This document shows, piece after piece, positions 1 through 64,000 of a stretch of 64,000 nt of DNA. The notes under the pieces are model-generated. The model saw only the letters and a program-made list of their open reading frames with translations, was not told the origin of the DNA and ran no database searches. Each line of letters starts with the position of its first letter. The stretch's first letter is position 1. The DNA lies in contig NZ_CP139301.1 in NCBI RefSeq assembly GCF_034092395.1, positions 1,798,001 through 1,862,000 of the forward strand. The letters run 5' to 3'. Source of the DNA: Prochlorococcus sp. MIT 1307. GTDB taxonomy: Bacteria; Cyanobacteriota; Cyanobacteriia; PCC-6307; Cyanobiaceae. The translations under genes were made by a program, and so were the position numbers.

Positions 1-661
1 CAAAACGCGTGAGTTTGTTCAAGAGTTACAAGTAGATGCAGTATTGGTGGCGACAGGAAGGGTCCCAACTTCCTCTGGATTGAATTTGAGTTCAGTTGGT
101 GTAGAGCTCAATAGAGGTTATGTCCCTATTGACGACGGAATGCGGGTGTTAAAGAAAGGGGAACCAATCCCTAACCTTTGGGCCGTTGGAGATGTCACGG
201 GTAAGCTGATGTTGGCTCACACTGCTGCTGCTCAAGGAACAGTTGCTGTGGACAACATTCTCGGGAATAGTCGAATTATCGACTATCGCAGCATCCCTGC
301 TGCTACTTTTACGCACCCAGAGATAAGTTCAGTTGGTTGTTCTGAGGTAGAGGCAAAAGAACTTGCCTCTAAAGAAGATTTTGAGTTAGGAATTGTTCGC
401 AGTTATTTCAAGGGGAATTCAAAGGCTTTGGCTGAGATTGAAAGTGATGGCCTGATGAAGTTGCTTTTTCGAAAAGATACTGGAGAAGTTCTTGGTGCAC
501 ACATATATGGCTTGCATGCTGCTGATTTGATTCAGGAAGTGGCTAACGCCGTTGCAAGACGGCAAAACGTGGTTGCGTTGTCTCGAGAAGTACATACTCA
601 TCCCACTCTTAGTGAGGTCGTTGAGGTCGCATATAAACAAGCGGCGAAGCAATTAAATTAA
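1..661 (+). CDS. lpdA: Dihydrolipoamide dehydrogenase, C-terminal part (5' truncated by window edge)
   Basis: FAD-dependent E3 subunit of the pyruvate dehydrogenase complex, which reoxidises the lipoyl group and passes electrons to NAD. The frame is open from base 2, so the N-terminal FAD and redox-disulfide region lies outside the window. What remains shows the DAVLVATGR.P segment of pyridine nucleotide-disulfide reductases, the second FAD-contacting motif (GDVTG), and the C-terminal dimerisation domain ending in HTHPTLSE, whose His and Glu form the catalytic base pair. The ATG at 44 is internal and is not the start. The E1 alpha subunit (pdhA) is encoded about 9 kb away. E3 is favoured over other disulfide reductases because of the HxHPTLSE tail. 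Confidence 0.93.
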   Translation, partial: KTREFVQELQVDAVLVATGRVPTSSGLNLSSVGVELNRGYVPIDDGMRVLKKGEPIPNLWAVGDVTGKLMLAHTAAAQGTVAVDNILGNSRIIDYRSIPAATFTHPEISSVGCSEVEAKELASKEDFELGIVRSYFKGNSKALAEIESDGLMKLLFRKDTGEVLGAHIYGLHAADLIQEVANAVARRQNVVALSREVHTHPTLSEVVEVAYKQAAKQLN

Positions 662-740
662 ATTTTGGTTCTTAAGTGAATGGGGTGTCTAAACCTTTGC
701 TCCAACTTTTCTTTAGAGATTATCTTTAATTTTTAACCCT

Positions 741-1625
741 ATGGAAATTCGTCGCCGCCCTCCTAATCCAAGTATTAAAGTTGCGAATTTGGAATATGCA
801 ATTCCACATTCAGAAGGTAAACCACGCAATATTTTAGAAAAGATTGTTTGGGAAAAGGACCGAGAAGTAAATATCGCCCGTCAGCGGGTTCCTTTGGAAA
901 AACTTAAAGCACAAATTGCTGATTTTCCTCAACCTAGGAATTTTTTAGATGCTTTGTGTACAGCAAATACTTTGCCTGCAGTTATTGCTGAAGTTAAAAA
1001 AGCTAGCCCGAGTAAAGGCATAATCCGAGAAGATTTTGATCCAGTTGCTATAGCTAAGGCCTATCAAGAAGGTGGTGCTAATTGTCTGTCAGTTTTGACA
1101 GATAAGACGTTTTTTCAAGGTGGCTTTGAGGTTCTTGTTGAGGTAAGGAAAACAGTTGATCTACCAATTTTGTGCAAAGACTTTATTTTGATGCCATATC
1201 AGCTATATCAAGCAAGGGCTGCAGGTGCTGATGCAGTCCTTTTGATTGCCGCAATTCTTTCTGACCAGGATTTAACTTATTTGAGCAAGGTCTCTGCCTC
1301 ATTAGGCCTAACAGTTCTTGTTGAAGTGCATGACTCTGTTGAGCTTGAAAGAGTTCTCAGCATTGGCTCATTCCCTTTGATTGGAATTAATAATCGTGAT
1401 TTGACAACTTTTGAGACTAATCTTTCGACAACTGAAATACTCTATAAAAAGTTTGAAAAGCGATTAATAAAACAAGGCTCTCTTGTAGTTAGCGAATCTG
1501 GCTTTTTTAAGCATGAAGATTTAAAAATGGTCCTGAAAGTTGGAGCTAAGGCTGTTTTGGTCGGAGAGTCTTTAATGCGTCAAGCTGATATACGTAAAGC
1601 TTTAAGGGAGTTAATTGGACTTTGA
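741..1625 (+). CDS. trpC: Indole-3-glycerol phosphate synthase
   Basis: Closes the indole ring of 1-(2-carboxyphenylamino)-1-deoxyribulose 5-phosphate in tryptophan synthesis, in the cytosol. The 294-residue product is a TIM barrel with [10 protein letters not shown] near residues 84-93 (catalytic Lys and substrate loop), a second catalytic Lys in the CKDF strand, GINNRDL near 213 and VSESG near 250. An N-terminal extension of about 30-40 residues before the IVWEKDREV helix is usual for cyanobacterial TrpC. The ATG at 741 follows an AT-rich 79-base gap after lpdA and has no strong Shine-Dalgarno. Single-function enzyme, not fused to TrpF. Confidence 0.96.
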
Positions 1626-1701
1626 GCATGCAAGTTTTACTCAGTAGGCTCTATCCTTTTTTTACGCGGGCAGGCAAAATCAACTTGACAATTTATTTCT
1701 C

Positions 1702-2376
1702 ATGCTGATCAGCATCGTTACAGGCATTGCTGCGGGAGCCTTACATGTGGTTGGTGGTGTTGACCATTTGGTTGCCTTGGCTCCTGTGGCATTACGTAGT
1801 CCCCGAATAGCGCTTCGTAATGGTTTGGCATGGGGGCTTGGGCATTCTGCTGGAGTCATGCTCCTTTCAATGATTGCGATTTTGGTCAAGGATTTGGCTC
1901 ATATTGAACGTATGTCTTCATGGGCGGAATTTAGTGTCGGGATAGCGTTGCTAGTTGTCGGGTTATTAGCTATAAGGACTGCTTTAGGGCTCAATATTCA
2001 TACTCATAATCATGTTCATAATCATTCAAATGGTTATGAACATGACCATTTGCACTTGCATTTTCGTGGACGACAAAAACATAATCGACACCCTCACGCT
2101 GTTACAAGCTTGGGCGTTTTGCATGGTTTGGCAGGGGCTAGCCATTTGCTAGCGGTTATTCCTGCTTTGGCATTGCCACCACTTGGTGCAGCTGCTTATA
2201 TGGTGGCCTATTTGATTGGTTCGGTGGCCACTATGGGGGCTTTCTTAGTGGCTATTTCTTTGACGACTATGAGGGCTGGACGTAAAGCTTTCCCTTTCAT
2301 AGTCGGTAGTGCAGGAGGTCTTTCAGTTTTAACAGGAATTTTTTGGCTTCAGAAAACTTCAAGTCTAATTATTTGA
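1702..2376 (+). CDS. NicO/RcnA-type nickel (cobalt) transporter-like membrane protein
   Basis: Predicted inner-membrane nickel permease of 224 residues. Hydrophobic segments flank a strongly histidine-rich loop at about residues 98-133 (repeated HN, HTH and HDH), as expected for metal binding. GVDHL near the N-terminus and GASHLL in the second half look like paired HxxxD-type helices of the NicO/HupE/UreJ group. The gene converges on sodX and sodN with only 10 bases between, so the likely job is to supply nickel for the Ni superoxide dismutase; this rests on context. An efflux (RcnA-like) direction cannot be excluded. ATG start at 1702. Confidence 0.8.
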   Translation: MLISIVTGIAAGALHVVGGVDHLVALAPVALRSPRIALRNGLAWGLGHSAGVMLLSMIAILVKDLAHIERMSSWAEFSVGIALLVVGLLAIRTALGLNIHTHNHVHNHSNGYEHDHLHLHFRGRQKHNRHPHAVTSLGVLHGLAGASHLLAVIPALALPPLGAAAYMVAYLIGSVATMGAFLVAISLTTMRAGRKAFPFIVGSAGGLSVLTGIFWLQKTSSLII

Positions 2377-2386
2377 CAAATAATTT

Positions 2387-2764
2387 TCAAATAATTTGCT
2401 CAACAATACCACAGAGAAAATTGTAATTAACCAGTCCAAATTTACGACTATCAATACTATTATTTTCGTTGTCGCCCCGTAATTCAAGACCTAAAGAGGT
2501 TTTCTTGTGGACCCTTTTTATTATTATGCTTTCTAGATCTAGAGGGTCTTGTGTTATAACTATGCACCCTTCCTTAAGGGAAGCGTCTAGTGAATTTATT
2601 GGGCGATATATAACAATGTCACCCTCTTGAAGTGTTGGGAGCATGGAGTCGCCAACCACATGGCAATGTCCCCAACGACGTGTAATCAAGAGGAAAAGTG
2701 TCCTTAAGCTTACTGTTTGGAAAAGTAATTTCCTATCAGCTTGCTTTGACCCAGGCGTCAGCAC
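2387..2764 (-). CDS. sodX: Nickel-type superoxide dismutase maturation protease (S26 family)
   Basis: Removes the N-terminal propeptide of SodN so that the mature protein begins with the nickel-binding His. From the GTG start chosen here the product is 125 residues, with the S26 Ser in GDSM (about residue 40) and the Lys of the Ser-Lys dyad in IIIKRV (about residue 83), plus a short hydrophobic stretch before the Ser. The frame can also start at a TTG at 2803, overlapping sodN by 68 bases; the GTG at 2764 overlaps by 29 and has AAAGG just upstream. No ATG is available before the catalytic Ser, so the start is uncertain. It lies directly downstream of sodN on the same strand. Confidence 0.88.
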   Translation of the reverse strand: MLTPGSKQADRKLLFQTVSLRTLFLLITRRWGHCHVVGDSMLPTLQEGDIVIYRPINSLDASLKEGCIVITQDPLDLESIIIKRVHKKTSLGLELRGDNENNSIDSRKFGLVNYNFLCGIVEQII

Positions 2765-3209
2765 GACCTTTTGATTTCCAAAACATGTGATGAATTTTCT
2801 CAACTGCCTGTATTAGCTCTTCAGCTTTTTCGATATCTATGTTGACTTTGCAAGCACTGCAAAGCTTTGCAGCTTTCCAGAAAGTGTCGTGAAGATCTGG
2901 GTAGGAGGCTAAATGCTCTGGCTTGAAATAATCGGTCCAAAGAATTAAAAGCTCCTTCTTGGTTTCTTTTGCTTGATCTTCTTTGATGGCTACATATCGG
3001 GAGAATGTGTTGTTATAGCTTGCCCAAGCAACTGGGTCGTTTCCTGATGGAGGCTCCATTGCTAGAAGCTTCTTTGTCATAGATACGACTGCTTCCGCTG
3101 CTACTCGAGAAGATGCGGGATCATAAACACCACATGGTCCATCACAATGAGCCTTCACCATTCGAGTTGGTAGGCGATGGAAGATTGCTGAAAGTGCCGA
3201 GCGCAACAT
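2736..3209 (-). CDS. sodN: Nickel superoxide dismutase
   Basis: Dismutates superoxide with a single nickel ion and replaces Fe-SOD in many marine picocyanobacteria. The 157-residue precursor has a 20-residue propeptide followed by the nickel hook HCDGPCGVYDP (His21, Cys22, Cys26), whose His1, Cys2 and Cys6 bind Ni after cleavage by SodX. The rest is the four-helix bundle typical of the family and the length matches. Co-oriented with sodX and next to a nickel transporter gene. The 82-base gap to the FKBP gene should hold its promoter. Confidence 0.97.
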   Translation of the reverse strand: MLRSALSAIFHRLPTRMVKAHCDGPCGVYDPASSRVAAEAVVSMTKKLLAMEPPSGNDPVAWASYNNTFSRYVAIKEDQAKETKKELLILWTDYFKPEHLASYPDLHDTFWKAAKLCSACKVNIDIEKAEELIQAVEKIHHMFWKSKGRADAWVKAS

Positions 3210-3291
3210 CTGGCAGTAAATAAAAGCCTATATATCAGCCTACTTGGCTGATTGAATAATTGCGCAATATTCTATTTGGATTGATTTACGT

Positions 3292-3897
3292 TTATTTCAC
3301 ATCTAGAAGCTCTACTTCAAATATCAAGGTCGCATTAGGAGGTATAACCCCTCCGGCACCTCGGCTTCCATAGCCCAGCTCAGGTGGAATAACCAACTTT
3401 CTTTTGCCGCCTACTTTCATTCCTGCTACGCCTTCGTCCCATCCTTTAATTACTTGGCCAGCTCCAAGAGGGAACTTGAAAGGTCCTCTTCCATAGCTAC
3501 TGTCAAACTCTTCACCATTTTCAAGCATTCCTCTGTAGTTAACGGTGACTTTTTGTCCAGGCGTGGCTTCAGCCCCATCTCCTATATCAAGGTCGGTAAT
3601 GCTGAGGCCAGTTGCTGTTAGTCGAGGAGCAACTGTTTCAAGGGGTCCCCCAAGAAGTGAACTATTAGGGTTTGGATTTTCTTTTGCCATTGCAAATAGG
3701 GTGGGGTTGGGATCTTCTGGGTCAAGTTCAAAAATGTTGCTGCCTACAACCTGGCTTACTTCTGCATTCCTGAAACCAGCTTGGCTTGTTGAATCAAAGT
3801 TTCTTGCCTCCACTGATGAGGGCGCAATGATTTGGCTGGCTATAGCTACCATCACACAAGTGAGGAAGACAGAAAAACTAATTAGGATTTCACGCAC
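3292..3897 (-). CDS. Secreted FKBP-type peptidyl-prolyl cis-trans isomerase
   Basis: Proline isomerase and folding helper, probably in the periplasm or thylakoid lumen. A signal peptide or membrane anchor covers residues 1-31 (hydrophobic core then SSVEA). A low-complexity linker leads to one FKBP domain at about residues 105-201, with [26 protein letters not shown] and [11 protein letters not shown], all typical of active FKBPs. 201 residues is usual for cyanobacterial luminal FKBPs. Divergent from lnt with an AT-rich 123-base gap. Confidence 0.93.
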
Positions 3898-4020
3898 GTG
3901 GTTTAGCTATCAATTAGAAAATTATTCTTACAGGATATTCCTCTTTCTCAAGTTTTTTTCGAATTTTTTGTATCTAAAACTCTCTGCAAAATTCCGGGAA
4001 ATTGGAAAATTTAGTCAGTT

Positions 4021-5511
4021 ATGAGCATATTTTTGCGCAGTGAAAAACTCTTTCTATTTATATGCGCAGGATTAGGAGGCCTTCTCTCTGGATTGGCCCT
4101 GATCTATGGGTGGGTCTTTTTTATGTGGCTAGGGATTGCTCTTTTGTGGCTAGCAAGTGTGGATGTTTTTGCAGGTTTTCTTTGGGGATTTGTAGTTGTA
4201 TTAATTAGCCATAGCTGGCTTTTGGCGTTACATCCTCTCAATTGGATAGGTGTTCCTACCCCATTGAGTTTGCCTATAGCAATAGCAATTTGGATGTTTT
4301 GTGGTGGCTTTGGTGGGTTCCTTGTTGGCCTTTGGTCTTGGTTGGCAAATACGTCGCTTCTACTTGGTTTGAGAAATGGTGCTTTTTTGGGAAAATTGAT
4401 ATTTGCTCTTTTTTTGTCTTCTGTCTGGGGTTTAGCAGAAGTCGTTCTGGCGCATTATCCGTTGTTTTGGATAGGTGTTGGTGGGAGTGTTTTGCCTGCC
4501 GATAGATTCCTTGCTGGATTAGCTAAATGGATAGGTGCGGGAGGTTTAGCAACAGTTCAATTATTAATTGGCTTTTGGTTGTGGCAAACGGCTTTTGCTT
4601 TTGGTCGAGGAATTAGATGGAGAAAACCATTCTTTTTGGGATTGTGTCTTGTGATTTTTGCTCATCTAATTGGTTCCAGTTTATTGAGTAAAAATTATTC
4701 TCCAGAATCTATTTCTCTTGCTCTTTGGCAGCCTGATATCCCAATTCGTACAAGATTTTCTTATGAAAAGCAAAATAGTCTTCCTCAAGAAATCCAAGAG
4801 GCTCTTCAAAAGGCTAAGGATCTATCGGCTTCCTTTCTAGTTGCTCCTGAAGGGATGCTAAATGCTAACCAGGAGCTCCTCTCTCCTGCCCCTATTCCAT
4901 TCCTTGCCGGTGGGTTTCGTTGGGTAAAAGGAGAACAGAGAAGTGCTTTATTAGTGTTTGATAAAGGAGAAACTACATATAGCTCAGCACTAGACAAATA
5001 TCGTTTGGTTCCACTTGGAGAACGTGTTCCTAATTTTTCTCAATTTCCTAAAAGTGGCCTTTCGGCTGTAGGAGGTCTTGAACCTGGAACTTATTCAAGA
5101 CTTTTGTCTTGGTCTGGCCCTCCATTGGCTGGGGCAATATGCTATGAGCTGAGTGATGGACATGCATTAGCCGAAGCTGTTAAAGGTGGTGCTCAATGGA
5201 TACTTGCCATAGCAAATCTTGATCCATATCCAATTTCTTTACAGCGACAGTTTGTTGCGCTCTCTCAGCTAAGAAGTATTGAAACTGAGAGGAATTTAAT
5301 TAGCGTCGCTAATACCGGTCCGTCGATATCGGTTTTAGCTTCAGGGGAAGTGCAATCAGTAATTCCTCCATTTCGAGAGGGGACTGAATTAGCTGAAATC
5401 ACTTTGAATAGAGATTTGACTGGATATGCTCGCTGGCAGGAAGCACCATTAATAGCTCTGTTCCTAATTAGTTTGTTTGGAATATCCCTTATTTGGCTTT
5501 GGGGTAAGTAA
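4021..5511 (+). CDS. lnt: Apolipoprotein N-acyltransferase
   Basis: Adds the third acyl chain to the N-terminal Cys of lipoproteins in the inner membrane. The first 220 or so residues are about six hydrophobic helices. A nitrilase-type domain follows, with the Glu of VAPEGM (about 276), the Lys of LDKYRLVPLGE (about 325) and the Cys of GAICYE (about 374), the Glu-Lys-Cys triad of the family. A final membrane helix lies near the C-terminus. 496 residues is normal. The 3' end converges on mnmA with 11 bases between and no visible hairpin. Confidence 0.95.
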   Translation: MSIFLRSEKLFLFICAGLGGLLSGLALIYGWVFFMWLGIALLWLASVDVFAGFLWGFVVVLISHSWLLALHPLNWIGVPTPLSLPIAIAIWMFCGGFGGFLVGLWSWLANTSLLLGLRNGAFLGKLIFALFLSSVWGLAEVVLAHYPLFWIGVGGSVLPADRFLAGLAKWIGAGGLATVQLLIGFWLWQTAFAFGRGIRWRKPFFLGLCLVIFAHLIGSSLLSKNYSPESISLALWQPDIPIRTRFSYEKQNSLPQEIQEALQKAKDLSASFLVAPEGMLNANQELLSPAPIPFLAGGFRWVKGEQRSALLVFDKGETTYSSALDKYRLVPLGERVPNFSQFPKSGLSAVGGLEPGTYSRLLSWSGPPLAGAICYELSDGHALAEAVKGGAQWILAIANLDPYPISLQRQFVALSQLRSIETERNLISVANTGPSISVLASGEVQSVIPPFREGTELAEITLNRDLTGYARWQEAPLIALFLISLFGISLIWLWGK

Positions 5512-5522
5512 CAATTTTGTTT

Positions 5523-6746
5523 TTAGCTTTCAGGCTGAATTATGCCTCCACCTAAAACAATCTCTCCTGAATAGAAAACGGCTGCTTGACCTGGTGCTAT
5601 TGAAAATTGCTCTTCATCGAAGCAAATTTGACAGCGATGAGGACGTTGCTTCTCAGTATCTTTATTTGTTGGCTTTATAGGTATAAGTTCAGCGAATACA
5701 GGCTGGCTTCTATATCTGACTTGAACTTCTACTTTTATCGCTTCTTGGGGCGGGTCTATGGAAATCCAATTCACTTCACCAACAATACAGCTGAAACAGC
5801 CAGCCTGAGCCCTTGGTGCTACCACTACCTGATTTGATTCACTTTCTATTTTGATGACGTGCAGTGGCTCTCTCCAGGAGACACCCAGTCCTTTTCTTTG
5901 TCCAATAGTGAAATGTTCAATACCATCATGAACACCGACTTCTGTTCCATCTATTAGAACAATCTTCCCTGGCCTAGATGGTAGGTAGGTATCTAAAAAG
6001 GCTTTCATTGAGCCATGGTGTTCTGCTAAGCAAAGATCTTGACTCTCAGCTTTCTTGGCAGTTCTAAGGCCAAGTCTATTGGCTTCTTTACGTGTATCTA
6101 ATTTGGTTAGCTCCCCTAAAGGAAAAACGATTTTGCTTAGGACTTCTTGTGATAGATCATAAAGAAAATAACTTTGATCTTTATTTAGATCTAAGCCTCT
6201 TAAAAGTAAGGTTCTTTCTGGTGAATTTTTTTTGATTAAAGAAGACTCAAAAGGTGGTTTCCCAAAACGAATTCGCGCGTAATGCCCAGTTGCTATGCGT
6301 TGGATATTTCGATTTTCTTGAGCCCACTTGAGCATTGGCCCAAACTTCACAGAGCGGTTGCATCTAGAACAAGGTATTGGCGTAATTCCTTCTTGATATC
6401 CCTTTACCAGTCCGTCGATGATTTCTGCTCGGAAGGTTGCCCTTGAATCCATTACATGATGAGGGATTTCTAATTGTTCGCATACTCCTGCTGCATCTAC
6501 GAGACCATCAGAACAACATGATCCTTTCCCACTCATTAACCATAGAGTTAGCCCTTCCACTTGCCATCCTGCTTCTACTAAAAAAGCGGCCGTTAGAGAG
6601 CTATCAACTCCGCCAGAGAGCCCCACAACTATTTGGTGCTCTCCGTGCCATTGCTTTAAACGAAAAAGAGCTTTTTCTCCAGCTTTTGTGGCTGGTCCAG
6701 TGGACTTCATTTCATTAAAGATTGGGAATCTGGATGGCATAGGCAT
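5523..6746 (-). CDS. mnmA: tRNA-specific 2-thiouridylase MnmA (TrmU)
   Basis: Thiolates the wobble uridine (U34) of Lys, Glu and Gln tRNAs with ATP. The PP-loop SGGVDS is at about residues 44-49. The two catalytic cysteines are in the CSRCN segment (about 125-130) and in SQDLCLAE (about 237). GQRKGLGV marks the tRNA-contacting domain. 407 residues includes a slightly long N-terminus; an internal ATG 12 codons in (MKSTGP) is an alternative start. Divergent from nnrD across about 44 bases. Confidence 0.96.
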
Positions 6747-6790
6747 TAAGTCAATGATCTCTCCATAGTGGGTTCATATGCGGAACTTAT

Positions 6791-8374
6791 GTGACTTGGC
6801 CAAAAACAGATGCTGACCATTTGCTGGTTACAGCACCGCAGATGGCAAATTTAGAGAGTGAGATGTTTGCCAGTGGGCTTCCTGTAGCAGCATTGATGGA
6901 GAAAGTTGGCCAGGCTATGGCAGCCTGGCTTATTAGTCATTCTGGCTTAATTGATTCTGGTGTGGTTGTTCTGGTTGGGCCAGGACATAATGGTGGAGAT
7001 GGATTAGTGGTGGCTAGAGAGCTTTATCTGGCTGGTGTAAAGGTAGAGATTTGGTGCCCATTGAATGTAAATAAAACACTAACTGCTCAGCATCTTTCTC
7101 ATGCAAATTGGCTTGGTATTAGGCAATTAAAACAAACTCCAAATACTTCTGATAAATCTTTGTGGATTGATGCCCTGTTTGGGCTTTCTCAATCTCGCCC
7201 TCTTCCTCAACCGATTGTTGAATTGTTTAATAAAAGACACTTGGCTATGCCTGGAAGGATGGTGAGTTTGGATGTACCTTCTGGCATTTGTCCTGACAGT
7301 GGCGAACCATTTGCAGGGGGCGCTGCTTTTGCCTCTTTTACTTTGACAGTGGGCTTAATTAAGCAGGGCCTTGTTCAAGATTTAGCTCTGCCATATGTAG
7401 GCCGTTTAGTACGAATTGAACTTGGATTGCAAACACATGTTTTGCATGAATTGCCTAAGCCTTTGCGATTGTGCATTAAACCTTCAGATCTGATGAGTGT
7501 TAGTTGGCCTCAACCTGATCGACTTGCAAGCAAATATCAACGTGGACGGGTATTAGTTATTGCTGGTAGTGATCAATATCGAGGTGCAGCATTGTTGGCC
7601 TTAAAGGGAGTGATGGCAACTGGTGTTGGAAGTATCCAGGCGGCAATTCCTAAGAAAGTTGCTGACTCTTTGTGGCAAGTGTTGCCTGAGGTTGTAGTAG
7701 CTGGTGTCCTTCAGAGTCCATCCAAAGGAGCACTTTTATGTGATTTTTTAGCGGCTCAAGATCTTGGGCGATTTGATGCAGTTTTACTTGGCCCTGGATT
7801 AGGAGCAAGTGACGAGCACTGGAGAGAGGTGATCGATAGTTTTCAAGATTTTGATGGACTGATTGTTTTAGATGCCGATGGATTGAATCGGTTAGCTTCC
7901 TTTGAGGGCAGGTGGGAATGGATTCAGAGGCGTAATGGTGTGACTTGGCTTACTCCTCATCTTTCTGAATTCCAGAGACTATTTCCTGATATTGAAACAT
8001 CATCACTTCTTGATGCGGCGTGTGCGGCTGCACAACTTAGTGGGGCAGGAGTATTACTAAAGGCAGCGAATAGTGTCATTGCGGATCCTCTTGGAATGGC
8101 ATGGCAATTAGTTGATACAGCGCCATATGTGGCAAGAACTGGATTGGGTGATCTATTGGCTGGTTTTGTTACAGGGGCAGGGGCTCTTTCCATTGCATCA
8201 CCTAATGGGATTTCTTGTGAGGTGCTTGCAATGTCTGCTTTCGTGCATGCTCAAATGGCACGTGAATCAAAGAAAGGAAGTTCCGCTAGTGCAGTACTTG
8301 CATCTCTTGAAGAGTGGGTAAAGATTATTCAATCAAAAGACCTGGATTTGGATATTCTTCCTTCTTCCAAATGA
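6791..8374 (+). CDS. nnrD: Bifunctional NAD(P)H-hydrate epimerase / ADP-dependent dehydratase
   Basis: Repairs damaged NADH and NADPH: the N-terminal YjeF/NnrE domain epimerises the R and S hydrates and the C-terminal ribokinase-like domain dehydrates the S form. The epimerase motif GPGHNGGDGLVVAREL lies at about residues 63-79. The dehydratase part carries LLGPGLGAS, LDADGLN and RTGLGDLLAG (about 445). 527 residues fits the fused form. It starts at GTG 6791; an ATG at 6841 would trim 17 residues. Preceded by mnmA on the other strand. Confidence 0.95.
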   Translation: MTWPKTDADHLLVTAPQMANLESEMFASGLPVAALMEKVGQAMAAWLISHSGLIDSGVVVLVGPGHNGGDGLVVARELYLAGVKVEIWCPLNVNKTLTAQHLSHANWLGIRQLKQTPNTSDKSLWIDALFGLSQSRPLPQPIVELFNKRHLAMPGRMVSLDVPSGICPDSGEPFAGGAAFASFTLTVGLIKQGLVQDLALPYVGRLVRIELGLQTHVLHELPKPLRLCIKPSDLMSVSWPQPDRLASKYQRGRVLVIAGSDQYRGAALLALKGVMATGVGSIQAAIPKKVADSLWQVLPEVVVAGVLQSPSKGALLCDFLAAQDLGRFDAVLLGPGLGASDEHWREVIDSFQDFDGLIVLDADGLNRLASFEGRWEWIQRRNGVTWLTPHLSEFQRLFPDIETSSLLDAACAAAQLSGAGVLLKAANSVIADPLGMAWQLVDTAPYVARTGLGDLLAGFVTGAGALSIASPNGISCEVLAMSAFVHAQMARESKKGSSASAVLASLEEWVKIIQSKDLDLDILPSSK

Positions 8375-8408
8375 CATCGTTATGTTGGCAAATGTGTAGT
8401 TTTGGAAA

Positions 8409-8462
8409 CAAGAATCTGAAGGGTTCTTGAAACCCAGCCCAGTTTTCGAATATTCGTACGAA
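8409..8462 (+). promoter_or_regulatory. Hairpin and overlapping palindromes upstream of the sigma factor gene
   Basis: The 120-base gap between nnrD and the sigma gene holds an 8-bp stem (CAAGAATC at 8409-8416 with GGTTCTTG at 8422-8429, one G-T pair, 5-base loop). Two overlapping perfect palindromes follow, CGAATATTCG (8447-8456) and TTCGTACGAA (8453-8462). There is no T-run after the stem, so it does not look like a simple terminator. The palindromes are the kind of dyad a dimeric repressor could bind; this is inference from symmetry alone. Confidence 0.35.
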
Positions 8463-8494
8463 AGTTGTCCGCAAAGTGATACGGGTTAGAAAAA

Positions 8495-9436
8495 ATGGTT
8501 TCATCAGTGCAAAAAACAGCTGACTCACAAAAACGTCGTAGTAGTGATCCCATTAGTTGGTATCTATCGACGATTGGAAGGATTCCTTTGTTAACCCCAG
8601 CTGAGGAAATTGAGTTGGGGAATCAGGTACAGGCCATGATGAATTTGACAGAAGATTGCCTAATAAATAATGAGACGAAAGAATTTACTTCTCGTGAACG
8701 TCGTGTGATTCGTATTGGGCGACGTGCCAAGGAGCGCATGATGAAGGCAAACCTTCGATTAGTAGTTAGTGTCGCAAAAAAATATCAAGGTAAAGGTTTA
8801 GAACTCTTAGACCTTGTCCAGGAAGGATCTCTGGGCCTAGAGCGAGCTGTGGAAAAATTCGACCCCACTCGTGGATATAAATTTTCTACCTATGCATTTT
8901 GGTGGATACGTCAAAGCATGACTCGTGCAATTGCCTGTCAATCGCGCACAATTCGATTACCTGTTCATTTAAGTGAAAGACTTACCACTATTAGGAAAGT
9001 AAGCCTTGATCTGGCTCATAAATTAGGAGCAATGCCTAGTCGTGCTGAAATTGCTGAAGCAATGGAAATCCCGCTAGAAGAACTTGACTCCTTGTTAAGA
9101 CAAGCTTTAACAACAAGCAGTCTGGATGCTCCAGTCAATGGTGACGAGGGAAGAAGTTTTTTGGGTGACCTTATTGCGGACTCTACTCATGAAGAACCTT
9201 TGGATAAGGTAGAGCAACGTATTCATCAGGAGCAGCTTGGACGTTGGTTGACTCATCTCAGCGAGCAAGAGCAGCATGTTCTCAAGCTTCGTTTTGGATT
9301 AGAAGGGAATGAAAGACATACACTGGCTGAGATTGGACGACTTTTAGCAGTTTCAAGAGAACGAGTAAGACAAGTTGAACTAAAAGCACTTAGAAAGTTG
9401 AGAAACCTGACTAGAAAGCTTCCAAGTGGTATTTAA
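8495..9436 (+). CDS. Group 2 RNA polymerase sigma factor (sigma-70 family)
   Basis: Non-essential primary-like sigma factor that redirects RNA polymerase, probably under stress or light change. The 313-residue product has region 1.2 (DPISWYLSTIGRIPLL, about 13-30), region 2 with the -10-recognising helix (KFSTYAFWWIRQSMTRA, about 128-145), region 3, and region 4 with the -35-reading helix (LAEIGRLLAVSRERVRQVE, about 275-295). It lacks the long region 1.1 of the housekeeping factor, hence group 2. The exact cyanobacterial class (SigB, C, D or E type) cannot be set from sequence reading alone. The palindromic leader may regulate it. Confidence 0.93.
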   Translation: MVSSVQKTADSQKRRSSDPISWYLSTIGRIPLLTPAEEIELGNQVQAMMNLTEDCLINNETKEFTSRERRVIRIGRRAKERMMKANLRLVVSVAKKYQGKGLELLDLVQEGSLGLERAVEKFDPTRGYKFSTYAFWWIRQSMTRAIACQSRTIRLPVHLSERLTTIRKVSLDLAHKLGAMPSRAEIAEAMEIPLEELDSLLRQALTTSSLDAPVNGDEGRSFLGDLIADSTHEEPLDKVEQRIHQEQLGRWLTHLSEQEQHVLKLRFGLEGNERHTLAEIGRLLAVSRERVRQVELKALRKLRNLTRKLPSGI

Positions 9437-9479
9437 ATAAACTTTTAATTAGATATAATTCAGGTGAATAAATTCAATA

Positions 9480-10574
9480 TTAATTTTCTTCAGCCCAAAT
9501 ATATTTAGTTAAGTCTTGTGGGTTTGGATCAGGAGAATTAAGAGCAAAATCGACTGAATCACTTACTTCCGCGTCCACTTCTTTTTCGATAGCTCGAAGT
9601 TCATTACTTTTCGCTAATTCATTAACCTCTAGCTCTTTTTCTAGTTTTTTTAGAGGATCTCTTCTTGCCCAAAACTCTTTTTCTTCCTTTGCACGTAGTT
9701 CATCAGGATCAGCTAGTGAATGGCCACGAAAGCGATAAGTGAGACATTCCAGAAGGGTAGGCCCCTCGCCTGATCTAGCTCGTTCTAATGCACGTTGCGT
9801 TGCTCCTCGCACGGCCATTACATCCATGCCATTGACTTCTTCTCCTTTCATTCCAAATGCATCAGCTTTCCTCCAGATCTCTGGATCACTGGTTGCTCGA
9901 TCATGGGCCATTCCAATAGCCCATTTGTTGTTTTCCACTACAAAGATGATTGGTAGTTTCCAAAGTTGAGCCATGTTTAAACATTCATAGAATTGACCGT
10001 TATTGCAAGTTCCATCGCCAAAAAACGCTGCGGTTACGGAATCACTATTTGTTTCTTTTAGAGCATCTCGTTTATATCGACTAGTGAATGCTGCACCAAG
10101 AGCGACAGGAATTCCTTCTCCAATGAATGCGTAGCCCCCTAACAAGTGATGTTCTTTTGAGAAGAGATGCATTGATCCACCACGTCCTTTGCTACAGCCA
10201 GTTTCTTTGCCAAATAGTTCACTCATGACTTCTCTCGCAGGCACCCCTGCACTTAAGGCGTGTACATGATCTCGATAGGTGCTGCAAAACCAATCATGTT
10301 TTTTTTTCATGGCACCAATAACACCCGAACTAATTGCTTCTTGACCGTTATAAAGATGAACAAAACCAAACATTTTGCCTCGGTAGTACATCTCTGCACA
10401 TTTGTCTTCAAACCGTCTGCCAAGCGTCATGTCCCGGAAGAGTTGCAGACCCACTTCACGGTCTAATTTTGCTGGTGAAGAATTAATTAGATTGCTTAAG
10501 CGCTCTGCGTGTGCTTCTGCCCCTAAAGGACTATTAATTGTTTGATCTGAGGTGGTTGCAGTTGCTTGGCTCAT
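9480..10574 (-). CDS. pdhA: Pyruvate dehydrogenase E1 component, alpha subunit
   Basis: Thiamine-diphosphate-dependent decarboxylation of pyruvate, feeding acetyl-CoA, as a heterotetramer with E1 beta. The TPP-binding motif runs from [12 protein letters not shown] to [11 protein letters not shown] (about residues 178-210). [13 protein letters not shown] near 290 is the conserved loop of E1 alpha. 364 residues is standard for cyanobacteria and plastids. It converges on the sigma gene with a short AT-rich gap. The E3 gene lpdA is at the left edge of the window, not in an operon with it. Confidence 0.96.
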
Positions 10575-10657
10575 GCCAATTGGCCATCACTATTTGTACG
10601 ACTGTAAGGGCCTGTGGATGAAAAATGGGCAAAACCCCTTCTCATGCCTAGAGTTTG

Positions 10658-12685
10658 ATGCCAATTGCTGCGCAGCGAGTGGAATTGCCGATTGACCATT
10701 TCCGCTTATTAGGAGTTAGTCCCTCTGCTCAAGCTGAGGCAGTGCTTCGCTCCTTCCAATTGCGCTTGGATCGATCCCCTGATCAGGGCTTTACTCATGA
10801 AGTGTTGCTACAAAGAGCTGAACTTTTGCGACTTTCAGCTGATCTCCTTACAGATGGATCACTTCGTGAAGGTTATGAAGCGGCCTTATTGGGGGGAGCC
10901 TCAGGTCTGGAATTTTCTTCAAATAGAGAAGTTGCGGGATTGATTTTGCTTTGGGAGGCAGGCTCCTCGGTTGAGGCTTTTAATCTTGCTCGAAAGGCTT
11001 TACAGCCTCCTCAGGCTCCTGCTCTGGGCAGCGGCAGAGAAGCTGACCTTACTTTGGTAGCAGCTTTGTCTTGTCAAGCTGCGGCTCTTCAGGAGCAAGA
11101 ACAACGGCATTACCAATCATCAGCTGAGATTTTGCAAGAAGGGATTCAGTTGTTGCAGAGGATGGGAAAACTCCCAGAACATAGAAAAACCCTGGAAAAG
11201 GATCTCGAAGCTTTACTCCCATATCGGATTCTTGATTTGGTGAGTAGAGATCTTGGTGACCAAGAGTTTCACCAGGAAGGTTTGCAATTGCTTGATGGCT
11301 TTGTTCGTCAAAGGGGAGGAATAGAGGGGAGCTCCTCCTCTATTGCTAGTGAGGGTCTACAACAATCTGATTTTGTATTGTTTTTTCAGCAGATTCGTAA
11401 GTTTCTTACAGCCCAAGAACAACTAGATCTGTTTATTAGGTGGCAAAAAAGAGGCTCAGCTGAGGCAGGATTCCTAGGGGTTATGGCTTTAGTTGCAGTT
11501 GGCTTTTCTCAAAGAAAACCTGAACGGTTGCAACAAGCCCGAAAGTATTTGAAAAGTCTTGACTTGCCTGGACTAGATAAATTCCCATTAATTGGTTGCA
11601 TGGATCTATTGTTAGCCGATGTAAGTGAAGCAGAAGAGAGGTTTAGAAATAGTTCAGATGAGGGTCTTAAAAGTTGGTTAGAGAGCTATCCAGGCGAAAC
11701 ACTCGCTGCTCTTTGTGATTATTGTCGGGATTGGTTGCGAAGTGATGTTCTTCCTGGATATCGAGATGTAGAAGCTGAGCCGGTTGACCTTGAAGCCTGG
11801 TTTGCAGATAGAGATGTACAGGCCTATGTGGAAAGTATTGAAAGGAAAGGTGCTTTGGGCCTTGCTAAGTCCAGTTTTTCTTTTCTGTCTTCTTTATCTG
11901 GAGAAAAGGTACAAACTGATCCAACTGAAAAGGAGATCGATGTAAATACTGATTTGCCTATGCCTGGTGGATTGCCTGACTACGACGAGGAGTCAGCAAA
12001 ACTTTCTGGCACTAAAAGACGAAGATTATTCAAAAGTCAATTAAAGAACCTTTCAGCTAGTTTAAAGCTATTAGAGAAAAATCCTATTAGAGCTTTCTTT
12101 TCTAATAGTCGGTCAGCTTGTATTGGAGCCTCTTTAGCGGTTGCTTTGATTGCTATAGGAACATCTTTGAAGTTGTTTAATTTACGCACTATCCCTTCAA
12201 CAGAAACTAGTGAGAACAAGCAACTATTATTAAAAGATTCAAATGAATTAACATCAAATTTAAACTCTTCATTAAAGGAACCAGAGATAGAACCTTTAAC
12301 TATCAAAGAACCTAGCTCAAAAGAGGTTCAGGCTCTTATTGAAGTCTGGTTGTCTGGTAAGGCTCGCGTTCTTTCAGGCTCTAGTAGCAAGAGTTTGCCC
12401 ATTGTTGCGCGTAAGTCACTTGTGGAGAGAGTTCAACTTGAAAGGGATAAAGATGAAGCGAAAGAAGAGAGCCAAATTATTAATGCAACTATTACTTCGT
12501 TTAAGTTGGTGTCCCAGACACCTAAGAGAATTGAGGCAAAAGTAAATCTTTCCTATACCGATCAAAGGATTAAATCTTCTGGTGAAATAGTTTCTGAAAC
12601 AACCATTCCATCCTTAAACGTTACCTATATTCTGGGCCGGGAAAAAGAACTCTGGCAGTTGGTGGCTTACTTAAGTGGGAATTAG
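10658..12685 (+). CDS. ftn2: ARC6/Ftn2 (ZipN) cell-division protein
   Basis: Membrane anchor that tethers and stabilises the FtsZ ring in cyanobacteria and plastids. A degenerate J-like domain covers about residues 8-75 (DHFRLLGV then LRLSADLLTD). An alpha-helical middle region follows, one membrane helix lies at about 485-507, and a C-terminal DUF4101/IMS-type domain at about 555-675 is expected in the periplasm. 675 residues is usual. A TTG codon just upstream of the ATG at 10658 extends the frame by one residue; the ATG is the more likely start. Divergent from pdhA. Confidence 0.92.
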   Translation: MPIAAQRVELPIDHFRLLGVSPSAQAEAVLRSFQLRLDRSPDQGFTHEVLLQRAELLRLSADLLTDGSLREGYEAALLGGASGLEFSSNREVAGLILLWEAGSSVEAFNLARKALQPPQAPALGSGREADLTLVAALSCQAAALQEQEQRHYQSSAEILQEGIQLLQRMGKLPEHRKTLEKDLEALLPYRILDLVSRDLGDQEFHQEGLQLLDGFVRQRGGIEGSSSSIASEGLQQSDFVLFFQQIRKFLTAQEQLDLFIRWQKRGSAEAGFLGVMALVAVGFSQRKPERLQQARKYLKSLDLPGLDKFPLIGCMDLLLADVSEAEERFRNSSDEGLKSWLESYPGETLAALCDYCRDWLRSDVLPGYRDVEAEPVDLEAWFADRDVQAYVESIERKGALGLAKSSFSFLSSLSGEKVQTDPTEKEIDVNTDLPMPGGLPDYDEESAKLSGTKRRRLFKSQLKNLSASLKLLEKNPIRAFFSNSRSACIGASLAVALIAIGTSLKLFNLRTIPSTETSENKQLLLKDSNELTSNLNSSLKEPEIEPLTIKEPSSKEVQALIEVWLSGKARVLSGSSSKSLPIVARKSLVERVQLERDKDEAKEESQIINATITSFKLVSQTPKRIEAKVNLSYTDQRIKSSGEIVSETTIPSLNVTYILGREKELWQLVAYLSGN

Positions 12686-12750
12686 ATTTGAATCCTTTCC
12701 CAAAATCACAGTTTTTTTTACAATCAATTTACTTCACCTGATTTTTTTAG

Positions 12751-14199
12751 ATGTTTGATGAGCTTTCAGCCCGCTTTGAAGATGCTATTAAAGGGCTTAG
12801 AGGTGAAAATCAAATTAGTGAGAACAATGTAGATACAGCCCTTAAGCAAGTGCGTCGAGCATTATTAGATGCCGATGTCAGTCTTCCTGTCGTTAAAGAG
12901 TTTGTTGAAGAAGTAAGGCAGAAGGCCATAGGCGCTGAAGTTGTGCGAGGCGTCAATCCTGGACAGAAGTTCATACAAGTTGTTCATGAACAGCTTGTCG
13001 ATGTTATGGGTGGCGCAAATGCGCCTTTGGCCAAAGTTAAAGATGAGCCGACGGTAGTTCTTATGGCTGGATTGCAAGGAGCAGGAAAAACTACTGCTAC
13101 AGCGAAATTAGGTCTTCATCTTAAAGAACAAGGTCGTAGTGCATTGATGGTCGCAGCTGATGTATATAGACCAGCAGCAATAGAGCAATTGCATACTCTC
13201 GGGGCTCAAATTGGGGTAGAGGTTTTCAGTCTTGGTGCTGATTTAAAACCTGAACAGATTGCCGCTGAAGGTCTTGCTAGGGCTCGAGAGGAAGGGATTG
13301 ACACTTTGTTAGTTGACACCGCTGGAAGGCTTCAAATTGATAACGACATGATGGATGAGATGGTTCGAATTCGCTCTGCAGTCGAACCAAGCGAAGTCCT
13401 TCTTGTGGTTGATTCCATGATTGGTCAAGAAGCGGCTGACTTGACAAGGGCTTTTCACGAAAAGGTTGGCATTACTGGAGCTGTTTTGACAAAGCTTGAT
13501 GGGGATTCAAGGGGTGGCGCGGCTCTCTCGATCAGAAAAGTCAGTGGGCAACCCATCAAGTTCATCGGTACTGGGGAAAAGGTCGAGGCATTGCAACCTT
13601 TTCATCCAGAAAGAATGGCAAGTCGCATTCTTGGGATGGGAGATGTATTGACTTTGGTTGAGAAAGCACAGAAAGAGGTTGAGATCGCTGATGCAGAGCT
13701 CATGCAGAAAAAGCTGCAAGAGGCGACCTTTGACTTCTCAGACTTTCTTAAGCAGATGCGTCTGATTAAGCGTATGGGCTCTTTAGGGGGGCTCATGAAG
13801 ATGATTCCTGGAATGAACAAGATTGATGATGGGATGCTCAAAAGTGGAGAGGATCAGCTCAAAAAGGTTGAGGCAATGATTGGTTCAATGACTCCTGTTG
13901 AGCGCACTCAACCTGAGTTGTTAGCTGCTCAACCCTCTCGTCGTAGGCGCCTTGCTGTTGGGAGTGGTCACAGTGCGGCTGAAGTGGACAAGGTTTTGGC
14001 CGACTTTCAGAGAATGCGTGGGTTAATGAAACAGATGTCCAGTGGTGGAGGGATGCCTGGGATGCCTGGGATGCCTGGGATGCCTGGGATGCCTGGCTTG
14101 GGAAGTAATCCTGCTCAAAGTAAGGGAGGACGTAATGTTGGAGGCTCCCCGCGACGCTCGCGCCCACTCAGAAAAAAGAAGGGTTTTGGTGATCTTTGA
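12751..14199 (+). CDS. ffh: Signal recognition particle protein Ffh (SRP54)
   Basis: GTPase that binds signal sequences of nascent membrane proteins and docks with FtsY. The N domain is about residues 1-90. The G domain has GLQGAGKTT (about 107-115), DTAGRLQ (about 188) and TKLDGDSRGGA (about 247). The methionine-rich M domain starts near 310. The tail holds five exact copies of a 9-base repeat giving Met-Pro-Gly units, then a basic C-terminus ending RKKKGFGDL. First gene of an apparent ffh-rpsP-phoH series. Confidence 0.97.
   Translation: MFDELSARFEDAIKGLRGENQISENNVDTALKQVRRALLDADVSLPVVKEFVEEVRQKAIGAEVVRGVNPGQKFIQVVHEQLVDVMGGANAPLAKVKDEPTVVLMAGLQGAGKTTATAKLGLHLKEQGRSALMVAADVYRPAAIEQLHTLGAQIGVEVFSLGADLKPEQIAAEGLARAREEGIDTLLVDTAGRLQIDNDMMDEMVRIRSAVEPSEVLLVVDSMIGQEAADLTRAFHEKVGITGAVLTKLDGDSRGGAALSIRKVSGQPIKFIGTGEKVEALQPFHPERMASRILGMGDVLTLVEKAQKEVEIADAELMQKKLQEATFDFSDFLKQMRLIKRMGSLGGLMKMIPGMNKIDDGMLKSGEDQLKKVEAMIGSMTPVERTQPELLAAQPSRRRRLAVGSGHSAAEVDKVLADFQRMRGLMKQMSSGGGMPGMPGMPGMPGMPGLGSNPAQSKGGRNVGGSPRRSRPLRKKKGFGDL
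14051..14095 (+). repeat. Five tandem copies of a 9-base unit inside ffh
   Basis: The unit GGATGCCTG is repeated five times without change and encodes Gly-Met-Pro units in the methionine-rich C-terminal tail of Ffh. Being a multiple of three, copy-number change keeps the frame. It is likely to vary in length between strains. Confidence 0.95.
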
Positions 14200-14276
14200 C
14201 CCTTAGCAGGCTAATCTGTGCGTTTGGTGAGAGTTAAATCCGCCAATTCAATCAACTTACAAAAAGTTAAGCAAAG

Positions 14277-14636
14277 ATGATCAAGCTCCGCCTAAAGCGG
14301 TTCGGTAAGAAGCGGGAAGCGAGTTTCCGTTTGGTGGTATGTAATAGCACCTCTCGCCGAGACGGACGTCCACTTCAAGAATTAGGTTTTTATAACCCTC
14401 GGACTAAAGAAACAAGGCTTGATACAGAGGCGTTGAGATTGCGACTTAGCCAAGGAGCTCAACCAACAGATGCTGTGCGTTCTCTTTTGGAGAAAGGCGG
14501 ACTTTTAGAAAAAAAGGTTCGTCAAGCAGAAATAATCGGGAAGGCAAAGCAAGAAGAGGCTAGGAAATTGGCAGTTAAAAATGCTGCCAAAGATAAGCAG
14601 CAAGCTGCAGAATCAAATGAAGTTAAAGACTCCTGA
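14277..14636 (+). CDS. rpsP: 30S ribosomal protein S16
   Basis: Small-subunit assembly protein. The N-terminal 80 residues hold the S16 fold, starting [20 protein letters not shown] and including [16 protein letters not shown] charged tail (about 95-119) is an extension often seen in cyanobacteria. 119 residues. It sits 77 bases after ffh and 8 bases before phoH, the same strand order as the signal-recognition and translation genes around it. Confidence 0.97.
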
Positions 14637-14644
14637 TTAAGAAT

Positions 14645-15616
14645 ATGGCCGAAGCTTCCTCTGTTGGTTGCTTCGTGGTTGATCTTCCTGACTCAAACTC
14701 AGCCATAGCGCTGTCTGGGTTGGGGCAAAAAACATTACACCGTTTAGAAGCTCTAACTGGGGCATCTCTAGCTTTGAGGGGCCTACGGCTTGAGATAAGA
14801 GGTCGTTCAGCTCAGGTAGAAAGGGCAACGGCTTTGGTTGAACTAATGCGTCCTTTGTGGACAGAAGGTCAGGCTGTCTCACAAGTTGACTTACAGGCTG
14901 CAATGACTTCTTTAGACACGGGGCGTGGTGCTGCTCATGCAGAATTAAGTGATTTAGTTCTCGCGAGGAGTCAGAGAGGAAATCTCTTAAGGCCTAGAAC
15001 TTTGCGCCAAAAGGTTTATGTAGAAGCTATGGAGCGTCATGATCTGACTTTTGCTATCGGCCCGGCTGGTACAGGTAAAACTTTTCTAGCAACTGTTCTT
15101 GCCGTTCGAATGCTTAGTGCGAGAAAAATAGAGAGAATTATCCTTACCAGGCCTGCAGTTGAGGCGGGAGAAAGACTTGGATTCCTTCCTGGTGATCTAC
15201 AACAGAAGGTTGACCCTTATTTGCGTCCACTTTATGACGCTCTTCATTCATTACTTGGACCTGAGAAAACTGCATTATTGCTTGAGAAAGGGGTAATCGA
15301 AGTTGCTCCTCTTGCTTATATGCGAGGGAGAACTCTTGATGAAGCCTTTGTGATTCTTGATGAAGCTCAAAATACAACTTCTGCCCAGATGCGTATGGTG
15401 CTTACTCGGTTGGGAGAGAGATCAAGAATGGTAGTTACTGGAGATGTCACGCAGGTTGATCTCCCTTCAGGTCAGCTGAGTGGTTTAGTTGAGGCGGCTG
15501 ACTTACTTGAAAAGATTGAAGGGGTATCTGTATGTCGCCTGACTTCTGCCGATGTTGTACGTCATTCACTTGTTCAGCGTGTGGTAGATGCTTATACCAG
15601 GAAGGAAAAGCGTTAG
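14645..15616 (+). CDS. PhoH-like ATPase
   Basis: Cytosolic P-loop ATPase with homology to the helicase core; proposed roles concern RNA metabolism and phosphate stress, but the substrate is not established. An N-terminal nucleic-acid-binding-like region (about residues 15-75) precedes Walker A GPAGTGKTFLA (about 139-149) and Walker B EAFVILDEAQN (about 236-246). 323 residues is typical. It starts 8 bases after rpsP and is probably co-transcribed with it. Confidence 0.92.
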   Translation: MAEASSVGCFVVDLPDSNSAIALSGLGQKTLHRLEALTGASLALRGLRLEIRGRSAQVERATALVELMRPLWTEGQAVSQVDLQAAMTSLDTGRGAAHAELSDLVLARSQRGNLLRPRTLRQKVYVEAMERHDLTFAIGPAGTGKTFLATVLAVRMLSARKIERIILTRPAVEAGERLGFLPGDLQQKVDPYLRPLYDALHSLLGPEKTALLLEKGVIEVAPLAYMRGRTLDEAFVILDEAQNTTSAQMRMVLTRLGERSRMVVTGDVTQVDLPSGQLSGLVEAADLLEKIEGVSVCRLTSADVVRHSLVQRVVDAYTRKEKR

Positions 15617-15693
15617 GGAGATCCGCCCAGTGAATTTAAGCAATTTTATTTTTTTTCTGTCAAAGTAGTTTCTGTTAAGTGACCTGGTTAGTT

Positions 15694-16431
15694 ATGCCAG
15701 CAAGTAGTAATTTTCAGCAGGCTATCCGTGAGGCGCAATCAAGTGCTCTGGTAGGCCCCAACGTCGTAAACAAAGCACTTCCCTATGTAGGGGGTGGAAT
15801 GTTACTTACCGCTGGGGGGGTAATTGGAGGCTTGTCACTTCAAGTCACGAACCCTGCATTGTTTCAACCTCTCTTTATAGCTGCCTTTATAGGCGAGCTG
15901 ATTTTGTTCTTTATGGCCTCAAGCGCGGCCAACAATGCAAACAACAGCAAAGCACTGCCTTTGCTGACGGCTTTTAGCCTCCTAACTGGTTTTACCCTTA
16001 GTGGCATTGTTGGGCTTGCTATTGCGACGGCTGGAATGGGCTCTATTGGCACGGCCGTATTTGCAACTGGAATTACTTTCGTGATTGCCTCGGTTGTAGG
16101 TCGTCGAATGAGTGACAGTGTTGGCCAAGCTCTTAGTGGAGTGGTTGGCTTGGGTTTGATGGGACTGATCATTGCCATGTTGGTTCAGATCATTGGTGGC
16201 CTTTTTGTCCCAGGGATGTTTGGTGGCAGTAGTTTTGAATTGATGATCGCAGGTTTCGGCACTGTTCTTTTTGTTGGCATGTCTTTTGTCGACTTTTATA
16301 CGATGCCTCGCCGGTATAACGATGATCAGTACCTTGCTGGTGCTCTTGGAATGTATCTCACCTATATAAACCTCTTTGTGTTTATATTGCGTTTGATTAT
16401 TGCTCTTCAAGGTGGTGGCCGTAGAGATTGA
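15694..16431 (+). CDS. Bax inhibitor-1/YccA-like integral membrane protein
   Basis: Membrane protein of 245 residues with about seven hydrophobic helices separated by short loops, the pattern of the BI-1/YccA/YbhL family. Family members are linked to calcium leak and to FtsH-mediated membrane quality control; the substrate here is unknown. ATG at 15694 is preferred over an upstream in-frame GTG at 15679. Ends just before a strong terminator. ftsH is in the same window but far away. Confidence 0.82.
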   Translation: MPASSNFQQAIREAQSSALVGPNVVNKALPYVGGGMLLTAGGVIGGLSLQVTNPALFQPLFIAAFIGELILFFMASSAANNANNSKALPLLTAFSLLTGFTLSGIVGLAIATAGMGSIGTAVFATGITFVIASVVGRRMSDSVGQALSGVVGLGLMGLIIAMLVQIIGGLFVPGMFGGSSFELMIAGFGTVLFVGMSFVDFYTMPRRYNDDQYLAGALGMYLTYINLFVFILRLIIALQGGGRRD

Positions 16432-16470
16432 TTTCTCAAAGATTTAACTTTTCTTTTTAGATTTTTTTCA

Positions 16471-16503
16471 ATAGGGGGGCAGATGATGCCCCCCTATTTT
16501 TAT
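16471..16503 (+). terminator. Rho-independent terminator after the BI-1-like gene
   Basis: A perfect 11-bp stem (ATAGGGGGGCA at 16471-16481 with TGCCCCCCTAT at 16487-16497) and a 5-base loop are followed by a T-rich tail. It ends the plus-strand unit and reaches into the last codons of the convergent minus-strand gene. Confidence 0.9.
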
Positions 16504-17036
16504 TGCTCTGCCACTTCATAAACACTTGAAGCTATAGCTAGTTTTTGCTCATTGTCATACCCCCATTTTTCAAGGAATGCAACATCATCTCCCTTCCCAT
16601 GATTTGTTGCATTGAGAAGAGTTTCAAGTCGACTTTTAACCTTTTTTGGGTCAAGTAGGCGCAATAGATCGAGAGACCTTGCAGTCACTCGTTCAGAACA
16701 AGATTGCCTCAGAAAATCTTCTTGACGCTGATGATGTAGCGCCATTGCTGTACTCATTGCCAAATTGCGAACAGTGAGATCTACAATTATTTCTCCTGCG
16801 ATCCTTAGTTGGAGAACTAGAGATTCAGGTAAGCGATCCATGAGGGGACAATCACTAGCGAGGCAAATAACCAAAAATCCTCTTGCGCCATCACGACTGG
16901 CTAAAAGTTCAGCAACCTTGTCTGCAAGGACTTCATCACTTAGTTCGCCTTCTTCCCATGCCTTAGAGCAAAGAAGGCTTAGGTCCATGGCTTCTTCAAA
17001 AGTAGGTTCTTTTTTTTGCATGGCTTTTCGACGCAT
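16500..17036 (-). CDS. Conserved-looking cyanobacterial protein of unknown function
   Basis: 178-residue, mostly alpha-helical soluble protein with no membrane segment, signal peptide or motif I recognise. Acidic N-terminal half (EEAMDLSLLCSKAWEEGE), a central hydrophobic helix, and a C-terminal charged part. It is divergent from era across 37 bases, and its stop lies in the terminator stem of the convergent gene. Sequence complexity and codon use look like a real gene. Start could also be the ATG five codons in (MQKKEPTF). Function unknown. Confidence 0.75.
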   Translation of the reverse strand: MRRKAMQKKEPTFEEAMDLSLLCSKAWEEGELSDEVLADKVAELLASRDGARGFLVICLASDCPLMDRLPESLVLQLRIAGEIIVDLTVRNLAMSTAMALHHQRQEDFLRQSCSERVTARSLDLLRLLDPKKVKSRLETLLNATNHGKGDDVAFLEKWGYDNEQKLAIASSVYEVAEQ

Positions 17037-17073
17037 TTAGCGTCAGGCTATGGGGAAACATTCCAGATAGGAA

Positions 17074-18018
17074 ATGTCTTTGTTAGAGACCACTCCAAAG
17101 AATTTTCGAGCGGGATTTGTAGCTTTAATTGGAAGGCCCAATGTTGGGAAATCAACATTGGTTAATCAGCTTGTCGGTGAGAAGGTTGCAATTACTTCAC
17201 CTGTAGCTCAGACCACTCGTAATCGACTTCGAGCAATCCTGACGACTCCTAGAGCACAGTTAATAATGGTAGATACTCCAGGCATTCATAAACCACACCA
17301 TTTACTTGGGGAAAGATTGGTTAAGAGTGCCAAGGTGACAATTGGGGAGGTTGATGTGGTGTTGCTTCTGTTAGAAGCTTGTCACCCTCCAGGGAGAGGA
17401 GACGCTTTCATCATTAAATTGTTGCGTCAGCAAAAAATCCCTGTTTTAGTCGCTCTGAATAAGTCTGATTTGGTTCCATCTGAAGATTATTTTGAAAGGG
17501 AGCAGTTATATAAGAATTTGCTTGCAGACTCTCCCTGGCCGCTTCATCGTTGTTGCGCAACAAGTGGAGAAGGTTGCAATGAGTTGATAAAAGTCTTGGT
17601 AGATCATTTACCGTTAGGACCACAACTTTATCCTTCTCATATGGTTTCTGATCAACCTGAGAGGGTCCTTTTAGCAGAGTTGATTCGAGAGCAAGTTTTG
17701 CTCCAAACAAGAGAAGAGGTCCCACATAGTGTTGCCGTAATACTTGATCGATTAGAGGAGATTCCAGCTAATAAGAGTAAGAAAAACAATCAAGGGCATA
17801 CAGCTATTTTGGCCACGATTCTAGTGGAACGTAAAAGTCAAAAAGGAATACTTATTGGTAAAGGAGGTTCAATGTTGAAGAGTATTGGTCAGGAAGCGCG
17901 GCTACAAATGCAAACATTGATTAATGGCTCTGTTTATCTAGAACTGTTTGTGAAGGTGGCGCCTGATTGGCGTTGCAAACCAGCCAGATTGGCTGAATTG
18001 GGGTATGAGGTTGATTGA
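17074..18018 (+). CDS. era: GTPase Era
   Basis: Ribosome-assembly GTPase that binds the 3' end of 16S rRNA. G1 GRPNVGKST (about residues 20-28), DTPGIHKP (about 67), NKSD (about 129), and a C-terminal KH domain with [15 protein letters not shown] (about 265-280). 314 residues is standard. It heads a tight plus-strand series: two bases separate its stop from the trmD/ispF start. Confidence 0.97.
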
Positions 18019-18020
18019 GA

Positions 18021-19244
18021 ATGTCTACTTTTCGTTTCGATGTGATCAGTCTATGTCCGAAAGCCTTCGAGACATTAGATGAGTTAGGCGTAATTAGTAG
18101 AGCATTTTCTTCAAACATAGCTGAGTTGGAGATTCATAACCCTCGTGATTTCACTATTGATCGCTACAGAAAAGTTGATGATGAGCCTTATGGTGGCGGG
18201 GTAGGCATGGTGTTGAAACCAGAACCTGTCTTCGCGGCGTATAAATCAATTCCCCTCAATCGGAAGAGGAGGGTTTTAATGATGTCTCCTCAAGGGAAGC
18301 CTCTTGAACAGAATGATCTACAACGTTGGTCAGCAGATTACGACCAGTTGATAATTCTTTGCGGACATTACGAAGGTTTTGATGAAAGGATAAGGACACT
18401 TGCTGACGAAGAAGTCTCAACAGGTGATTTTGTGCTTACTGGTGGGGAGTTGCCTGCCATGGTTGTGGTTAATGGTGTAGTGCGATTGCTCCCAGGAACC
18501 CTAGGTACTGAGGAATCTTTGTTGGAAGAGAGCCATACTGATTTATTACTTGAACACCCTCAATACACCAGACCAGCAAACTTTCAGGGTATGGAAGTTC
18601 CATATGTTTTGAGGAGTGGAGATCATGGAGCTATTTCAACTTGGAGAGAAAAACAGCGTCAATTAAGAACCAAACAACGTCGTCCAGACCTTTACGTGCG
18701 ATGGCTTGTTAAGCAACAATTGTCACAGTCGACAATTGATGAACTTCTTGGTGATTCTGTGAACAACCGGATTGGCAATGGTTATGACATTCATCGATTA
18801 GTTCCTGAAAGGGCACTAATTCTTGGAGGAGTTAAGCTTGATCACCCTGATGGCTTGGGCCTCGAAGGTCATAGTGATGCAGATGTTCTAGCTCATGCCG
18901 TTACAGATGCTTTGCTTGGGGCTCTTGCTTTAGGTGATATTGGCAAATACTTCCCACCTGAGGACCCTGAATGGGAAGGGGCTGATAGTTTGTTATTGCT
19001 TGAAAAGGTTGTAGCCCTAGTTAGGGACCATGGATGGCAGATTGTGAATGTTGATGCAGTTATCGTTGCTGAACGTCCAAAGCTGAAGCCTTATATAGAT
19101 CTTATGAGACAAAATTTGGCTGAGAGATTAGGTGTTGCATTGCAATCAGTTGGAATTAAGGCAACTACTAATGAGAGACTTGGTCCGGAAGGCCGTGAAG
19201 AGGGTATTAGTAGTCACGCAGTTGCTTTGCTAGAGAGATTATGA
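18021..19244 (+). CDS. trmD: TrmD-IspF single-frame fusion (tRNA m1G37 methyltransferase / MECDP synthase)
   Basis: One uninterrupted 407-residue frame holds two complete enzymes. Residues 1 to about 240 are TrmD, which methylates G37 of tRNA: trefoil-knot SAM site [11 protein letters not shown] and [13 protein letters not shown]. Residues from about 248 are IspF, which makes the 2,4-cyclodiphosphate in the MEP isoprenoid route: metal-binding [27 protein letters not shown] and the C-terminal [15 protein letters not shown]. No stop separates them; the only start-like codon at the junction is GTG 18759, just before RIGNGYDIH, without a clear Shine-Dalgarno. A true fusion, or an internally started ispF after a lost stop, are both possible. 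ATG 18021 is preferred to the upstream TTG. Confidence 0.9.
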
Positions 19245-19696
19245 AAAATTATTTAATTAAAAGTATTCCACTACGGTTTGCTAAAGGTTTAGTTTTACTT
19301 CTTGGAGTCTTGATACTGAACTTTATTAACGCGCAAGAGGCCTATTCAGCAATGTCAAGTAGTTCCAGCCCATCCAATCAAATTATTATTGAGCACCTTC
19401 GACTACATGTTGATGATCAAGATAGGCAGGCTTGGTTGGATGCAGAAAGAGGAAGTTGGGAGCAATGGCTGGATAAAAAGAGAGGTTTTCTTGGTAGAAA
19501 ACTTTTCTGGGACCCTTTAAGAGAAGAAGCGATTGTAATGATCACCTGGGCAAGTTACTCTCAATGGAAAGATATTCCACAAGGAGAAATAGATGCTGTT
19601 CAAGAACGTTTTGAACAGTTAGCTCGTGAGGGTACTGGCAAAGAGAGAGGTAATCCTTTCCCACTTATATATGAAGGTGAACTATTGCCACAGTGA
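19241..19696 (+). CDS. Exported ABM-like cyanobacterial protein (TIGR03792-like)
   Basis: 151 residues: a signal peptide (hydrophobic core about 14-30, then AQEAYSA) and a small domain (about 45-150) with [26 protein letters not shown] and [13 protein letters not shown], the pattern of dimeric alpha/beta-barrel antibiotic-monooxygenase-like proteins. I believe it belongs to the uncharacterised cyanobacterial family TIGR03792; activity unknown. Its ATG overlaps the ispF stop (ATGA) and its stop overlaps the larB start (GTGA), so translation is coupled on both sides. Confidence 0.78.
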
Positions 19697-20373
19697 TTGA
19701 AATTCAGGCAAGGTTAGATCTTCAGCGACGGCAACGCCTTGGGATGGTGGAGGCGGTTTGGGGTGAACACAAGACATCAGCTCAGATTGTGGAAATTCTC
19801 AAGAGTCTCCAGGCCGTTAGTGAATTGGCTTTGGTGACAAGAGTTAGTGCAGAGAAGGCTAAGGAATTGCAATCAGTTTTTGAGGGGGTTGAATTTCACC
19901 CTCAAGCTAGATGTTTAACTTTGGGGCGGACTGCTGACCTGATTCCATCACTGGGAGAGGTAGTGGTTTTAAGTGGTGGTACTAGTGACATGAATGTTGC
20001 AGCAGAAGCCGAATTGGCTTTGCGCTGCCATGGGATTAAGACTGAACTTTTAATTGATGTTGGTGTCTCTGGCTTACACCGCCTTTTAGATCAGTTAGAG
20101 AGATTAAAAACAGCTAAGGTTTTAATTGCTTGTGCAGGCATGGAAGGTGCTTTGCCAACAGTACTTGCAGGTTTGGTATCTCAGCCTGTCATTGGTGTAC
20201 CAGTGTCTATTGGGTATGGCGTAAGTGCTGGAGGGAAAACAGCTCTTGAAGGTATGCTTGCAAGCTGTGCCCCAGGACTTGTTGTAGTCAATATTGATAA
20301 TGGTTATGGAGCTGCAATGGCTGCATTGCGAATTCTCAAAAATTTAAACAGTTCTCGGAACAAGAACTCTTGA
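19693..20373 (+). CDS. larB: LarB/CpmA family (PurE-like carboxylase domain) protein
   Basis: 226-residue protein of the LarB family, which in lactate racemase systems carboxylates nicotinic acid adenine dinucleotide to start the nickel-pincer cofactor. The cyanobacterial member CpmA was described as a circadian phase modifier. Visible motifs are LSGGTSDMNVAAEAELA (about 95-112), GMEGALPTVLAGL, GVPVSIGYGVSAGG and NIDNGYGAA, the PurE-type CO2/nucleotide site. Begins at a GTG overlapping the previous stop. No larC, larE or larA is visible in the window, so the role here may not be pincer synthesis. Confidence 0.85.
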   Translation: MIEIQARLDLQRRQRLGMVEAVWGEHKTSAQIVEILKSLQAVSELALVTRVSAEKAKELQSVFEGVEFHPQARCLTLGRTADLIPSLGEVVVLSGGTSDMNVAAEAELALRCHGIKTELLIDVGVSGLHRLLDQLERLKTAKVLIACAGMEGALPTVLAGLVSQPVIGVPVSIGYGVSAGGKTALEGMLASCAPGLVVVNIDNGYGAAMAALRILKNLNSSRNKNS

Positions 20374-20374
20374 T

Positions 20375-20542
20375 TTAGGAGTGAGGGCTGTTTGGAAGAA
20401 GCTTTTGCTGCTCATGGCTCTTCAAATCTAGAAGCTGTTCTACCCAAAGTTTCATTGAACGAGGCAGGCGACCTTGCTCATATCTAATAATCGCTTCAAA
20501 GAGAACAGGACTATTGACCCAATGCAATTTTCTTTGACTCAT
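20375..20542 (-). CDS. Small basic ORF, 55 residues, unknown function
   Basis: An ATG-started frame of 55 codons that begins MSQRKLHWVNSPVLFE and continues RYEQGRLPRSMKLW, ending just after the larB stop on the opposite strand. The composition is that of a folded amphipathic small protein rather than random AT-rich translation. It is followed in the same orientation by the DUF1517 gene and preceded by another small ORF. No family recognised. It fills part of what would otherwise be a 520-base empty gap. Confidence 0.55.
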   Translation of the reverse strand: MSQRKLHWVNSPVLFEAIIRYEQGRLPRSMKLWVEQLLDLKSHEQQKLLPNSPHS

Positions 20543-20608
20543 ACACTTCTTTTGTTTCCTCTGAAGGTGATTTATCTAAGGGCTTCGCGCAAGAGGTAAA
20601 TCAGTTAT

Positions 20609-20776
20609 TCAGTCCTGTTCGTTGCATTTGGTACTAAGCCTTGATAGTTCGTCTCCGTGATTTGTTGCTTCTACATCAAGCAAACGGCTGACAAGTTCTG
20701 AGAGGTCGCGCTGAGCTAACTCACCATTGTTTTCCCACTTCATAGCGCGTGGGCCTTGACTTGATGAAGCAGACAC
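20609..20776 (-). CDS. Small acidic ORF, 55 residues, unknown function
   Basis: A GTG-started frame (alternative ATG at 20743) encoding SASSSQGPRAMKWENNGELA and then a predicted helix DLSELVSRLLDVEA. It reads like a small conserved helical protein rather than noise. Co-oriented with the 55-residue ORF at 20375-20542, with 66 bases between. No family recognised. The remaining gap to DUF1517 (20777-20896) is AT-rich with a G-run and nothing else I can support. Confidence 0.5.
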   Translation of the reverse strand: MSASSSQGPRAMKWENNGELAQRDLSELVSRLLDVEATNHGDELSRLSTKCNEQD

Positions 20777-20896
20777 TTCTGAATTTCAATTAATGCATTC
20801 GAATTTAATTGTGTTGAAGCTCTGATTTTGTTCTTATTGCACGTTTTTAGCGAAAGAAATTATGAAGAATTTTCTTGGGGGGGGATTTTTAAGGTC

Positions 20897-21910
20897 CTAG
20901 AGGTGCTTCAAATTGGGATAAGCCGTCACTAGTTCTTCGGCGCTAAGTACATCACCTTGTCCATCCGGTTGCCAAATTACTTCTAAAGCCATTAGGTCCT
21001 TTGAAGAGATTGATCCAAGGCTTCTAAGTGCATTTCGCAGCTGTTCACTGTTGTTTGTTTCGGATAGGTTCTCTCTTCTTTTTGATGCAATTACTAGAGT
21101 TACCGCAATGTACTCATTAGTTGCATCTGCGTCGCCAGGCATGCTTGTTGAGGTGTTGTTTGCAATTATCTGACCAGAAAAGTTAGAGGTTGTTTCTTTT
21201 GATAACTTGCTTCTTTCTGTGAGTGAAAGTCGGTTGAATGTTGACTCTGCTGAATTAAAAGGTACTTGACCATTTTCTAGGTTCGCATATACCCACAGGC
21301 TGGGCTGTCTTAGAAGTGAAAGGGTGGTCTCTTGTAAGACCTGCTGTAATCCAATAGAAGTACTTGTATTGGCTGATGCCGCTAAGTCTCTAAGGTCTGA
21401 TTGAAGTTCTTTGGCATTTGCTAAAAGGCCAATTTGGAGTTGAATCAGCGTCACTGGGCCCTGTGTGGGTTGTGTTAGACCTCTGGACTTTTCAATTGTT
21501 GGAGCATTTAAACCTCCTTTTATTGAATTAACTATTACTCCTGCGATAGACATCAGAATTAAGAATCCAAACAGACCACCTCCACCAAAGCCAAAGATTG
21601 GAAGGATGAATGGGAAACCCATGCCTCCTCCTCTGTAACTGCCATAACCTCCTCTGTAGCCGCCGTACCCCCCTCCTCCATAGCTGCCACTGCCGCCTCT
21701 AGGTACTGAAGGTGCGCGAAAGCTCCCCCCTCCTATGCGGCCACCACTGGCTGCATAGGAGGGGGATGGCTGGCCCAGAAGTGAAACCACCACGAAGAAT
21801 GTGAAGGCTAGTCTTGCTAGACAGCGCCTAATAGTTGTTGCTTGAGGAGGAAAAAATTTGGCCAATGATGGATTGGCGATTGGATCGACTTTAGGAACCT
21901 CCGCCGACAA
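20897..21910 (-). CDS. DUF1517 family membrane protein
   Basis: 337-residue protein found in cyanobacteria and plastids; function not established. A signal or anchor helix (about residues 32-52, ending SYAA) is followed by a glycine-rich stretch (GGGYGGYRGGYGSYRGG, about 70-95), a hydrophobic segment FPFILPIFGFGGGGLFGF, and a C-terminal alpha/beta domain. There is no ATG near the N-terminus: TTG at 21910 overlaps the thiS end by 20 bases, and TTG at 21865 avoids overlap and puts the signal helix nearer the start. The start is therefore uncertain. Downstream of thiE-thiS, possibly co-transcribed. Confidence 0.82.
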   Translation of the reverse strand: MSAEVPKVDPIANPSLAKFFPPQATTIRRCLARLAFTFFVVVSLLGQPSPSYAASGGRIGGGSFRAPSVPRGGSGSYGGGGYGGYRGGYGSYRGGGMGFPFILPIFGFGGGGLFGFLILMSIAGVIVNSIKGGLNAPTIEKSRGLTQPTQGPVTLIQLQIGLLANAKELQSDLRDLAASANTSTSIGLQQVLQETTLSLLRQPSLWVYANLENGQVPFNSAESTFNRLSLTERSKLSKETTSNFSGQIIANNTSTSMPGDADATNEYIAVTLVIASKRRENLSETNNSEQLRNALRSLGSISSKDLMALEVIWQPDGQGDVLSAEELVTAYPNLKHL

Positions 21911-22103
21911 TCGTCACAATCTCAAGAGTATCCCCATCTTCTACATTTTGTTGTTCCCATTTATCGGGAGGTAGGATTGCACCATTGAACTCAACAACTA
22001 TGAGGCGAGGATGATGCCCGAGTTGTTCAATTAATTTAGATAGGGTGAGAGGATTTTTAGATGGTTCGATCGCTTTTTCCTCGCCGTTTATTGTGAGTCT
22101 CAT
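21891..22103 (-). CDS. thiS: Sulfur carrier protein ThiS
   Basis: Ubiquitin-like carrier that delivers sulfur for the thiazole of thiamine as a C-terminal thiocarboxylate. 70 residues with the beta-grasp pattern starting MRLTINGEEK and ending TIVGGGS. The glycine pair needed for adenylation is followed by one Ser, which is unusual because family members normally end on the glycines. Starts with a 4-base overlap (ATGA) with the thiE stop. Confidence 0.88.
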   Translation of the reverse strand: MRLTINGEEKAIEPSKNPLTLSKLIEQLGHHPRLIVVEFNGAILPPDKWEQQNVEDGDTLEIVTIVGGGS

Positions 22104-23137
22104 GATATTTTTTGGATTAGCTCAAGACTCATTGAAGTTGGATTGGTTGAATTCATGATCGCCCCCGCTATTGCGATTTTCTTTGCCCCAGCGTTGAGGA
22201 CTTTATCTATATTTGAGCAATTAATACCTCCAATGGCAAACCATGGGAGCTGTGTAGCCTGAGATGCCTCTTTTACATAGCTGATTCCTGAAGGCCTGAG
22301 CCTTGGTTTTGTTTGTGTGGAAAAAACTGGTCCCACCCCAAGGTAATCACACCCTTCTTGCTCAGCTTCCTGAAGTTCTTTTATGCAATGTGTGCTTCGC
22401 CCTATTAATTTCTCTTTGCCGAGGAGCCGCCGAGCTATGTCTGTTGGAATATCATTTTGTCCGAGATGTACACCATCAGCATCTACAGCCAAGGCAAGAT
22501 CTAAGCGATCATTGACGATGAATAGCGCTTTATGTTTTTTGCATAAACAAGCTAACTCTCTAGCTTGAATTACTCTCTCTCGATCAGTGTCCTCCTTGGA
22601 GCGGTATTGCACCATGTCTACGCCTTGTTCAAGTGCAGAAGCAACTCTTTTAGACAGATCGGGTTGAGGAGTCGTGATTAGACAAAGTTTTGAATGCTCA
22701 AGTTTCTTGCGAAGCTTTGATGTAATAGTCGCTTTTAATATCTTTAATTCAAGTTCATAAAGGCCATATCGAATTTTGCTGGCATTGTTCGCTAAATCAG
22801 GGTCTGTTATTCGACTAAATTCTTCTAAAACTCTCAATGCTTCTTGTACACGGGAGCAGTTTGCGGCGACCACCTCTTCTGGAGAATGTCTATTCTTTTG
22901 TGCAGGATGTGTTAGTCCAATTCCTTTGTCTTGACTTGTAGCTCTAGCGTTCTTATAGATTTCATGATGATGATTGCCGAGTTGCTGCCTCCAATCTTTG
23001 AGAGTTACAACAAGGTTTTTTTGCTGAAGTCCAAATCTGCACCAGTCTTCAACAACGCGCAGTCCCTCACGAGCTCTATCGAGGTTTGCATCTATCAGCC
23101 GAGCAACACATGAATTTGTGCTTGGGACTATAGACAT
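22100..23137 (-). CDS. thiE: Thiamine-phosphate synthase with cyanobacterial N-terminal domain
   Basis: Joins the pyrimidine and thiazole halves of thiamine. The product from ATG 23137 is 345 residues: an N-terminal helical domain (about 1-135, LIDANLDRAREGLRVVEDWCR and VQEALRVLEEFSR) typical of cyanobacterial ThiE, then the TIM barrel with MVQYRSKE, FIVNDRLDLA, DGVHLGQ, GVGPVFSTQTKP and FAIGGIN. The frame stays open to 23263, but the extra 42 residues look unlike coding sequence and lie in the promoter area. Overlaps thiS. Confidence 0.93.
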   Translation of the reverse strand: MSIVPSTNSCVARLIDANLDRAREGLRVVEDWCRFGLQQKNLVVTLKDWRQQLGNHHHEIYKNARATSQDKGIGLTHPAQKNRHSPEEVVAANCSRVQEALRVLEEFSRITDPDLANNASKIRYGLYELELKILKATITSKLRKKLEHSKLCLITTPQPDLSKRVASALEQGVDMVQYRSKEDTDRERVIQARELACLCKKHKALFIVNDRLDLALAVDADGVHLGQNDIPTDIARRLLGKEKLIGRSTHCIKELQEAEQEGCDYLGVGPVFSTQTKPRLRPSGISYVKEASQATQLPWFAIGGINCSNIDKVLNAGAKKIAIAGAIMNSTNPTSMSLELIQKIS

Positions 23138-23207
23138 CCATTTCGTGTCAGTCTTGGCAGGATCGCATGGTCTTGGGTTTATGGAGAAAGGTAGTTCTGA
23201 TAGCACC

Positions 23208-23300
23208 ATGAATGTGCTGATTTGGGGTGTTGTTCTCTTGGGAGCTATAGCTGTATTTATCATTTGGGGACTGGATAATGCTTATCCAGTCCCCAAATGA
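23208..23300 (+). CDS. Possible 30-residue single-span membrane peptide
   Basis: An ATG-started 30-codon frame in the gap between thiE (minus) and ribF (minus) encodes MNVLIWGVVLLGAIAV followed by FIIWGLDNAYP, a clean 20-residue membrane helix with a short polar tail. Cyanobacterial photosynthetic and respiratory complexes have many single-helix subunits of this size, but I cannot assign it to one. Its last codons form part of a perfect inverted repeat and overlap the ribF 3' end. No strong ribosome binding site. Confidence 0.35.
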   Translation: MNVLIWGVVLLGAIAVFIIWGLDNAYPVPK

Positions 23301-23301
23301 T
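23259..23301. terminator. Perfect 20-bp inverted repeat at the ribF 3' end
   Basis: Bases 23259-23278 are the exact reverse complement of 23282-23301 with a 3-base loop, giving a 20-bp stem including CATTTGGGGACTGG. The ribF stop codon is at 23282-23284, so the stem is built from the last six codons of ribF and the bases after it. It likely works as a terminator or mRNA 3'-end stabiliser, although no long T-run follows on either strand. Confidence 0.7.
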
Positions 23302-24220
23302 TTTCAATAGACTCCAAAATGGTTTTGGCTAATTTGGCATCTCGCCCAATTTGAGCACTAAGTTCAACAAGATTTGTAAATTGTTTTTGACTTCTAAGTT
23401 TTTGAACAGGTTCAACTATTAATTCTTGTCCAGTTAAGTCAAGGTCTTTGTCAAGGAGATGGACTTCTACTGCAGATGGAGCGGTTGGATCGACCGTAGG
23501 TTGAGGGCCTAAGTTCATTACCGCTGAAAAGGCATTGTCTTTATTGGGTTTCCAGGCCCAAGCCGCATAAACCCCTTGACCTGGAAGGAATTTGCGTCCA
23601 TCAACTTGCAAATTTGCAGTAGGCCACCCTATTCCACGTCCTATACCTCGCCCTGAGACAACACTTCCACGAAAGCGATATGCGCGACCCATAAGTTTTT
23701 GGGCTGTTTTGAGTTCTCCTTTATTAAGAGCTGAACGTATGCGGCTACTGCTCATTCGACCTTCGTTGTCTTCCAGTATTGGCACAACCGAAACCTTTAT
23801 CCCTGCAGTTGCGCCTATTTTTTCCAAGGTAAATACATCTCCTTCACGATTTTTCCCAAACCGGAAATTTGCTCCAACTGCAATGTGTTTGGCTTGAAGT
23901 GTTTCTAAAAGTATTTGATTAACAAATTTGTCTGGCGTTAGGGCGGCTAGAGATTTATCAAAAGGAATTAAAACAAGTTGCTCTACACCCAGTGGTTCTA
24001 AGAGGGAAGTTTTCTCTGAAGGTAGGTCTAATCGGAGTCGTGCTTCACCATACAGAACTTCTCGCGGATGTGGCCAGAAACTAACGACAGTAGGAATTCC
24101 AGGTGTATTTCTAGTGATTCTTTCAATTACCCGTCGATGGCCAGCATGAAGACCATCAAAGCTTCCCAGCGCTAGGGCTGTGGGAAGGAGTGCCTGCTTA
24201 GGAGAGCAGAGTGGGATCAA
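23282..24220 (-). CDS. ribF: Bifunctional riboflavin kinase / FAD synthetase
   Basis: Makes FMN from riboflavin and FAD from FMN. N-terminal adenylyltransferase domain with ALGSFDGLHAGHRRVIER (about residues 16-33) and an SSSRIRSAL signature (about 157). C-terminal kinase domain with GRGIGRGIGWPTANL (about 192-207) and GVYAAW. 312 residues is standard. It ends inside a perfect inverted repeat. Divergent from the DUF3611 gene across 60 bases. Confidence 0.96.
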   Translation of the reverse strand: MIPLCSPKQALLPTALALGSFDGLHAGHRRVIERITRNTPGIPTVVSFWPHPREVLYGEARLRLDLPSEKTSLLEPLGVEQLVLIPFDKSLAALTPDKFVNQILLETLQAKHIAVGANFRFGKNREGDVFTLEKIGATAGIKVSVVPILEDNEGRMSSSRIRSALNKGELKTAQKLMGRAYRFRGSVVSGRGIGRGIGWPTANLQVDGRKFLPGQGVYAAWAWKPNKDNAFSAVMNLGPQPTVDPTAPSAVEVHLLDKDLDLTGQELIVEPVQKLRSQKQFTNLVELSAQIGRDAKLAKTILESIENHLGTG

Positions 24221-24280
24221 GAGTTACGTGCAAATTGTGCGTTTAGATGGCAAGTTTGAATCAGCCTCGCACTTGTAAGG

Positions 24281-24844
24281 ATGGCAGACAAACTTGACTT
24301 CCAGCTTCTTTCATTAGGTATGCGACGCATCGGTTGGATTCGGTTTTGGATTCAGACAGTTCTTGGGGTTGTAGTTGTAGGAGTTTTACTCTTTAACAAC
24401 GTTGGTAGCAGTCTTGCACGTAACTCAGAGCGGGCTTTGGGTCTAGGGCCAGGTTTGTCGCTGACAACATTGGCGTTTTTTTTCTTGCTGTATGGGCTTT
24501 GGCAGGGTTGGTTGATAGTTCGTACTGGTAGAGCTCTTGATAGTGCTGCTCGACCAAGTAGAGGAGAAACCAGTCGTTTGTTGAAGCGTGGACTAATTGC
24601 CGATCTTTTGGGATTGATTTTTGCTTCTGTGGGCTATCAAACTTTAGCCGGGGCACTTTTTGTGCAGGCTTCCATGCAAGCTCCTGGGATCTCAATAGGT
24701 GCAGGTATGAGGGCAATGGAAAATTATCCCATCACATCTTTGGAGATGCTTTCTGTGTTGAGCAATACGCAGGTCTTATTTGCACATGTCATTGGTGTGC
24801 TGTTTTCTCTTTGGTTGCTTCAACGTATCTATCGCACTAATTGA
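24281..24844 (+). CDS. DUF3611 / TIC21-like membrane protein
   Basis: 187-residue membrane protein with about four hydrophobic helices (roughly 22-40, 60-78, 105-130 and 160-180), the layout of the DUF3611 family whose plastid member is TIC21/PIC1 (protein import or iron permease, debated). Function in cyanobacteria is unsettled. ATG at 24281; the stop overlaps the surE 3' end by 16 bases on the other strand. Confidence 0.75.
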
Positions 24845-25647
24845 TTTTTAATTTCTATATGTGGTAGATCTGAAAGTTCTCCTCTCCAAAAAAGATCTGG
24901 TTGAATTGGAGTTAGGGACGGGGCAGCCCTATTTATTTGAGCTACATCACTAGGCCATTCGCTTGGACCATCTCCTGCTGATTTAAAATCTTTTACTGCT
25001 TCTCCAGCTAACCAATAATAAGTATTGCCTCGAGGATCTTTTCGGCGCATGAATTGTTCTTCGTAATGTCTAATAGATAACCTTGTCCAACGAAGAGGGC
25101 CCATTTCCTCTAATGCAATTGGCGGGATGTTTAGATTTAGAAGGAGACTTTGAGGCCATTTCTTTTCAAGGACATTTTCTACAATGTCCATTGTTAGATT
25201 TGCTGCAACTTGGAAATTATTCCATTGAAATGAAGTTACGCTAACTGCCATTGAGGGTATTCCTTCTAGTGTTCCTTCTAGTGCTGCAGCAACTGTCCCA
25301 GAGCAAAAAATATCAGTACCTAAATTTGCACCATGATTAATTCCAGAGAGTACTAGATCTGGTTTGTCACTGAGCAGTTCATATAGTGCAAGCTTTATGC
25401 AGTCTGCAGGGGTTCCACTACAACCCCAGGCGGTTACATTCTTCTCGAATAATTCATCTGCTCTTTCTGCTCGGATTGGAGCTTGGAGAGTGAGGCCATG
25501 ACCAGTCGCAGAACGCTCTTGGTCAGGACAGACAACAGTCACCTTATGGCCTCTTTGAGAGGCTGCAGAAGCGAGGACTCTAATCCCTTCAGCAAAAACT
25601 CCATCGTCATTGCTAATAAGAATGCTAAGAGGGTGCATTGCGAACAT
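24829..25647 (-). CDS. surE: 5'/3'-nucleotidase SurE
   Basis: Metal-dependent phosphatase of nucleoside monophosphates. ILISNDDG (about residues 9-16, metal-binding Asp pair), [21 protein letters not shown] (about 105-125, Asn and Ser ligands), and the following helical region match the family. 272 residues is normal. Starts ATG 25647; a second in-frame ATG three codons on is possible. Divergent from pheS by 61 bases. Confidence 0.95.
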
Positions 25648-25708
25648 CGCATTAATGAGAACCTAGTCCTGATAGGTGCCTAAAGTCTTAAGTCAATACC
25701 TTCTTGCC

Positions 25709-26716
25709 GTGAGCTCCACTGTCTCCTTGCAACAACTCAAAGTTGAGCTTGAGCTTCTGGAGGAAGAAGCGGAACAAGATATAGCGAAAGCAGTTGATGA
25801 GGACTCTCTTGAAAAATTGAGGGTAAATCTTCTTGGTAAGAAAGGCCGTCTTTCAACGGTTCTTGGAGCGATGGGTCAGCTTCCAAGCTCTGATCGTCCT
25901 TTGGTGGGTCAGAGGGCCAATGTGCTTAAGAATCAATTGCAAGGATTAATTTCGCAGCGGTTACAGCTTTTGAAACAGAAAGCTTTAGCTGATTTGGTGG
26001 CTAAAGAAACTATTGACGTGACCGTGCCTTCAATTGGTACTCCTGTAGGTAAGCGTCATCCTTTAATTCAAACTAGTGAGGAGATTGTTGATTTATTTTG
26101 TGGGTTGGGATATGGAGTAGCAGAAGGCCCAGAGGTGGAAAACGATCATTACAATTTCACGGCTTTAAATATTCCTGAGAATCATCCAGCTCGGGATATG
26201 CAAGACACTTTTTATCTTGGGGAAAATCTTCTTTTAAGAACCCATACTTCACCAGTTCAGATTCGGTATTTAGAGCACAACCCTCCCCCTGTCAGGGTTG
26301 TGGCACCTGGAAGGGTTTATCGTCGTGACACAGTTGATTCAACTCATTCTCCAGTTTTCCATCAGGTTGAGGTGCTGGCTATAGATGAAGGTTTGGACTT
26401 CAGTCATCTTCGGGGCACCGTTATGGCTTTTTTGAAGGCTTTTTTTGGAGATCTACCAGTACGTTTTCGTGCGAGCTATTTCCCTTTTACAGAGCCCTCT
26501 GCAGAGGTTGATGTTCAATGGCGAGGTAGATGGCTGGAAGTCATGGGATGCGGAATGGTTGATCCTGCGGTCTTGGAGGGGTTAGGTCTCGATCCAGATC
26601 GATGGAGTGGCTTTGCTGCTGGACTTGGAGTCGAACGTTTTTGTATGGTTCGCCATGGAATTGATGACATCCGAAGGCTTTATACAAGTGATCTACGCTT
26701 TTTGGATCAATTTTGA
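25709..26716 (+). CDS. pheS: Phenylalanyl-tRNA synthetase alpha subunit
   Basis: Catalytic subunit of the alpha2beta2 enzyme charging tRNA-Phe. N-terminal coiled coil (about 8-85) then the class II core: motif 2 region [21 protein letters not shown] and motif 3 region [13 protein letters not shown]. From GTG 25709 the product is 335 residues and begins [10 protein letters not shown], which fits the usual N-terminus. An upstream in-frame GTG at 25676 would add 11 residues. pheT is not in the window, which is common. Confidence 0.95.
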
Positions 26717-26815
26717 TGAAAGTTTCTATGACTGCTTCATTTATGTCGGTGACGCCTGGTGAGTAAATAGTAAACCTTTCATTTAAAGTGATTATGTACT
26801 TTGTCAATTCGATCG

Positions 26816-27724
26816 GTGTCCCGGGTAGGACTGATCGTCAATGATGGCAAGGATCTTGCTGTAAAGACTGCTCTCACAATTCAGCAGAGCCTTCACAAGG
26901 CTGGTCATGAGGTGGTTCGTGTTAGCAGCTCAGGTGGCATGGTGGGCTTTGCTAACCCTGACCAGAACATGCGCATGTTGGGGTACAACGCATGTGTTCC
27001 AGAAGGGTTTGATTCTTCGATTGCTTTTGCGATTGTTCTTGGGGGTGATGGCACTGTGCTGTCTGCAGCTCGTCAGACTGCGCCAGTACAAATACCAATT
27101 CTTACGATCAATACAGGCCACATGGGCTTTTTAGCAGAAGCTTATTTGGCAGATTTAGATAGGGCTCTTGATCAGGTTCTATCAATGCAGTGGATGCTTG
27201 AAGAGCGCACTAGCCTTGTGGTGAGCGTTATGCGTGGTGAACAACGTCGATGGGAGGCTTTGTGTCTGAATGAGATGGCTTTGCATCGTGAGCCTCTAAC
27301 TAGCATGTGCCATTTTGAGGTCTCAATAGGACGTCATGCTCCAGTAGATATCTCCGCGGATGGAGTAATTCTTTCGACTCCAACTGGATCCACAGCCTAC
27401 TCTTTGAGTGCAGGTGGGCCAGTAATAAGTCCAGATTGTCCGGTATTGCAATTAACACCTATTGCCCCACATTCTCTTGCCTCTAGAGCGCTTGTTTTTA
27501 GTGATGAGGAGCCTGTGACTGTTTTCCCTGCTACCCCTGAAAGATTGATGATGGTCGTTGATGGAAGTGCGGGTTGTTATGTCTGGCCTGAGGACAGAGT
27601 TTTGATACGTCGTAGTGATCATCCCGTGAAATTTGTTCGACTTTCAGATCATGAATTTTTTCAGGTTCTTCGAAATAAGTTGGGTTGGGGGCTCCCTCAT
27701 GTCGCGAAACCGGACCGCCAATAA
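26816..27724 (+). CDS. nadK: NAD kinase
   Basis: Phosphorylates NAD to [12 protein letters not shown] (about residues 74-81), NEMALHRE (about 152) and [21 protein letters not shown] split across about 182-202 are the family signatures. GTG at 26816 gives 302 residues starting [14 protein letters not shown], the expected N-terminus; a TTG at 26801 would add five residues. Cyanobacteria often carry two NAD kinases; this looks like the longer ATP-type one. The DUF192 gene overlaps its 3' end by 26 bases. Confidence 0.94.
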
Positions 27725-28250
27725 AGATAGTTCCTCAGACCCTTTCTTGGGGACTAAATTTCTCACCTTGTTCTTAGGTTGCGGATTCTTTGTCTGTAAT
27801 ACCTTTTTGCCTGGGAATGTCTATTCGTCTGATGTGCGGTCTCCTCAATACTTACCTTTAGAGGCTAGATGGTGTTTGCCAATTGGAGAATGCTTATTGC
27901 TTGAAATTGCAGACACTATTGAAGAGAAAAGAATTGGGTTGATGGAGCGTTCTTTAATTCATTCAGGAACTGGAATGTGGTTTCAATTCTCTCCTGCAGA
28001 AATTGTTCGATTTTGGATGCATAAAACATATATCCCTCTTGATATAGTTTTCCTTTCAGAGGGTTTGATTGTTGCTATAGAAAAAAGTCTAAAGCCTTGC
28101 TTTTTATCTCCTTGTAAAAGTTATGGCCCAAATAAATTGGTGGATAGTGTAATTGAATTGGAAGCAGGAGCAGTTGAAAGACTGGGAATTAAAGTTGGCG
28201 ACTTTGTTAATATTGAATATATATCAGGCACATCTAAAGATATTAAATAA
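27699..28250 (+). CDS. DUF192 family exported protein
   Basis: 183 residues from ATG 27699: a signal peptide or anchor (about 20-42, [15 protein letters not shown]) followed by a DUF192 domain (about 60-175) with [37 protein letters not shown] and a Cys pair in [11 protein letters not shown]192 function is unknown; the fold resembles small beta barrels in secreted proteins. Overlaps nadK by 26 bases, so the upstream in-frame starts (27633) inside nadK are rejected. Converges on cobL. Confidence 0.82.
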
Positions 28251-28271
28251 ATCTATTGCAAATGTTATTCT

Positions 28272-29576
28272 TTAGAGAACTTTTCCTTTTAGGATGAATA
28301 CCGGGTTTGTAGGGGAAAGCCTTGTTCCACTTGCAAGAGGGACGCCTCGCCATGATTGATGTTGACTAATAGTTAACTCGCAACTTGAGTCTTTTAAAGT
28401 TCTAGTTAGTTCTGACATGGCTTCTAACGTAACAAAAGGAATTAGTACTATTCCTCCTTTAGGAAGTAGTTTTAAAACTACTTCTAAAAGTTTTTCTCGG
28501 TGAATACCTCCACCTCCCAGAACTACTCTTTGGGGATTACACAGATCTTCTGGTATCTCTCTATTAGTGATCACTTTGAGAGCTTCGGATTCGATAACTG
28601 CAGCAGGTTGGACAAATAAGCGTTTTGCATTGGCTTGAATTAATGAACTAGCACCTATACGTTTTTCAATAGCAAGTAGTTTTAGTTTGGGTCTTAATCG
28701 AAGTGCTTCTAGCCCTATACTTCCAACTCCTGCGCCAATATCCCAAAGCACTCCTTCTTTTGGTAACTCCAGGTCGGCTATTAATTGAACCCTGATTTCT
28801 CTTTTGGTCATAAGCCCAGGACTGTCATCGTGTTGCAAAAAAATGCCATCTTCTATCCCAAATAAGGGAAGGCTTTCTGGGGTTGGTGGTGATGGCTTTT
28901 CTTCTAGAAGAATCACAATGTGGAGTGGGTGAAGATCTGGGGCTAATTCATCCTTTGGCATTACACGTTGAATACGCTCTTGTGGATGTCCTAATTGCTC
29001 GCAGATCCAGAGTGCATAACTTTCTTCTAGGCCAGATGCATGTAAGTATTGCCTTACTTCCTTTGCTCCCTCATTGGTTGGATTAGTAAGTATGGCCAAG
29101 CTTTCAGGCCTTTCTTGTAAACGTTTTGCTAAAGGAGCAGCGTCACGACCATGGAGGCTAATCCAACTTGCATTTTGCCAAGGTATACCTAAACGAGCGA
29201 ATGCTAGTTGCATAGAAGTTATGGAAGGGTGAAAAACGAGACGATTGCCAGGTAAAGATTCAACTAGACATCTGCCTATACCAAACCAAAGAGGGTCGCC
29301 ACTAGCTAGCACTATGACTTGATCACCCTGTTTTTTTAACCAGTTAATTAACTCAGATGGGCTATCACTTGCGATGCACTCAGGAAGGGGTTTCTTAGTT
29401 GAATTGCTCCACCATTGAGGGATAATTTTTAAAATTCTTTTTGGGGCTGCGATTTTTTTCGTTGAGAGAATTAATTCCTGGAGGTACTTGGGGAGTTTTT
29501 CTGGACCTGATGCATCAGTGCCGATGACATGTATCAGATTTTCAACTTTATTGATTTGATTTGTTTTCTTTTGCAT
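28272..29576 (-). CDS. cobL: Precorrin-6Y C5,15-methyltransferase (CbiE-CbiT fusion)
   Basis: Methylates C5 and C15 of the corrin ring and decarboxylates the acetate side chain in cobalamin (pseudocobalamin) synthesis. N-terminal CbiE methyltransferase domain (about 12-215; GDPLWFGIGR) fused to a CbiT-type SAM methyltransferase (about 235-434; LWDIGAGVGSIGLEALRL and VLGGGGIH). 434 residues matches CobL. Converges on the DUF192 gene with 21 bases between. Confidence 0.94.
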   Translation of the reverse strand: MQKKTNQINKVENLIHVIGTDASGPEKLPKYLQELILSTKKIAAPKRILKIIPQWWSNSTKKPLPECIASDSPSELINWLKKQGDQVIVLASGDPLWFGIGRCLVESLPGNRLVFHPSITSMQLAFARLGIPWQNASWISLHGRDAAPLAKRLQERPESLAILTNPTNEGAKEVRQYLHASGLEESYALWICEQLGHPQERIQRVMPKDELAPDLHPLHIVILLEEKPSPPTPESLPLFGIEDGIFLQHDDSPGLMTKREIRVQLIADLELPKEGVLWDIGAGVGSIGLEALRLRPKLKLLAIEKRIGASSLIQANAKRLFVQPAAVIESEALKVITNREIPEDLCNPQRVVLGGGGIHREKLLEVVLKLLPKGGIVLIPFVTLEAMSELTRTLKDSSCELTISQHQSWRGVPLASGTRLSPTNPVFILKGKVL

Positions 29577-29650
29577 TTAGAAATTTCTTGGGAGCCTTTA
29601 ATGGATCTTGACTTGAATAGTAATAATCTCTTGCTTGATAGAAGGGATTA

Positions 29651-29941
29651 GTGGAAAAGCCAAGCGATTGGACAACTCAGAATTTAGAAAGGCGTCGACG
29701 TCTTCATGAACTTCTGATTGCGTTAATACGACAGCAAGAAGAGATGGAGTTGGTTGATGTTGACACTCCAAGCTTTGATGGGAAAAGTAGTTTTTCCATC
29801 AAAGGCGAGGATCCAGCGCGCTGGCTGGAACGTAACAAGCGGATTTTTCAGAAGTATCAGTCTTTGGTACGGTCTGCAATAACTTTGGATGCGCTTCTTG
29901 ATTCGGAGCATTGTGAACCTCAAAGAAGTACGTCGGATTAA
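29651..29941 (+). CDS. Small hypothetical protein, 96 residues
   Basis: Soluble, highly charged, helix-rich protein (NLERRRRLHELLIALIRQQ, then WLERNKRIFQKYQSLV). No motif recognised. GTG start at 29651; the next plus-strand gene begins before its stop, suggesting co-transcription with the DUF3122 and ribD genes. Likely a conserved cyanobacterial family, but this cannot be checked here. Confidence 0.65.
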   Translation: MEKPSDWTTQNLERRRRLHELLIALIRQQEEMELVDVDTPSFDGKSSFSIKGEDPARWLERNKRIFQKYQSLVRSAITLDALLDSEHCEPQRSTSD

Positions 29942-30446
29942 AGGGTTAAAGAATGCCTTGTTTTGTTTTTTGTTGACGATTGCATTATTGCTGCAGGCTC
30001 CATCAATAACTAATGCTTCACTTCTCTTTACTGAAACTGATAATGGCAGGTTGTTTACTAAAAGCCTGGAAAGCCTCCGGGATGTGGATTATCAAACTTG
30101 GCAGGTAGTGGCTTATCCGAATGAACTGGATGAAGGTAAGTTGGTTTTGCGAATAGTTGGTTATCCAGGCACTTTGCGGATGGATCACCCCAATTCACTT
30201 GTGGTGCATGCTGGACGTAAGGATTGGCTTTTGCAAGATATAACTTTATCTAATTCAAAACTAGTAAATGATTCACGGGAAGCGGCAGCAGAATTTGATT
30301 TATCTCCTTTGGTTAATGATTTGAGAAATAATCGTCCTTTGCGTTTGATGTTGCCAGAAGTCTTTAATGATTTACCAGTACCGCCATATGTCGTTAGTGA
30401 ATGGCGTTCCTTGCTGCCCGAGAAATTAGTAGATGGCCAAACTTGA
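29913..30446 (+). CDS. DUF3122 family exported protein
   Basis: 177 residues from GTG 29913. Signal peptide (LKNALFCFLLTIALLLQA, about 11-28) and a compact beta-rich domain with RDVDYQTWQVVAYP and RIVGYPGTLRMDHP that fits DUF3122, a cyanobacterial family of unknown function expected in the periplasm or lumen. An ATG at 29889 is in frame but lies further inside the previous gene. Its end overlaps the ribD start by 14 bases. Confidence 0.75.
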   Translation: MNLKEVRRIKGLKNALFCFLLTIALLLQAPSITNASLLFTETDNGRLFTKSLESLRDVDYQTWQVVAYPNELDEGKLVLRIVGYPGTLRMDHPNSLVVHAGRKDWLLQDITLSNSKLVNDSREAAAEFDLSPLVNDLRNNRPLRLMLPEVFNDLPVPPYVVSEWRSLLPEKLVDGQT

Positions 30447-31542
30447 AGATACTTCTTCTCCTTGGGCGCCTTGGATGCGCCGAGCTCTTCAGCTGGCGGC
30501 ACTTGCAGAGGGATGTACTAGTCCTAATCCATTAGTAGGCGCTGTTGTTCTTGATCCAAACGGGAAATTGATTGGAGAAGGGTTTCATGTTCGAGCTGGG
30601 ATGCCTCATGCGGAGATTGATGCTTTGGCTCAGGCTGGCGTAAAGGCAAAAGGAGGTACTTTGGTTGTAACGCTTGAGCCTTGTTGTCATCAAGGAAGAA
30701 CTCCTCCTTGTACAGAGGCGATTTTGGATTCTGGGATATTGAGAGTTGTGGTTGCATTACAAGATCCAGATCCACGTGTTGCAGGGAAGGGAATCTCACG
30801 ACTACGTGAGGCAGGCCTTGAAGTTATTACAGAATTACTTGAGCAAGAAGCAGCTAATCAGAACCGGGAATTTATTTTTAGAGTTAGGAATGGAAGACCT
30901 TGGGGCATCCTTAAGTGGGCTATGAGTTCGGATGGGCGAATAGGACTTCCCAATGGTGAGAGTCAATGGATCAGTGGAACAAAAGCACGTGAATGGGTTC
31001 ATTGTCTTCGGGCGAAATGTGACGCTGTGATTATTGGTGGTGGAACTCTTCGATCTGACGACCCTTTGTTAACAAGTAGAGGTTTGTCTGATCCGGAGCC
31101 TCTTCGTGTAGTGCTTACTCGAAGCCTTGATTTGCCTGCTGAAGCCCAGCTTTGGAATACAGCCAAAGCTAAAACTGTTATTGCTCATGGGCCTAATTCT
31201 GTCCAAGAGTGTTTAAAAAAATTGCCAGAGGGATTAGATCGGATGTCTCTGAATGAGGCTGACCCTCTTGTATTACTAAATGAATTAGCAGAAAGAGGCT
31301 GTAACCGTGTGCTTTGGGAGTGTGGCCCAACTTTGGCAACAACTGCGATTCAAAAGGGCTGTGTTCAGGAGTTGGCAATAGTGATGGCTCCCAAATTATT
31401 AGGAGGAATTACTTCGATGAGCCCCTTGTCTGATTTAGGGTTTACCTCAATGAATCAGGTATTGCTTTTAAAGTCTGGTTCAATGCATAGACTTGGTGGA
31501 GATTGGCTTTTGAACGTGCTTCTCCCAGAGATGAAATGTTGA
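30433..31542 (+). CDS. ribD: Bifunctional riboflavin biosynthesis deaminase/reductase
   Basis: Deaminates and reduces the pyrimidine intermediate of riboflavin synthesis. N-terminal zinc deaminase domain with HAEIDAL (about residues 55-61) and PCCHQGRTPPCTEAI (about 84-98). C-terminal reductase domain (about 155-365) with GILKWAMSSDGRI and GGGTLRSDDPLL. 369 residues is standard. Overlaps the DUF3122 gene. ribF is elsewhere in the window. Confidence 0.96.
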   Translation: MAKLEDTSSPWAPWMRRALQLAALAEGCTSPNPLVGAVVLDPNGKLIGEGFHVRAGMPHAEIDALAQAGVKAKGGTLVVTLEPCCHQGRTPPCTEAILDSGILRVVVALQDPDPRVAGKGISRLREAGLEVITELLEQEAANQNREFIFRVRNGRPWGILKWAMSSDGRIGLPNGESQWISGTKAREWVHCLRAKCDAVIIGGGTLRSDDPLLTSRGLSDPEPLRVVLTRSLDLPAEAQLWNTAKAKTVIAHGPNSVQECLKKLPEGLDRMSLNEADPLVLLNELAERGCNRVLWECGPTLATTAIQKGCVQELAIVMAPKLLGGITSMSPLSDLGFTSMNQVLLLKSGSMHRLGGDWLLNVLLPEMKC

Positions 31543-31634
31543 TTTTTGCCTTTTCGTTCGGTTCTTACGCCAGATGAATTAAACGCTTCAAGTCTGTCGC
31601 GCTTAATTTGTATTTCACTGAGTTTTTTTTCACT

Positions 31635-33521
31635 ATGGCGATTCGTCAGGATGACAATCAGCCGAATCGTCGTTTCGGGATAATTAATTTTGTTTTGATT
31701 GGATTTGGATTGTTGCTCCTGATTAGCAGCATCTTGCCTAATCCAAGCTTGCAAGTTCCACGTGTCCCTTATTCGCTATTTATTGATCAGGTTACTGATG
31801 GGGAAGTAAAGAGGGCCTATATCACTCAAGATCAAATCCGCTATGAGCTGTCTTCCCCAGAAGAAGGTGCTCCTTCAGTTTTGGCTACCACACCAATTTT
31901 TGATATGGATTTGCCTCAGCGCCTGGAAAATAAGGGTGTTGAATTTGCTGCAGCTCCTCCTAAGAAGCCAAATATATTTACGACGATTCTTAGTTGGGTT
32001 GTTCCTCCTCTGATCTTCATACTTGTACTACAGTTCTTTGCTCGAAGGAGCATGGGAGGAGGTGGCGCTCAGGGAGCTCTGAGTTTTACAAAAAGCAAAG
32101 CAAAAGTATATGTCCCTGATGAAGAGTCACGTGTCACCTTTGATGATGTTGCTGGTGTCGATGAAGCAAAGGATGAATTAACTGAGATTGTTGACTTCCT
32201 CAAAACCCCAGAAAGATATACAGAGATTGGTGCTCGAATTCCAAAAGGTGTGCTTTTAGTAGGGCCTCCAGGAACTGGAAAGACCTTATTATCTAAAGCA
32301 GTGGCAGGGGAAGCAAGCGTTCCTTTCTTTATCATTTCAGGCTCAGAATTTGTGGAATTATTTGTAGGGGCAGGGGCTGCGCGAGTTCGGGATCTATTTG
32401 AACAAGCGAAAAAGAAGGCTCCATGCATCATTTTTATAGATGAACTTGACGCAATTGGGAAAAGCAGATCTGGTTCTATGGGTGTTGTAGGTGGCAATGA
32501 TGAAAGAGAGCAGACCCTTAACCAGCTCTTAACGGAAATGGATGGATTTGCTTCTACAGACAAGCCAGTCATTGTCTTAGCCGCGACTAATCAGCCAGAA
32601 GTTCTTGATGCTGCGCTTTTGCGCCCAGGCCGTTTTGATAGACAAGTTTTAGTTGATAGACCAGATCTTTCTGGGCGCAAAACGATTCTTGAGATCTACG
32701 TCAAGAAAGTGAAGTTAGCCTCAGGAGTTGATTTGGATCTAATTGCACAAGCAACTAGTGGTTTTGCAGGTGCTGATTTGGCGAACATGGTTAATGAGGC
32801 AGCTTTACTAGCGGCCAGAGCCAAGAGAAACCAGGTTGAACAAAAAGACCTTAATGAGGCTATTGAAAGAGTTGTTGCTGGTCTTGAAAAGAAGAGTCGA
32901 GTCCTTCAAGAAGATGAGAAGAAAGTTGTTGCTTATCACGAAGTTGGTCATGCAATAGTTGGCCACTTAATGCCTGGAGGAAGCAAGGTGGCCAAAATTT
33001 CTATAGTCCCAAGGGGAATGAGTGCTCTTGGATATACATTGCAGTTACCCACTGAAGAAAGATTCTTGAATTCCAAAGAGGATCTACAAGGGCAAATAGC
33101 AACTTTGCTTGGAGGTAGATCTGCTGAAGAGATTGTATTTGGCAAGATAACTACTGGAGCTTCAAATGATTTGCAGAGAGCGACTGATTTGGCTGAACAG
33201 ATGGTGGGCACATATGGAATGAGCGAAATTTTGGGACCTCTTGCTTATGACAAACAAGGTGGAGGTTCTTTCTTGGGAGGTAACAACAATCCAAGGAGGG
33301 CTGTAAGTGATGCAACTGCTCAGGCAATAGATAAGGAAGTAAGAAGTCTTGTTGATCTGGCCCATGAAAATGCATTGAAGATTCTTCGACACAATCTCCC
33401 TTTGTTGGAAAATATCTCTCAGGAGATTCTTCAAAAAGAAGTAATTGAAGGTGATCAGCTCAAGGAGATGCTTGCACAAAGCACTATGCCTAAAGAAATC
33501 ATTTCGGCATTAAACACTTGA
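31635..33521 (+). CDS. ftsH: ATP-dependent zinc metalloprotease FtsH
   Basis: Membrane-anchored hexameric protease; cyanobacterial members remove damaged PSII D1 protein. Two membrane helices (about residues 15-35 and 110-130) flank a periplasmic or lumenal domain. AAA domain with [10 protein letters not shown] (about 210-219), [11 protein letters not shown] (about 265-275) and an arginine-finger region, then the zinc protease motif HEVGH (about 435). From ATG 31635 it has 628 residues; an upstream TTG at 31608 is unlikely. Which of the usual four FtsH paralogues this is cannot be decided here. Confidence 0.96.
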
Positions 33522-33566
33522 CTAAATAGTCTTTTTCTTCCATAACAACTTTTTAAAGCTTCCTCC

Positions 33567-34523
33567 ATGGCCGAAATTTCCCATGGTGTCGCTGCCGTTC
33601 TTTCTTCTCTCAAAGGCGGGGACTTCCTTTCTTCATCTGATTTCAAGTCAGAACAAATAGTTGCTTTACTTGATTTGGCAGCTCAGCTTAAAAAAGGTGA
33701 TCGCCGAATCGATCTTGGTAATCGTGTTTTGGGTTTGATTTTTACCAAGGCTTCGACCAGAACTCGAGTGAGTTTCCAAGTGGCAATGGCTAGACTTGGA
33801 GGACAAACAGTTGATTTAAACCCAAAGGTTACTCAGCTTGGCCGAGGTGAGCCTTTAGAGGATACGGCCAGAGTTTTAAGTCGCTTTTGCGATGCTTTGG
33901 CTATCAGAACTTATAGCCAGGAGGAATTGGAAGACTATTCAAAGTGGTCTTCTATTCCTGTAATTAATGCACTCACAGATTTAGAACATCCTTGCCAAGC
34001 TCTTGCAGATTTTTTTACGATGCACGAAGCCTTTGGCAGTCTTGAGGGACAGACTCTCGCTTATGTAGGTGATGGTAATAATGTTGCACATTCATTGATG
34101 CTTTGTGGAGCTCTTTTAGGGGTAAATGTGCGTATCGGTTGTCCAAAAGGTTTTGAGCCTCTTCCCAATATTGTTGAAAAAGCAAAGGAAATTGCGTTGG
34201 ATGGAACTCAGATTCTGTTAACCAATGATCCATTGGAGTCGGTTAGCGGAGCAAATGCTGTTTATACAGATGTATGGGCTTCAATGGGCAAGGAAGAAGA
34301 GCAGGGAATAAGGGAAAAAGCATTCGAAGATTTTTGCCTCAATATGAAGCTACTTTCAGCGGCTCGCCCTGATGCAATAGTGCTTCATTGTTTACCGGCT
34401 CATCGCGGAGAGGAAATTACTGCTGAGATTATAGAAAGTGACTTTAGTAGGGTTTTTGATCAAGCAGAAAATCGCCTCCATGTTCAACAAGCCCTTTTAG
34501 CAGCTTTGTTAGGCGGCCTTTAA
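33567..34523 (+). CDS. argF: Ornithine carbamoyltransferase
   Basis: Makes citrulline from ornithine and carbamoyl phosphate in arginine synthesis. Carbamoyl-phosphate site KASTRTRVSF (about residues 58-67), HPCQALAD (about 140-147), ornithine-binding region and HCLPAHRGEEI (about 275-285). 318 residues is typical. 45 bases after ftsH. lexA follows on the same strand. Confidence 0.96.
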   Translation: MAEISHGVAAVLSSLKGGDFLSSSDFKSEQIVALLDLAAQLKKGDRRIDLGNRVLGLIFTKASTRTRVSFQVAMARLGGQTVDLNPKVTQLGRGEPLEDTARVLSRFCDALAIRTYSQEELEDYSKWSSIPVINALTDLEHPCQALADFFTMHEAFGSLEGQTLAYVGDGNNVAHSLMLCGALLGVNVRIGCPKGFEPLPNIVEKAKEIALDGTQILLTNDPLESVSGANAVYTDVWASMGKEEEQGIREKAFEDFCLNMKLLSAARPDAIVLHCLPAHRGEEITAEIIESDFSRVFDQAENRLHVQQALLAALLGGL

Positions 34524-34560
34524 ACTTGCAATAAGTCTTGCAAGTAGGTACAAATGTATT
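34524..34560 (+). promoter_or_regulatory. LexA-box-like operator and inverted repeat ahead of lexA
   Basis: GGTACAAATGTATT at 34547-34560 differs at one defined position from the cyanobacterial LexA box consensus RGTACNNNDGTWCB, 20 bases before the GTG start chosen for lexA. Next to it, ACTTGCA (34524-34530) and TGCAAGT (34539-34545) form a 7-bp inverted repeat. Autoregulation of lexA by its own product is the usual arrangement, so this is a plausible operator; binding is inferred. Confidence 0.5.
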
Positions 34561-34579
34561 GTTAGCAAGAATCAGGCTC

Positions 34580-35197
34580 GTGGAGACGTCAACTCATAGC
34601 GTTCTTACATCTGCACAGCAAGAGCTGTATGACTGGTTAGCGGATTACATAGTTACTCATCACCACAGCCCTTCTATTAGGCAAATGATGCAAGCAATGG
34701 GGCTAAGGTCTCCTGCTCCTATTCAAAGCAGGCTTAGGCACTTGCAAGAAAAAGGTTGGATTACTTGGCAAGAAGGTCAAGCTAGGACGTTGCAACTTTT
34801 AGGCGGTTTGGTCTCAGGCATACCTGTACTTGGAGCAGTTGCAGCAGGTGGATTGATCGAGACTTTTGATGATGTTCAGGAAAGGCTGGACTTCAATTCC
34901 TTTTTTGAAAGGAGAGATTTATTTGCTTTAACGGTGAATGGGGATTCTATGGTTGATGCTCATATTGCAGATGGAGATGTAGTTCTAATGGAGCCAGTTC
35001 TAGAGCCATTGAGGCTGAAGAATGGAACTGTAGTTAGTGCAATGGTTCCAGGCAGTGGAACAACTCTAAAATATTTTCATCGAAATGGAGCCTTGATAAG
35101 GCTCGAGGCTGCTAATGCTTTGTATGAACCCATTGAACTTGAGGCAGAGCAAGTTCAAATTCAAGGAAAACTTTTAGCTGTTTGGCGCCAAGCTTAA
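34580..35197 (+). CDS. lexA: LexA-type SOS repressor
   Basis: Transcriptional repressor that self-cleaves on RecA activation. From GTG 34580 the product has 205 residues: winged helix (about 10-70, SPSIRQMMQAMGLRSPAPIQ), Ala-Gly cleavage site in GAVAAGGLIE (about 85), then the S24 peptidase domain with the Ser in NGDSMVDAHI (about 126) and the Lys in TTLKYF (about 164). The in-frame TTG at 34538 would place the putative operator inside the gene, which argues for the GTG start. Confidence 0.92.
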   Translation: METSTHSVLTSAQQELYDWLADYIVTHHHSPSIRQMMQAMGLRSPAPIQSRLRHLQEKGWITWQEGQARTLQLLGGLVSGIPVLGAVAAGGLIETFDDVQERLDFNSFFERRDLFALTVNGDSMVDAHIADGDVVLMEPVLEPLRLKNGTVVSAMVPGSGTTLKYFHRNGALIRLEAANALYEPIELEAEQVQIQGKLLAVWRQA

Positions 35198-35302
35198 GCT
35201 TGTTTGGCCGGAAAAAGAATTAACTCAAAAGATCAATTTTTCTTGATTAGTTCTTTCTATATAGTAATATTTACCAAATTATGAAGAGAACTTTTTCGGG
35301 GG

Positions 35303-37003
35303 ATGAATTCTAATCAAAAGTTTTCTTTAAATGATGGAGTAGTTGATCCAATCTTAGAAGATGAAATTGACCTTAAAAAACTCTTTGATTCTTTATATAG
35401 AAATAAAAGATTAATAGCAATATTTAGTTTATTTGGTGTTTTGCTTAGTGGTCTAATTGCATTTAGAACAAAAAAAGTTTGGCAGGGAGAATTTCAAATT
35501 GTACTTGAAAGTGGAAAAGGAAAAGCAGCCCTATCAATTAATCCAAAGATTGCAAATTGGGCAGGCTTAAGCCCTAATAATGATGCATTGGAAACTGAAG
35601 TTGGAATCCTCAAAAGCCCTTCGGTATTAATGAATATCTTTCAATTTGTAAAAGCTCAAAAATCGTTGAAAAATGAACCAATTGAAGAATTAAGGTTTAG
35701 GGAATGGGAAAATAAAAATTTAGATATTCAACTTGAACAAGGAACTTCAATATTGAACCTTGCTTATAGAGATACTGATAAGGACCTTGTCCTGCCAGTT
35801 TTAAATAGAATCTCTACTACTTATCAAGATTATTCAGGCAGGAAGAGGATGAGAAGCATTGAGTTGGGTGAAGAATATTTCAAAGAGCAAATTGCAATAT
35901 TTAAGAGTAGGAGCATTGAATCAGCAAAAGTAGCACAACAATTTGCAATCGATCAAGATTTAACTGTCCTCCAAGGTGAAGCAGAAATTGATAAAGAAAT
36001 ATCAAACTTTATAAATATCGAAGGTATTAGAGTAAAAGCAGCAAATCAAATTAGATTTATCGATCAACAGCTTGAACAGATTCAGGACTTGAAAGGCCCA
36101 TCTGATCAAATAATGTATGCAGCTTCAACAATACCTGCCATTACAGAACTTTCAGATCGGTTAAAGGCAATTGATTCTCGTTTGGCAAAGTTACGAGTAA
36201 TTTATAAAGAAAAGGATACAAGTATTCAAAACTTACTGAAAGAAAGAATCTTTCTTATTGACTTGCTCAAGAGACAAGTTAAAGGGTTCCTGCTTGCGAA
36301 AAAGGCAGATGCCCAAGCACGCTTGAAGGCCGCAGAACGACCAGAAGGAGTATTGATTAAATATAGGCAGCTTATAAGTGTTGAGGCTAAAGATAAATCG
36401 ACTCTTAATACCCTAGAGAATCAATATAGGGCTCTTTTGCTTGAGAAGGCTCGCAGTGAAGATCCTTGGGAACTAATAACAAAACCAACATTGCTTCCTA
36501 ATCCAGTCGCGCCAAGTAATAAAAGAATATTAGCGTTTGGTTTCTTAGGTGGGATTTTTGCAGGGAGTGGTGTGGCACTGATCAATGACAGAAGAAAAGA
36601 TATTATTTATTCAATGACTCAAATGGAGTCATTAGTCAGATGGCCTTTGCTTTCTGTGCTGCCGGTTGGTAAAAAGCAATTTTGGGTAGAGTCCTTGGAA
36701 TTAGTAGTGGCCTCTTGTCCATTCTCAAATGCTGAGGGAAGCATTGCTTTGATTTCAGTTGGGGAGATTGCTGATTCAGTACTTACACAACTTGATGAAT
36801 CCTTAAGGCAATCTTCACTGGTTCGTCAATATAAAATTACTAAGGACTTGAGAGAAGCGACGAAGTGTTCCAATTTGGTTGTCGTTACTGCATTGGGAAT
36901 TACCAGGAATCAAGAACTTATTGAGACTAGAAAAAAGCTTTTATTGCAAAAAACGCCAGTTTTAGGACTGCTAGTTCTAAGTGATATTATTTTGAATACA
37001 TAA
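35303..37003 (+). CDS. Wzz/Wzc-like polysaccharide chain-length determinant with degenerate kinase-like C-terminus
   Basis: 566-residue inner-membrane polysaccharide co-polymerase. Wzz domain between two membrane helices (about 34-54 and 408-428), with a long periplasmic coiled-coil region (about 190-370). The segment after the second helix (about 430-566) has the length and strand order of a bacterial tyrosine kinase domain, but where Walker A should be the sequence reads ALISVGEIADSVL, with no GKS/T and no Tyr-rich tail. It therefore probably controls chain length without kinase activity. 105 bases after lexA; followed by the Wza-like gene. Confidence 0.85.
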   Translation: MNSNQKFSLNDGVVDPILEDEIDLKKLFDSLYRNKRLIAIFSLFGVLLSGLIAFRTKKVWQGEFQIVLESGKGKAALSINPKIANWAGLSPNNDALETEVGILKSPSVLMNIFQFVKAQKSLKNEPIEELRFREWENKNLDIQLEQGTSILNLAYRDTDKDLVLPVLNRISTTYQDYSGRKRMRSIELGEEYFKEQIAIFKSRSIESAKVAQQFAIDQDLTVLQGEAEIDKEISNFINIEGIRVKAANQIRFIDQQLEQIQDLKGPSDQIMYAASTIPAITELSDRLKAIDSRLAKLRVIYKEKDTSIQNLLKERIFLIDLLKRQVKGFLLAKKADAQARLKAAERPEGVLIKYRQLISVEAKDKSTLNTLENQYRALLLEKARSEDPWELITKPTLLPNPVAPSNKRILAFGFLGGIFAGSGVALINDRRKDIIYSMTQMESLVRWPLLSVLPVGKKQFWVESLELVVASCPFSNAEGSIALISVGEIADSVLTQLDESLRQSSLVRQYKITKDLREATKCSNLVVVTALGITRNQELIETRKKLLLQKTPVLGLLVLSDIILNT

Positions 37004-37071
37004 AACGATAAATAAACATAAATTAATTCCAACTACTACAGAAACATCTATTTTTAATTATTCAGACTCAC

Positions 37072-38259
37072 ATGAACATCCAAAAAATCAAAATCTTAGG
37101 ACTTCAGTTCTTATTGCTTAATCAAATGCTTTTGGTTGATTTATATAAACCCAAGCAAATTTCGGCAGCTGAGAACACTAATCAGCCATCATCAGACTAC
37201 ATAAAACAGATACCTGATAGCAGTTATTATATCTTAGGGCCAGGAGATGTTCTCAGTTTAAAGGTGGCCGAAGAGGCAACTAATCTAAATAAAATATTCA
37301 ATATCAACGGTGAAGGGATTGCTAATCTTCAACGATTGAACAGGATTTATGCTTCTGGTTTGACGATAGGTGAATTAACTGAGATCTTAAATAAGGAATA
37401 TTCAGCCTATGTCAATGAACCTGATGTGCAGCTATTAATGGTTCGATATAGACCAGTCAAAGTTTATATTGATGGTGAAGTTGAAGAACCTGGCTTGTAT
37501 GTATTAAAAGGAGAATCTAGTCCATTCGAACTTCTAGAAGAAGAAGAAGAAGAAGATGCTGATGATGATAAATGGAGGCAATTTTCAGACATTATTAGTG
37601 TAAAAACAAAGGGACTATCCACTTTAGATAGAAGTGTATTTTTCCCTACCCTTATTGATGCAATTAGAAAAAGTGGTGGAATTACAATGTATTCAGACTT
37701 GACAAATATAAAAGTAACTAGGATTAACAGTATTTCAGAGGGCAGTGGAAGAATAGGAACCAAGGTTAATCTTATAGAGACTCTTGATTTAAAAGATAAT
37801 TCACAAAACTTACGCCTTTTGGATGGCGATACAATTTTTGTTTCTAAGAGCAATAAACCAATACTATCGCAGATTTCTAAAGCCATTAAATCTAATCTAA
37901 ATCCAAAGTTTATTGATGTATATTTAGGTGGAAGAGTTGAAAAACCAGGAGTTGTAACTGTTAGTAAAGTCGCTTCTTTAACAGAAGCTATAGAAATAGG
38001 TGGAGGAGCAAAGGTGTTGAAAGGACCAGTGACTTTTCTGAGATATAACAGTGATGGAAAAATTGATCGCAGGAAATTTGGATTAAGAGCTTCAGCTCCG
38101 CGAGGCTCATATAAGAATCCTTTCCTAAGAGACGGTGATGTGATTTATATAGGTAAGAGTCTACTTAATGTAACCACCGAGGTGGTTACAGAGATAACTG
38201 CTCCTTTGCAAGGTTTAGTTAGTGCATATGGCTTCTATAAAATTCTAACAGATGAATAG
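37072..38259 (+). CDS. Wza-like outer-membrane polysaccharide export protein
   Basis: 395 residues. N-terminal signal-like helix (about 8-25), polysaccharide export domain starting YILGPGDVLSLKV (about 51-63), SLBB-type domains (VKVYIDGEVEEPGLY, about 125; DVYLGGRVEKPGVVTV, about 283), and a C-terminal hydrophobic amphipathic stretch. An acidic insertion (run of Glu then DADDDK, about 156-168) is encoded by a GAA triplet repeat. Near the 3' end a 9-bp perfect hairpin occurs within the coding sequence (38170-38189). Works with the Wzz-like protein just upstream. Confidence 0.88.
   Translation: MNIQKIKILGLQFLLLNQMLLVDLYKPKQISAAENTNQPSSDYIKQIPDSSYYILGPGDVLSLKVAEEATNLNKIFNINGEGIANLQRLNRIYASGLTIGELTEILNKEYSAYVNEPDVQLLMVRYRPVKVYIDGEVEEPGLYVLKGESSPFELLEEEEEEDADDDKWRQFSDIISVKTKGLSTLDRSVFFPTLIDAIRKSGGITMYSDLTNIKVTRINSISEGSGRIGTKVNLIETLDLKDNSQNLRLLDGDTIFVSKSNKPILSQISKAIKSNLNPKFIDVYLGGRVEKPGVVTVSKVASLTEAIEIGGGAKVLKGPVTFLRYNSDGKIDRRKFGLRASAPRGSYKNPFLRDGDVIYIGKSLLNVTTEVVTEITAPLQGLVSAYGFYKILTDE
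37537..37551 (+). repeat. GAA triplet repeat in the Wza-like gene
   Basis: Five consecutive GAA codons followed by Asp-rich codons; a short in-frame microsatellite likely to vary between strains. Confidence 0.8.
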
Positions 38260-39203
38260 TGTACACTTTGGGCTCAAAAGATATAAGTAATTTTAAAGCT
38301 TTGATTTCATTGATTAATGATATTGAGATCTTTGAAAGACCTTGATACCATAATGCCTTGATCTTATTAATTGTAAAAGAAGGTAAAAATTTCTATAGCT
38401 ATCTTCTGGGCCTAACCCCTTGAACAGATTTTGAACCAATGACTTTTATTATTAATAAGATGTACTCTTGATCATATTTATAGCAACGGGATGGAACCCC
38501 TATCAAGCTATTCTAAAAAACAAAAGAGGTAGAACAATAAAGATACATTTATCTCAGAAATCAATTCCAAAAGCTCACCTATACTCAAAAAAAAAGGGGG
38601 GGTATCAGTTAAGAACAAATTGACTTCTTATTTAGTAGGAGGATGTAAAGAAACTCATTTTGTCTCTATTACCCCTTCCTTTGCTTATCAAGATGCTAAA
38701 AACAGTGCTGACTTATAAGCTCGAGAAAGGAAAGTTTGCCCCGTTGGGGACCAGAGGAGTTTTTCTTGACCTCTCCTTTCCCCAGCTAATTGCTTCAGAT
38801 TTGAATTGTCATGAACTTTGGAATGCTTCCGTACTGCATTCTCTCTGGGTTTGGCTACCGCAGTGATAATCTTTCTTTGGTTACGACCTGACCAGTCGTA
38901 ACGTGAGATACTGAACTTTGAGGATTTTTCTTTCCTAGGCCCACTAGGTTTTGTTAAGTCACATCAGTTATTCGGTGTTTCCTGCTTCATGGCTTCTTAG
39001 CTGCCACCCAACATTATTTTTGAGTTGGATGGATACGCATTTAATTGCCTCAGCTTTGCCGAGAAGCCATGCCTAGATGATTTAATTTAGCAAGACCCTT
39101 GGGGGGGGTCTAGGTAAATTAGGTTTTATAGGCTATTTAAAGGGATTATGGAGGATTACCAGACCTTCCAAATTTCTTGATAACAACTGTCAAAAACCCA
39201 AAT
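38260..39203. other. Gene-free structured stretch before tRNA-Ala
   Basis: No frame here looks like a real protein gene. The first half is AT-rich and bland apart from an A-run/G-run near 38580-38595. The second half (about 38690-39115) is higher in GC and rich in inverted repeats: GTTACGAC (38880-38887) with GTCGTAAC (38895-38902); CATGGCTTCT (38988-38997) with AGAAGCCATG (39062-39071), nesting AGCTG/CAGCT and CCAAC/GTTGG; CCTAGA (39072-39077) with TCTAGG (39109-39114); and AGACCC (39093-39098) with GGGTCT (39106-39111). It could hold one or more non-coding RNAs or be decayed DNA at the island edge. Confidence 0.5.
38988..39071. ncRNA. Candidate structured RNA (nested stem)
   Basis: A 10-bp perfect outer stem, a 5-bp second stem and a 5-bp inner stem are collinear and nested within 84 bases, then a G-rich hairpin follows at 39093-39111. 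The strand is undetermined because the stems read the same way on both. No known RNA family recognised; not a tmRNA, 6S or RNase P RNA by the motifs I know. Confidence 0.3.
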
Positions 39204-39276
39204 GGGGCCATAGCTCAGCTGGTAGAGCACCTGCATGGCATGCAGGGGGTCAGCGGTTCGAGTCCGCTTGGCTCCA
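39204..39276 (+). tRNA. tRNA-Ala (anticodon GGC)
   Basis: Full cloverleaf: acceptor GGGGCCA pairs with TGGCTCC (one G-T), D-arm AGCTCAGCTGGTAGAGC, anticodon arm CCTGC-ATGGCAT-GCAGG with GGC at 39237-39239, T-arm AGCGG-TTCGAGT-CCGCT, discriminator A. CCA is not encoded. It sits exactly where base composition drops and the accessory glycan genes begin, as expected for an integration-prone tRNA. Confidence 0.97.
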
Positions 39277-39362
39277 TATTACTTATAAAAATCTTTTAAA
39301 TTAATAATGCGTGCTTATAATATAAATACTTATTAATTAAATTATTTATTATAAAATAAAAT

Positions 39363-40418
39363 ATGAAGCAATTTGAGCAAGTATTTATTCCCCCCTCTGC
39401 TTCTCTAATAGAAGCAATATCAGTAATAGATAAAGGTGCTTTGCAAGTGGCATTGATTGTAGATAAGTCAAATGTGCTTCTAGGAGTACTTACTGATGGT
39501 GATATCCGAAAGGCATTGTTAGATAACAGACCTTTAACTGAACCAGTTGAAGAATATATGACTAAAGAATATAAGTTTGTCAGGGAAGATTCAAGTATCG
39601 GCGAGGCATTGGAAATAATGCGCAATTATTCATTGATGCAGATACCTGTTTTAGACAAGGATAACAAGGTAATAGAAATAAGACTTTTAAGTGAAGAACT
39701 TGGCTCTAGAAAATCAGATACACCTGTCGTAATAATGGCTGGTGGGAAGGGAAAAAGACTAATACCTTATACAAATGATTGCCCAAAGCCTATGCTAAAG
39801 ATAGGAGAAAAACCTATTTTAGAAATAATAATGAGTCAATGTATTGATCAAGGTTTTCGTGAGTTTTATCTTTCAGTAAATTATCTCAAGGAGCAAATTA
39901 TTGATTATTTTGGAGATGGATCTAAGTGGAATGTAAGTATTAAATATCTTGTTGAAGAGAGCCCTCTCGGTACTGCTGGCTCATTGTATTTAATTCAGCA
40001 AAGTATTAAAGAATCATTATTAATAATAAATGGTGATATATTAACTAACTTTGACTTGTCTAAATTGGTTAAATACCATAAGAAGAATCATTCTAAAATC
40101 ACATTGTGCGCAAGGCAATACCAGGTAGAAATACCTTTTGGAGTCGTTGAGACTGATGGAATAGAAATTTTGAATATTGTTGAGAAACCCACTATATATA
40201 ATTTGGTAAGTGCAGGTGTTTACGTAATTGAAGCTTCAATCTTAAAGTTGATACCAAGCAATCGATTTTTTGATATGCCTGATTTACTTCTCTTGGCAAA
40301 GAAATCTGGAGAGAAGGTGATTGTTTACCCCATTCATGAATATTGGCTAGATATAGGGAAGCCAGAATCATTAGAGAAAGCTTATTTGGAATGGAATAAT
40401 GTGCCTTTAATTAAATGA
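39363..40418 (+). CDS. CBS-domain nucleotidyltransferase (PtmE-like sugar-1-phosphate guanylyltransferase)
   Basis: 351 residues: two CBS motifs (about 8-60 and 68-115) and a nucleotidyltransferase domain (about 118-345) with the GGKGKRLIPYT pyrophosphorylase signature and KP in DCPKPML. This architecture matches Campylobacter PtmE, which makes GDP-glucosamine for legionaminic acid, and the downstream LegB/LegC/LegG-like set supports that role. The substrate is inferred; a mannose- or glucose-1-phosphate activity is possible. First gene after tRNA-Ala. Confidence 0.8.
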   Translation: MKQFEQVFIPPSASLIEAISVIDKGALQVALIVDKSNVLLGVLTDGDIRKALLDNRPLTEPVEEYMTKEYKFVREDSSIGEALEIMRNYSLMQIPVLDKDNKVIEIRLLSEELGSRKSDTPVVIMAGGKGKRLIPYTNDCPKPMLKIGEKPILEIIMSQCIDQGFREFYLSVNYLKEQIIDYFGDGSKWNVSIKYLVEESPLGTAGSLYLIQQSIKESLLIINGDILTNFDLSKLVKYHKKNHSKITLCARQYQVEIPFGVVETDGIEILNIVEKPTIYNLVSAGVYVIEASILKLIPSNRFFDMPDLLLLAKKSGEKVIVYPIHEYWLDIGKPESLEKAYLEWNNVPLIK

Positions 40419-40482
40419 ATATTAATTTTGGGTTCTCTTTAAACTTAAGAGCTCACTTTAGTGTTAAAATATAAAGAATAGC

Positions 40483-41274
40483 ATGTTAATAGCCCCTATA
40501 ATGAAAGGTAAAATAGACAAAGCGAAGCTTGATAGATTTTCCCAGTCTTCTGTTCTTTACATCCCCTCTTTGTTCCCTAAAGATCTTTGTAACGAGACTT
40601 GTGCGTTTTTCTTGAAAAATGAGAGAAGCATTATCGATAGATTTAGAGAGGATAAAAAGGGGCTAACTCTTGATGCCTTAAATAGTGAAGAATACATTAA
40701 ATATTTTGAATATCCAATTGCTCTAAATGCAGAGCTGTTTGGTAGGTATGTCAATTCAGATGTTTTTGAATTGTCTGAGCAGTTGCTTTCTGAAAAGGTC
40801 TACATAAAGAGTCTAGAGATTCATTCAAGATGTGCAAAAGGAACTCCGATTCCACCACATCAGGATAATGCTTACTATGGATTAGAAAGAGCAAAAGGAA
40901 TCACATTTTATATTCCAATTAATAACCAGAAACCAACTTCAGGCGGTTTGCAATACTATAAAGTTAGAAATGACATTTCGCTATCACATATACCTTCAGA
41001 TGAGAGTGGATTCTCTTTGACAATCCAAGATACTTCTGCTTTAGAGAATACAGAGATACTGGCATATAATTACCAGCCTGGTGATTGCACAATTCATCAC
41101 TCAAATAGTGTGCATTTTGCTGAAATGGTTCCAGATAATACCCAGCGCGGATTGGTTGTACGACTTTCTTTATTTTCTATTGATGATCAGAAAAAATCTG
41201 GCCATAGTGAATGGTATCAATCTATGATCAGAAGGAATAGAGATCGAAATAATCATGTTTTTTCAAGTTTGTAA
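40483..41274 (+). CDS. Phytanoyl-CoA dioxygenase (PhyH)-like Fe(II)/2-oxoglutarate oxygenase
   Basis: 263 residues, soluble. The facial triad is visible: His and Asp in PPHQDNAYYGL (about 126-136) and the distal His in the segment IHHSNSVHFAEMVP (about 205-220), followed by RGLVVRLSL with the Arg that would bind 2-oxoglutarate. GITFYIPINNQKPTSGGLQY is the typical core strand pair. A hydroxylase between a guanylyltransferase and an aminotransferase in a nonulosonic-acid operon suggests hydroxylation of the sugar or a precursor, which I infer from context only. Confidence 0.72.
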   Translation: MLIAPIMKGKIDKAKLDRFSQSSVLYIPSLFPKDLCNETCAFFLKNERSIIDRFREDKKGLTLDALNSEEYIKYFEYPIALNAELFGRYVNSDVFELSEQLLSEKVYIKSLEIHSRCAKGTPIPPHQDNAYYGLERAKGITFYIPINNQKPTSGGLQYYKVRNDISLSHIPSDESGFSLTIQDTSALENTEILAYNYQPGDCTIHHSNSVHFAEMVPDNTQRGLVVRLSLFSIDDQKKSGHSEWYQSMIRRNRDRNNHVFSSL

Positions 41275-41282
41275 TTTTTCCT

Positions 41283-42416
41283 ATGCCTGGCTTTGAGGTT
41301 ATTGATAATGCAGAGGCTCAGGCCGCTTCTGCGGTGTTTGAAGAGGGTGGTGTCTTGTTTGCGCATGGATTTGATAAGTTGCGTAAAAGATTTCATGTGC
41401 GGGAATTTGAAAATGATGTTTCCGAATATTTTTCCTCTGAATACTGTCAAGCAGTGTCTTCAGGCACCTCCGGAATTAAATGTGCACTAAAGGCTCTTGG
41501 TGTTGGATATAAAGATGAGGTGATTACACAGGCTTTCAATTTTATAGCAACAGTAGAGTCAATTATTGACTGTGGTGCCACTCCTATAATATGTAATGTA
41601 GATGAAAACTTACATCTTGATATTGAAGATTGCCTATCTAGAGTAACACCTAAAACCAAAGCAATATTAATAGTTCATATGTTAGGTATGGCTGGCCCTA
41701 TAGGAGAGCTTAAACAATTAGCGAAGAAACTATCTATCCCAATTATAGAAGATACCTGTGAAGCTATTGGAGCAAGGCAAGGATCATCATTCCTTGGAAC
41801 AATTGCAGATGTAGGAGTCTTCAGCTTTGACCATGGAAAAAATATAACTTGCGGAGAGGGAGGCATGATTTTAACTAATCAAAAGGATATTAGTCGCTAT
41901 GTAAAGTCATACACTGACCATGGGCACGCTTTTGAGCCGAACAAGTCTCGAGGAGAAGATAATGCCTTAATGCCTGGTTTTAATTATCGAATGACTGAGT
42001 TACAAGGAGCAATTGGAAAGGCACAATTGAAGAAGTTAGACCATATTTTAGAAAAAAACATAGAAAGATATAGTGCATTGTATGAACAAATATCTTCTTG
42101 CTGCAAAGTTAGAGAAAGCCTCCAAGACAGCAAAGGATCTTATGATGCTTTGATCATTCGCTCTTTAGATGAAGCAACTAAGAGTAAAATTATCTCAATT
42201 CTTAAATCTCAGGAAATCGGGACTAAGAATATTCCTGATGCAATGAATTGGCATTGTAGCTATTACTGGAAACATGCTTTATCTGATCATGAAGTGAATC
42301 ACTCCAAGCTAACTTACGAGCTGTTAAATAATTCTGTTGCAATTCCAATATGGCTTTCTAGATCCATTGATGAATATACTAAGCTAGGGCATACTATCAA
42401 GAGCCTCTTTAATTAG
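41283..42416 (+). CDS. DegT/DnrJ/EryC1/StrS family PLP aminotransferase
   Basis: 377 residues. Sugar aminotransferase fold with SSGTSGIKCALKALGVG (about 60-76), IIEDTCEAIGARQ (PLP-contacting Asp, about 156-168), and the PLP Lys in FDHGKNITCGEGG (about 186). NYRMTELQGAIG (about 238) is the usual substrate-site helix. 8 bases after the dioxygenase gene. LegC is a separate gene downstream, so this one probably makes a different amine, perhaps the precursor amino sugar; substrate unknown. Confidence 0.85.
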   Translation: MPGFEVIDNAEAQAASAVFEEGGVLFAHGFDKLRKRFHVREFENDVSEYFSSEYCQAVSSGTSGIKCALKALGVGYKDEVITQAFNFIATVESIIDCGATPIICNVDENLHLDIEDCLSRVTPKTKAILIVHMLGMAGPIGELKQLAKKLSIPIIEDTCEAIGARQGSSFLGTIADVGVFSFDHGKNITCGEGGMILTNQKDISRYVKSYTDHGHAFEPNKSRGEDNALMPGFNYRMTELQGAIGKAQLKKLDHILEKNIERYSALYEQISSCCKVRESLQDSKGSYDALIIRSLDEATKSKIISILKSQEIGTKNIPDAMNWHCSYYWKHALSDHEVNHSKLTYELLNNSVAIPIWLSRSIDEYTKLGHTIKSLFN

Positions 42417-42458
42417 ATTGATCATCTTGACTATGTATCATTGTATTTTTAATTGCTG

Positions 42459-43199
42459 ATGTTACTAACTGATAGAAAATCTGATAAGTTAAATATATTA
42501 GCCGTTGTTCCAGCACGAGGCGGGTCAAAGGGTATTCCTGGTAAAAACTTAAGAAAAATAGGTGGCCTTCCGCTAGTTGACCATACGATTAAATTTGCGA
42601 AACAATTGTCTAATGTAGATGGAGTGATTTTAACTAGTGACTCCAGCTCTATATTGCAAAGAGGAGAGAAATATAATATTTTTACTGTTAATAGGCCTAA
42701 AGAGTTAGCTTCAGATGAATCTTTAGTGATAGAATCAATAAAGCATGCTGTTGCAATTTATGATCAAAGAAATCAAGTAACAACCGATTCTGTAATTCTC
42801 TTGCAACCTACTTATCCCTTTAGGTTAAGAGATGATGTTGAAAAGGCTATTAGTAAACATGTAGAAGGTGATTCTATTCCAGTAATTTCAATTAAGCCCA
42901 TGAAAGAGAATCCATGTGAATGCATTGTACTTGACACAAAAGATAATTGGTCTTACCTCGTCAGCCCACCCCAAAATGCAAATAGACAGAATTATCCATC
43001 ATGTTATTATTTTATAACAGGTAACTTTTATATTTCATCAATGCAAAGTTTGAACTCATATAATTCATTCATGACGCCAAATTCATCGTTTTTCAGAACT
43101 AAAGAACGCATTGCTATTGATATAGATTTGCCTGAAGACTTTATTCTTGCTGAAAATATTTTCTCATTAACCTCATCGTTAGGAGAACCTTCTCTATGA
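42459..43199 (+). CDS. CMP-nonulosonate (legionaminate/sialate-type) cytidylyltransferase
   Basis: Activates a nonulosonic acid with CTP. 246 residues from ATG 42459, with ILAVVPARGGSKGIPGKNLR (about 13-32), the CMP-sugar synthetase signature, and LLQPTYPFRLRDDVEKAI (about 113-130), plus IDIDLPEDFILAE near the end. NeuA/LegF family. A TTG two codons upstream (42453) is also in frame. The specific acid is inferred from its operon partners. Confidence 0.88.
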   Translation: MLLTDRKSDKLNILAVVPARGGSKGIPGKNLRKIGGLPLVDHTIKFAKQLSNVDGVILTSDSSSILQRGEKYNIFTVNRPKELASDESLVIESIKHAVAIYDQRNQVTTDSVILLQPTYPFRLRDDVEKAISKHVEGDSIPVISIKPMKENPCECIVLDTKDNWSYLVSPPQNANRQNYPSCYYFITGNFYISSMQSLNSYNSFMTPNSSFFRTKERIAIDIDLPEDFILAENIFSLTSSLGEPSL

Positions 43200-43243
43200 A
43201 ATATATCTACCATTCTATTGGCTTAACTCTTTAGCTGTCGATT

Positions 43244-44251
43244 ATGCTCACCAATAAGAAAGTTCTTGTTACTGGTGCTGATGGATTTATCGGCTCTCAT
43301 TTAGTAGAGAAACTTCTATCTCATGGCTATGATGTACGTGCTTTCTGTCTTTATAATTCGAATGGTAGTTGGGGATGGCTAGATACAATACCATCTTCTA
43401 TTACAGATAGCATTGAAATCATACTTGGAGATATTAGAGACTATGCATCTATAAAAAATGCCATGATTAATTGTGAACACGTATACCATCTTGCATCTCT
43501 AATAGCTATCCCATATAGCTATATTGCCCCATCCAGTTATATTGATACTAATATAACTGGAACCTTGAATGTTCTTCAGGCTGCAAGGGAACTTTCTACA
43601 GCTCGAGTTATACATACCTCAACTTCTGAGACTTATGGTACGGCTAAATTTGTTCCCATAACAGAAGATCATCCGCTTTCTGCACAATCACCTTATGCTG
43701 CGAGTAAGATAGGTGCTGATCAATTAGCAATTAGCTATTGGAAAAGCTTTGAAACTCCTGTATCAATTTTAAGGCCTTTTAATACTTATGGCCCTAGGCA
43801 AAGTTCCAGGGCTGTCATTCCGACCATTATTACTCAAATAGCTTCTGGGCAAAATAAGGTCAAGCTAGGTGCTCTTTCCCCTACAAGAGACTTTAACTAT
43901 GTGACAGATACTTGTGCAGCATTTATGGCAGTCGCTAATAGTGAGAATACACTTGGACAAGTTATCAATTCAGCTAGTAGCTTTGAAATATCTATAGGCG
44001 AGACTGCTTCATTAATTTCTAAATGTATGGATAAAGATATAGAAATAATCTCAGACGAGGAAAGGATGCGGCCTATAGATTCAGAAGTTAATAGACTTTA
44101 TGGAGACAATAGCCTTCTTAAGAGATTGACAAGCTGGGAGCCTGAATATGGAGGAATAGAAGGTTTTACAAGAGGTATTAATTCCACAATTGAATGGTTC
44201 TCAAAACCTTCTAATCTCAGTAAATATCGTGTTGGCAGTTATATGATATGA
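43244..44251 (+). CDS. LegB-like NAD-dependent sugar 4,6-dehydratase
   Basis: 335 residues, extended SDR family. Rossmann motif GADGFIGSH (about 11-19), TSTSETYGT (about 125) with catalytic YAASK (about 152-156), and RPFNTYGPRQ (about 178). This is the LegB group, which dehydrates GDP- or UDP-GlcNAc in the legionaminic pathway; the co-located PtmE-like enzyme favours a GDP sugar. Its stop overlaps the next start (ATGA). Confidence 0.86.
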   Translation: MLTNKKVLVTGADGFIGSHLVEKLLSHGYDVRAFCLYNSNGSWGWLDTIPSSITDSIEIILGDIRDYASIKNAMINCEHVYHLASLIAIPYSYIAPSSYIDTNITGTLNVLQAARELSTARVIHTSTSETYGTAKFVPITEDHPLSAQSPYAASKIGADQLAISYWKSFETPVSILRPFNTYGPRQSSRAVIPTIITQIASGQNKVKLGALSPTRDFNYVTDTCAAFMAVANSENTLGQVINSASSFEISIGETASLISKCMDKDIEIISDEERMRPIDSEVNRLYGDNSLLKRLTSWEPEYGGIEGFTRGINSTIEWFSKPSNLSKYRVGSYMI

Positions 44252-45453
44252 GTAGATCATCTTCTACTAAAGAGATTCTAGATGCTATCCAGAAAGTAGT
44301 TGGACCTGCAAAGGTAGATAACCCAATTTTTTTACACGAACCTGAATTTAAAGATACAGCTGCTTGGGAATATGTAAAAGAATGCATTGACTCTGGTTGG
44401 GTCAGTACAGCGGGAAAATATGTAAATCAATTTGAGGAGGAACTTTGTAAATATACAGGAGCAGATTATGCAATAGCGGTTACAAATGGAACTGTTGCTT
44501 TAAGATTAGCACTTAGCATAATTAATGTTAAACCAGATGAAGAAGTTATTATCCCACCTTTAACATTTGTAGCCACAGCAAATGCTGTTTGTCACCTTAA
44601 TGCAATTCCTCACTTTGTAGATATTGAAAGTAACACATTTGGTCTTTGTCCGGAAGCACTTCAGGGCAGACTAGAAAAATTAGCATATAAAGAAAATGGA
44701 CAGGTTTTTAATAGGGATACGGGCAGAAGAATTGCTGCAATTCTCCCAGTGCATCTGTTTGGTAATCCATCAAAGATTATTGAACTAAAAAGAATTGCAT
44801 TTGAATGGGAGCTGCCTCTTGTCGAAGATGCCGCTGAGGCTCTTGGAAGTTGGAGCAAAGAATCAAATAAATATATACATTGTGGCCTATTTGGTGCAGT
44901 TGGAATTCTGAGTTTCAATGGTAATAAAATTATCACGACTGGAGGTGGAGGAGCTTTAATAACTAATGACAAAAACCTTGCTTTAAAAGCACGACATATT
45001 TCTACTACTGCAAAGATACCTCACCCCTGGATGTATCAACATGATCAGATTGGTTGGAATGACAGAATGCCAAATATAAATGCTGCTTTAGGTGTATCAC
45101 AAATGCAAGACTTTGCTAGACGTTTAGAACGTAAGAACCATTTAGCGGATTCTTATTACAATCAATTTAGTATTTTAAAAGGAATCGAACTATTGCGAGC
45201 TAGAGATGATTGCATTTCAAACAAATGGTTAATGACTGCTCGTTTTACTGCTAATAATCAGGATCATGCAAAATCTCAATGTTTAGACCTTGTTCAAGAA
45301 TCAAATGCAATAGGCATAAGATTAAGGCCTGCATGGAAACTTTTAACTAAACTTCCTATGTTCTTAGATAACCCTAAAGGACCATTGCCAAATGCAGAGT
45401 CAGAGTTTTCTCGTCTTGTGAATTTACCAAGCAGTCCGCAAATATGCAAATGA
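44248..45453 (+). CDS. LegC-like aminotransferase
   Basis: 401 residues, DegT family. TNGTVALRLALSI (about 81-93), VEDAAEALGSWS (about 192-203), PLP Lys in FNGNKIITTGGGGA (about 229), and WNDRMPNINAALG (about 269). Order and overlap with the LegB-like gene make it the aminotransferase that puts the amino group at C4 of the 4-keto-6-deoxy sugar. The 3' end overlaps the LegG-like gene by 10 bases. Confidence 0.86.
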   Translation: MSRSSSTKEILDAIQKVVGPAKVDNPIFLHEPEFKDTAAWEYVKECIDSGWVSTAGKYVNQFEEELCKYTGADYAIAVTNGTVALRLALSIINVKPDEEVIIPPLTFVATANAVCHLNAIPHFVDIESNTFGLCPEALQGRLEKLAYKENGQVFNRDTGRRIAAILPVHLFGNPSKIIELKRIAFEWELPLVEDAAEALGSWSKESNKYIHCGLFGAVGILSFNGNKIITTGGGGALITNDKNLALKARHISTTAKIPHPWMYQHDQIGWNDRMPNINAALGVSQMQDFARRLERKNHLADSYYNQFSILKGIELLRARDDCISNKWLMTARFTANNQDHAKSQCLDLVQESNAIGIRLRPAWKLLTKLPMFLDNPKGPLPNAESEFSRLVNLPSSPQICK

Positions 45454-46637
45454 GCGATGATTCAATAGTAAAGAAAAATGCATCAAGACTTTCTGTTTGC
45501 GTCGTTACTGGAACACGGGCGGAATATAGCTTATTAAGGAATCTCATCCATAAACTTAATGAAGATTCATTCTTTGAGCTCTATTTACTGGTGACTGGTA
45601 CACACTTAGTAAAAAGATTTGGTTATACGATCAACGAAATAATTTCAGATGGTATTCCAATTGCAAAGCAAATTGATATTGACTTGAACTCTGATAGACC
45701 CACTGACATCTCTAACTCAACTGCTAAGGGGCTTCAAGAGTTTGCTAAGGCATACGATGAAATCCATCCAGATTTGATTCTGTTATTAGGAGATAGGTAT
45801 GAACTCATGTCATCAGTTCTACCTGCTTGTTTCGCAAGAATTCCGATTGCCCATATACATGGCGGTGAATTGACCGAAGGATTAATCGATGAGGCGATAA
45901 GACACTCAATCACAAAATTCTCTCACCTGCACTTTGTAGCAGCTGAGGAGTATCGTAGAAGAGTTATACAATTAGGTGAGGACCCTTCAAGAGTTTTCAA
46001 TGTTGGTGGAATGGGCATAGATTCAATAAATTCAATTGATCTACTTTCAAAATCAGAAGTTGAGATGTCTTTAGGTTTAAAACTGCTTAGTAAATCTTTA
46101 TTAATTACTTATCACCCTGTTACTCTTGATGATGAAGATTCGCTTCGCCCGATGAATGAGATGCTCGAAGCACTGAAAAGAGTTCAAGATACAACTTTGA
46201 TATTTACAATGCCTAATGCAGACCCAGGCAATAATGTGATTTTTAAATTAATTACTAACTTTGTTCGTGAGAAACCAAATTCCTATGCCTTTACATCTCT
46301 TGGACAGAAAAGATACCTGAGTCTTTTGCAATATATTGATGGCGTTGTTGGCAACTCATCAAGTGGTCTTTTGGAAGTGCCTTTTTTTAAGAAAGCTACT
46401 ATAAATATAGGAGACAGACAAAAAGGAAGGTTGCAGGCCCATAGCGTAATTAATTGCAAGCCTGACTTTGATTCAATCGCACAAGCCTTAAATAAAATTT
46501 ACTCTCCCACTTTCTGTATGAGACTATCAGAAGTCGAGAGCCCTTATGGCGATCAAGGAGCATCTTCAAAAATAATAAGGATCTTAAAAAGTATAAATTT
46601 TAGGAGCCTTATTAAGAAATCCTTTTTTGACATGTAG
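45444..46637 (+). CDS. LegG/NeuC-like NDP-sugar hydrolyzing 2-epimerase
   Basis: 397 residues. GT-B-fold UDP-GlcNAc 2-epimerase family with VVTGTRAEYSLLRNLI (about 19-34), LLGDRYELM (about 113), HIHGGELTEGLIDEAIRHS (about 136-154) and GNSSSGLLE (about 304). In the legionaminic pathway it releases the 2,4-diacetamido-2,4,6-trideoxymannose that the synthase uses. Start ATG 45444 overlaps legC; ATG 45450 is equally possible. Confidence 0.88.
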   Translation: MQMSDDSIVKKNASRLSVCVVTGTRAEYSLLRNLIHKLNEDSFFELYLLVTGTHLVKRFGYTINEIISDGIPIAKQIDIDLNSDRPTDISNSTAKGLQEFAKAYDEIHPDLILLLGDRYELMSSVLPACFARIPIAHIHGGELTEGLIDEAIRHSITKFSHLHFVAAEEYRRRVIQLGEDPSRVFNVGGMGIDSINSIDLLSKSEVEMSLGLKLLSKSLLITYHPVTLDDEDSLRPMNEMLEALKRVQDTTLIFTMPNADPGNNVIFKLITNFVREKPNSYAFTSLGQKRYLSLLQYIDGVVGNSSSGLLEVPFFKKATINIGDRQKGRLQAHSVINCKPDFDSIAQALNKIYSPTFCMRLSEVESPYGDQGASSKIIRILKSINFRSLIKKSFFDM

Positions 46638-46641
46638 ATTG

Positions 46642-47526
46642 ATGAGAATATTATTTTTTGGTTCAGTTGAATTCTCTAAACATGCGCTATCGCTATTGAT
46701 TTCTGAAGGGCATGAAATTATTGGTGTTTGTACATTAGAAAGTTCAGAATTTAATTCTGATTTTTATGACTTGAGTATAATCTCAAAGAAGAATAATATT
46801 CCATTTTTATATGTTAACCATAATAATGAACAGAAAACAATTTTATGGATACATTCTTTGAAACCAGATGTTATATATTGTTTTGGTTGGTCTAGACTTT
46901 TGTCTGATAAGATCCTTAAAATTGCTCCATTAGGTGTAGTTGGCTATCACCCTGCTTATCTACCTAAAAATAGAGGAAGGCACCCTATAATTTGGGCATT
47001 ATCTTTAGGTTTAGAGATAACCGCATCAACATTTTTCATTATGGAAAGTAAGGCTGATAGTGGCGATATCATTTCTCAAGTTGAGGTTCCAATAACTCAT
47101 GAAGATGACGCTAATTCACTATATAATAAATTGATTGTGATTGCTTTAGATCAAATAAGATCTTTCACTCCACTCCTAGCATCTAATAAGATTTTTGCTA
47201 AGAAACAAAATCACAAACTTGCAAATATATGGAGAAAAAGGACGCCTAAGGATGGAATAATTGATTGGAGAATGAGCTCTAAAAATATTCGTAATTTAAT
47301 CAGAGCATTGACTAAACCCTATTGTGGAGCTTCATTTATTTACAAGTGTAAGGAATACAAGGTGTGGGAGTCAGAATTAACTAGCTGTGACCAAGATAAT
47401 ATCGAGCCTGGGAAAATTTTAAGAATCTATGAAAATAATACCTTAATTGTTAAGTGTGGGGAGGGGGCAATCAAACTTACAAAAATGGATGCATTCAACC
47501 GCTTAGAAATAGGAGAATACTTATGA
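46642..47526 (+). CDS. Sugar N-formyltransferase (methionyl-tRNA formyltransferase-like)
   Basis: 294 residues, beginning MRILFFGSVEFSKHAL. N10-formyltetrahydrofolate-dependent formyltransferase core with YHPAYLPKNRGRHPIIWAL (about 108-126) and the catalytic Asp in ESKADSGDI (about 140-148), then a C-terminal accessory domain (about 200-294). Sugar N-formyltransferases of this kind modify amino sugars of surface glycans. 4 bases after the LegG-like gene; its end overlaps the deacetylase start (ATGA). It probably formylates an amine freed by that deacetylase. Confidence 0.85.
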   Translation: MRILFFGSVEFSKHALSLLISEGHEIIGVCTLESSEFNSDFYDLSIISKKNNIPFLYVNHNNEQKTILWIHSLKPDVIYCFGWSRLLSDKILKIAPLGVVGYHPAYLPKNRGRHPIIWALSLGLEITASTFFIMESKADSGDIISQVEVPITHEDDANSLYNKLIVIALDQIRSFTPLLASNKIFAKKQNHKLANIWRKRTPKDGIIDWRMSSKNIRNLIRALTKPYCGASFIYKCKEYKVWESELTSCDQDNIEPGKILRIYENNTLIVKCGEGAIKLTKMDAFNRLEIGEYL

Positions 47527-48185
47527 GGACTTTAGTTGTTTCTCCACATCCAGATGATGAGGTCTTAGGAGTAGGTGGAACATTATTAAAACGAAAGTCT
47601 CAAGATCAAACTTTAGCCTGGTTAATATTTACTAAGCCAAGTCCAGTTGTTCAGTGGTCTGAATCTCAAGTAAAGAAACGAGAAGAAGAATTACTCTTGC
47701 TAGAAGAATTTATAGGGTTTGATCAAACATTTAAGTTGAACTATTTAGCAGGCTTGTTAGAAGAAGTAACTTTCGGGAAATTGGTTAAGTCAGCTTCAGA
47801 AGTTCTTTCCACATTTAAACCTGATGAGGTATTTATTCCACACTTAGGAGATGTACATTCTGATCATGATATTGTTCATAGATGCTTAGTAAGTGCTACA
47901 AAATCTTTTAGGCAGCCCAATATTAAGAGAATAATTGCTTATGAAACTCTCTCTGAAACTGAGTACGGATTAGATAGATCAAGAACCTTTTCTCCAAACT
48001 TGTACATTGATATAAGCAATTTCATAGATCAAAAAGTAGAAGCAATGCAGATTTATCAATCTGAGTTAGGAGAATTTCCTTTTCCAAGAAGTAGTCAAGC
48101 TATTTATGCCCTGGCTTCTTATAGAGGAGCAAGTTCAGGGTTTAAGGCTGCCGAAGCATTTGAGATATTAAGATTTAGGGAATAG
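47523..48185 (+). CDS. PIG-L/LmbE family N-deacetylase
   Basis: 220 residues, zinc-dependent. SPHPDDEVLGVGGTLLKR (about 7-24) gives the His-Asp-Asp zinc and base ligands, and HLGDVHSDHDIVH (about 105-117) the second His group; SELGEFPFPRSSQAIYALAS is the family tail. Starts at an ATGA overlap with the formyltransferase, so the two are coupled. Expected to remove an N-acetyl group so that the formyltransferase can act. A second copy of the same pair is at the right edge of the window. Confidence 0.86.
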   Translation: MRTLVVSPHPDDEVLGVGGTLLKRKSQDQTLAWLIFTKPSPVVQWSESQVKKREEELLLLEEFIGFDQTFKLNYLAGLLEEVTFGKLVKSASEVLSTFKPDEVFIPHLGDVHSDHDIVHRCLVSATKSFRQPNIKRIIAYETLSETEYGLDRSRTFSPNLYIDISNFIDQKVEAMQIYQSELGEFPFPRSSQAIYALASYRGASSGFKAAEAFEILRFRE

Positions 48186-48286
48186 TAAAAGATAGTCAGT
48201 AACCAAAAAAAAGAAATTAAATTGACACATTAAGATCTTTATAGGATAATGAAAATATCAAGATAAACCGAAGGAAGATAGAAGTT

Positions 48287-49294
48287 ATGGTACCAAGGAC
48301 CATCATAATTGCAGAGGCTGGTGTTAATCATAATGGAAGTTTAGACCTTGCAAAGAAGCTTGCAGAAGTAGCTAAAGAATCTGGTGCAGATTATATAAAG
48401 TTTCAAACTTTTAAAGCTGAGATGCTTTCTTCAATAAAAGCACCTCAGGCTGAGTATCAAATGAAGAATACTAACTCTAAGGAAAGTCAAGTTAAAATGT
48501 TGAAGAGATTAGAAATGAATAATCAATTTCATAATCAAATTTATGAATTTTGCAAGCGAATTGATATTGGCTTCTTATCAAGTGCTTTCCATCAAAATGA
48601 TTTAGATTTTCTTCGGAAGTTTAATATGGATTACATTAAGATACCATCAGGAGAAATTACTAATCATAGATACTTGAAATTCGCATGTGCTTGCAATAAA
48701 AAGATCATATTGTCAACTGGGATGTCTTATCTTTCGGAAGTTGAATCAGCTCTTAACCTTTTAATCGGAGAGGGGATTTATCGAAGCAATATTTGGTTGC
48801 TTCAATGTACCACTGAATATCCAGCCCCTTATGACTCAGTAAACTTAAATGTTATGAATACATATAAAAATAAATTCAATGTAAATGTTGGCTATTCAGA
48901 CCATACTTTGGGTATTGAGGTGGCTATTGCTGCAGTTAGTCTTGGCTGCCAAATGCTAGAAAAACATATAACTTTGGATAAAAATATGGAAGGACCCGAT
49001 CATATTGCAAGCTTGGAACCTAGTGAGCTTAGTTCAATGATATCTGCAATAAGAAATGTCGAACAAGCTCTAGGCTCAGGAGTGAAGTCTCCGTCTAAGG
49101 TAGAAAAAGAAAACATTAAGGTTGTTAGGAAATCAATTGTTGCTATCGCACCTATTCCTCAAGGTACGCTATTTACAACGGAAAATATAGGCTGTAAAAG
49201 ACCAGGGACTGGAATTAGCCCTATTAATTATGAAGATTACCTAGGCCGTAAGTCCTTGAGAGAATATGATGTAGATGAATTAATAGATCAATGA
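48287..49294 (+). CDS. NeuB/LegI-like nonulosonic acid synthase
   Basis: 335 residues. Condenses a 6-carbon amino sugar with phosphoenolpyruvate. AEAGVNHNGSLDLAKKL (about 8-24), YIKFQTFKAEM (about 36-46), IIVLSTGMSYLSEVESA-type strand near 145, and a C-terminal SAF (antifreeze-like) domain with AIAPIPQGTLFT (about 285-296) and KRPGTGISP. This is the enzyme that defines a nonulosonic acid pathway. 101 bases after the deacetylase gene, with a possible separate promoter. Confidence 0.9.
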   Translation: MVPRTIIIAEAGVNHNGSLDLAKKLAEVAKESGADYIKFQTFKAEMLSSIKAPQAEYQMKNTNSKESQVKMLKRLEMNNQFHNQIYEFCKRIDIGFLSSAFHQNDLDFLRKFNMDYIKIPSGEITNHRYLKFACACNKKIILSTGMSYLSEVESALNLLIGEGIYRSNIWLLQCTTEYPAPYDSVNLNVMNTYKNKFNVNVGYSDHTLGIEVAIAAVSLGCQMLEKHITLDKNMEGPDHIASLEPSELSSMISAIRNVEQALGSGVKSPSKVEKENIKVVRKSIVAIAPIPQGTLFTTENIGCKRPGTGISPINYEDYLGRKSLREYDVDELIDQ

Positions 49295-49320
49295 TAATTT
49301 TACTAGAAAGCTTTAACTAG

Positions 49321-49974
49321 ATGGATAAATATATATTTTCAGAACGACTGATTATTATTGGTGCAGGGGGGCATAGTAAAGTAGTTAATGATATTGCGGC
49401 GCTTATTGGTTTTGAAGATATAGCTTATCTAGACAATAAATCTATTAATACTGCCTTAGATAAAAATGTCTATAGCCATTTAAAAGAAAATTTTAGTCAA
49501 TATTTTTTCGTTGCCATTGGAGACAATTATATTAGAGAAAAAGTATTTAATGAATTTTTGAGCGATAACCCAAATGCCACTCCAATATCGCTATTGCATC
49601 CAAGTGCTGTTATTTCAGAAACAGTTAGCGTAGGGAAAGGTAGTCTTATAATGCCTTTGTGTGTTGTTAATAGTCAATCCGTTATAGGAAATGGTGTGAT
49701 TGTTAATACTTCTAGCAGTATCGATCATGAATCAACCATCATGAACTTTTCGTCTTTGGCTCCTGGTGTAAATATGGGAGGCAATGTATCTATTGGCTCA
49801 AGAACAGCATTATGTATTGGATGTACAGTTTCTCATGGAATTAGTATAGGCAATGATGTTGTGATTGGTGCATCGTCTTTAGTTTTAAATGATATTAGAG
49901 ATAATACCTTGGCATATGGTATACCAGCAAAAATAATTAAAACTAGATTTTCAGGTGAAAAATATTTTAATTGA
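49321..49974 (+). CDS. NeuD/PglD/LegH-like acyltransferase
   Basis: 217 residues: an N-terminal Rossmann-like part (LIIIGAGGHSKVVNDIAA, about 10-27) and a left-handed beta-helix of hexapeptide repeats (about 100-205), the layout of PglD and NeuD. In the legionaminic pathway LegH acylates the C4 amine; NeuD O-acetylates sialic acid. With LegB and LegC present, the LegH role is the simpler reading. Last gene of the plus-strand operon; it converges on the WecA-like gene. Confidence 0.82.
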   Translation: MDKYIFSERLIIIGAGGHSKVVNDIAALIGFEDIAYLDNKSINTALDKNVYSHLKENFSQYFFVAIGDNYIREKVFNEFLSDNPNATPISLLHPSAVISETVSVGKGSLIMPLCVVNSQSVIGNGVIVNTSSSIDHESTIMNFSSLAPGVNMGGNVSIGSRTALCIGCTVSHGISIGNDVVIGASSLVLNDIRDNTLAYGIPAKIIKTRFSGEKYFN

Positions 49975-50007
49975 TATTAAAAATCAATTATAAAATTCAA
50001 ACATCAA

Positions 50008-50997
50008 CTAAACATAATTACTTAATTTGATACCTAGAACAAGGAATATAATTGATATACCATACAAAATTAGTACTGTATTTCTATGCGAGAAATCTCT
50101 ATTGAGTAGAAAATGATGAAAATGACTTTTATCTGGATGAAATGGCGAATTTCCTTGTAATATCCTCCTAAATATTACAGTGGTCATATCCAATAGGGGT
50201 AGTAAGATAATCATAAGTGATGGTATAAATAATACATTAGATTCATCTACTGATAAAGATATAATTGCTAAAATAGAAATTGTATATCCAATTACATAAG
50301 CACCTCCATCCCCCATAAATATCTTCGCAGGAAAGAAGTTATGCCATAGAAATCCTAAGCAACTTCCTGCTAACACAGATGCTAAAAAAGCAATTTCAAT
50401 ATTTCCAATGCTTAGATTAATTAATGTAAGACCTAAAGTTGCTATAAAAGAAATCCCTGCCGCCAATCCATCTAATCCATCAATCCAATTGAATGCATTA
50501 ATTACCCCTACTATCCAAATAACTGTTGCAAAAAAACTTAGATAGTCTGGTAATATTATTGTGTCGATATTAGCGTTGACAAATGAAAGGTCAATATTAT
50601 CTAAGCGGATGCCATTAAGCCAATTGATAATTGCTAGGATTATTTGCCCTCCCAGTCTTGGCCATGGAGATATTCCATCGCACAGGTCATCTATAAGACC
50701 TATTAAATATGAGAGAAATATACATGAAATAATTATGATTAGAGTATCAACTCGATAGTCTTTAGTTTGAACATATCCATTAATCCATAGGATTAATGGA
50801 TATGTAATAAGTAGGTTAATTGTAATTGCAATGCCACCAATACGAACTAAAGGAGTATTATGTGCCTTCCTCATTTTCGGCTGATCAAGTAAATTGAACT
50901 TTATTCCAATTGCTTGCGCTAAAAAAACGAAAGAATAAGATAAAATAGAACAAGTAATAAATCCAAAAAATATAGTAATGGCGTATTGATTAATCAT
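50008..50997 (-). CDS. WecA/WbpL-family undecaprenyl-phosphate sugar-1-phosphate transferase
   Basis: 329-residue polytopic membrane protein (about 10 helices), glycosyltransferase family 4. Starts the lipid-linked repeat unit by moving a HexNAc-1-phosphate to undecaprenyl phosphate. Signatures: LIGLIDDLCD (about 90-99), NAFNWIDGLDGLAAG (about 163-177), KIFMGDGGAY and the HPDKSHFHHFLL His motif (about 288-299). The likely first enzyme for the glycan in this island. Ends 33 bases from the convergent NeuD-like gene. Confidence 0.9.
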   Translation of the reverse strand: MINQYAITIFFGFITCSILSYSFVFLAQAIGIKFNLLDQPKMRKAHNTPLVRIGGIAITINLLITYPLILWINGYVQTKDYRVDTLIIIISCIFLSYLIGLIDDLCDGISPWPRLGGQIILAIINWLNGIRLDNIDLSFVNANIDTIILPDYLSFFATVIWIVGVINAFNWIDGLDGLAAGISFIATLGLTLINLSIGNIEIAFLASVLAGSCLGFLWHNFFPAKIFMGDGGAYVIGYTISILAIISLSVDESNVLFIPSLMIILLPLLDMTTVIFRRILQGNSPFHPDKSHFHHFLLNRDFSHRNTVLILYGISIIFLVLGIKLSNYV

Positions 50998-51162
50998 TTT
51001 TTTTTAAATTACACCCCTCCTTAAGAAAAAATCGACTAGATCGACTAGATATATTAGCAAATTATAGCTTAACAGCAACAATAATGTTTTTTATTAAAAT
51101 AACTAATTTCTACTTAGGGAGCTGTCACCAATAAGAATTTAATTTGACTTGCTCCGACTGAG
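50998..51162. other. Short AT-rich gap with a tandem motif
   Basis: Gap between the WecA-like gene and the next minus-strand gene. It holds two adjacent copies of ATCGACTAG near 51030-51050 and nothing else I can support. Likely contains the WecA-like gene promoter. Confidence 0.4.
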
Positions 51163-51987
51163 TTATAAAGGAATTCTTTTGCTATTCCTATACGCAAGCC
51201 AAGGGAATTTTGGTTCTTTAGTCCATATTCTCAAAGCCTTATTAATATTAGGATTTCTTTTATATATACTCTCATTTATTGCCCATTCTTTGAAGGGGTT
51301 AAGTTGAAACATTATTTGCGTTGCAACTTTATTTTCTTCTGGTATTCCATCACTATGGAAACAAACAGTAGGGTTGAACGCATAAACGCTATCCCCAAGA
51401 CCAGTAAATTGAATCTTCTGCTTAAGCTTTATGTCTGAGTTTGAGCCCGTTATACCTTTGCTCGATCTTTTATCTAAGACTGTTAAAGGTCCATGAGACT
51501 CAGTAATATTAACAGGAATTACAACTTTTAACATGTAATCGCTATTAGGCTTATCGTAATGACCTACATATGAATACCATTGATCTAATGTACCAACATA
51601 TCTATCTTCCTCTTCAATATACTCCCTATGATATATTATAAAAAAATCAATAGAGAATTCAAACCCTGTTGTAGCAGATATCTTATCTCTAAATTTATTA
51701 TTAAACACTGACTTTATTAACTTATTTATTTCAAACTCATCTAGATTATTTACTGATAAATATTTATTAACTCTAGAGCTTCTTGTTATAGATATGTAGT
51801 CTAAGTCTAAGTTTAAGTCTCTAATTGAGTATTTAATGCAACCTATATCATTAAATACTGCGCTTCCTTTCGTTTTTCTGTATAATCTATCTTCTAGGAG
51901 AGATGTTGAAATTCTATATAGATGACAAAAATATTTGTAAGCTAATTTAATTATTTGAATTCGAACATCTTTTGATTTTATTTGCAT
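51163..51987 (-). CDS. Unknown protein, possibly a PhyH-like oxygenase
   Basis: 274 residues, soluble. The middle reads like a 2-oxoglutarate oxygenase: YVGHYDKP (HxD, about 141-148), VVIPVNITESHGPLTVLDK (core strands), and YAFNPTVCFHSDGIPEENKVA with a possible distal His (about 212-215) and a Gln where Arg usually binds 2-oxoglutarate. The fit is weaker than for the dioxygenase in the plus-strand operon, and activity is uncertain. Low GC as in its neighbours. Confidence 0.5.
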   Translation of the reverse strand: MQIKSKDVRIQIIKLAYKYFCHLYRISTSLLEDRLYRKTKGSAVFNDIGCIKYSIRDLNLDLDYISITRSSRVNKYLSVNNLDEFEINKLIKSVFNNKFRDKISATTGFEFSIDFFIIYHREYIEEEDRYVGTLDQWYSYVGHYDKPNSDYMLKVVIPVNITESHGPLTVLDKRSSKGITGSNSDIKLKQKIQFTGLGDSVYAFNPTVCFHSDGIPEENKVATQIMFQLNPFKEWAINESIYKRNPNINKALRIWTKEPKFPWLAYRNSKRIPL

Positions 51988-52061
51988 GGCCGCATATTCA
52001 TACCTGCTAAATATAGCACAATTACTACTGTGTATAGCATAACTAAATAATATTTCTAAGG

Positions 52062-52913
52062 TTATTTAGTTTGATATTTTCCTCGAAATAATAGTTTGGC
52101 TAATTTATATCTTACTTCTCTAATTTGATCAAAGTCCTCCTCTTCTGTAAGTACATAGAGTATGTATTTTATAATCGCCGTAAAAGCAGAATAGAGTTGA
52201 TTGCTTTTATATCTCGAGATGATAGCGTTAATAAGTTCTTTTATATCTTTAGGTGCACGAGAAGAGACACCTCCTGTGTAAAACCTTGACACAATTTGAT
52301 TAAAGCATATAGATTTCTTTAAGGACTTTTTAACTAAATAACTATCTAGACCTAGTTCATTATTTTTAAAGAGATTATTCTTATGATTTTCTACGGAAAA
52401 AACAACTGCTTGGTGACAAATTGAAAAAACACCAGGAAATAGAAACTGGTACCTCAAAAGAGTTGAAATACTTCTTGGGAAAAATAAAGGCTCTGTTGCT
52501 ATAAACTTCTTTGAATTGCTATATATTTCGACTTTAAATATTAAACATTTAATTGAATGGTCATCATTATTTTTGCAGGCATACAGAATGCTATTTAGAT
52601 TTAACAATTCATCCCCAGAATTGATAAATATAATCCATGGAGTTTTAGCGTTCAAAACACATTCGTTGAAAGCTAGGAATATTCCAGATGACAATTGAGA
52701 TCTGACATAATACTCAAAATCAAAATCTGCTTTGAACAGACTACTTCTTAACTTATCTTCAGAGTCACTTTTGTCTAATATTAATATTTCCACATCTTCT
52801 TTTCGTTTAGATTCCGTAATTGCTTTATTTATTGATTGCAGCGTAAAAACCACTTCCTTCTCGTTATTCTTTGATAACACAGCAATTGTTAAAACAGGCT
52901 TTGCCAACCCCAT
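52062..52913 (-). CDS. Glycosyltransferase family 2
   Basis: 283 residues. GT-A fold start LTIAVLSKNNEKEVVFTLQS (about 8-27), DKSDSEDKL (about 48-56), then an alpha/beta region up to FINSGDELLN (about 96-105), which holds a metal-binding Asp-like motif in variant form. The C-terminal half is AT-rich and variable, as usual for island glycosyltransferases. Donor and acceptor unknown. Confidence 0.82.
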   Translation of the reverse strand: MGLAKPVLTIAVLSKNNEKEVVFTLQSINKAITESKRKEDVEILILDKSDSEDKLRSSLFKADFDFEYYVRSQLSSGIFLAFNECVLNAKTPWIIFINSGDELLNLNSILYACKNNDDHSIKCLIFKVEIYSNSKKFIATEPLFFPRSISTLLRYQFLFPGVFSICHQAVVFSVENHKNNLFKNNELGLDSYLVKKSLKKSICFNQIVSRFYTGGVSSRAPKDIKELINAIISRYKSNQLYSAFTAIIKYILYVLTEEEDFDQIREVRYKLAKLLFRGKYQTK

Positions 52914-52930
52914 TTTGAACCTTTACCTTT

Positions 52931-54019
52931 TCAATATATATTATTATATATTGAAGCAGAGGTGTAGGTTATTATTCCTATAATGCTAAATAGTATTAAT
53001 TGCAATTTATATGGCCTCTTATTTGTTTCGCAAGCCAATAAAATGGATACTAATATAGGTAATATAGTTAAATGAGTAAATCGTGATAGGAAGAGTGCAT
53101 TAGTTAAAAATCCTATTGCTATTATTGGAATAAAGCTTATATTTAATATGATTAATAATTCCTTCAACCTAGCAATATAACCAGTATTTTCAGTTCTCAC
53201 TTCGTACCTAGTCAAACTTAAATATGATAATAGAATCATTATTCCTATTCTATAAAAAGAGCTTTCATAACTGTTAACCTCATAAACTGTACTTAATAAT
53301 GAGCCCAATCTATTAATGTAGGCTAATCCCATCGATATTATATTTGCACTTGCGCTTAATGTAGCTATCACTGCTATTATTAAAATAGTTAAATTTATCC
53401 GGCCTATTCTTAACTTATCAAACACCCTAAAGATAAGTTTAATTACATATATACCAGCAATTATTAATGAGTAGATTAGTGTTGTGCCGTGACATGAAAA
53501 TGATAATATCAATAAAAAGAATGATAATATAAACATCATTCCTTCAGTTAACTTTCGGTTTTTTGATTTGATGATGAACTTTATGATCACACCTAGTGCC
53601 ATGATCATAAAGCCTAGGGCCATGCCTTGCCTCATTGCATTAAAGCTCATCAAGACAAAACTTTCAGAACTAATTAAAAACAACAAGGGATAGGGGCTAG
53701 CGTTGATATATGAGATAAATAAGCAGCTAAGCATTAATATGAGCGCCTGTAAATTTAAGACTAAAAAAGTATCTAGACCTAGATTCCTTAAAAACTCGCC
53801 AATGCTAGCAAAAACTATAGATGCTGATTTATCATAAGCATATGAACCTTCTATAGCCGCTATATAATTGTGCGCATCAGTTGGAGCAAGTGGATCTCTA
53901 GTTATATATATTATTCCAATGAAAACTAAAGACACAATGTAGATATAACTTTTATTGAACTTATAGTAAAAAACAGGTAAAATACTACATATATATATTG
54001 CTAGTGGTAGATATTTCAT
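52931..54019 (-). CDS. Wzy/EpsG-type polysaccharide polymerase
   Basis: 362-residue integral membrane protein with about 11 hydrophobic helices. AMRQGMALGFMIMA (about 128-141) resembles the conserved Arg-Gln segment of EpsG/O-antigen polymerases. Expected to join lipid-linked repeat units on the outer face of the membrane. It fits the set of WecA-, Wzz- and Wza-like proteins in the window. Assignment rests mainly on topology. Confidence 0.72.
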   Translation of the reverse strand: MKYLPLAIYICSILPVFYYKFNKSYIYIVSLVFIGIIYITRDPLAPTDAHNYIAAIEGSYAYDKSASIVFASIGEFLRNLGLDTFLVLNLQALILMLSCLFISYINASPYPLLFLISSESFVLMSFNAMRQGMALGFMIMALGVIIKFIIKSKNRKLTEGMMFILSFFLLILSFSCHGTTLIYSLIIAGIYVIKLIFRVFDKLRIGRINLTILIIAVIATLSASANIISMGLAYINRLGSLLSTVYEVNSYESSFYRIGIMILLSYLSLTRYEVRTENTGYIARLKELLIILNISFIPIIAIGFLTNALFLSRFTHLTILPILVSILLACETNKRPYKLQLILFSIIGIITYTSASIYNNIY

Positions 54020-54043
54020 ACGTACTTAATTCCCTTTAATTTT

Positions 54044-55078
54044 TCAATTGCTTTCGTCGATCCAGGATACACGATTGTCAATCATATTAATTAACTGCTC
54101 TTTAGACGTAGGATAAAGGCAATCACCTTCATCTGAAAGTGATGTAATATGCTGAATCTTCTTGTTTATATCTATAGTAGAGACACTCTTACACAGCTTT
54201 AATAAGCATATTGCCCTTTTTGGGAACCTACTTAATAAGGTACTCCCCATTCCAATAACAAGACTGTAACTTTCAGTATTTAGAGTTTCCATGGCAATTG
54301 ATTTATCTAGTAGTTCGCATTTCTCAGAATTGTAGATATTAATGTTCTCTGATGAAGGGTGGCCTTTGAGGCTTACCTTTATAGAAGTCTTGAGAAGATA
54401 ATCAACAACATATTCCATTAAATATTTTAGCTCTTTATTAGTACATATATCTGTTCCTGTTAAAACTAGTACTCTGTCCTTCTTCACTTTAGACTTGTTG
54501 ATTTCTATTTTTGAATAGAAATCTTTTGGGTAACAAACCTTGGTTCTAGGATAATGCTTACAAGCCAAGGTTGCTGTAAAACGCACGTTGGAGTTCTTGT
54601 TATTATCCTTTGGGAGAAAAAATATATCAAAACTAGGACTAATATTAATCTTTGAAAGAGCAGAGCAAGATTTATATATTATTAACTTTAAGAGATATGT
54701 ATCTATTCTTTTGGGATCATCTATATCCTTGCGTCGATAAAAACATGTTTTATATACTTGGGGGTAGAATTCTCCATTAGGTTTAATAATATAAAATCCA
54801 ATATCAAATATAAGCCAACATGCCTCATGAAAAAATATAACTTTATTTGATTTTTGCTTTGCAATCTTAAATAAATTTATCAATGTAATAAATTGTTCAA
54901 TCTTATTAGAAGGCAGAACTTCTAGTTCTATTTTATTTGATGAAATTCTTAGCATCTCATAAGCCTTAGCCAATTCCGAGGTTGATACATATAGCTTCGT
55001 AATACCTAGCCTATTTAAATTTTCTTTTAGGAATACCCATGGTAAGCACGATGCAACAAATCCAAAATTACCATTCAT
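54044..55078 (-). CDS. Predicted GT-B glycosyltransferase (polysialyltransferase-like)
   Basis: 344 residues without membrane helices. The C-terminal half has RVLVLTGTDICTN, a KGHPS motif in VSLKGHPSSENIN (about 233-245) and GMGSTLLSRFP (about 285-295), a pattern seen in alpha-2,8-polysialyl and related nonulosonate transferases. With CMP-nonulosonate made in the same island, a nonulosonate transferase role is plausible but inferred. No exact family recognised. Confidence 0.55.
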   Translation of the reverse strand: MNGNFGFVASCLPWVFLKENLNRLGITKLYVSTSELAKAYEMLRISSNKIELEVLPSNKIEQFITLINLFKIAKQKSNKVIFFHEACWLIFDIGFYIIKPNGEFYPQVYKTCFYRRKDIDDPKRIDTYLLKLIIYKSCSALSKINISPSFDIFFLPKDNNKNSNVRFTATLACKHYPRTKVCYPKDFYSKIEINKSKVKKDRVLVLTGTDICTNKELKYLMEYVVDYLLKTSIKVSLKGHPSSENINIYNSEKCELLDKSIAMETLNTESYSLVIGMGSTLLSRFPKRAICLLKLCKSVSTIDINKKIQHITSLSDEGDCLYPTSKEQLINMIDNRVSWIDESN

Positions 55079-55088
55079 GATTAATGCA

Positions 55089-55742
55089 CTATTTGATCTT
55101 ACGTGCTATCAGGTTAAGGCTTATTGCTACTTTGCCTTTCTTTGTCTTTATACTTAGATCTGAGAAGTCTCCTAAACTACTACCAAAAACCTCCTTAGGG
55201 CTCCATTCTTCAATTAATTCGAAGCCATTATTCGTTAAAACATTAATTAATGATTTTTTATTATACATTGATTTGTGGAAATTATACTCATATGTTTGGC
55301 CTCCCATTAGTATTTTGATGATTGAGTTAATATCACATTTTGATTTATTATAAACTTCAATGATTTTATCAAAATCAGGGACTGAAACTCTTACTAATCC
55401 AGTGGGTATAAGCTTTGAATGAAAGACTTGTAGCATAGATTCCACTTCTAGGAATGAAAAGTGCTCTAGAACATGGCATAGGTATATCTCAGCTATTGAA
55501 CCATCTGAAAAACTTTCTAATAAAAATCCCTCTTTTTTTAAATGGATATGACTCTCTTTCCTTGCATCGATATTAACCCACCCTTGAAGATTTACTTCTC
55601 CGGGACCAAGGTGTAATTTTATCCCATCAAGCTCAGAATTGTAAGAAGAATAAATAGGTACAGGATTATTAATTATATTTGGAAAATTTATTATATTCTT
55701 TATTGCCCTTTTGATTTTTTTCTTAGTCAATAACACATCCAT
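55089..55742 (-). CDS. SAM-dependent methyltransferase domain protein
   Basis: 217 residues. KLHLGPGEVNLQGWVNIDAR (about 32-51) and AEIYLCHVLEHFSFLEVES (about 77-95), then LIPTGLVRVSVPDF, match the methyltransferase type 11 / COG4627 group. Its target is unknown; a sugar O-methylation in glycan assembly is the contextual guess. 10 bases separate it from the next gene. Confidence 0.75.
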   Translation of the reverse strand: MDVLLTKKKIKRAIKNIINFPNIINNPVPIYSSYNSELDGIKLHLGPGEVNLQGWVNIDARKESHIHLKKEGFLLESFSDGSIAEIYLCHVLEHFSFLEVESMLQVFHSKLIPTGLVRVSVPDFDKIIEVYNKSKCDINSIIKILMGGQTYEYNFHKSMYNKKSLINVLTNNGFELIEEWSPKEVFGSSLGDFSDLSIKTKKGKVAISLNLIARKIK

Positions 55743-56091
55743 CGATTAGCACTTCAAATCCTAGATTTAATTTTATACTAGCACCCTTTTTTATTTCTTC
55801 AACAGAAGCAATCATATTTGATATTATGGCTTTTTATTTGAACATCCTGAATGACAAAGCAGATAAAAACTATTCCTCTTATCTTTAATTATTATATAGA
55901 AATATCTACATTATTTTCTTGCTTCAGTCACAATCTCCAAAACTTTAAATAGTACGAATATTCTTCCTTCGCTTCGTATATTTAATGATATCCTCGTTAT
56001 TAGTTAAAAGAATAGACTTGCTTATTATGTCTTTTATTTGAAATGGTCTAAATTAACTTTATCGAATGTTTTAGTAATTAATTCTGCTTTA
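55743..56091. other. AT-rich gap between the two minus-strand gene blocks
   Basis: About 350 bases with no gene I can support. A 30-codon frame on the minus strand (55723-55815, starting MIASVEEIKKG) overlaps the methyltransferase start and may be a gene remnant. The region separates the second sugar operon from the methyltransferase and glycosyltransferase block and is probably a terminator/promoter area. Confidence 0.4.
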
Positions 56092-57387
56092 TTATAAATT
56101 TTCCCTTGAGATTAATTCTCCAATTGAATCCCATACTTTATGGAAGACACTAATTATCATTTCAACATCTTTATCATCCAACTGATGAAGACACATTTCA
56201 TAACCTAAGAAGGTTTTATCGTGCAACTCCTCTGCATTCGGGCAAATACCCTTCTGATAATTAACTTCCCGTTTACAAATGTCTGAACTCCATGGAAAAC
56301 CCTTCTTTCCATAGGCAGTCTTTTCTTGGAATATTGGCAGCATGTGTATATTGGCGTAGCCTTCTATCAGCCCCTTTAGACCTTCAGCTTCTAAGGCTGC
56401 TTTGATTGTTTTTCTTGGCAACCCAAGTAGATCAACATCCAATATCATAGGGTATATATAAAATGAATGTGTATTACCTTTTTCAATATAAGGAGTTATA
56501 AGGCCTTTCAGTCCCTTCAATCCCTCTGTCAAGCGAAAACCTATTTGTCTTCTTCGTTCAAGAATTCCATCAAGTTTTTTTAGTTGCTCACACCCAATTG
56601 CTGACTCTATTTCACCTAGTCTAAAATTATGGCCAATCATATTAGATAGATCCTGCACTTTCATTCCTTGAACTGCAGCTTCGGCATGATTGCGGATCAG
56701 AGCTAATCTTTGATAGTAGTTTTCAGAATTTGTAACTATAATCCCGCCTTCACCGGTATGAATGTGTTTGTGATAATTAAGACTAAAACCTCCAATATCT
56801 GCCAGTGTACCTGTTAAACCGCTAGATGTAATACTTCCTGGTGATTGCGCACTATCAGTAATTAATTTAATATTATTCTCCAAGGCGATCTCATTCAAGC
56901 CTACTACATCACATGATTGTCCAAATATATCAGCAGCCATTATAACTTTTGTGTTTTCAGTGATATTATTCTTGACTGATTGGATATCAAGATTGAACGT
57001 TCTTTTATCTATATCTGCAAAAACAGGAATTGCATTCCAATGAAGAATAGATGTTGCTGTAGCACACATAGTCCATGGAGTTACTATTACTTCATCACCA
57101 GGCTCTACGCCAATAGCACCTAAAGCGCATATTAGTCCAGAAGTCCACGAATTGACGGTTACTGCGTATTGGACTTTGAAATAACTTTTACATGCCCTCT
57201 CAAATCTTTTAACCTCTGGACCTCCATAAAAGTCTTCGTCCCAGCAACCTAAAAACTTAGACAAGCAGCCAGAATCCATTACATTTGAAACTGCAACTTT
57301 TTCTTCCTTGCCTATAGAATTATACTTAGCAAAAGTATAATCAATAAGTTTGCTTCCTCCTAATAAGGCTAATCTATTTTTATTCAT
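56092..57387 (-). CDS. DegT/DnrJ/EryC1/StrS family PLP aminotransferase
   Basis: 431 residues, longer than usual. SWTSGLICALGAIGVEPGDE (about 79-98), TDSAQSPGS (about 178-186), PLP Lys in NYHKHIHTGEGG (about 207), and IGHNFRLGEIESAIG (about 245-259). Long C-terminal region with two Cys-containing loops. Third DegT-family enzyme in the island and the last gene of the second sugar operon; its start overlaps the oxidoreductase end by 8 bases, suggesting the pair oxidises then aminates a sugar carbon. Substrate unknown. Confidence 0.84.
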   Translation of the reverse strand: MNKNRLALLGGSKLIDYTFAKYNSIGKEEKVAVSNVMDSGCLSKFLGCWDEDFYGGPEVKRFERACKSYFKVQYAVTVNSWTSGLICALGAIGVEPGDEVIVTPWTMCATATSILHWNAIPVFADIDKRTFNLDIQSVKNNITENTKVIMAADIFGQSCDVVGLNEIALENNIKLITDSAQSPGSITSSGLTGTLADIGGFSLNYHKHIHTGEGGIIVTNSENYYQRLALIRNHAEAAVQGMKVQDLSNMIGHNFRLGEIESAIGCEQLKKLDGILERRRQIGFRLTEGLKGLKGLITPYIEKGNTHSFYIYPMILDVDLLGLPRKTIKAALEAEGLKGLIEGYANIHMLPIFQEKTAYGKKGFPWSSDICKREVNYQKGICPNAEELHDKTFLGYEMCLHQLDDKDVEMIISVFHKVWDSIGELISRENL

Positions 57388-58363
57388 CTTTTGACACTTT
57401 TAAAAGCTTATTAATTAATTCTAGTGTATGAATAGCTTCAATCCCTGTACAAAGATGGTTCTCTTTAAATTGTAATGCTCTAAATAGTTGATTGACCACA
57501 TTAAGTTGTGATATATTCATTTTATTATCAATAGTTTCCCCGTCAGGTTCAATTATGCTATAGCCATTAAAGTTAGGACAAGGGATCTTACCCTGAAAGG
57601 TTATCTGTCGGCCTTCATTTTGATAAAATATCCTTCCAGACGGACTATAAATTTCGGCTGTTAGAACTGAATATTTTAAAGATTTTAAACTTAAAAATAT
57701 TAACGACCCTTTTTTAAACTCTATATGAAAATCAGGCTCTGGATCAGTTGCTCTATGATTAAAATTCTGATTTATAATAAATGCCTTTTTCTCCTCTCCT
57801 AGCCAGTAAGTAAGCATATCAATGAAGTGGGAAGCATTGTTATATATACCGTTTGTGTAATAACAAACTCCTTTTATAGGAGTCTTTATTTTCCCTGTTT
57901 CAAGCCTTTCTTTGATTTCTAAAACTCCAGGATCAGCTCTTCTCATATAATTTACATAAAGTCTATTATTTAAAGACGCTAAATCCTTTAATATATGTAA
58001 AGTTTCATAAGCATTATTTGAAATAGGTTTTTCACATAAGATGGTCTTATTATTTAGACTTAGCTCTATTATTTTTCGCAAAATAGAATTATGACTATCT
58101 GTATTTGTTGAAATTACAAGTACATCTGGGTCACTAACTTGTATAGCATCTTCAATTTTGTTAAATGTTTTTACCTTGTATTTATTTTTAAATAGTAAGC
58201 AATTTTCATGACTCAAATCGACTCCTCCTATTAATTTAAAGTTACTATGAAGATCAAAGGCCTTTGCGTGTGTGACTATAAAATTATCATCTGAACTATT
58301 GATATCATATAGACAGCCTATTTTTCCTAGCCCAATTATGAGCACATTATATTGCTTTTTCAT
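57380..58363 (-). CDS. Gfo/Idh/MocA family sugar oxidoreductase
   Basis: 327 residues. Rossmann motif IIGLGKIGCLYD (about 9-20), VISTNTDSHNSILRK (about 83-97) and the family CEKPISNN (about 113-120), then an alpha/beta domain (about 128-300). These enzymes oxidise or reduce a hydroxyl or keto group on a sugar nucleotide. Its start overlaps the upstream stop (ATGA). Together with the downstream aminotransferase it could install an amino group. Confidence 0.85.
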   Translation of the reverse strand: MKKQYNVLIIGLGKIGCLYDINSSDDNFIVTHAKAFDLHSNFKLIGGVDLSHENCLLFKNKYKVKTFNKIEDAIQVSDPDVLVISTNTDSHNSILRKIIELSLNNKTILCEKPISNNAYETLHILKDLASLNNRLYVNYMRRADPGVLEIKERLETGKIKTPIKGVCYYTNGIYNNASHFIDMLTYWLGEEKKAFIINQNFNHRATDPEPDFHIEFKKGSLIFLSLKSLKYSVLTAEIYSPSGRIFYQNEGRQITFQGKIPCPNFNGYSIIEPDGETIDNKMNISQLNVVNQLFRALQFKENHLCTGIEAIHTLELINKLLKVSKDE

Positions 58364-59253
58364 GATCTTTGAATAATATCTAATATATTCTCTATCTGCT
58401 TATATGGTAATGATATTTCTTTGCAATTCTCGGGAATTGAAGATATAACTCTTCTGCCAGCATGCAATGCGACGACTAATGCCATAGATTCAGCCCCAAC
58501 GACAATGCTGGATTTACTGATATCATTATAAAGATTCTTTTCGATGGATATTTTAATATTTAAATCATTAAATTTATCGATAGTAGGTAGATATTTATAA
58601 TGTTTTTCTGATGGATGTGGTCGAATTATTATATTAGGAGAAGTTAAACATAAACTATCAATATTTTCCAATAGTAATTCAAGACTTGTCAGCTCATTAT
58701 ATCTCCAAAGGCTTTCATCACTATATGTCTCCTTTAGAAACTCACTTGTATTTTCACCAATAAATAATATCGTATTCTTAACATCTGATTCATAGTCAAT
58801 TGCACTTACCTTGTCAACCATAGATTGAATATAGTAATTTTGTTTCAATTTTATTGTTTTAAAATTAAAAACTAAACTGGCTAGTTCTTTGGCATGATTA
58901 TCAGTTACCCAAATCTCATCTGGCTTTAGTAGAGAGCCTTTATAAATTAGCCTTGATTTGTAATCTATCCAATGATCTAACATTACAATTGTCTTGATAT
59001 TCTGTACTTTAGCTTGCACGATAGCTTCTTTCTCTAAAGAACTTTGCCAACTGGTTCCGACAATTAATGTTTTACATTTTTTGAATAAATCATTCAAACT
59101 AGCCTCACTTTTTTGACCCAGAACTCTTTTGAAGATTTCTATTGCAGGTCCTTTCAAAAAACAAGAAACTTTTAGCTCCTCGTGTTTTATCCAGTGGCTT
59201 AATAATTCCGAACCTCCAGCATCATGGCATACAACACCAATATCATTTATCAT
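58360..59253 (-). CDS. Predicted GT-B / NDP-sugar protein of unknown function
   Basis: 297 residues, no membrane helices. Starts DIGVVCHDAGGSELLSHW, has VMLDHWIDYKSR near 92-103, and a C-terminal half with IRPHPSEKHYKYLP (about 208-221) and VVGAESMALVVALHAGRRV (about 250-268), the layout of capsule-type GT-B transferases or 2-epimerases. A 1-base overlap (TAATG) couples it to the SpsF gene. Exact role unknown. Confidence 0.5.
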   Translation of the reverse strand: MINDIGVVCHDAGGSELLSHWIKHEELKVSCFLKGPAIEIFKRVLGQKSEASLNDLFKKCKTLIVGTSWQSSLEKEAIVQAKVQNIKTIVMLDHWIDYKSRLIYKGSLLKPDEIWVTDNHAKELASLVFNFKTIKLKQNYYIQSMVDKVSAIDYESDVKNTILFIGENTSEFLKETYSDESLWRYNELTSLELLLENIDSLCLTSPNIIIRPHPSEKHYKYLPTIDKFNDLNIKISIEKNLYNDISKSSIVVGAESMALVVALHAGRRVISSIPENCKEISLPYKQIENILDIIQRS

Positions 59254-59987
59254 TAAGTATCTCCTTTCCTCAATACATCTTTATTGATTAATACTAGCCC
59301 TAAATTCTTTCTTAAATAATTTAGTATGTCTATACATTTAAAGAAAGGGTCTTTATCATATAAAGACTCTATAACTTTATTAATCAATTTGTAGTCATCA
59401 TACTCATCCAAGGTCAACCCTAACTCTGGCCAATGCAAATCTGGCGGAGCCACAAGATTAATAATTTTAAATAGGTCAGGATTATTTTTGATGTGTAAAG
59501 TGACATGCTCCTTGTCCAGAACGTTGTCTGTAAGTAGATATGATTTTTTTAAAGCAGCTAGCGTAATGACTCTGGTATCCATCCCATCTGGATAACTTTG
59601 TAGAGTATTATTATTTACGAAATCACATTTATTTGCTTTAAATGTTCTTATTACTTGTTCAATAATGCCAGGGTCAATCAAAGGGCAGTCTCCCGTTATC
59701 TCAACTATCACATCTGCTTTATATTCTTCTCCAGCATTTATAACCCTTTTCATTACATCATCTTCTTCGCCTCTAAAACATCCGATTTCATATTCATTAG
59801 CGAAAGACTCTAATACATTATCAGTCTTTTTTGTTGTAGTTGCTAAAACTATCTCATCTATTGATTCGACTTTCTTTAATCTATTTACTAGGTGACCCAG
59901 AAGTGGAATTCCTTTTGATCTCAATAATACTTTTCCAGGCAATCTAGAAGATGTCATTCTAGCTTCTATTGTAGAAACGATTTTCAT
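59253..59987 (-). CDS. SpsF-type cytidylyltransferase family protein
   Basis: 244 residues. IVSTIEARMTSSRLPGKVLL (about 3-22), the COG1861/SpsF signature, EIVLATTTKKTDN (about 44-56) and EITGDCPLIDPGIIEQVI (about 96-113). Family members transfer CMP to acidic or unusual sugars, as in spore-coat and nonulosonic clusters. The preceding gene encodes the same domain fused to an aminotransferase, 2 bases away, so the operon has two of these. Confidence 0.82.
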   Translation of the reverse strand: MKIVSTIEARMTSSRLPGKVLLRSKGIPLLGHLVNRLKKVESIDEIVLATTTKKTDNVLESFANEYEIGCFRGEEDDVMKRVINAGEEYKADVIVEITGDCPLIDPGIIEQVIRTFKANKCDFVNNNTLQSYPDGMDTRVITLAALKKSYLLTDNVLDKEHVTLHIKNNPDLFKIINLVAPPDLHWPELGLTLDEYDDYKLINKVIESLYDKDPFFKCIDILNYLRKNLGLVLINKDVLRKGDT

Positions 59988-59989
59988 AG

Positions 59990-62038
59990 TTAATTCAACC
60001 TTTTAAAGCTAGAATGACAACATTCATATGTTAATAATTCATCAATATCTTCTCTACCAGTTTCACATTCTTTTATCAACTTGAAAATCTTCTCCAGATG
60101 TACCATATAATCATTAATAATCTCTATGCTATGTGCAGTGCTCATGTAGCATGTATTTGAAGCAAGGTAGCCTTTCCTCAGCATTTGTTGTGTGATTAAT
60201 GTTTTATACTTAAGTGAGTCAGTACCTGAAAATGTAAATGTACTAAGAGAGGCTAGGCCTTTTAGTGAAATTTCTAACTCATATTTGTTGGCCATTTTAT
60301 TTATTTTATTCCTAAAATAATTTCCTTTGCTTGTGATCTCTTCCCAGCTTTTATTTCTTTCCATGACTTCCAAAGTCTTTAATGCTGCTGTTGGTCCTAT
60401 GCGCTCTGTCCAAAATGTACTGCTCATAAATGTACTTTGAGCTGACTGCATTATTTCTTTTCTACCTAAAACGCAAGTTATTGAATATCCATTGCCAAGT
60501 GCTTTGCCGAATATTGCTATATCTGGATCTACACCATACTTTAAATGTAGACCTCCAAATGTTTCTCGGAAACCAGATGTACATTCATCAAATATAAGAA
60601 TTATCCCTTTTGAATCACATAATTTCCTTATACCTTCTAAATAACCCTTTTTTGGTATTGATGATCTTTCTACTTCCATTTTTATTGCTGCTAGATTATA
60701 TTTATTAGCAATCTTTTCGATTTCCTCCAGATCATTGTAGGTAAATGGTATCACAGTATCTTCCAATGATTTTGGAACACCATTTGCTTCTAGTCCTGGA
60801 AGTAAATGATCCTTTAACTCTAAATTTCCTTTTAGATTAGTAGCTAAATACCAATCATGCCATCCATGATATCCACATATAGCTATTTTATCTTTGCCTT
60901 TACTTGCTCTGGCTATTCTTACAGCAATTGCATTAGCCTCCCCTCCTGTCCTTGCAAAACGAACCATATCTGACCATGGATGCATGCTGACTAACTTTTC
61001 AGCGAGTTCTACTTCCTCTGGACAATTAAATGTGCTCATATTTCCTCTTTCGATTGTTAACTTAACCGCCTCATCAACTTCCAAGCAGCCATATCCTAAA
61101 ATATTTGTGCCAATACCCATAATACTCATATCTGTATATTCACTCCCATCTAAATCCCACACTTTGCAACCCCTAGCTTTTGAGAAATATGAGGGCCAAC
61201 CTTCAGGAAGAAACATTTCTGGCCTTTTTGATAACAGCATATTTCCTCCTGGGATCAATTTCTTTGCACGTTTATATAGCTTTTGACCTGTCCCTATATT
61301 GAAGCCTTCATTTCTTTTGATTTTGCTATTTATTTCAAAAATAGAGGGCTTTAATTTTTCCAATTCAATTACATCCTCCCATGAAAAATCAGATCTTCCT
61401 TCAAAGTGTTCTACAATCATTCTTACAACTTCTAGATCTTCTGCCTCATCAACGGTCCATCTCATATTCGAGTAATTTTTTCTCGATTTATAAGTATTAA
61501 CCATATAATTATTACTTTCTCTTATCCATACAGTTACATGCTCTCTATTCAAAGGCTCATTACATTTCAAATAAGAAGCTAGTAAACATTTTTTCCTAAA
61601 GACTTCTACATCTAGGCCGTCAGGAAATGTTGGTGGATAAGAATTACTTAAATAGTCAACTCCGCTATTAATATATTCGACTATTGTCCTATCAATTAAG
61701 TTAGGGTCTAATAGAGGACAATCAGCTGTTAGCCTAACTAGGTTCTCTGAATGTGTAGTTAATGCTGCTTTATGATAACGTGATAAAACATCCTTTGTAC
61801 TTCCTCTCACTATTGTTATATTTAATTTTTGCCCCAACAATTCAATTGCATTATCCTCATCTAGTTCTGTAGTGGCAATAATTATGTGATCAAGCAATTC
61901 GCATCTTTTTACCCTTTCAATCATAAATTCGAGCATAGGCCTACCAGATATATCAGCGAGAACTTTCCCTGGAAGCCTAGTTGAGCCCATTCTTGCTTGT
62001 ATTATCGCAGTAAATTGTTGTTTCTTCATTTTGTTCAT
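59990..62038 (-). CDS. Fusion of SpsF-type cytidylyltransferase and class III aminotransferase (GSAM-like)
   Basis: 682 residues. Residues about 7-245 form an SpsF-type nucleotidyltransferase (AIIQARMGSTRLPGKVLADI; RLTADCPLLDPNLIDRTI). Residues about 255-660 form a class III PLP enzyme like glutamate-1-semialdehyde aminomutase: PGGNMLLSKRPEMF, RFARTGGEANAIAVR, ILIFDECTSGFRE (about 482-494) and the PLP Lys in AIFGKALGNGYS (about 511). One protein thus carries sugar-acid activation and amino transfer or migration. Start overlaps nothing; 18 bases after the aldo/keto reductase gene. Confidence 0.86.
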   Translation of the reverse strand: MNKMKKQQFTAIIQARMGSTRLPGKVLADISGRPMLEFMIERVKRCELLDHIIIATTELDEDNAIELLGQKLNITIVRGSTKDVLSRYHKAALTTHSENLVRLTADCPLLDPNLIDRTIVEYINSGVDYLSNSYPPTFPDGLDVEVFRKKCLLASYLKCNEPLNREHVTVWIRESNNYMVNTYKSRKNYSNMRWTVDEAEDLEVVRMIVEHFEGRSDFSWEDVIELEKLKPSIFEINSKIKRNEGFNIGTGQKLYKRAKKLIPGGNMLLSKRPEMFLPEGWPSYFSKARGCKVWDLDGSEYTDMSIMGIGTNILGYGCLEVDEAVKLTIERGNMSTFNCPEEVELAEKLVSMHPWSDMVRFARTGGEANAIAVRIARASKGKDKIAICGYHGWHDWYLATNLKGNLELKDHLLPGLEANGVPKSLEDTVIPFTYNDLEEIEKIANKYNLAAIKMEVERSSIPKKGYLEGIRKLCDSKGIILIFDECTSGFRETFGGLHLKYGVDPDIAIFGKALGNGYSITCVLGRKEIMQSAQSTFMSSTFWTERIGPTAALKTLEVMERNKSWEEITSKGNYFRNKINKMANKYELEISLKGLASLSTFTFSGTDSLKYKTLITQQMLRKGYLASNTCYMSTAHSIEIINDYMVHLEKIFKLIKECETGREDIDELLTYECCHSSFKRLN

Positions 62039-62056
62039 TAGTTTAGTTTACTATGA

Positions 62057-62977
62057 TTAACTTCTCTTCGGCCATGCTCTGGGATCTAAAAATGTCGAAT
62101 CCTCCCATGACCATTGAGAGTAACTCATAGTATTATCCAGTTTGCTTTGAACTTTTTTCCATATTAATAAAATATTTTCAAAATCTTCTTTACTTGAGAT
62201 CCCCACAAGAATTGTCTTAATATGCTTTATTGATTTCACAAAATCTAGTGAAGCCTCTAGTAATGAAATATTCTTTCCTTTTAGATAATTAGCAAATCTT
62301 CCGTGATGATCTCTAAAATCATTAGAGATAAATGAAGGCCAATCACTCATTGCTTGTAATAATAAACCTTGAAGAAAAATACTTCTTGCTTGAATTTCAA
62401 TACCTTTTTTCTTCATTTTTGAGATAGTTCCATTCTTCAACAATCTTTGATCATATATTGAAATCGGTAATTGAACTATGTCGATATGACTAAGAGGTAC
62501 AGATTCTAAATCTTTTTCACTATAAATTGAAACCCCTATTTTTTTCACTAAACCTTTTCTTTTAATACTCAATAGCCAATTAATTAAATCTTTACAACCT
62601 GATTTTTTAAAAATTGAACAATCATGTATTAATAATCCTTCTATATTATCTCTTTTTAAATCTAACAAACTTTTTTTTAAGCTACTGTCCAACTCTAGAG
62701 TGAAATTATTATTTTTAATGTTAAACCCATCAGTATTTATTTTTGTAATGATCTTTATTGGACTGCATTTAGGTACTAGCTCTCCTATGATTCCCTCAGC
62801 TGATCCATATGATTGAGCAGTATCTATGTACTTTATATCGTTTTTAATAATTAATTGAACTATCTCAATTATTTCCTTTCTTCTGATAATTCCTTTTTTA
62901 TTTGAAATCCCATAATTCATGCCAAACTGAGCTGTTCCTAAACATAAATTCGTAGAAGGTTCTTTTTCTTTTATCAT
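62057..62977 (-). CDS. Aldo/keto reductase
   Basis: 306 residues, NADPH-dependent TIM barrel. LCLGTAQFGMNYGISNKKG (about 11-29), KYIDTAQSYGSAEGIIGEL (about 49-67) with the catalytic Asp-Tyr pair, and LLIHDCSIF (about 115) for the catalytic His. Several reported nonulosonic and rare-sugar clusters carry such a reductase. 2 bases after the formyltransferase stop. Substrate unknown. Confidence 0.82.
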   Translation of the reverse strand: MIKEKEPSTNLCLGTAQFGMNYGISNKKGIIRRKEIIEIVQLIIKNDIKYIDTAQSYGSAEGIIGELVPKCSPIKIITKINTDGFNIKNNNFTLELDSSLKKSLLDLKRDNIEGLLIHDCSIFKKSGCKDLINWLLSIKRKGLVKKIGVSIYSEKDLESVPLSHIDIVQLPISIYDQRLLKNGTISKMKKKGIEIQARSIFLQGLLLQAMSDWPSFISNDFRDHHGRFANYLKGKNISLLEASLDFVKSIKHIKTILVGISSKEDFENILLIWKKVQSKLDNTMSYSQWSWEDSTFLDPRAWPKRS

Positions 62978-62979
62978 GT

Positions 62980-63651
62980 TTATGAGTTATTCTTTTGCAA
63001 GTCATTAACTAACTCAACATCCTTAATAAGGAGGAACTTATTATCAATAGTTCTTATGTAAGCATTTGGATATGGATAGGTTAACATCCTTATTTTATTA
63101 TATAAGTATTTAGAGTCTTTTTTCTCTAATTCTTCAATAGTTAGCTCACCTTGTTCTATGGTTCTTCTTGTATAGTGAGTCGCATCACTATCTCTTTGCT
63201 TTCTTGGCTCTGGAAAGCTTTTTAGAATATTTAATGTCATTAATAGTCCTATCTTTTCCATCCTTAAAAATATATCTTGGATATTACCTTCAAGAGAAAG
63301 ATATTTCTGATCAACAATATCACCTGAATCTAATTTTTTATTCATTAAAAATATTGTAACCATGCTATGTTGCTCACCATTTATGATTTGGTTTTGTATT
63401 GGAGTTCCTCCACGGTACTTTGGCAGTGGAGATGGATGAAGCATTAAGCACTTATACTTCTCGATTATTTTTTCTGAAACTATCCAACTCCATCCATAGA
63501 ATAGAATTATGTCAGGGTCAAAATTGAGAATTGCTTCTTCTGAATATTGTGATTTAGAACGTATAATTAAAAAAGTATGATCTAAACTACCTGCTAACGC
63601 GTCATAAATATTTAAAGACCATTTACGATAACCTATGCATGCAATTCTCAA
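62980..63651 (-). CDS. Sugar N-formyltransferase (short form)
   Basis: 223 residues, formyltransferase core without the longer C-terminal domain of the plus-strand copy. LMLHPSPLPKYRGGTPIQNQ (about 70-89) and KKLDSGDIVDQ (about 105-115) carry the active-site His and Asp. Starts in an ATGA overlap with the deacetylase gene, exactly as in the other operon but in reversed gene order. Likely formylates an amine exposed by that deacetylase. Confidence 0.82.
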   Translation of the reverse strand: MRIACIGYRKWSLNIYDALAGSLDHTFLIIRSKSQYSEEAILNFDPDIILFYGWSWIVSEKIIEKYKCLMLHPSPLPKYRGGTPIQNQIINGEQHSMVTIFLMNKKLDSGDIVDQKYLSLEGNIQDIFLRMEKIGLLMTLNILKSFPEPRKQRDSDATHYTRRTIEQGELTIEELEKKDSKYLYNKIRMLTYPYPNAYIRTIDNKFLLIKDVELVNDLQKNNS

Positions 63652-64000
63652 AATGAGATCTCCCTGATAAGTCTAAAAGCCTCTGCATACTCTACACCTA
63701 CTTGCATGCCTCTGATCATGGCATTAGCTTTAATACCTTCTCTTGACCTTGGGAATGGATAATCCTTTACTTCAGTATTATATATATTTAGGCTGTTGAA
63801 TTTATTTTCAACATCTGTTTCATTTAATTGGATAAAATAATTTGGCTTGAAGCACTTTTCGAACCCCCATTCACTAGATGATAGGACTTCAAAGGTATAT
63901 AAACGTAATACTTTACAGCTTGGAGTTGGCCTTGTTGCCATTATCACTGATGAATAAATGATCTTATGATCATTATTAGAGTCAGTTGATGAGTGAGTAA
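63648..64000 (-). CDS. PIG-L/LmbE family N-deacetylase, C-terminal part (truncated by window edge)
   Basis: The frame stays open to the last base, so the gene continues outside. The visible 116 codons read DHKIIYSSVIMATRP (second His of the zinc site), LYTFEVLSSSEWG and EVKDYPFPRSREGIKANAM, a typical PIG-L C-terminal half; the N-terminal HPDDE motif is missing only because of the edge. First visible gene of the second sugar operon. Confidence 0.85.
   Translation of the reverse strand, partial: THSSTDSNNDHKIIYSSVIMATRPTPSCKVLRLYTFEVLSSSEWGFEKCFKPNYFIQLNETDVENKFNSLNIYNTEVKDYPFPRSREGIKANAMIRGMQVGVEYAEAFRLIREISF

Follow-up and report, generated by a model that had tools for sequence, protein, structure and literature searches.

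What sugar is made by the genes that run inward from the right edge of this stretch of the Prochlorococcus sp. MIT 1307 genome? Within the 64,000 nucleotides analysed here (the window), an earlier note had read eight minus-strand open reading frames as a deacetylase-formyltransferase operon with an unusual sugar chemistry, and had suggested that they may make a new amino-sugar acid and that a NeuB-type synthase might lie past the right edge. The order and spacing of the eight frames are as claimed, their domains are borne out by Pfam and NCBIfam, and a NeuB-type synthase with a SAF domain was indeed found beyond the edge. The host genome is complete (2.03 Mb), and in it the operon comprises 12 co-directional genes with intergenic gaps of -8 to +42 bp (Table 1). 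These very probably make a sialic-acid-like surface sugar.

Table 1. Genes of the operon, from the first to the last. Window position = L002 position + 54000. Domains were assigned with Pfam/NCBIfam; the GT2 frame lay outside that scan.
Gene product	Window position	L002 position	Direction	Evidence
PseB (first gene of operon)	beyond window edge	13059-14069	same as operon	
RmlD-like SDR	beyond window edge	12150-13016	same as operon	
NeuB+SAF	beyond window edge	11064-12122	same as operon	
GT2	beyond window edge	10342-11067	same as operon	
PIG-L/LmbE deacetylase	63648-64000, runs past window edge	9648-10331 (full gene)	minus	PF02585, 87 bits; HPDDE motif
Formyltransferase-like protein (FMT)	62980-63651		minus	PF00551; HPSPLPKYRGG motif
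Aldo/keto reductase (AKR)	62057-62977		minus	PF00248, 87 bits; matches to AKR tetrad motifs
SpsF-like cytidylyltransferase fused to class III (GSAT-like) aminotransferase (SpsF-GSAT)	59990-62038		minus	PF02348 + PF00202; PLP lysine motif FGKALGNG at 510
SpsF2, second cytidylyltransferase	59253-59987		minus	PF02348, 103 bits
GT-B fold protein (GTBl)	58360-59253		minus	predicted structure; invariant R211, H213, P214 (RxHP)
Gfo/Idh/MocA oxidoreductase	57380-58363		minus	PF01408, 48 bits
DegT/StrS aminotransferase	56092-57387		minus	PF01041, 265 bits; HKHIHTGEGG motif

The operon is of a pseudaminic-derived (Pse-derived) nonulosonic acid (NulO) type, not of the legionaminic (Leg) type. Its first gene product scores 469 bits with the PseB model TIGR03589, above the curated cut-off of 408, and the Leg-type reading was rejected on this ground; the retaining dehydratase LegB is not found in the operon (TIGR04180, 71 bits versus a cut-off of 475). 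The earlier view that Leg-type steps had been swapped for other enzymes needs correction, since with PseB at the head of the operon this is not a simple Leg replacement. PseB, a NeuB-family synthase and a cytidylyltransferase are held in common with the CMP-pseudaminic acid pathway of Helicobacter and Campylobacter (PseB, C, H, G, I and F). The operon differs from that pathway in having no PseC, PseG or PseI above cut-off, in using SpsF instead of PseF, and in adding an RmlD-like reductase, an AKR and a class III aminotransferase. The best PseC match in the complete genome is the DegT protein of the window (TIGR03588, 214 bits versus a cut-off of 424), the HMM of the UDP-sugar hydrolase PseG matched nothing in the whole genome at E 0.01, and the operon NeuB, at 250 bits versus a PseI cut-off of 340, falls in a separate clade. 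The GSAT domain of the fusion is not a HemL equivalog (TIGR00713, 206 bits versus a cut-off of 527), and the host genome has a further GSAT-family gene at another site.

The window contains two NulO operons within one stretch, the other (39363-49974) being, from its translations, a Leg-type operon that encodes an FMT and a PIG-L of its own as well as a PhyH-like protein and NeuD. The deacetylase/formyltransferase module had been described as a repeat of the one in that operon, and a homologous pair does lie at 46627-48185, at about 30% identity. Both FMTs of the window (62980-63651 and 46627-47526) keep the HP and RG motifs, and in both the Asn of the usual N-x-H motif is replaced, by Met in the first and by Gly in the second.

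To place the unusual genes in a wider context, relatives of the GSAT domain were collected by alignment scan. At least 582 were found, of which 80 were taken as loci, 46 of these with flanks of more than 6 kb. Among the 46, an AKR is present in 38, NeuB in 36 and PseB in 33, and the window operon likewise combines its AKR and class III aminotransferase with PseB and NeuB. In 50 of the 80 loci SpsF and GSAT form one fused protein, an AKR lies directly upstream in 40, and in two loci (L060 and L073) the AKR is the fusion partner of SpsF; these fusions tie both enzymes to the CMP-activation stage. A search for the same gene order in other genomes had been proposed, and AKR and SpsF-GSAT do occur together across many phyla, a co-occurrence that is not due to chance.

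Several members of this collection depart from the common arrangement. On a plasmid of Halorussus aquaticus, a haloarchaeal SpsF + GSAT pair has a Gfo/Idh oxidoreductase as its neighbour in place of the AKR. Seven alphaproteobacterial loci (L084, L096, L098, L099, L101, L102 and L104) carry a stand-alone GSAT of 433-439 aa, and no NulO synthesis genes were matched there. One of them (L084:3493-15401) encodes, by Pfam, a family-5 solute-binding protein, two DHDPS-family frames, an M81/MlrC protein, a class IV aminotransferase and PhyH, and looks catabolic; in the others GSAT and PhyH were the only matches.

Judged by gene content, the NulO loci fall into two variants, of which variant A keeps PseC, PseG and PseI, and variant B, to which the window belongs, is without PseC and PseG and has an RmlD-like reductase. 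The NeuB proteins of variant B form a distinct clade (support 100/100) of ten loci including the window, and in these ten PseC and PseG are never found and RmlD is found nine times. The corresponding counts among the PseI-type rows are 34/51 for PseC, 33/51 for PseG and 9/51 for RmlD (Fisher p 9e-5, 1e-4 and 2e-5, respectively, values that are descriptive because the loci are related). One PGAP-annotated locus reads pseB, pseC, AKR, GNAT, hypothetical protein, class III aminotransferase (the SpsF-GSAT fusion), pseG, pseI, and the variant A locus of Marinobacter persicus has PseC, PseG and PseI above cut-off. The AKRs of the two variants are intermixed in their tree, whereas NeuB splits cleanly, as would be expected if the AKR acts on a part of the sugar common to both. 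Furthermore, the NeuB of a plain Pse cluster that lacks both AKR and GSAT belongs to the variant A clade, which is expected if AKR and GSAT act after NeuB.

No UDP-hydrolase was recognised in variant B. GTBl was tried as PseG, which is among its Foldseek matches, but was rejected on the empty genome-wide PseG search. The GT2 that follows NeuB was also considered as the missing hydrolase; the window GT2 matches that of variant B weakly. The locus of Bacteroides stercorirosoris has a NeuB of the variant B clade with PseB, SpsF and GSAT, and no RmlD or AKR was matched in the stretch examined. Flagellin-like N-termini lie within about 10 kb of the variant B locus of Neptuniibacter caesariensis and of the M. 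persicus locus.

A precedent for the chemistry of the AKR comes from EpaA, a fusion of SpsF to an AKR, which acts jointly with the SDR EpaB to convert Pse to 8-epi-Pse, as seen by NMR of the capsule (PMC12053666). A fusion of SpsF and AKR also accompanies a dehydrogenase in a Vibrio Pse cluster (PMC7371886), and plasmids of Marinovum and Maritalea encode SpsF-AKR proteins beside an SDR. These two plasmid proteins served as stand-ins for EpaA in the AKR tree, where they share a clade with the window AKR, apart from three other AKRs. Neither phages nor viral contigs yielded a full-length match to fused SpsF-AKR queries. The operon and the EpaA/EpaB system, likened through these stand-ins, would have in common CTP_transf_3 and Aldo_ket_red chemistry at C8 of a NulO; they differ in the fusion partner, and in that the partner of the operon AKR is an aminotransferase, not an SDR. 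Among the scanned operon proteins (the GT2 frame being outside the scan) there is no adh_short SDR of the EpaB type, the SDRs being PseB and the RmlD-like protein. An aminotransferase in the place of an EpaB-like reductase suggests that an 8-keto group is turned into an 8-amino group.

By this analogy, the AKR and SpsF-GSAT most likely introduce a further amine on the side chain of the sugar. Nothing direct on biosynthesis genes for 8-amino NulOs was found in the literature searched. An eight-carbon parallel is the Kdo8N pathway of Shewanella, in which a dehydrogenase (KdnB), an aminotransferase (KdnA) and a cytidylyltransferase (KdsB) lead to an 8-amino ulosonic acid; KdnA is of the DegT type, whereas the operon aminotransferase is class III. 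The window DegT scores 113 bits against KdnA (5k8b), with another protein as best match. An 8-amino sugar of the Pse-like (manno) series is known from the O-antigen of Tenacibaculum (Flexibacter) maritimum (PMC3210612), a 5,7,8-triamino NulO of the kind expected for variant A, unlike the 5,8-diamino product proposed below for variant B.

The genes of variant A also have a published counterpart. In group I of the polar flagellin glycosylation islands of Aeromonas, the pse genes are interspersed with those for a keto reductase and a class III aminotransferase, in variant A order and with function unassigned (PMC7874193). That island keeps pseC, pseG and pseI and a separate pseF, whereas the window has the fused SpsF-GSAT and RmlD. 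The claim that no described pathway has the full set of genes thus stands to the extent that the literature searched holds no enzymatically described pathway with it. The set is less singular than had been supposed, in that its AKR/class III aminotransferase pair is widespread and was already on record in Aeromonas. The flagellin of A. hydrophila AH-1 carries a 403 Da glycan, some fragments of which differ by one unit from those of a Pse derivative; the authors of that study propose another formula. By the nitrogen rule, so odd a mass is consistent with an odd nitrogen count, and it is possible to formulate triamino NulO residues with a nominal mass of 403.

The best way to join these elements is a route from PseB through AKR and GSAT to CMP activation, by which the operon would make a CMP-activated, pseudaminic-derived NulO for a surface glycan; we regard this proposal as about evenly poised between right and wrong. 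PseB, by its family assignment, would convert UDP-GlcNAc to the 4-keto-6-deoxy-L sugar, and the RmlD-like enzyme would reduce C4, where Pse organisms use PseC. Removal of UDP would then precede the NeuB step, in which the variant B enzyme, a synthase by family, would add PEP to the presumed substrate. The AKR would oxidise the 8-OH of the side chain, and the resulting ketone would be transaminated by the GSAT domain, steps modelled on EpaA/EpaB and on the fusions, after which the fused SpsF domain would add CMP. The product would be a 5,8-diamino-3,5,8,9-tetradeoxy-nonulosonic acid with O at C7, on which PIG-L and FMT may exchange N-acetyl for N-formyl. We infer both the order of the steps and the carbon that is aminated.

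The remaining four genes of the operon (56092-59987) form, on their distribution among genomes, a separable second module, so that the eight genes do not have to belong to a single pathway, as the earlier note had it. SpsF2, Gfo, DegT and GTBl occur all four in L068 and L078, SpsF2, Gfo and DegT in L038, and Gfo, DegT and GTBl beside Pse genes in L197 and L198. In another cyanobacterium (L196) the four are found alone with a GNAT-like frame, no PseB or NeuB being matched in 20 kb. The two SpsF copies of the operon are 31% identical. GTBl has no Pfam match; its predicted structure (pLDDT 81) matches GT-B proteins with Z 12-14, including NeuC, LpxB and a CMP-sugar polysialyltransferase at Z 13-14, and it is a candidate CMP-sugar glycosyltransferase. 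The module may supply a second sugar or its transfer.

Other readings of the AKR and GSAT must be weighed against amination at C8. The two enzymes might act on another carbon (C4, or C7 in variant B) and give a different amino-NulO, since variant B is without PseC and GSAT could be its sole installer of an amine, and aminoglycoside class III aminotransferases, with C-6' enzymes among the PDB matches, do act on sugar carbons. We consider this unlikely, because variant A has PseC besides AKR and GSAT, so that C7 is already aminated there, and because both the EpaA precedent and the natural triamino NulO in the literature point to C8. It is also improbable that the pair builds or modifies an N-acyl substituent, for example an amino acid or a hydroxybutyryl group. 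Unusual acyl groups are frequent on NulOs and the 403 Da of AH-1 could stem from a nitrogen-containing acyl, but the fusions join a cytidylyltransferase to these enzymes and none of the 12 genes of the operon was recognised as acyl-activating.

Quite unlikely, too, is an epimerisation of C8 by the AKR and the RmlD-like SDR in the manner of EpaA/EpaB, with an unrelated role for GSAT. EpaA and the plasmid proteins do pair an SpsF-AKR with an SDR; against this, RmlD tracks the NeuB clade and the absence of PseC, as a 4-keto reductase would, and most variant A loci have AKR and GSAT without RmlD. Finally, an ordinary O-antigen operon for two or more known sugars, its unusual set a matter of mere adjacency, would suit the ordinary polysaccharide genes in the flanks, the separable second module and the GC content (0.326 in the operon part inside the window versus 0.427 in window 1-38000), but is very doubtful given that the core of PseB, AKR, SpsF-GSAT and NeuB is kept as a unit across many phyla.

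Amination at C8 leads to a more tentative proposal, possible though rather less than probable, that variant B is a route in several phyla to 5,8-diamino-3,5,8,9-tetradeoxy-7-hydroxy NulOs, a class of which no description was found in the literature searched. A distinct amino-sugar acid, as first suggested, remains the best reading of the operon, on a base chemistry that is Pse-derived. If the proposal is true, the variant B sugar would be isobaric with di-N-acetyl pseudaminic and legionaminic acids and easily missed by mass spectrometry, and surveys based on mass only could have mislabelled such sugars as common NulOs. Should amination at C8 be right, the two NulO variants could be told apart by synthase clade, and an O-antigen sugar known from its structure would become traceable in genomes. 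There would also be a gene-to-chemistry rule for 8-amino NulOs, by which many bacteria, marine plankton among them, would be predicted to carry the modification.
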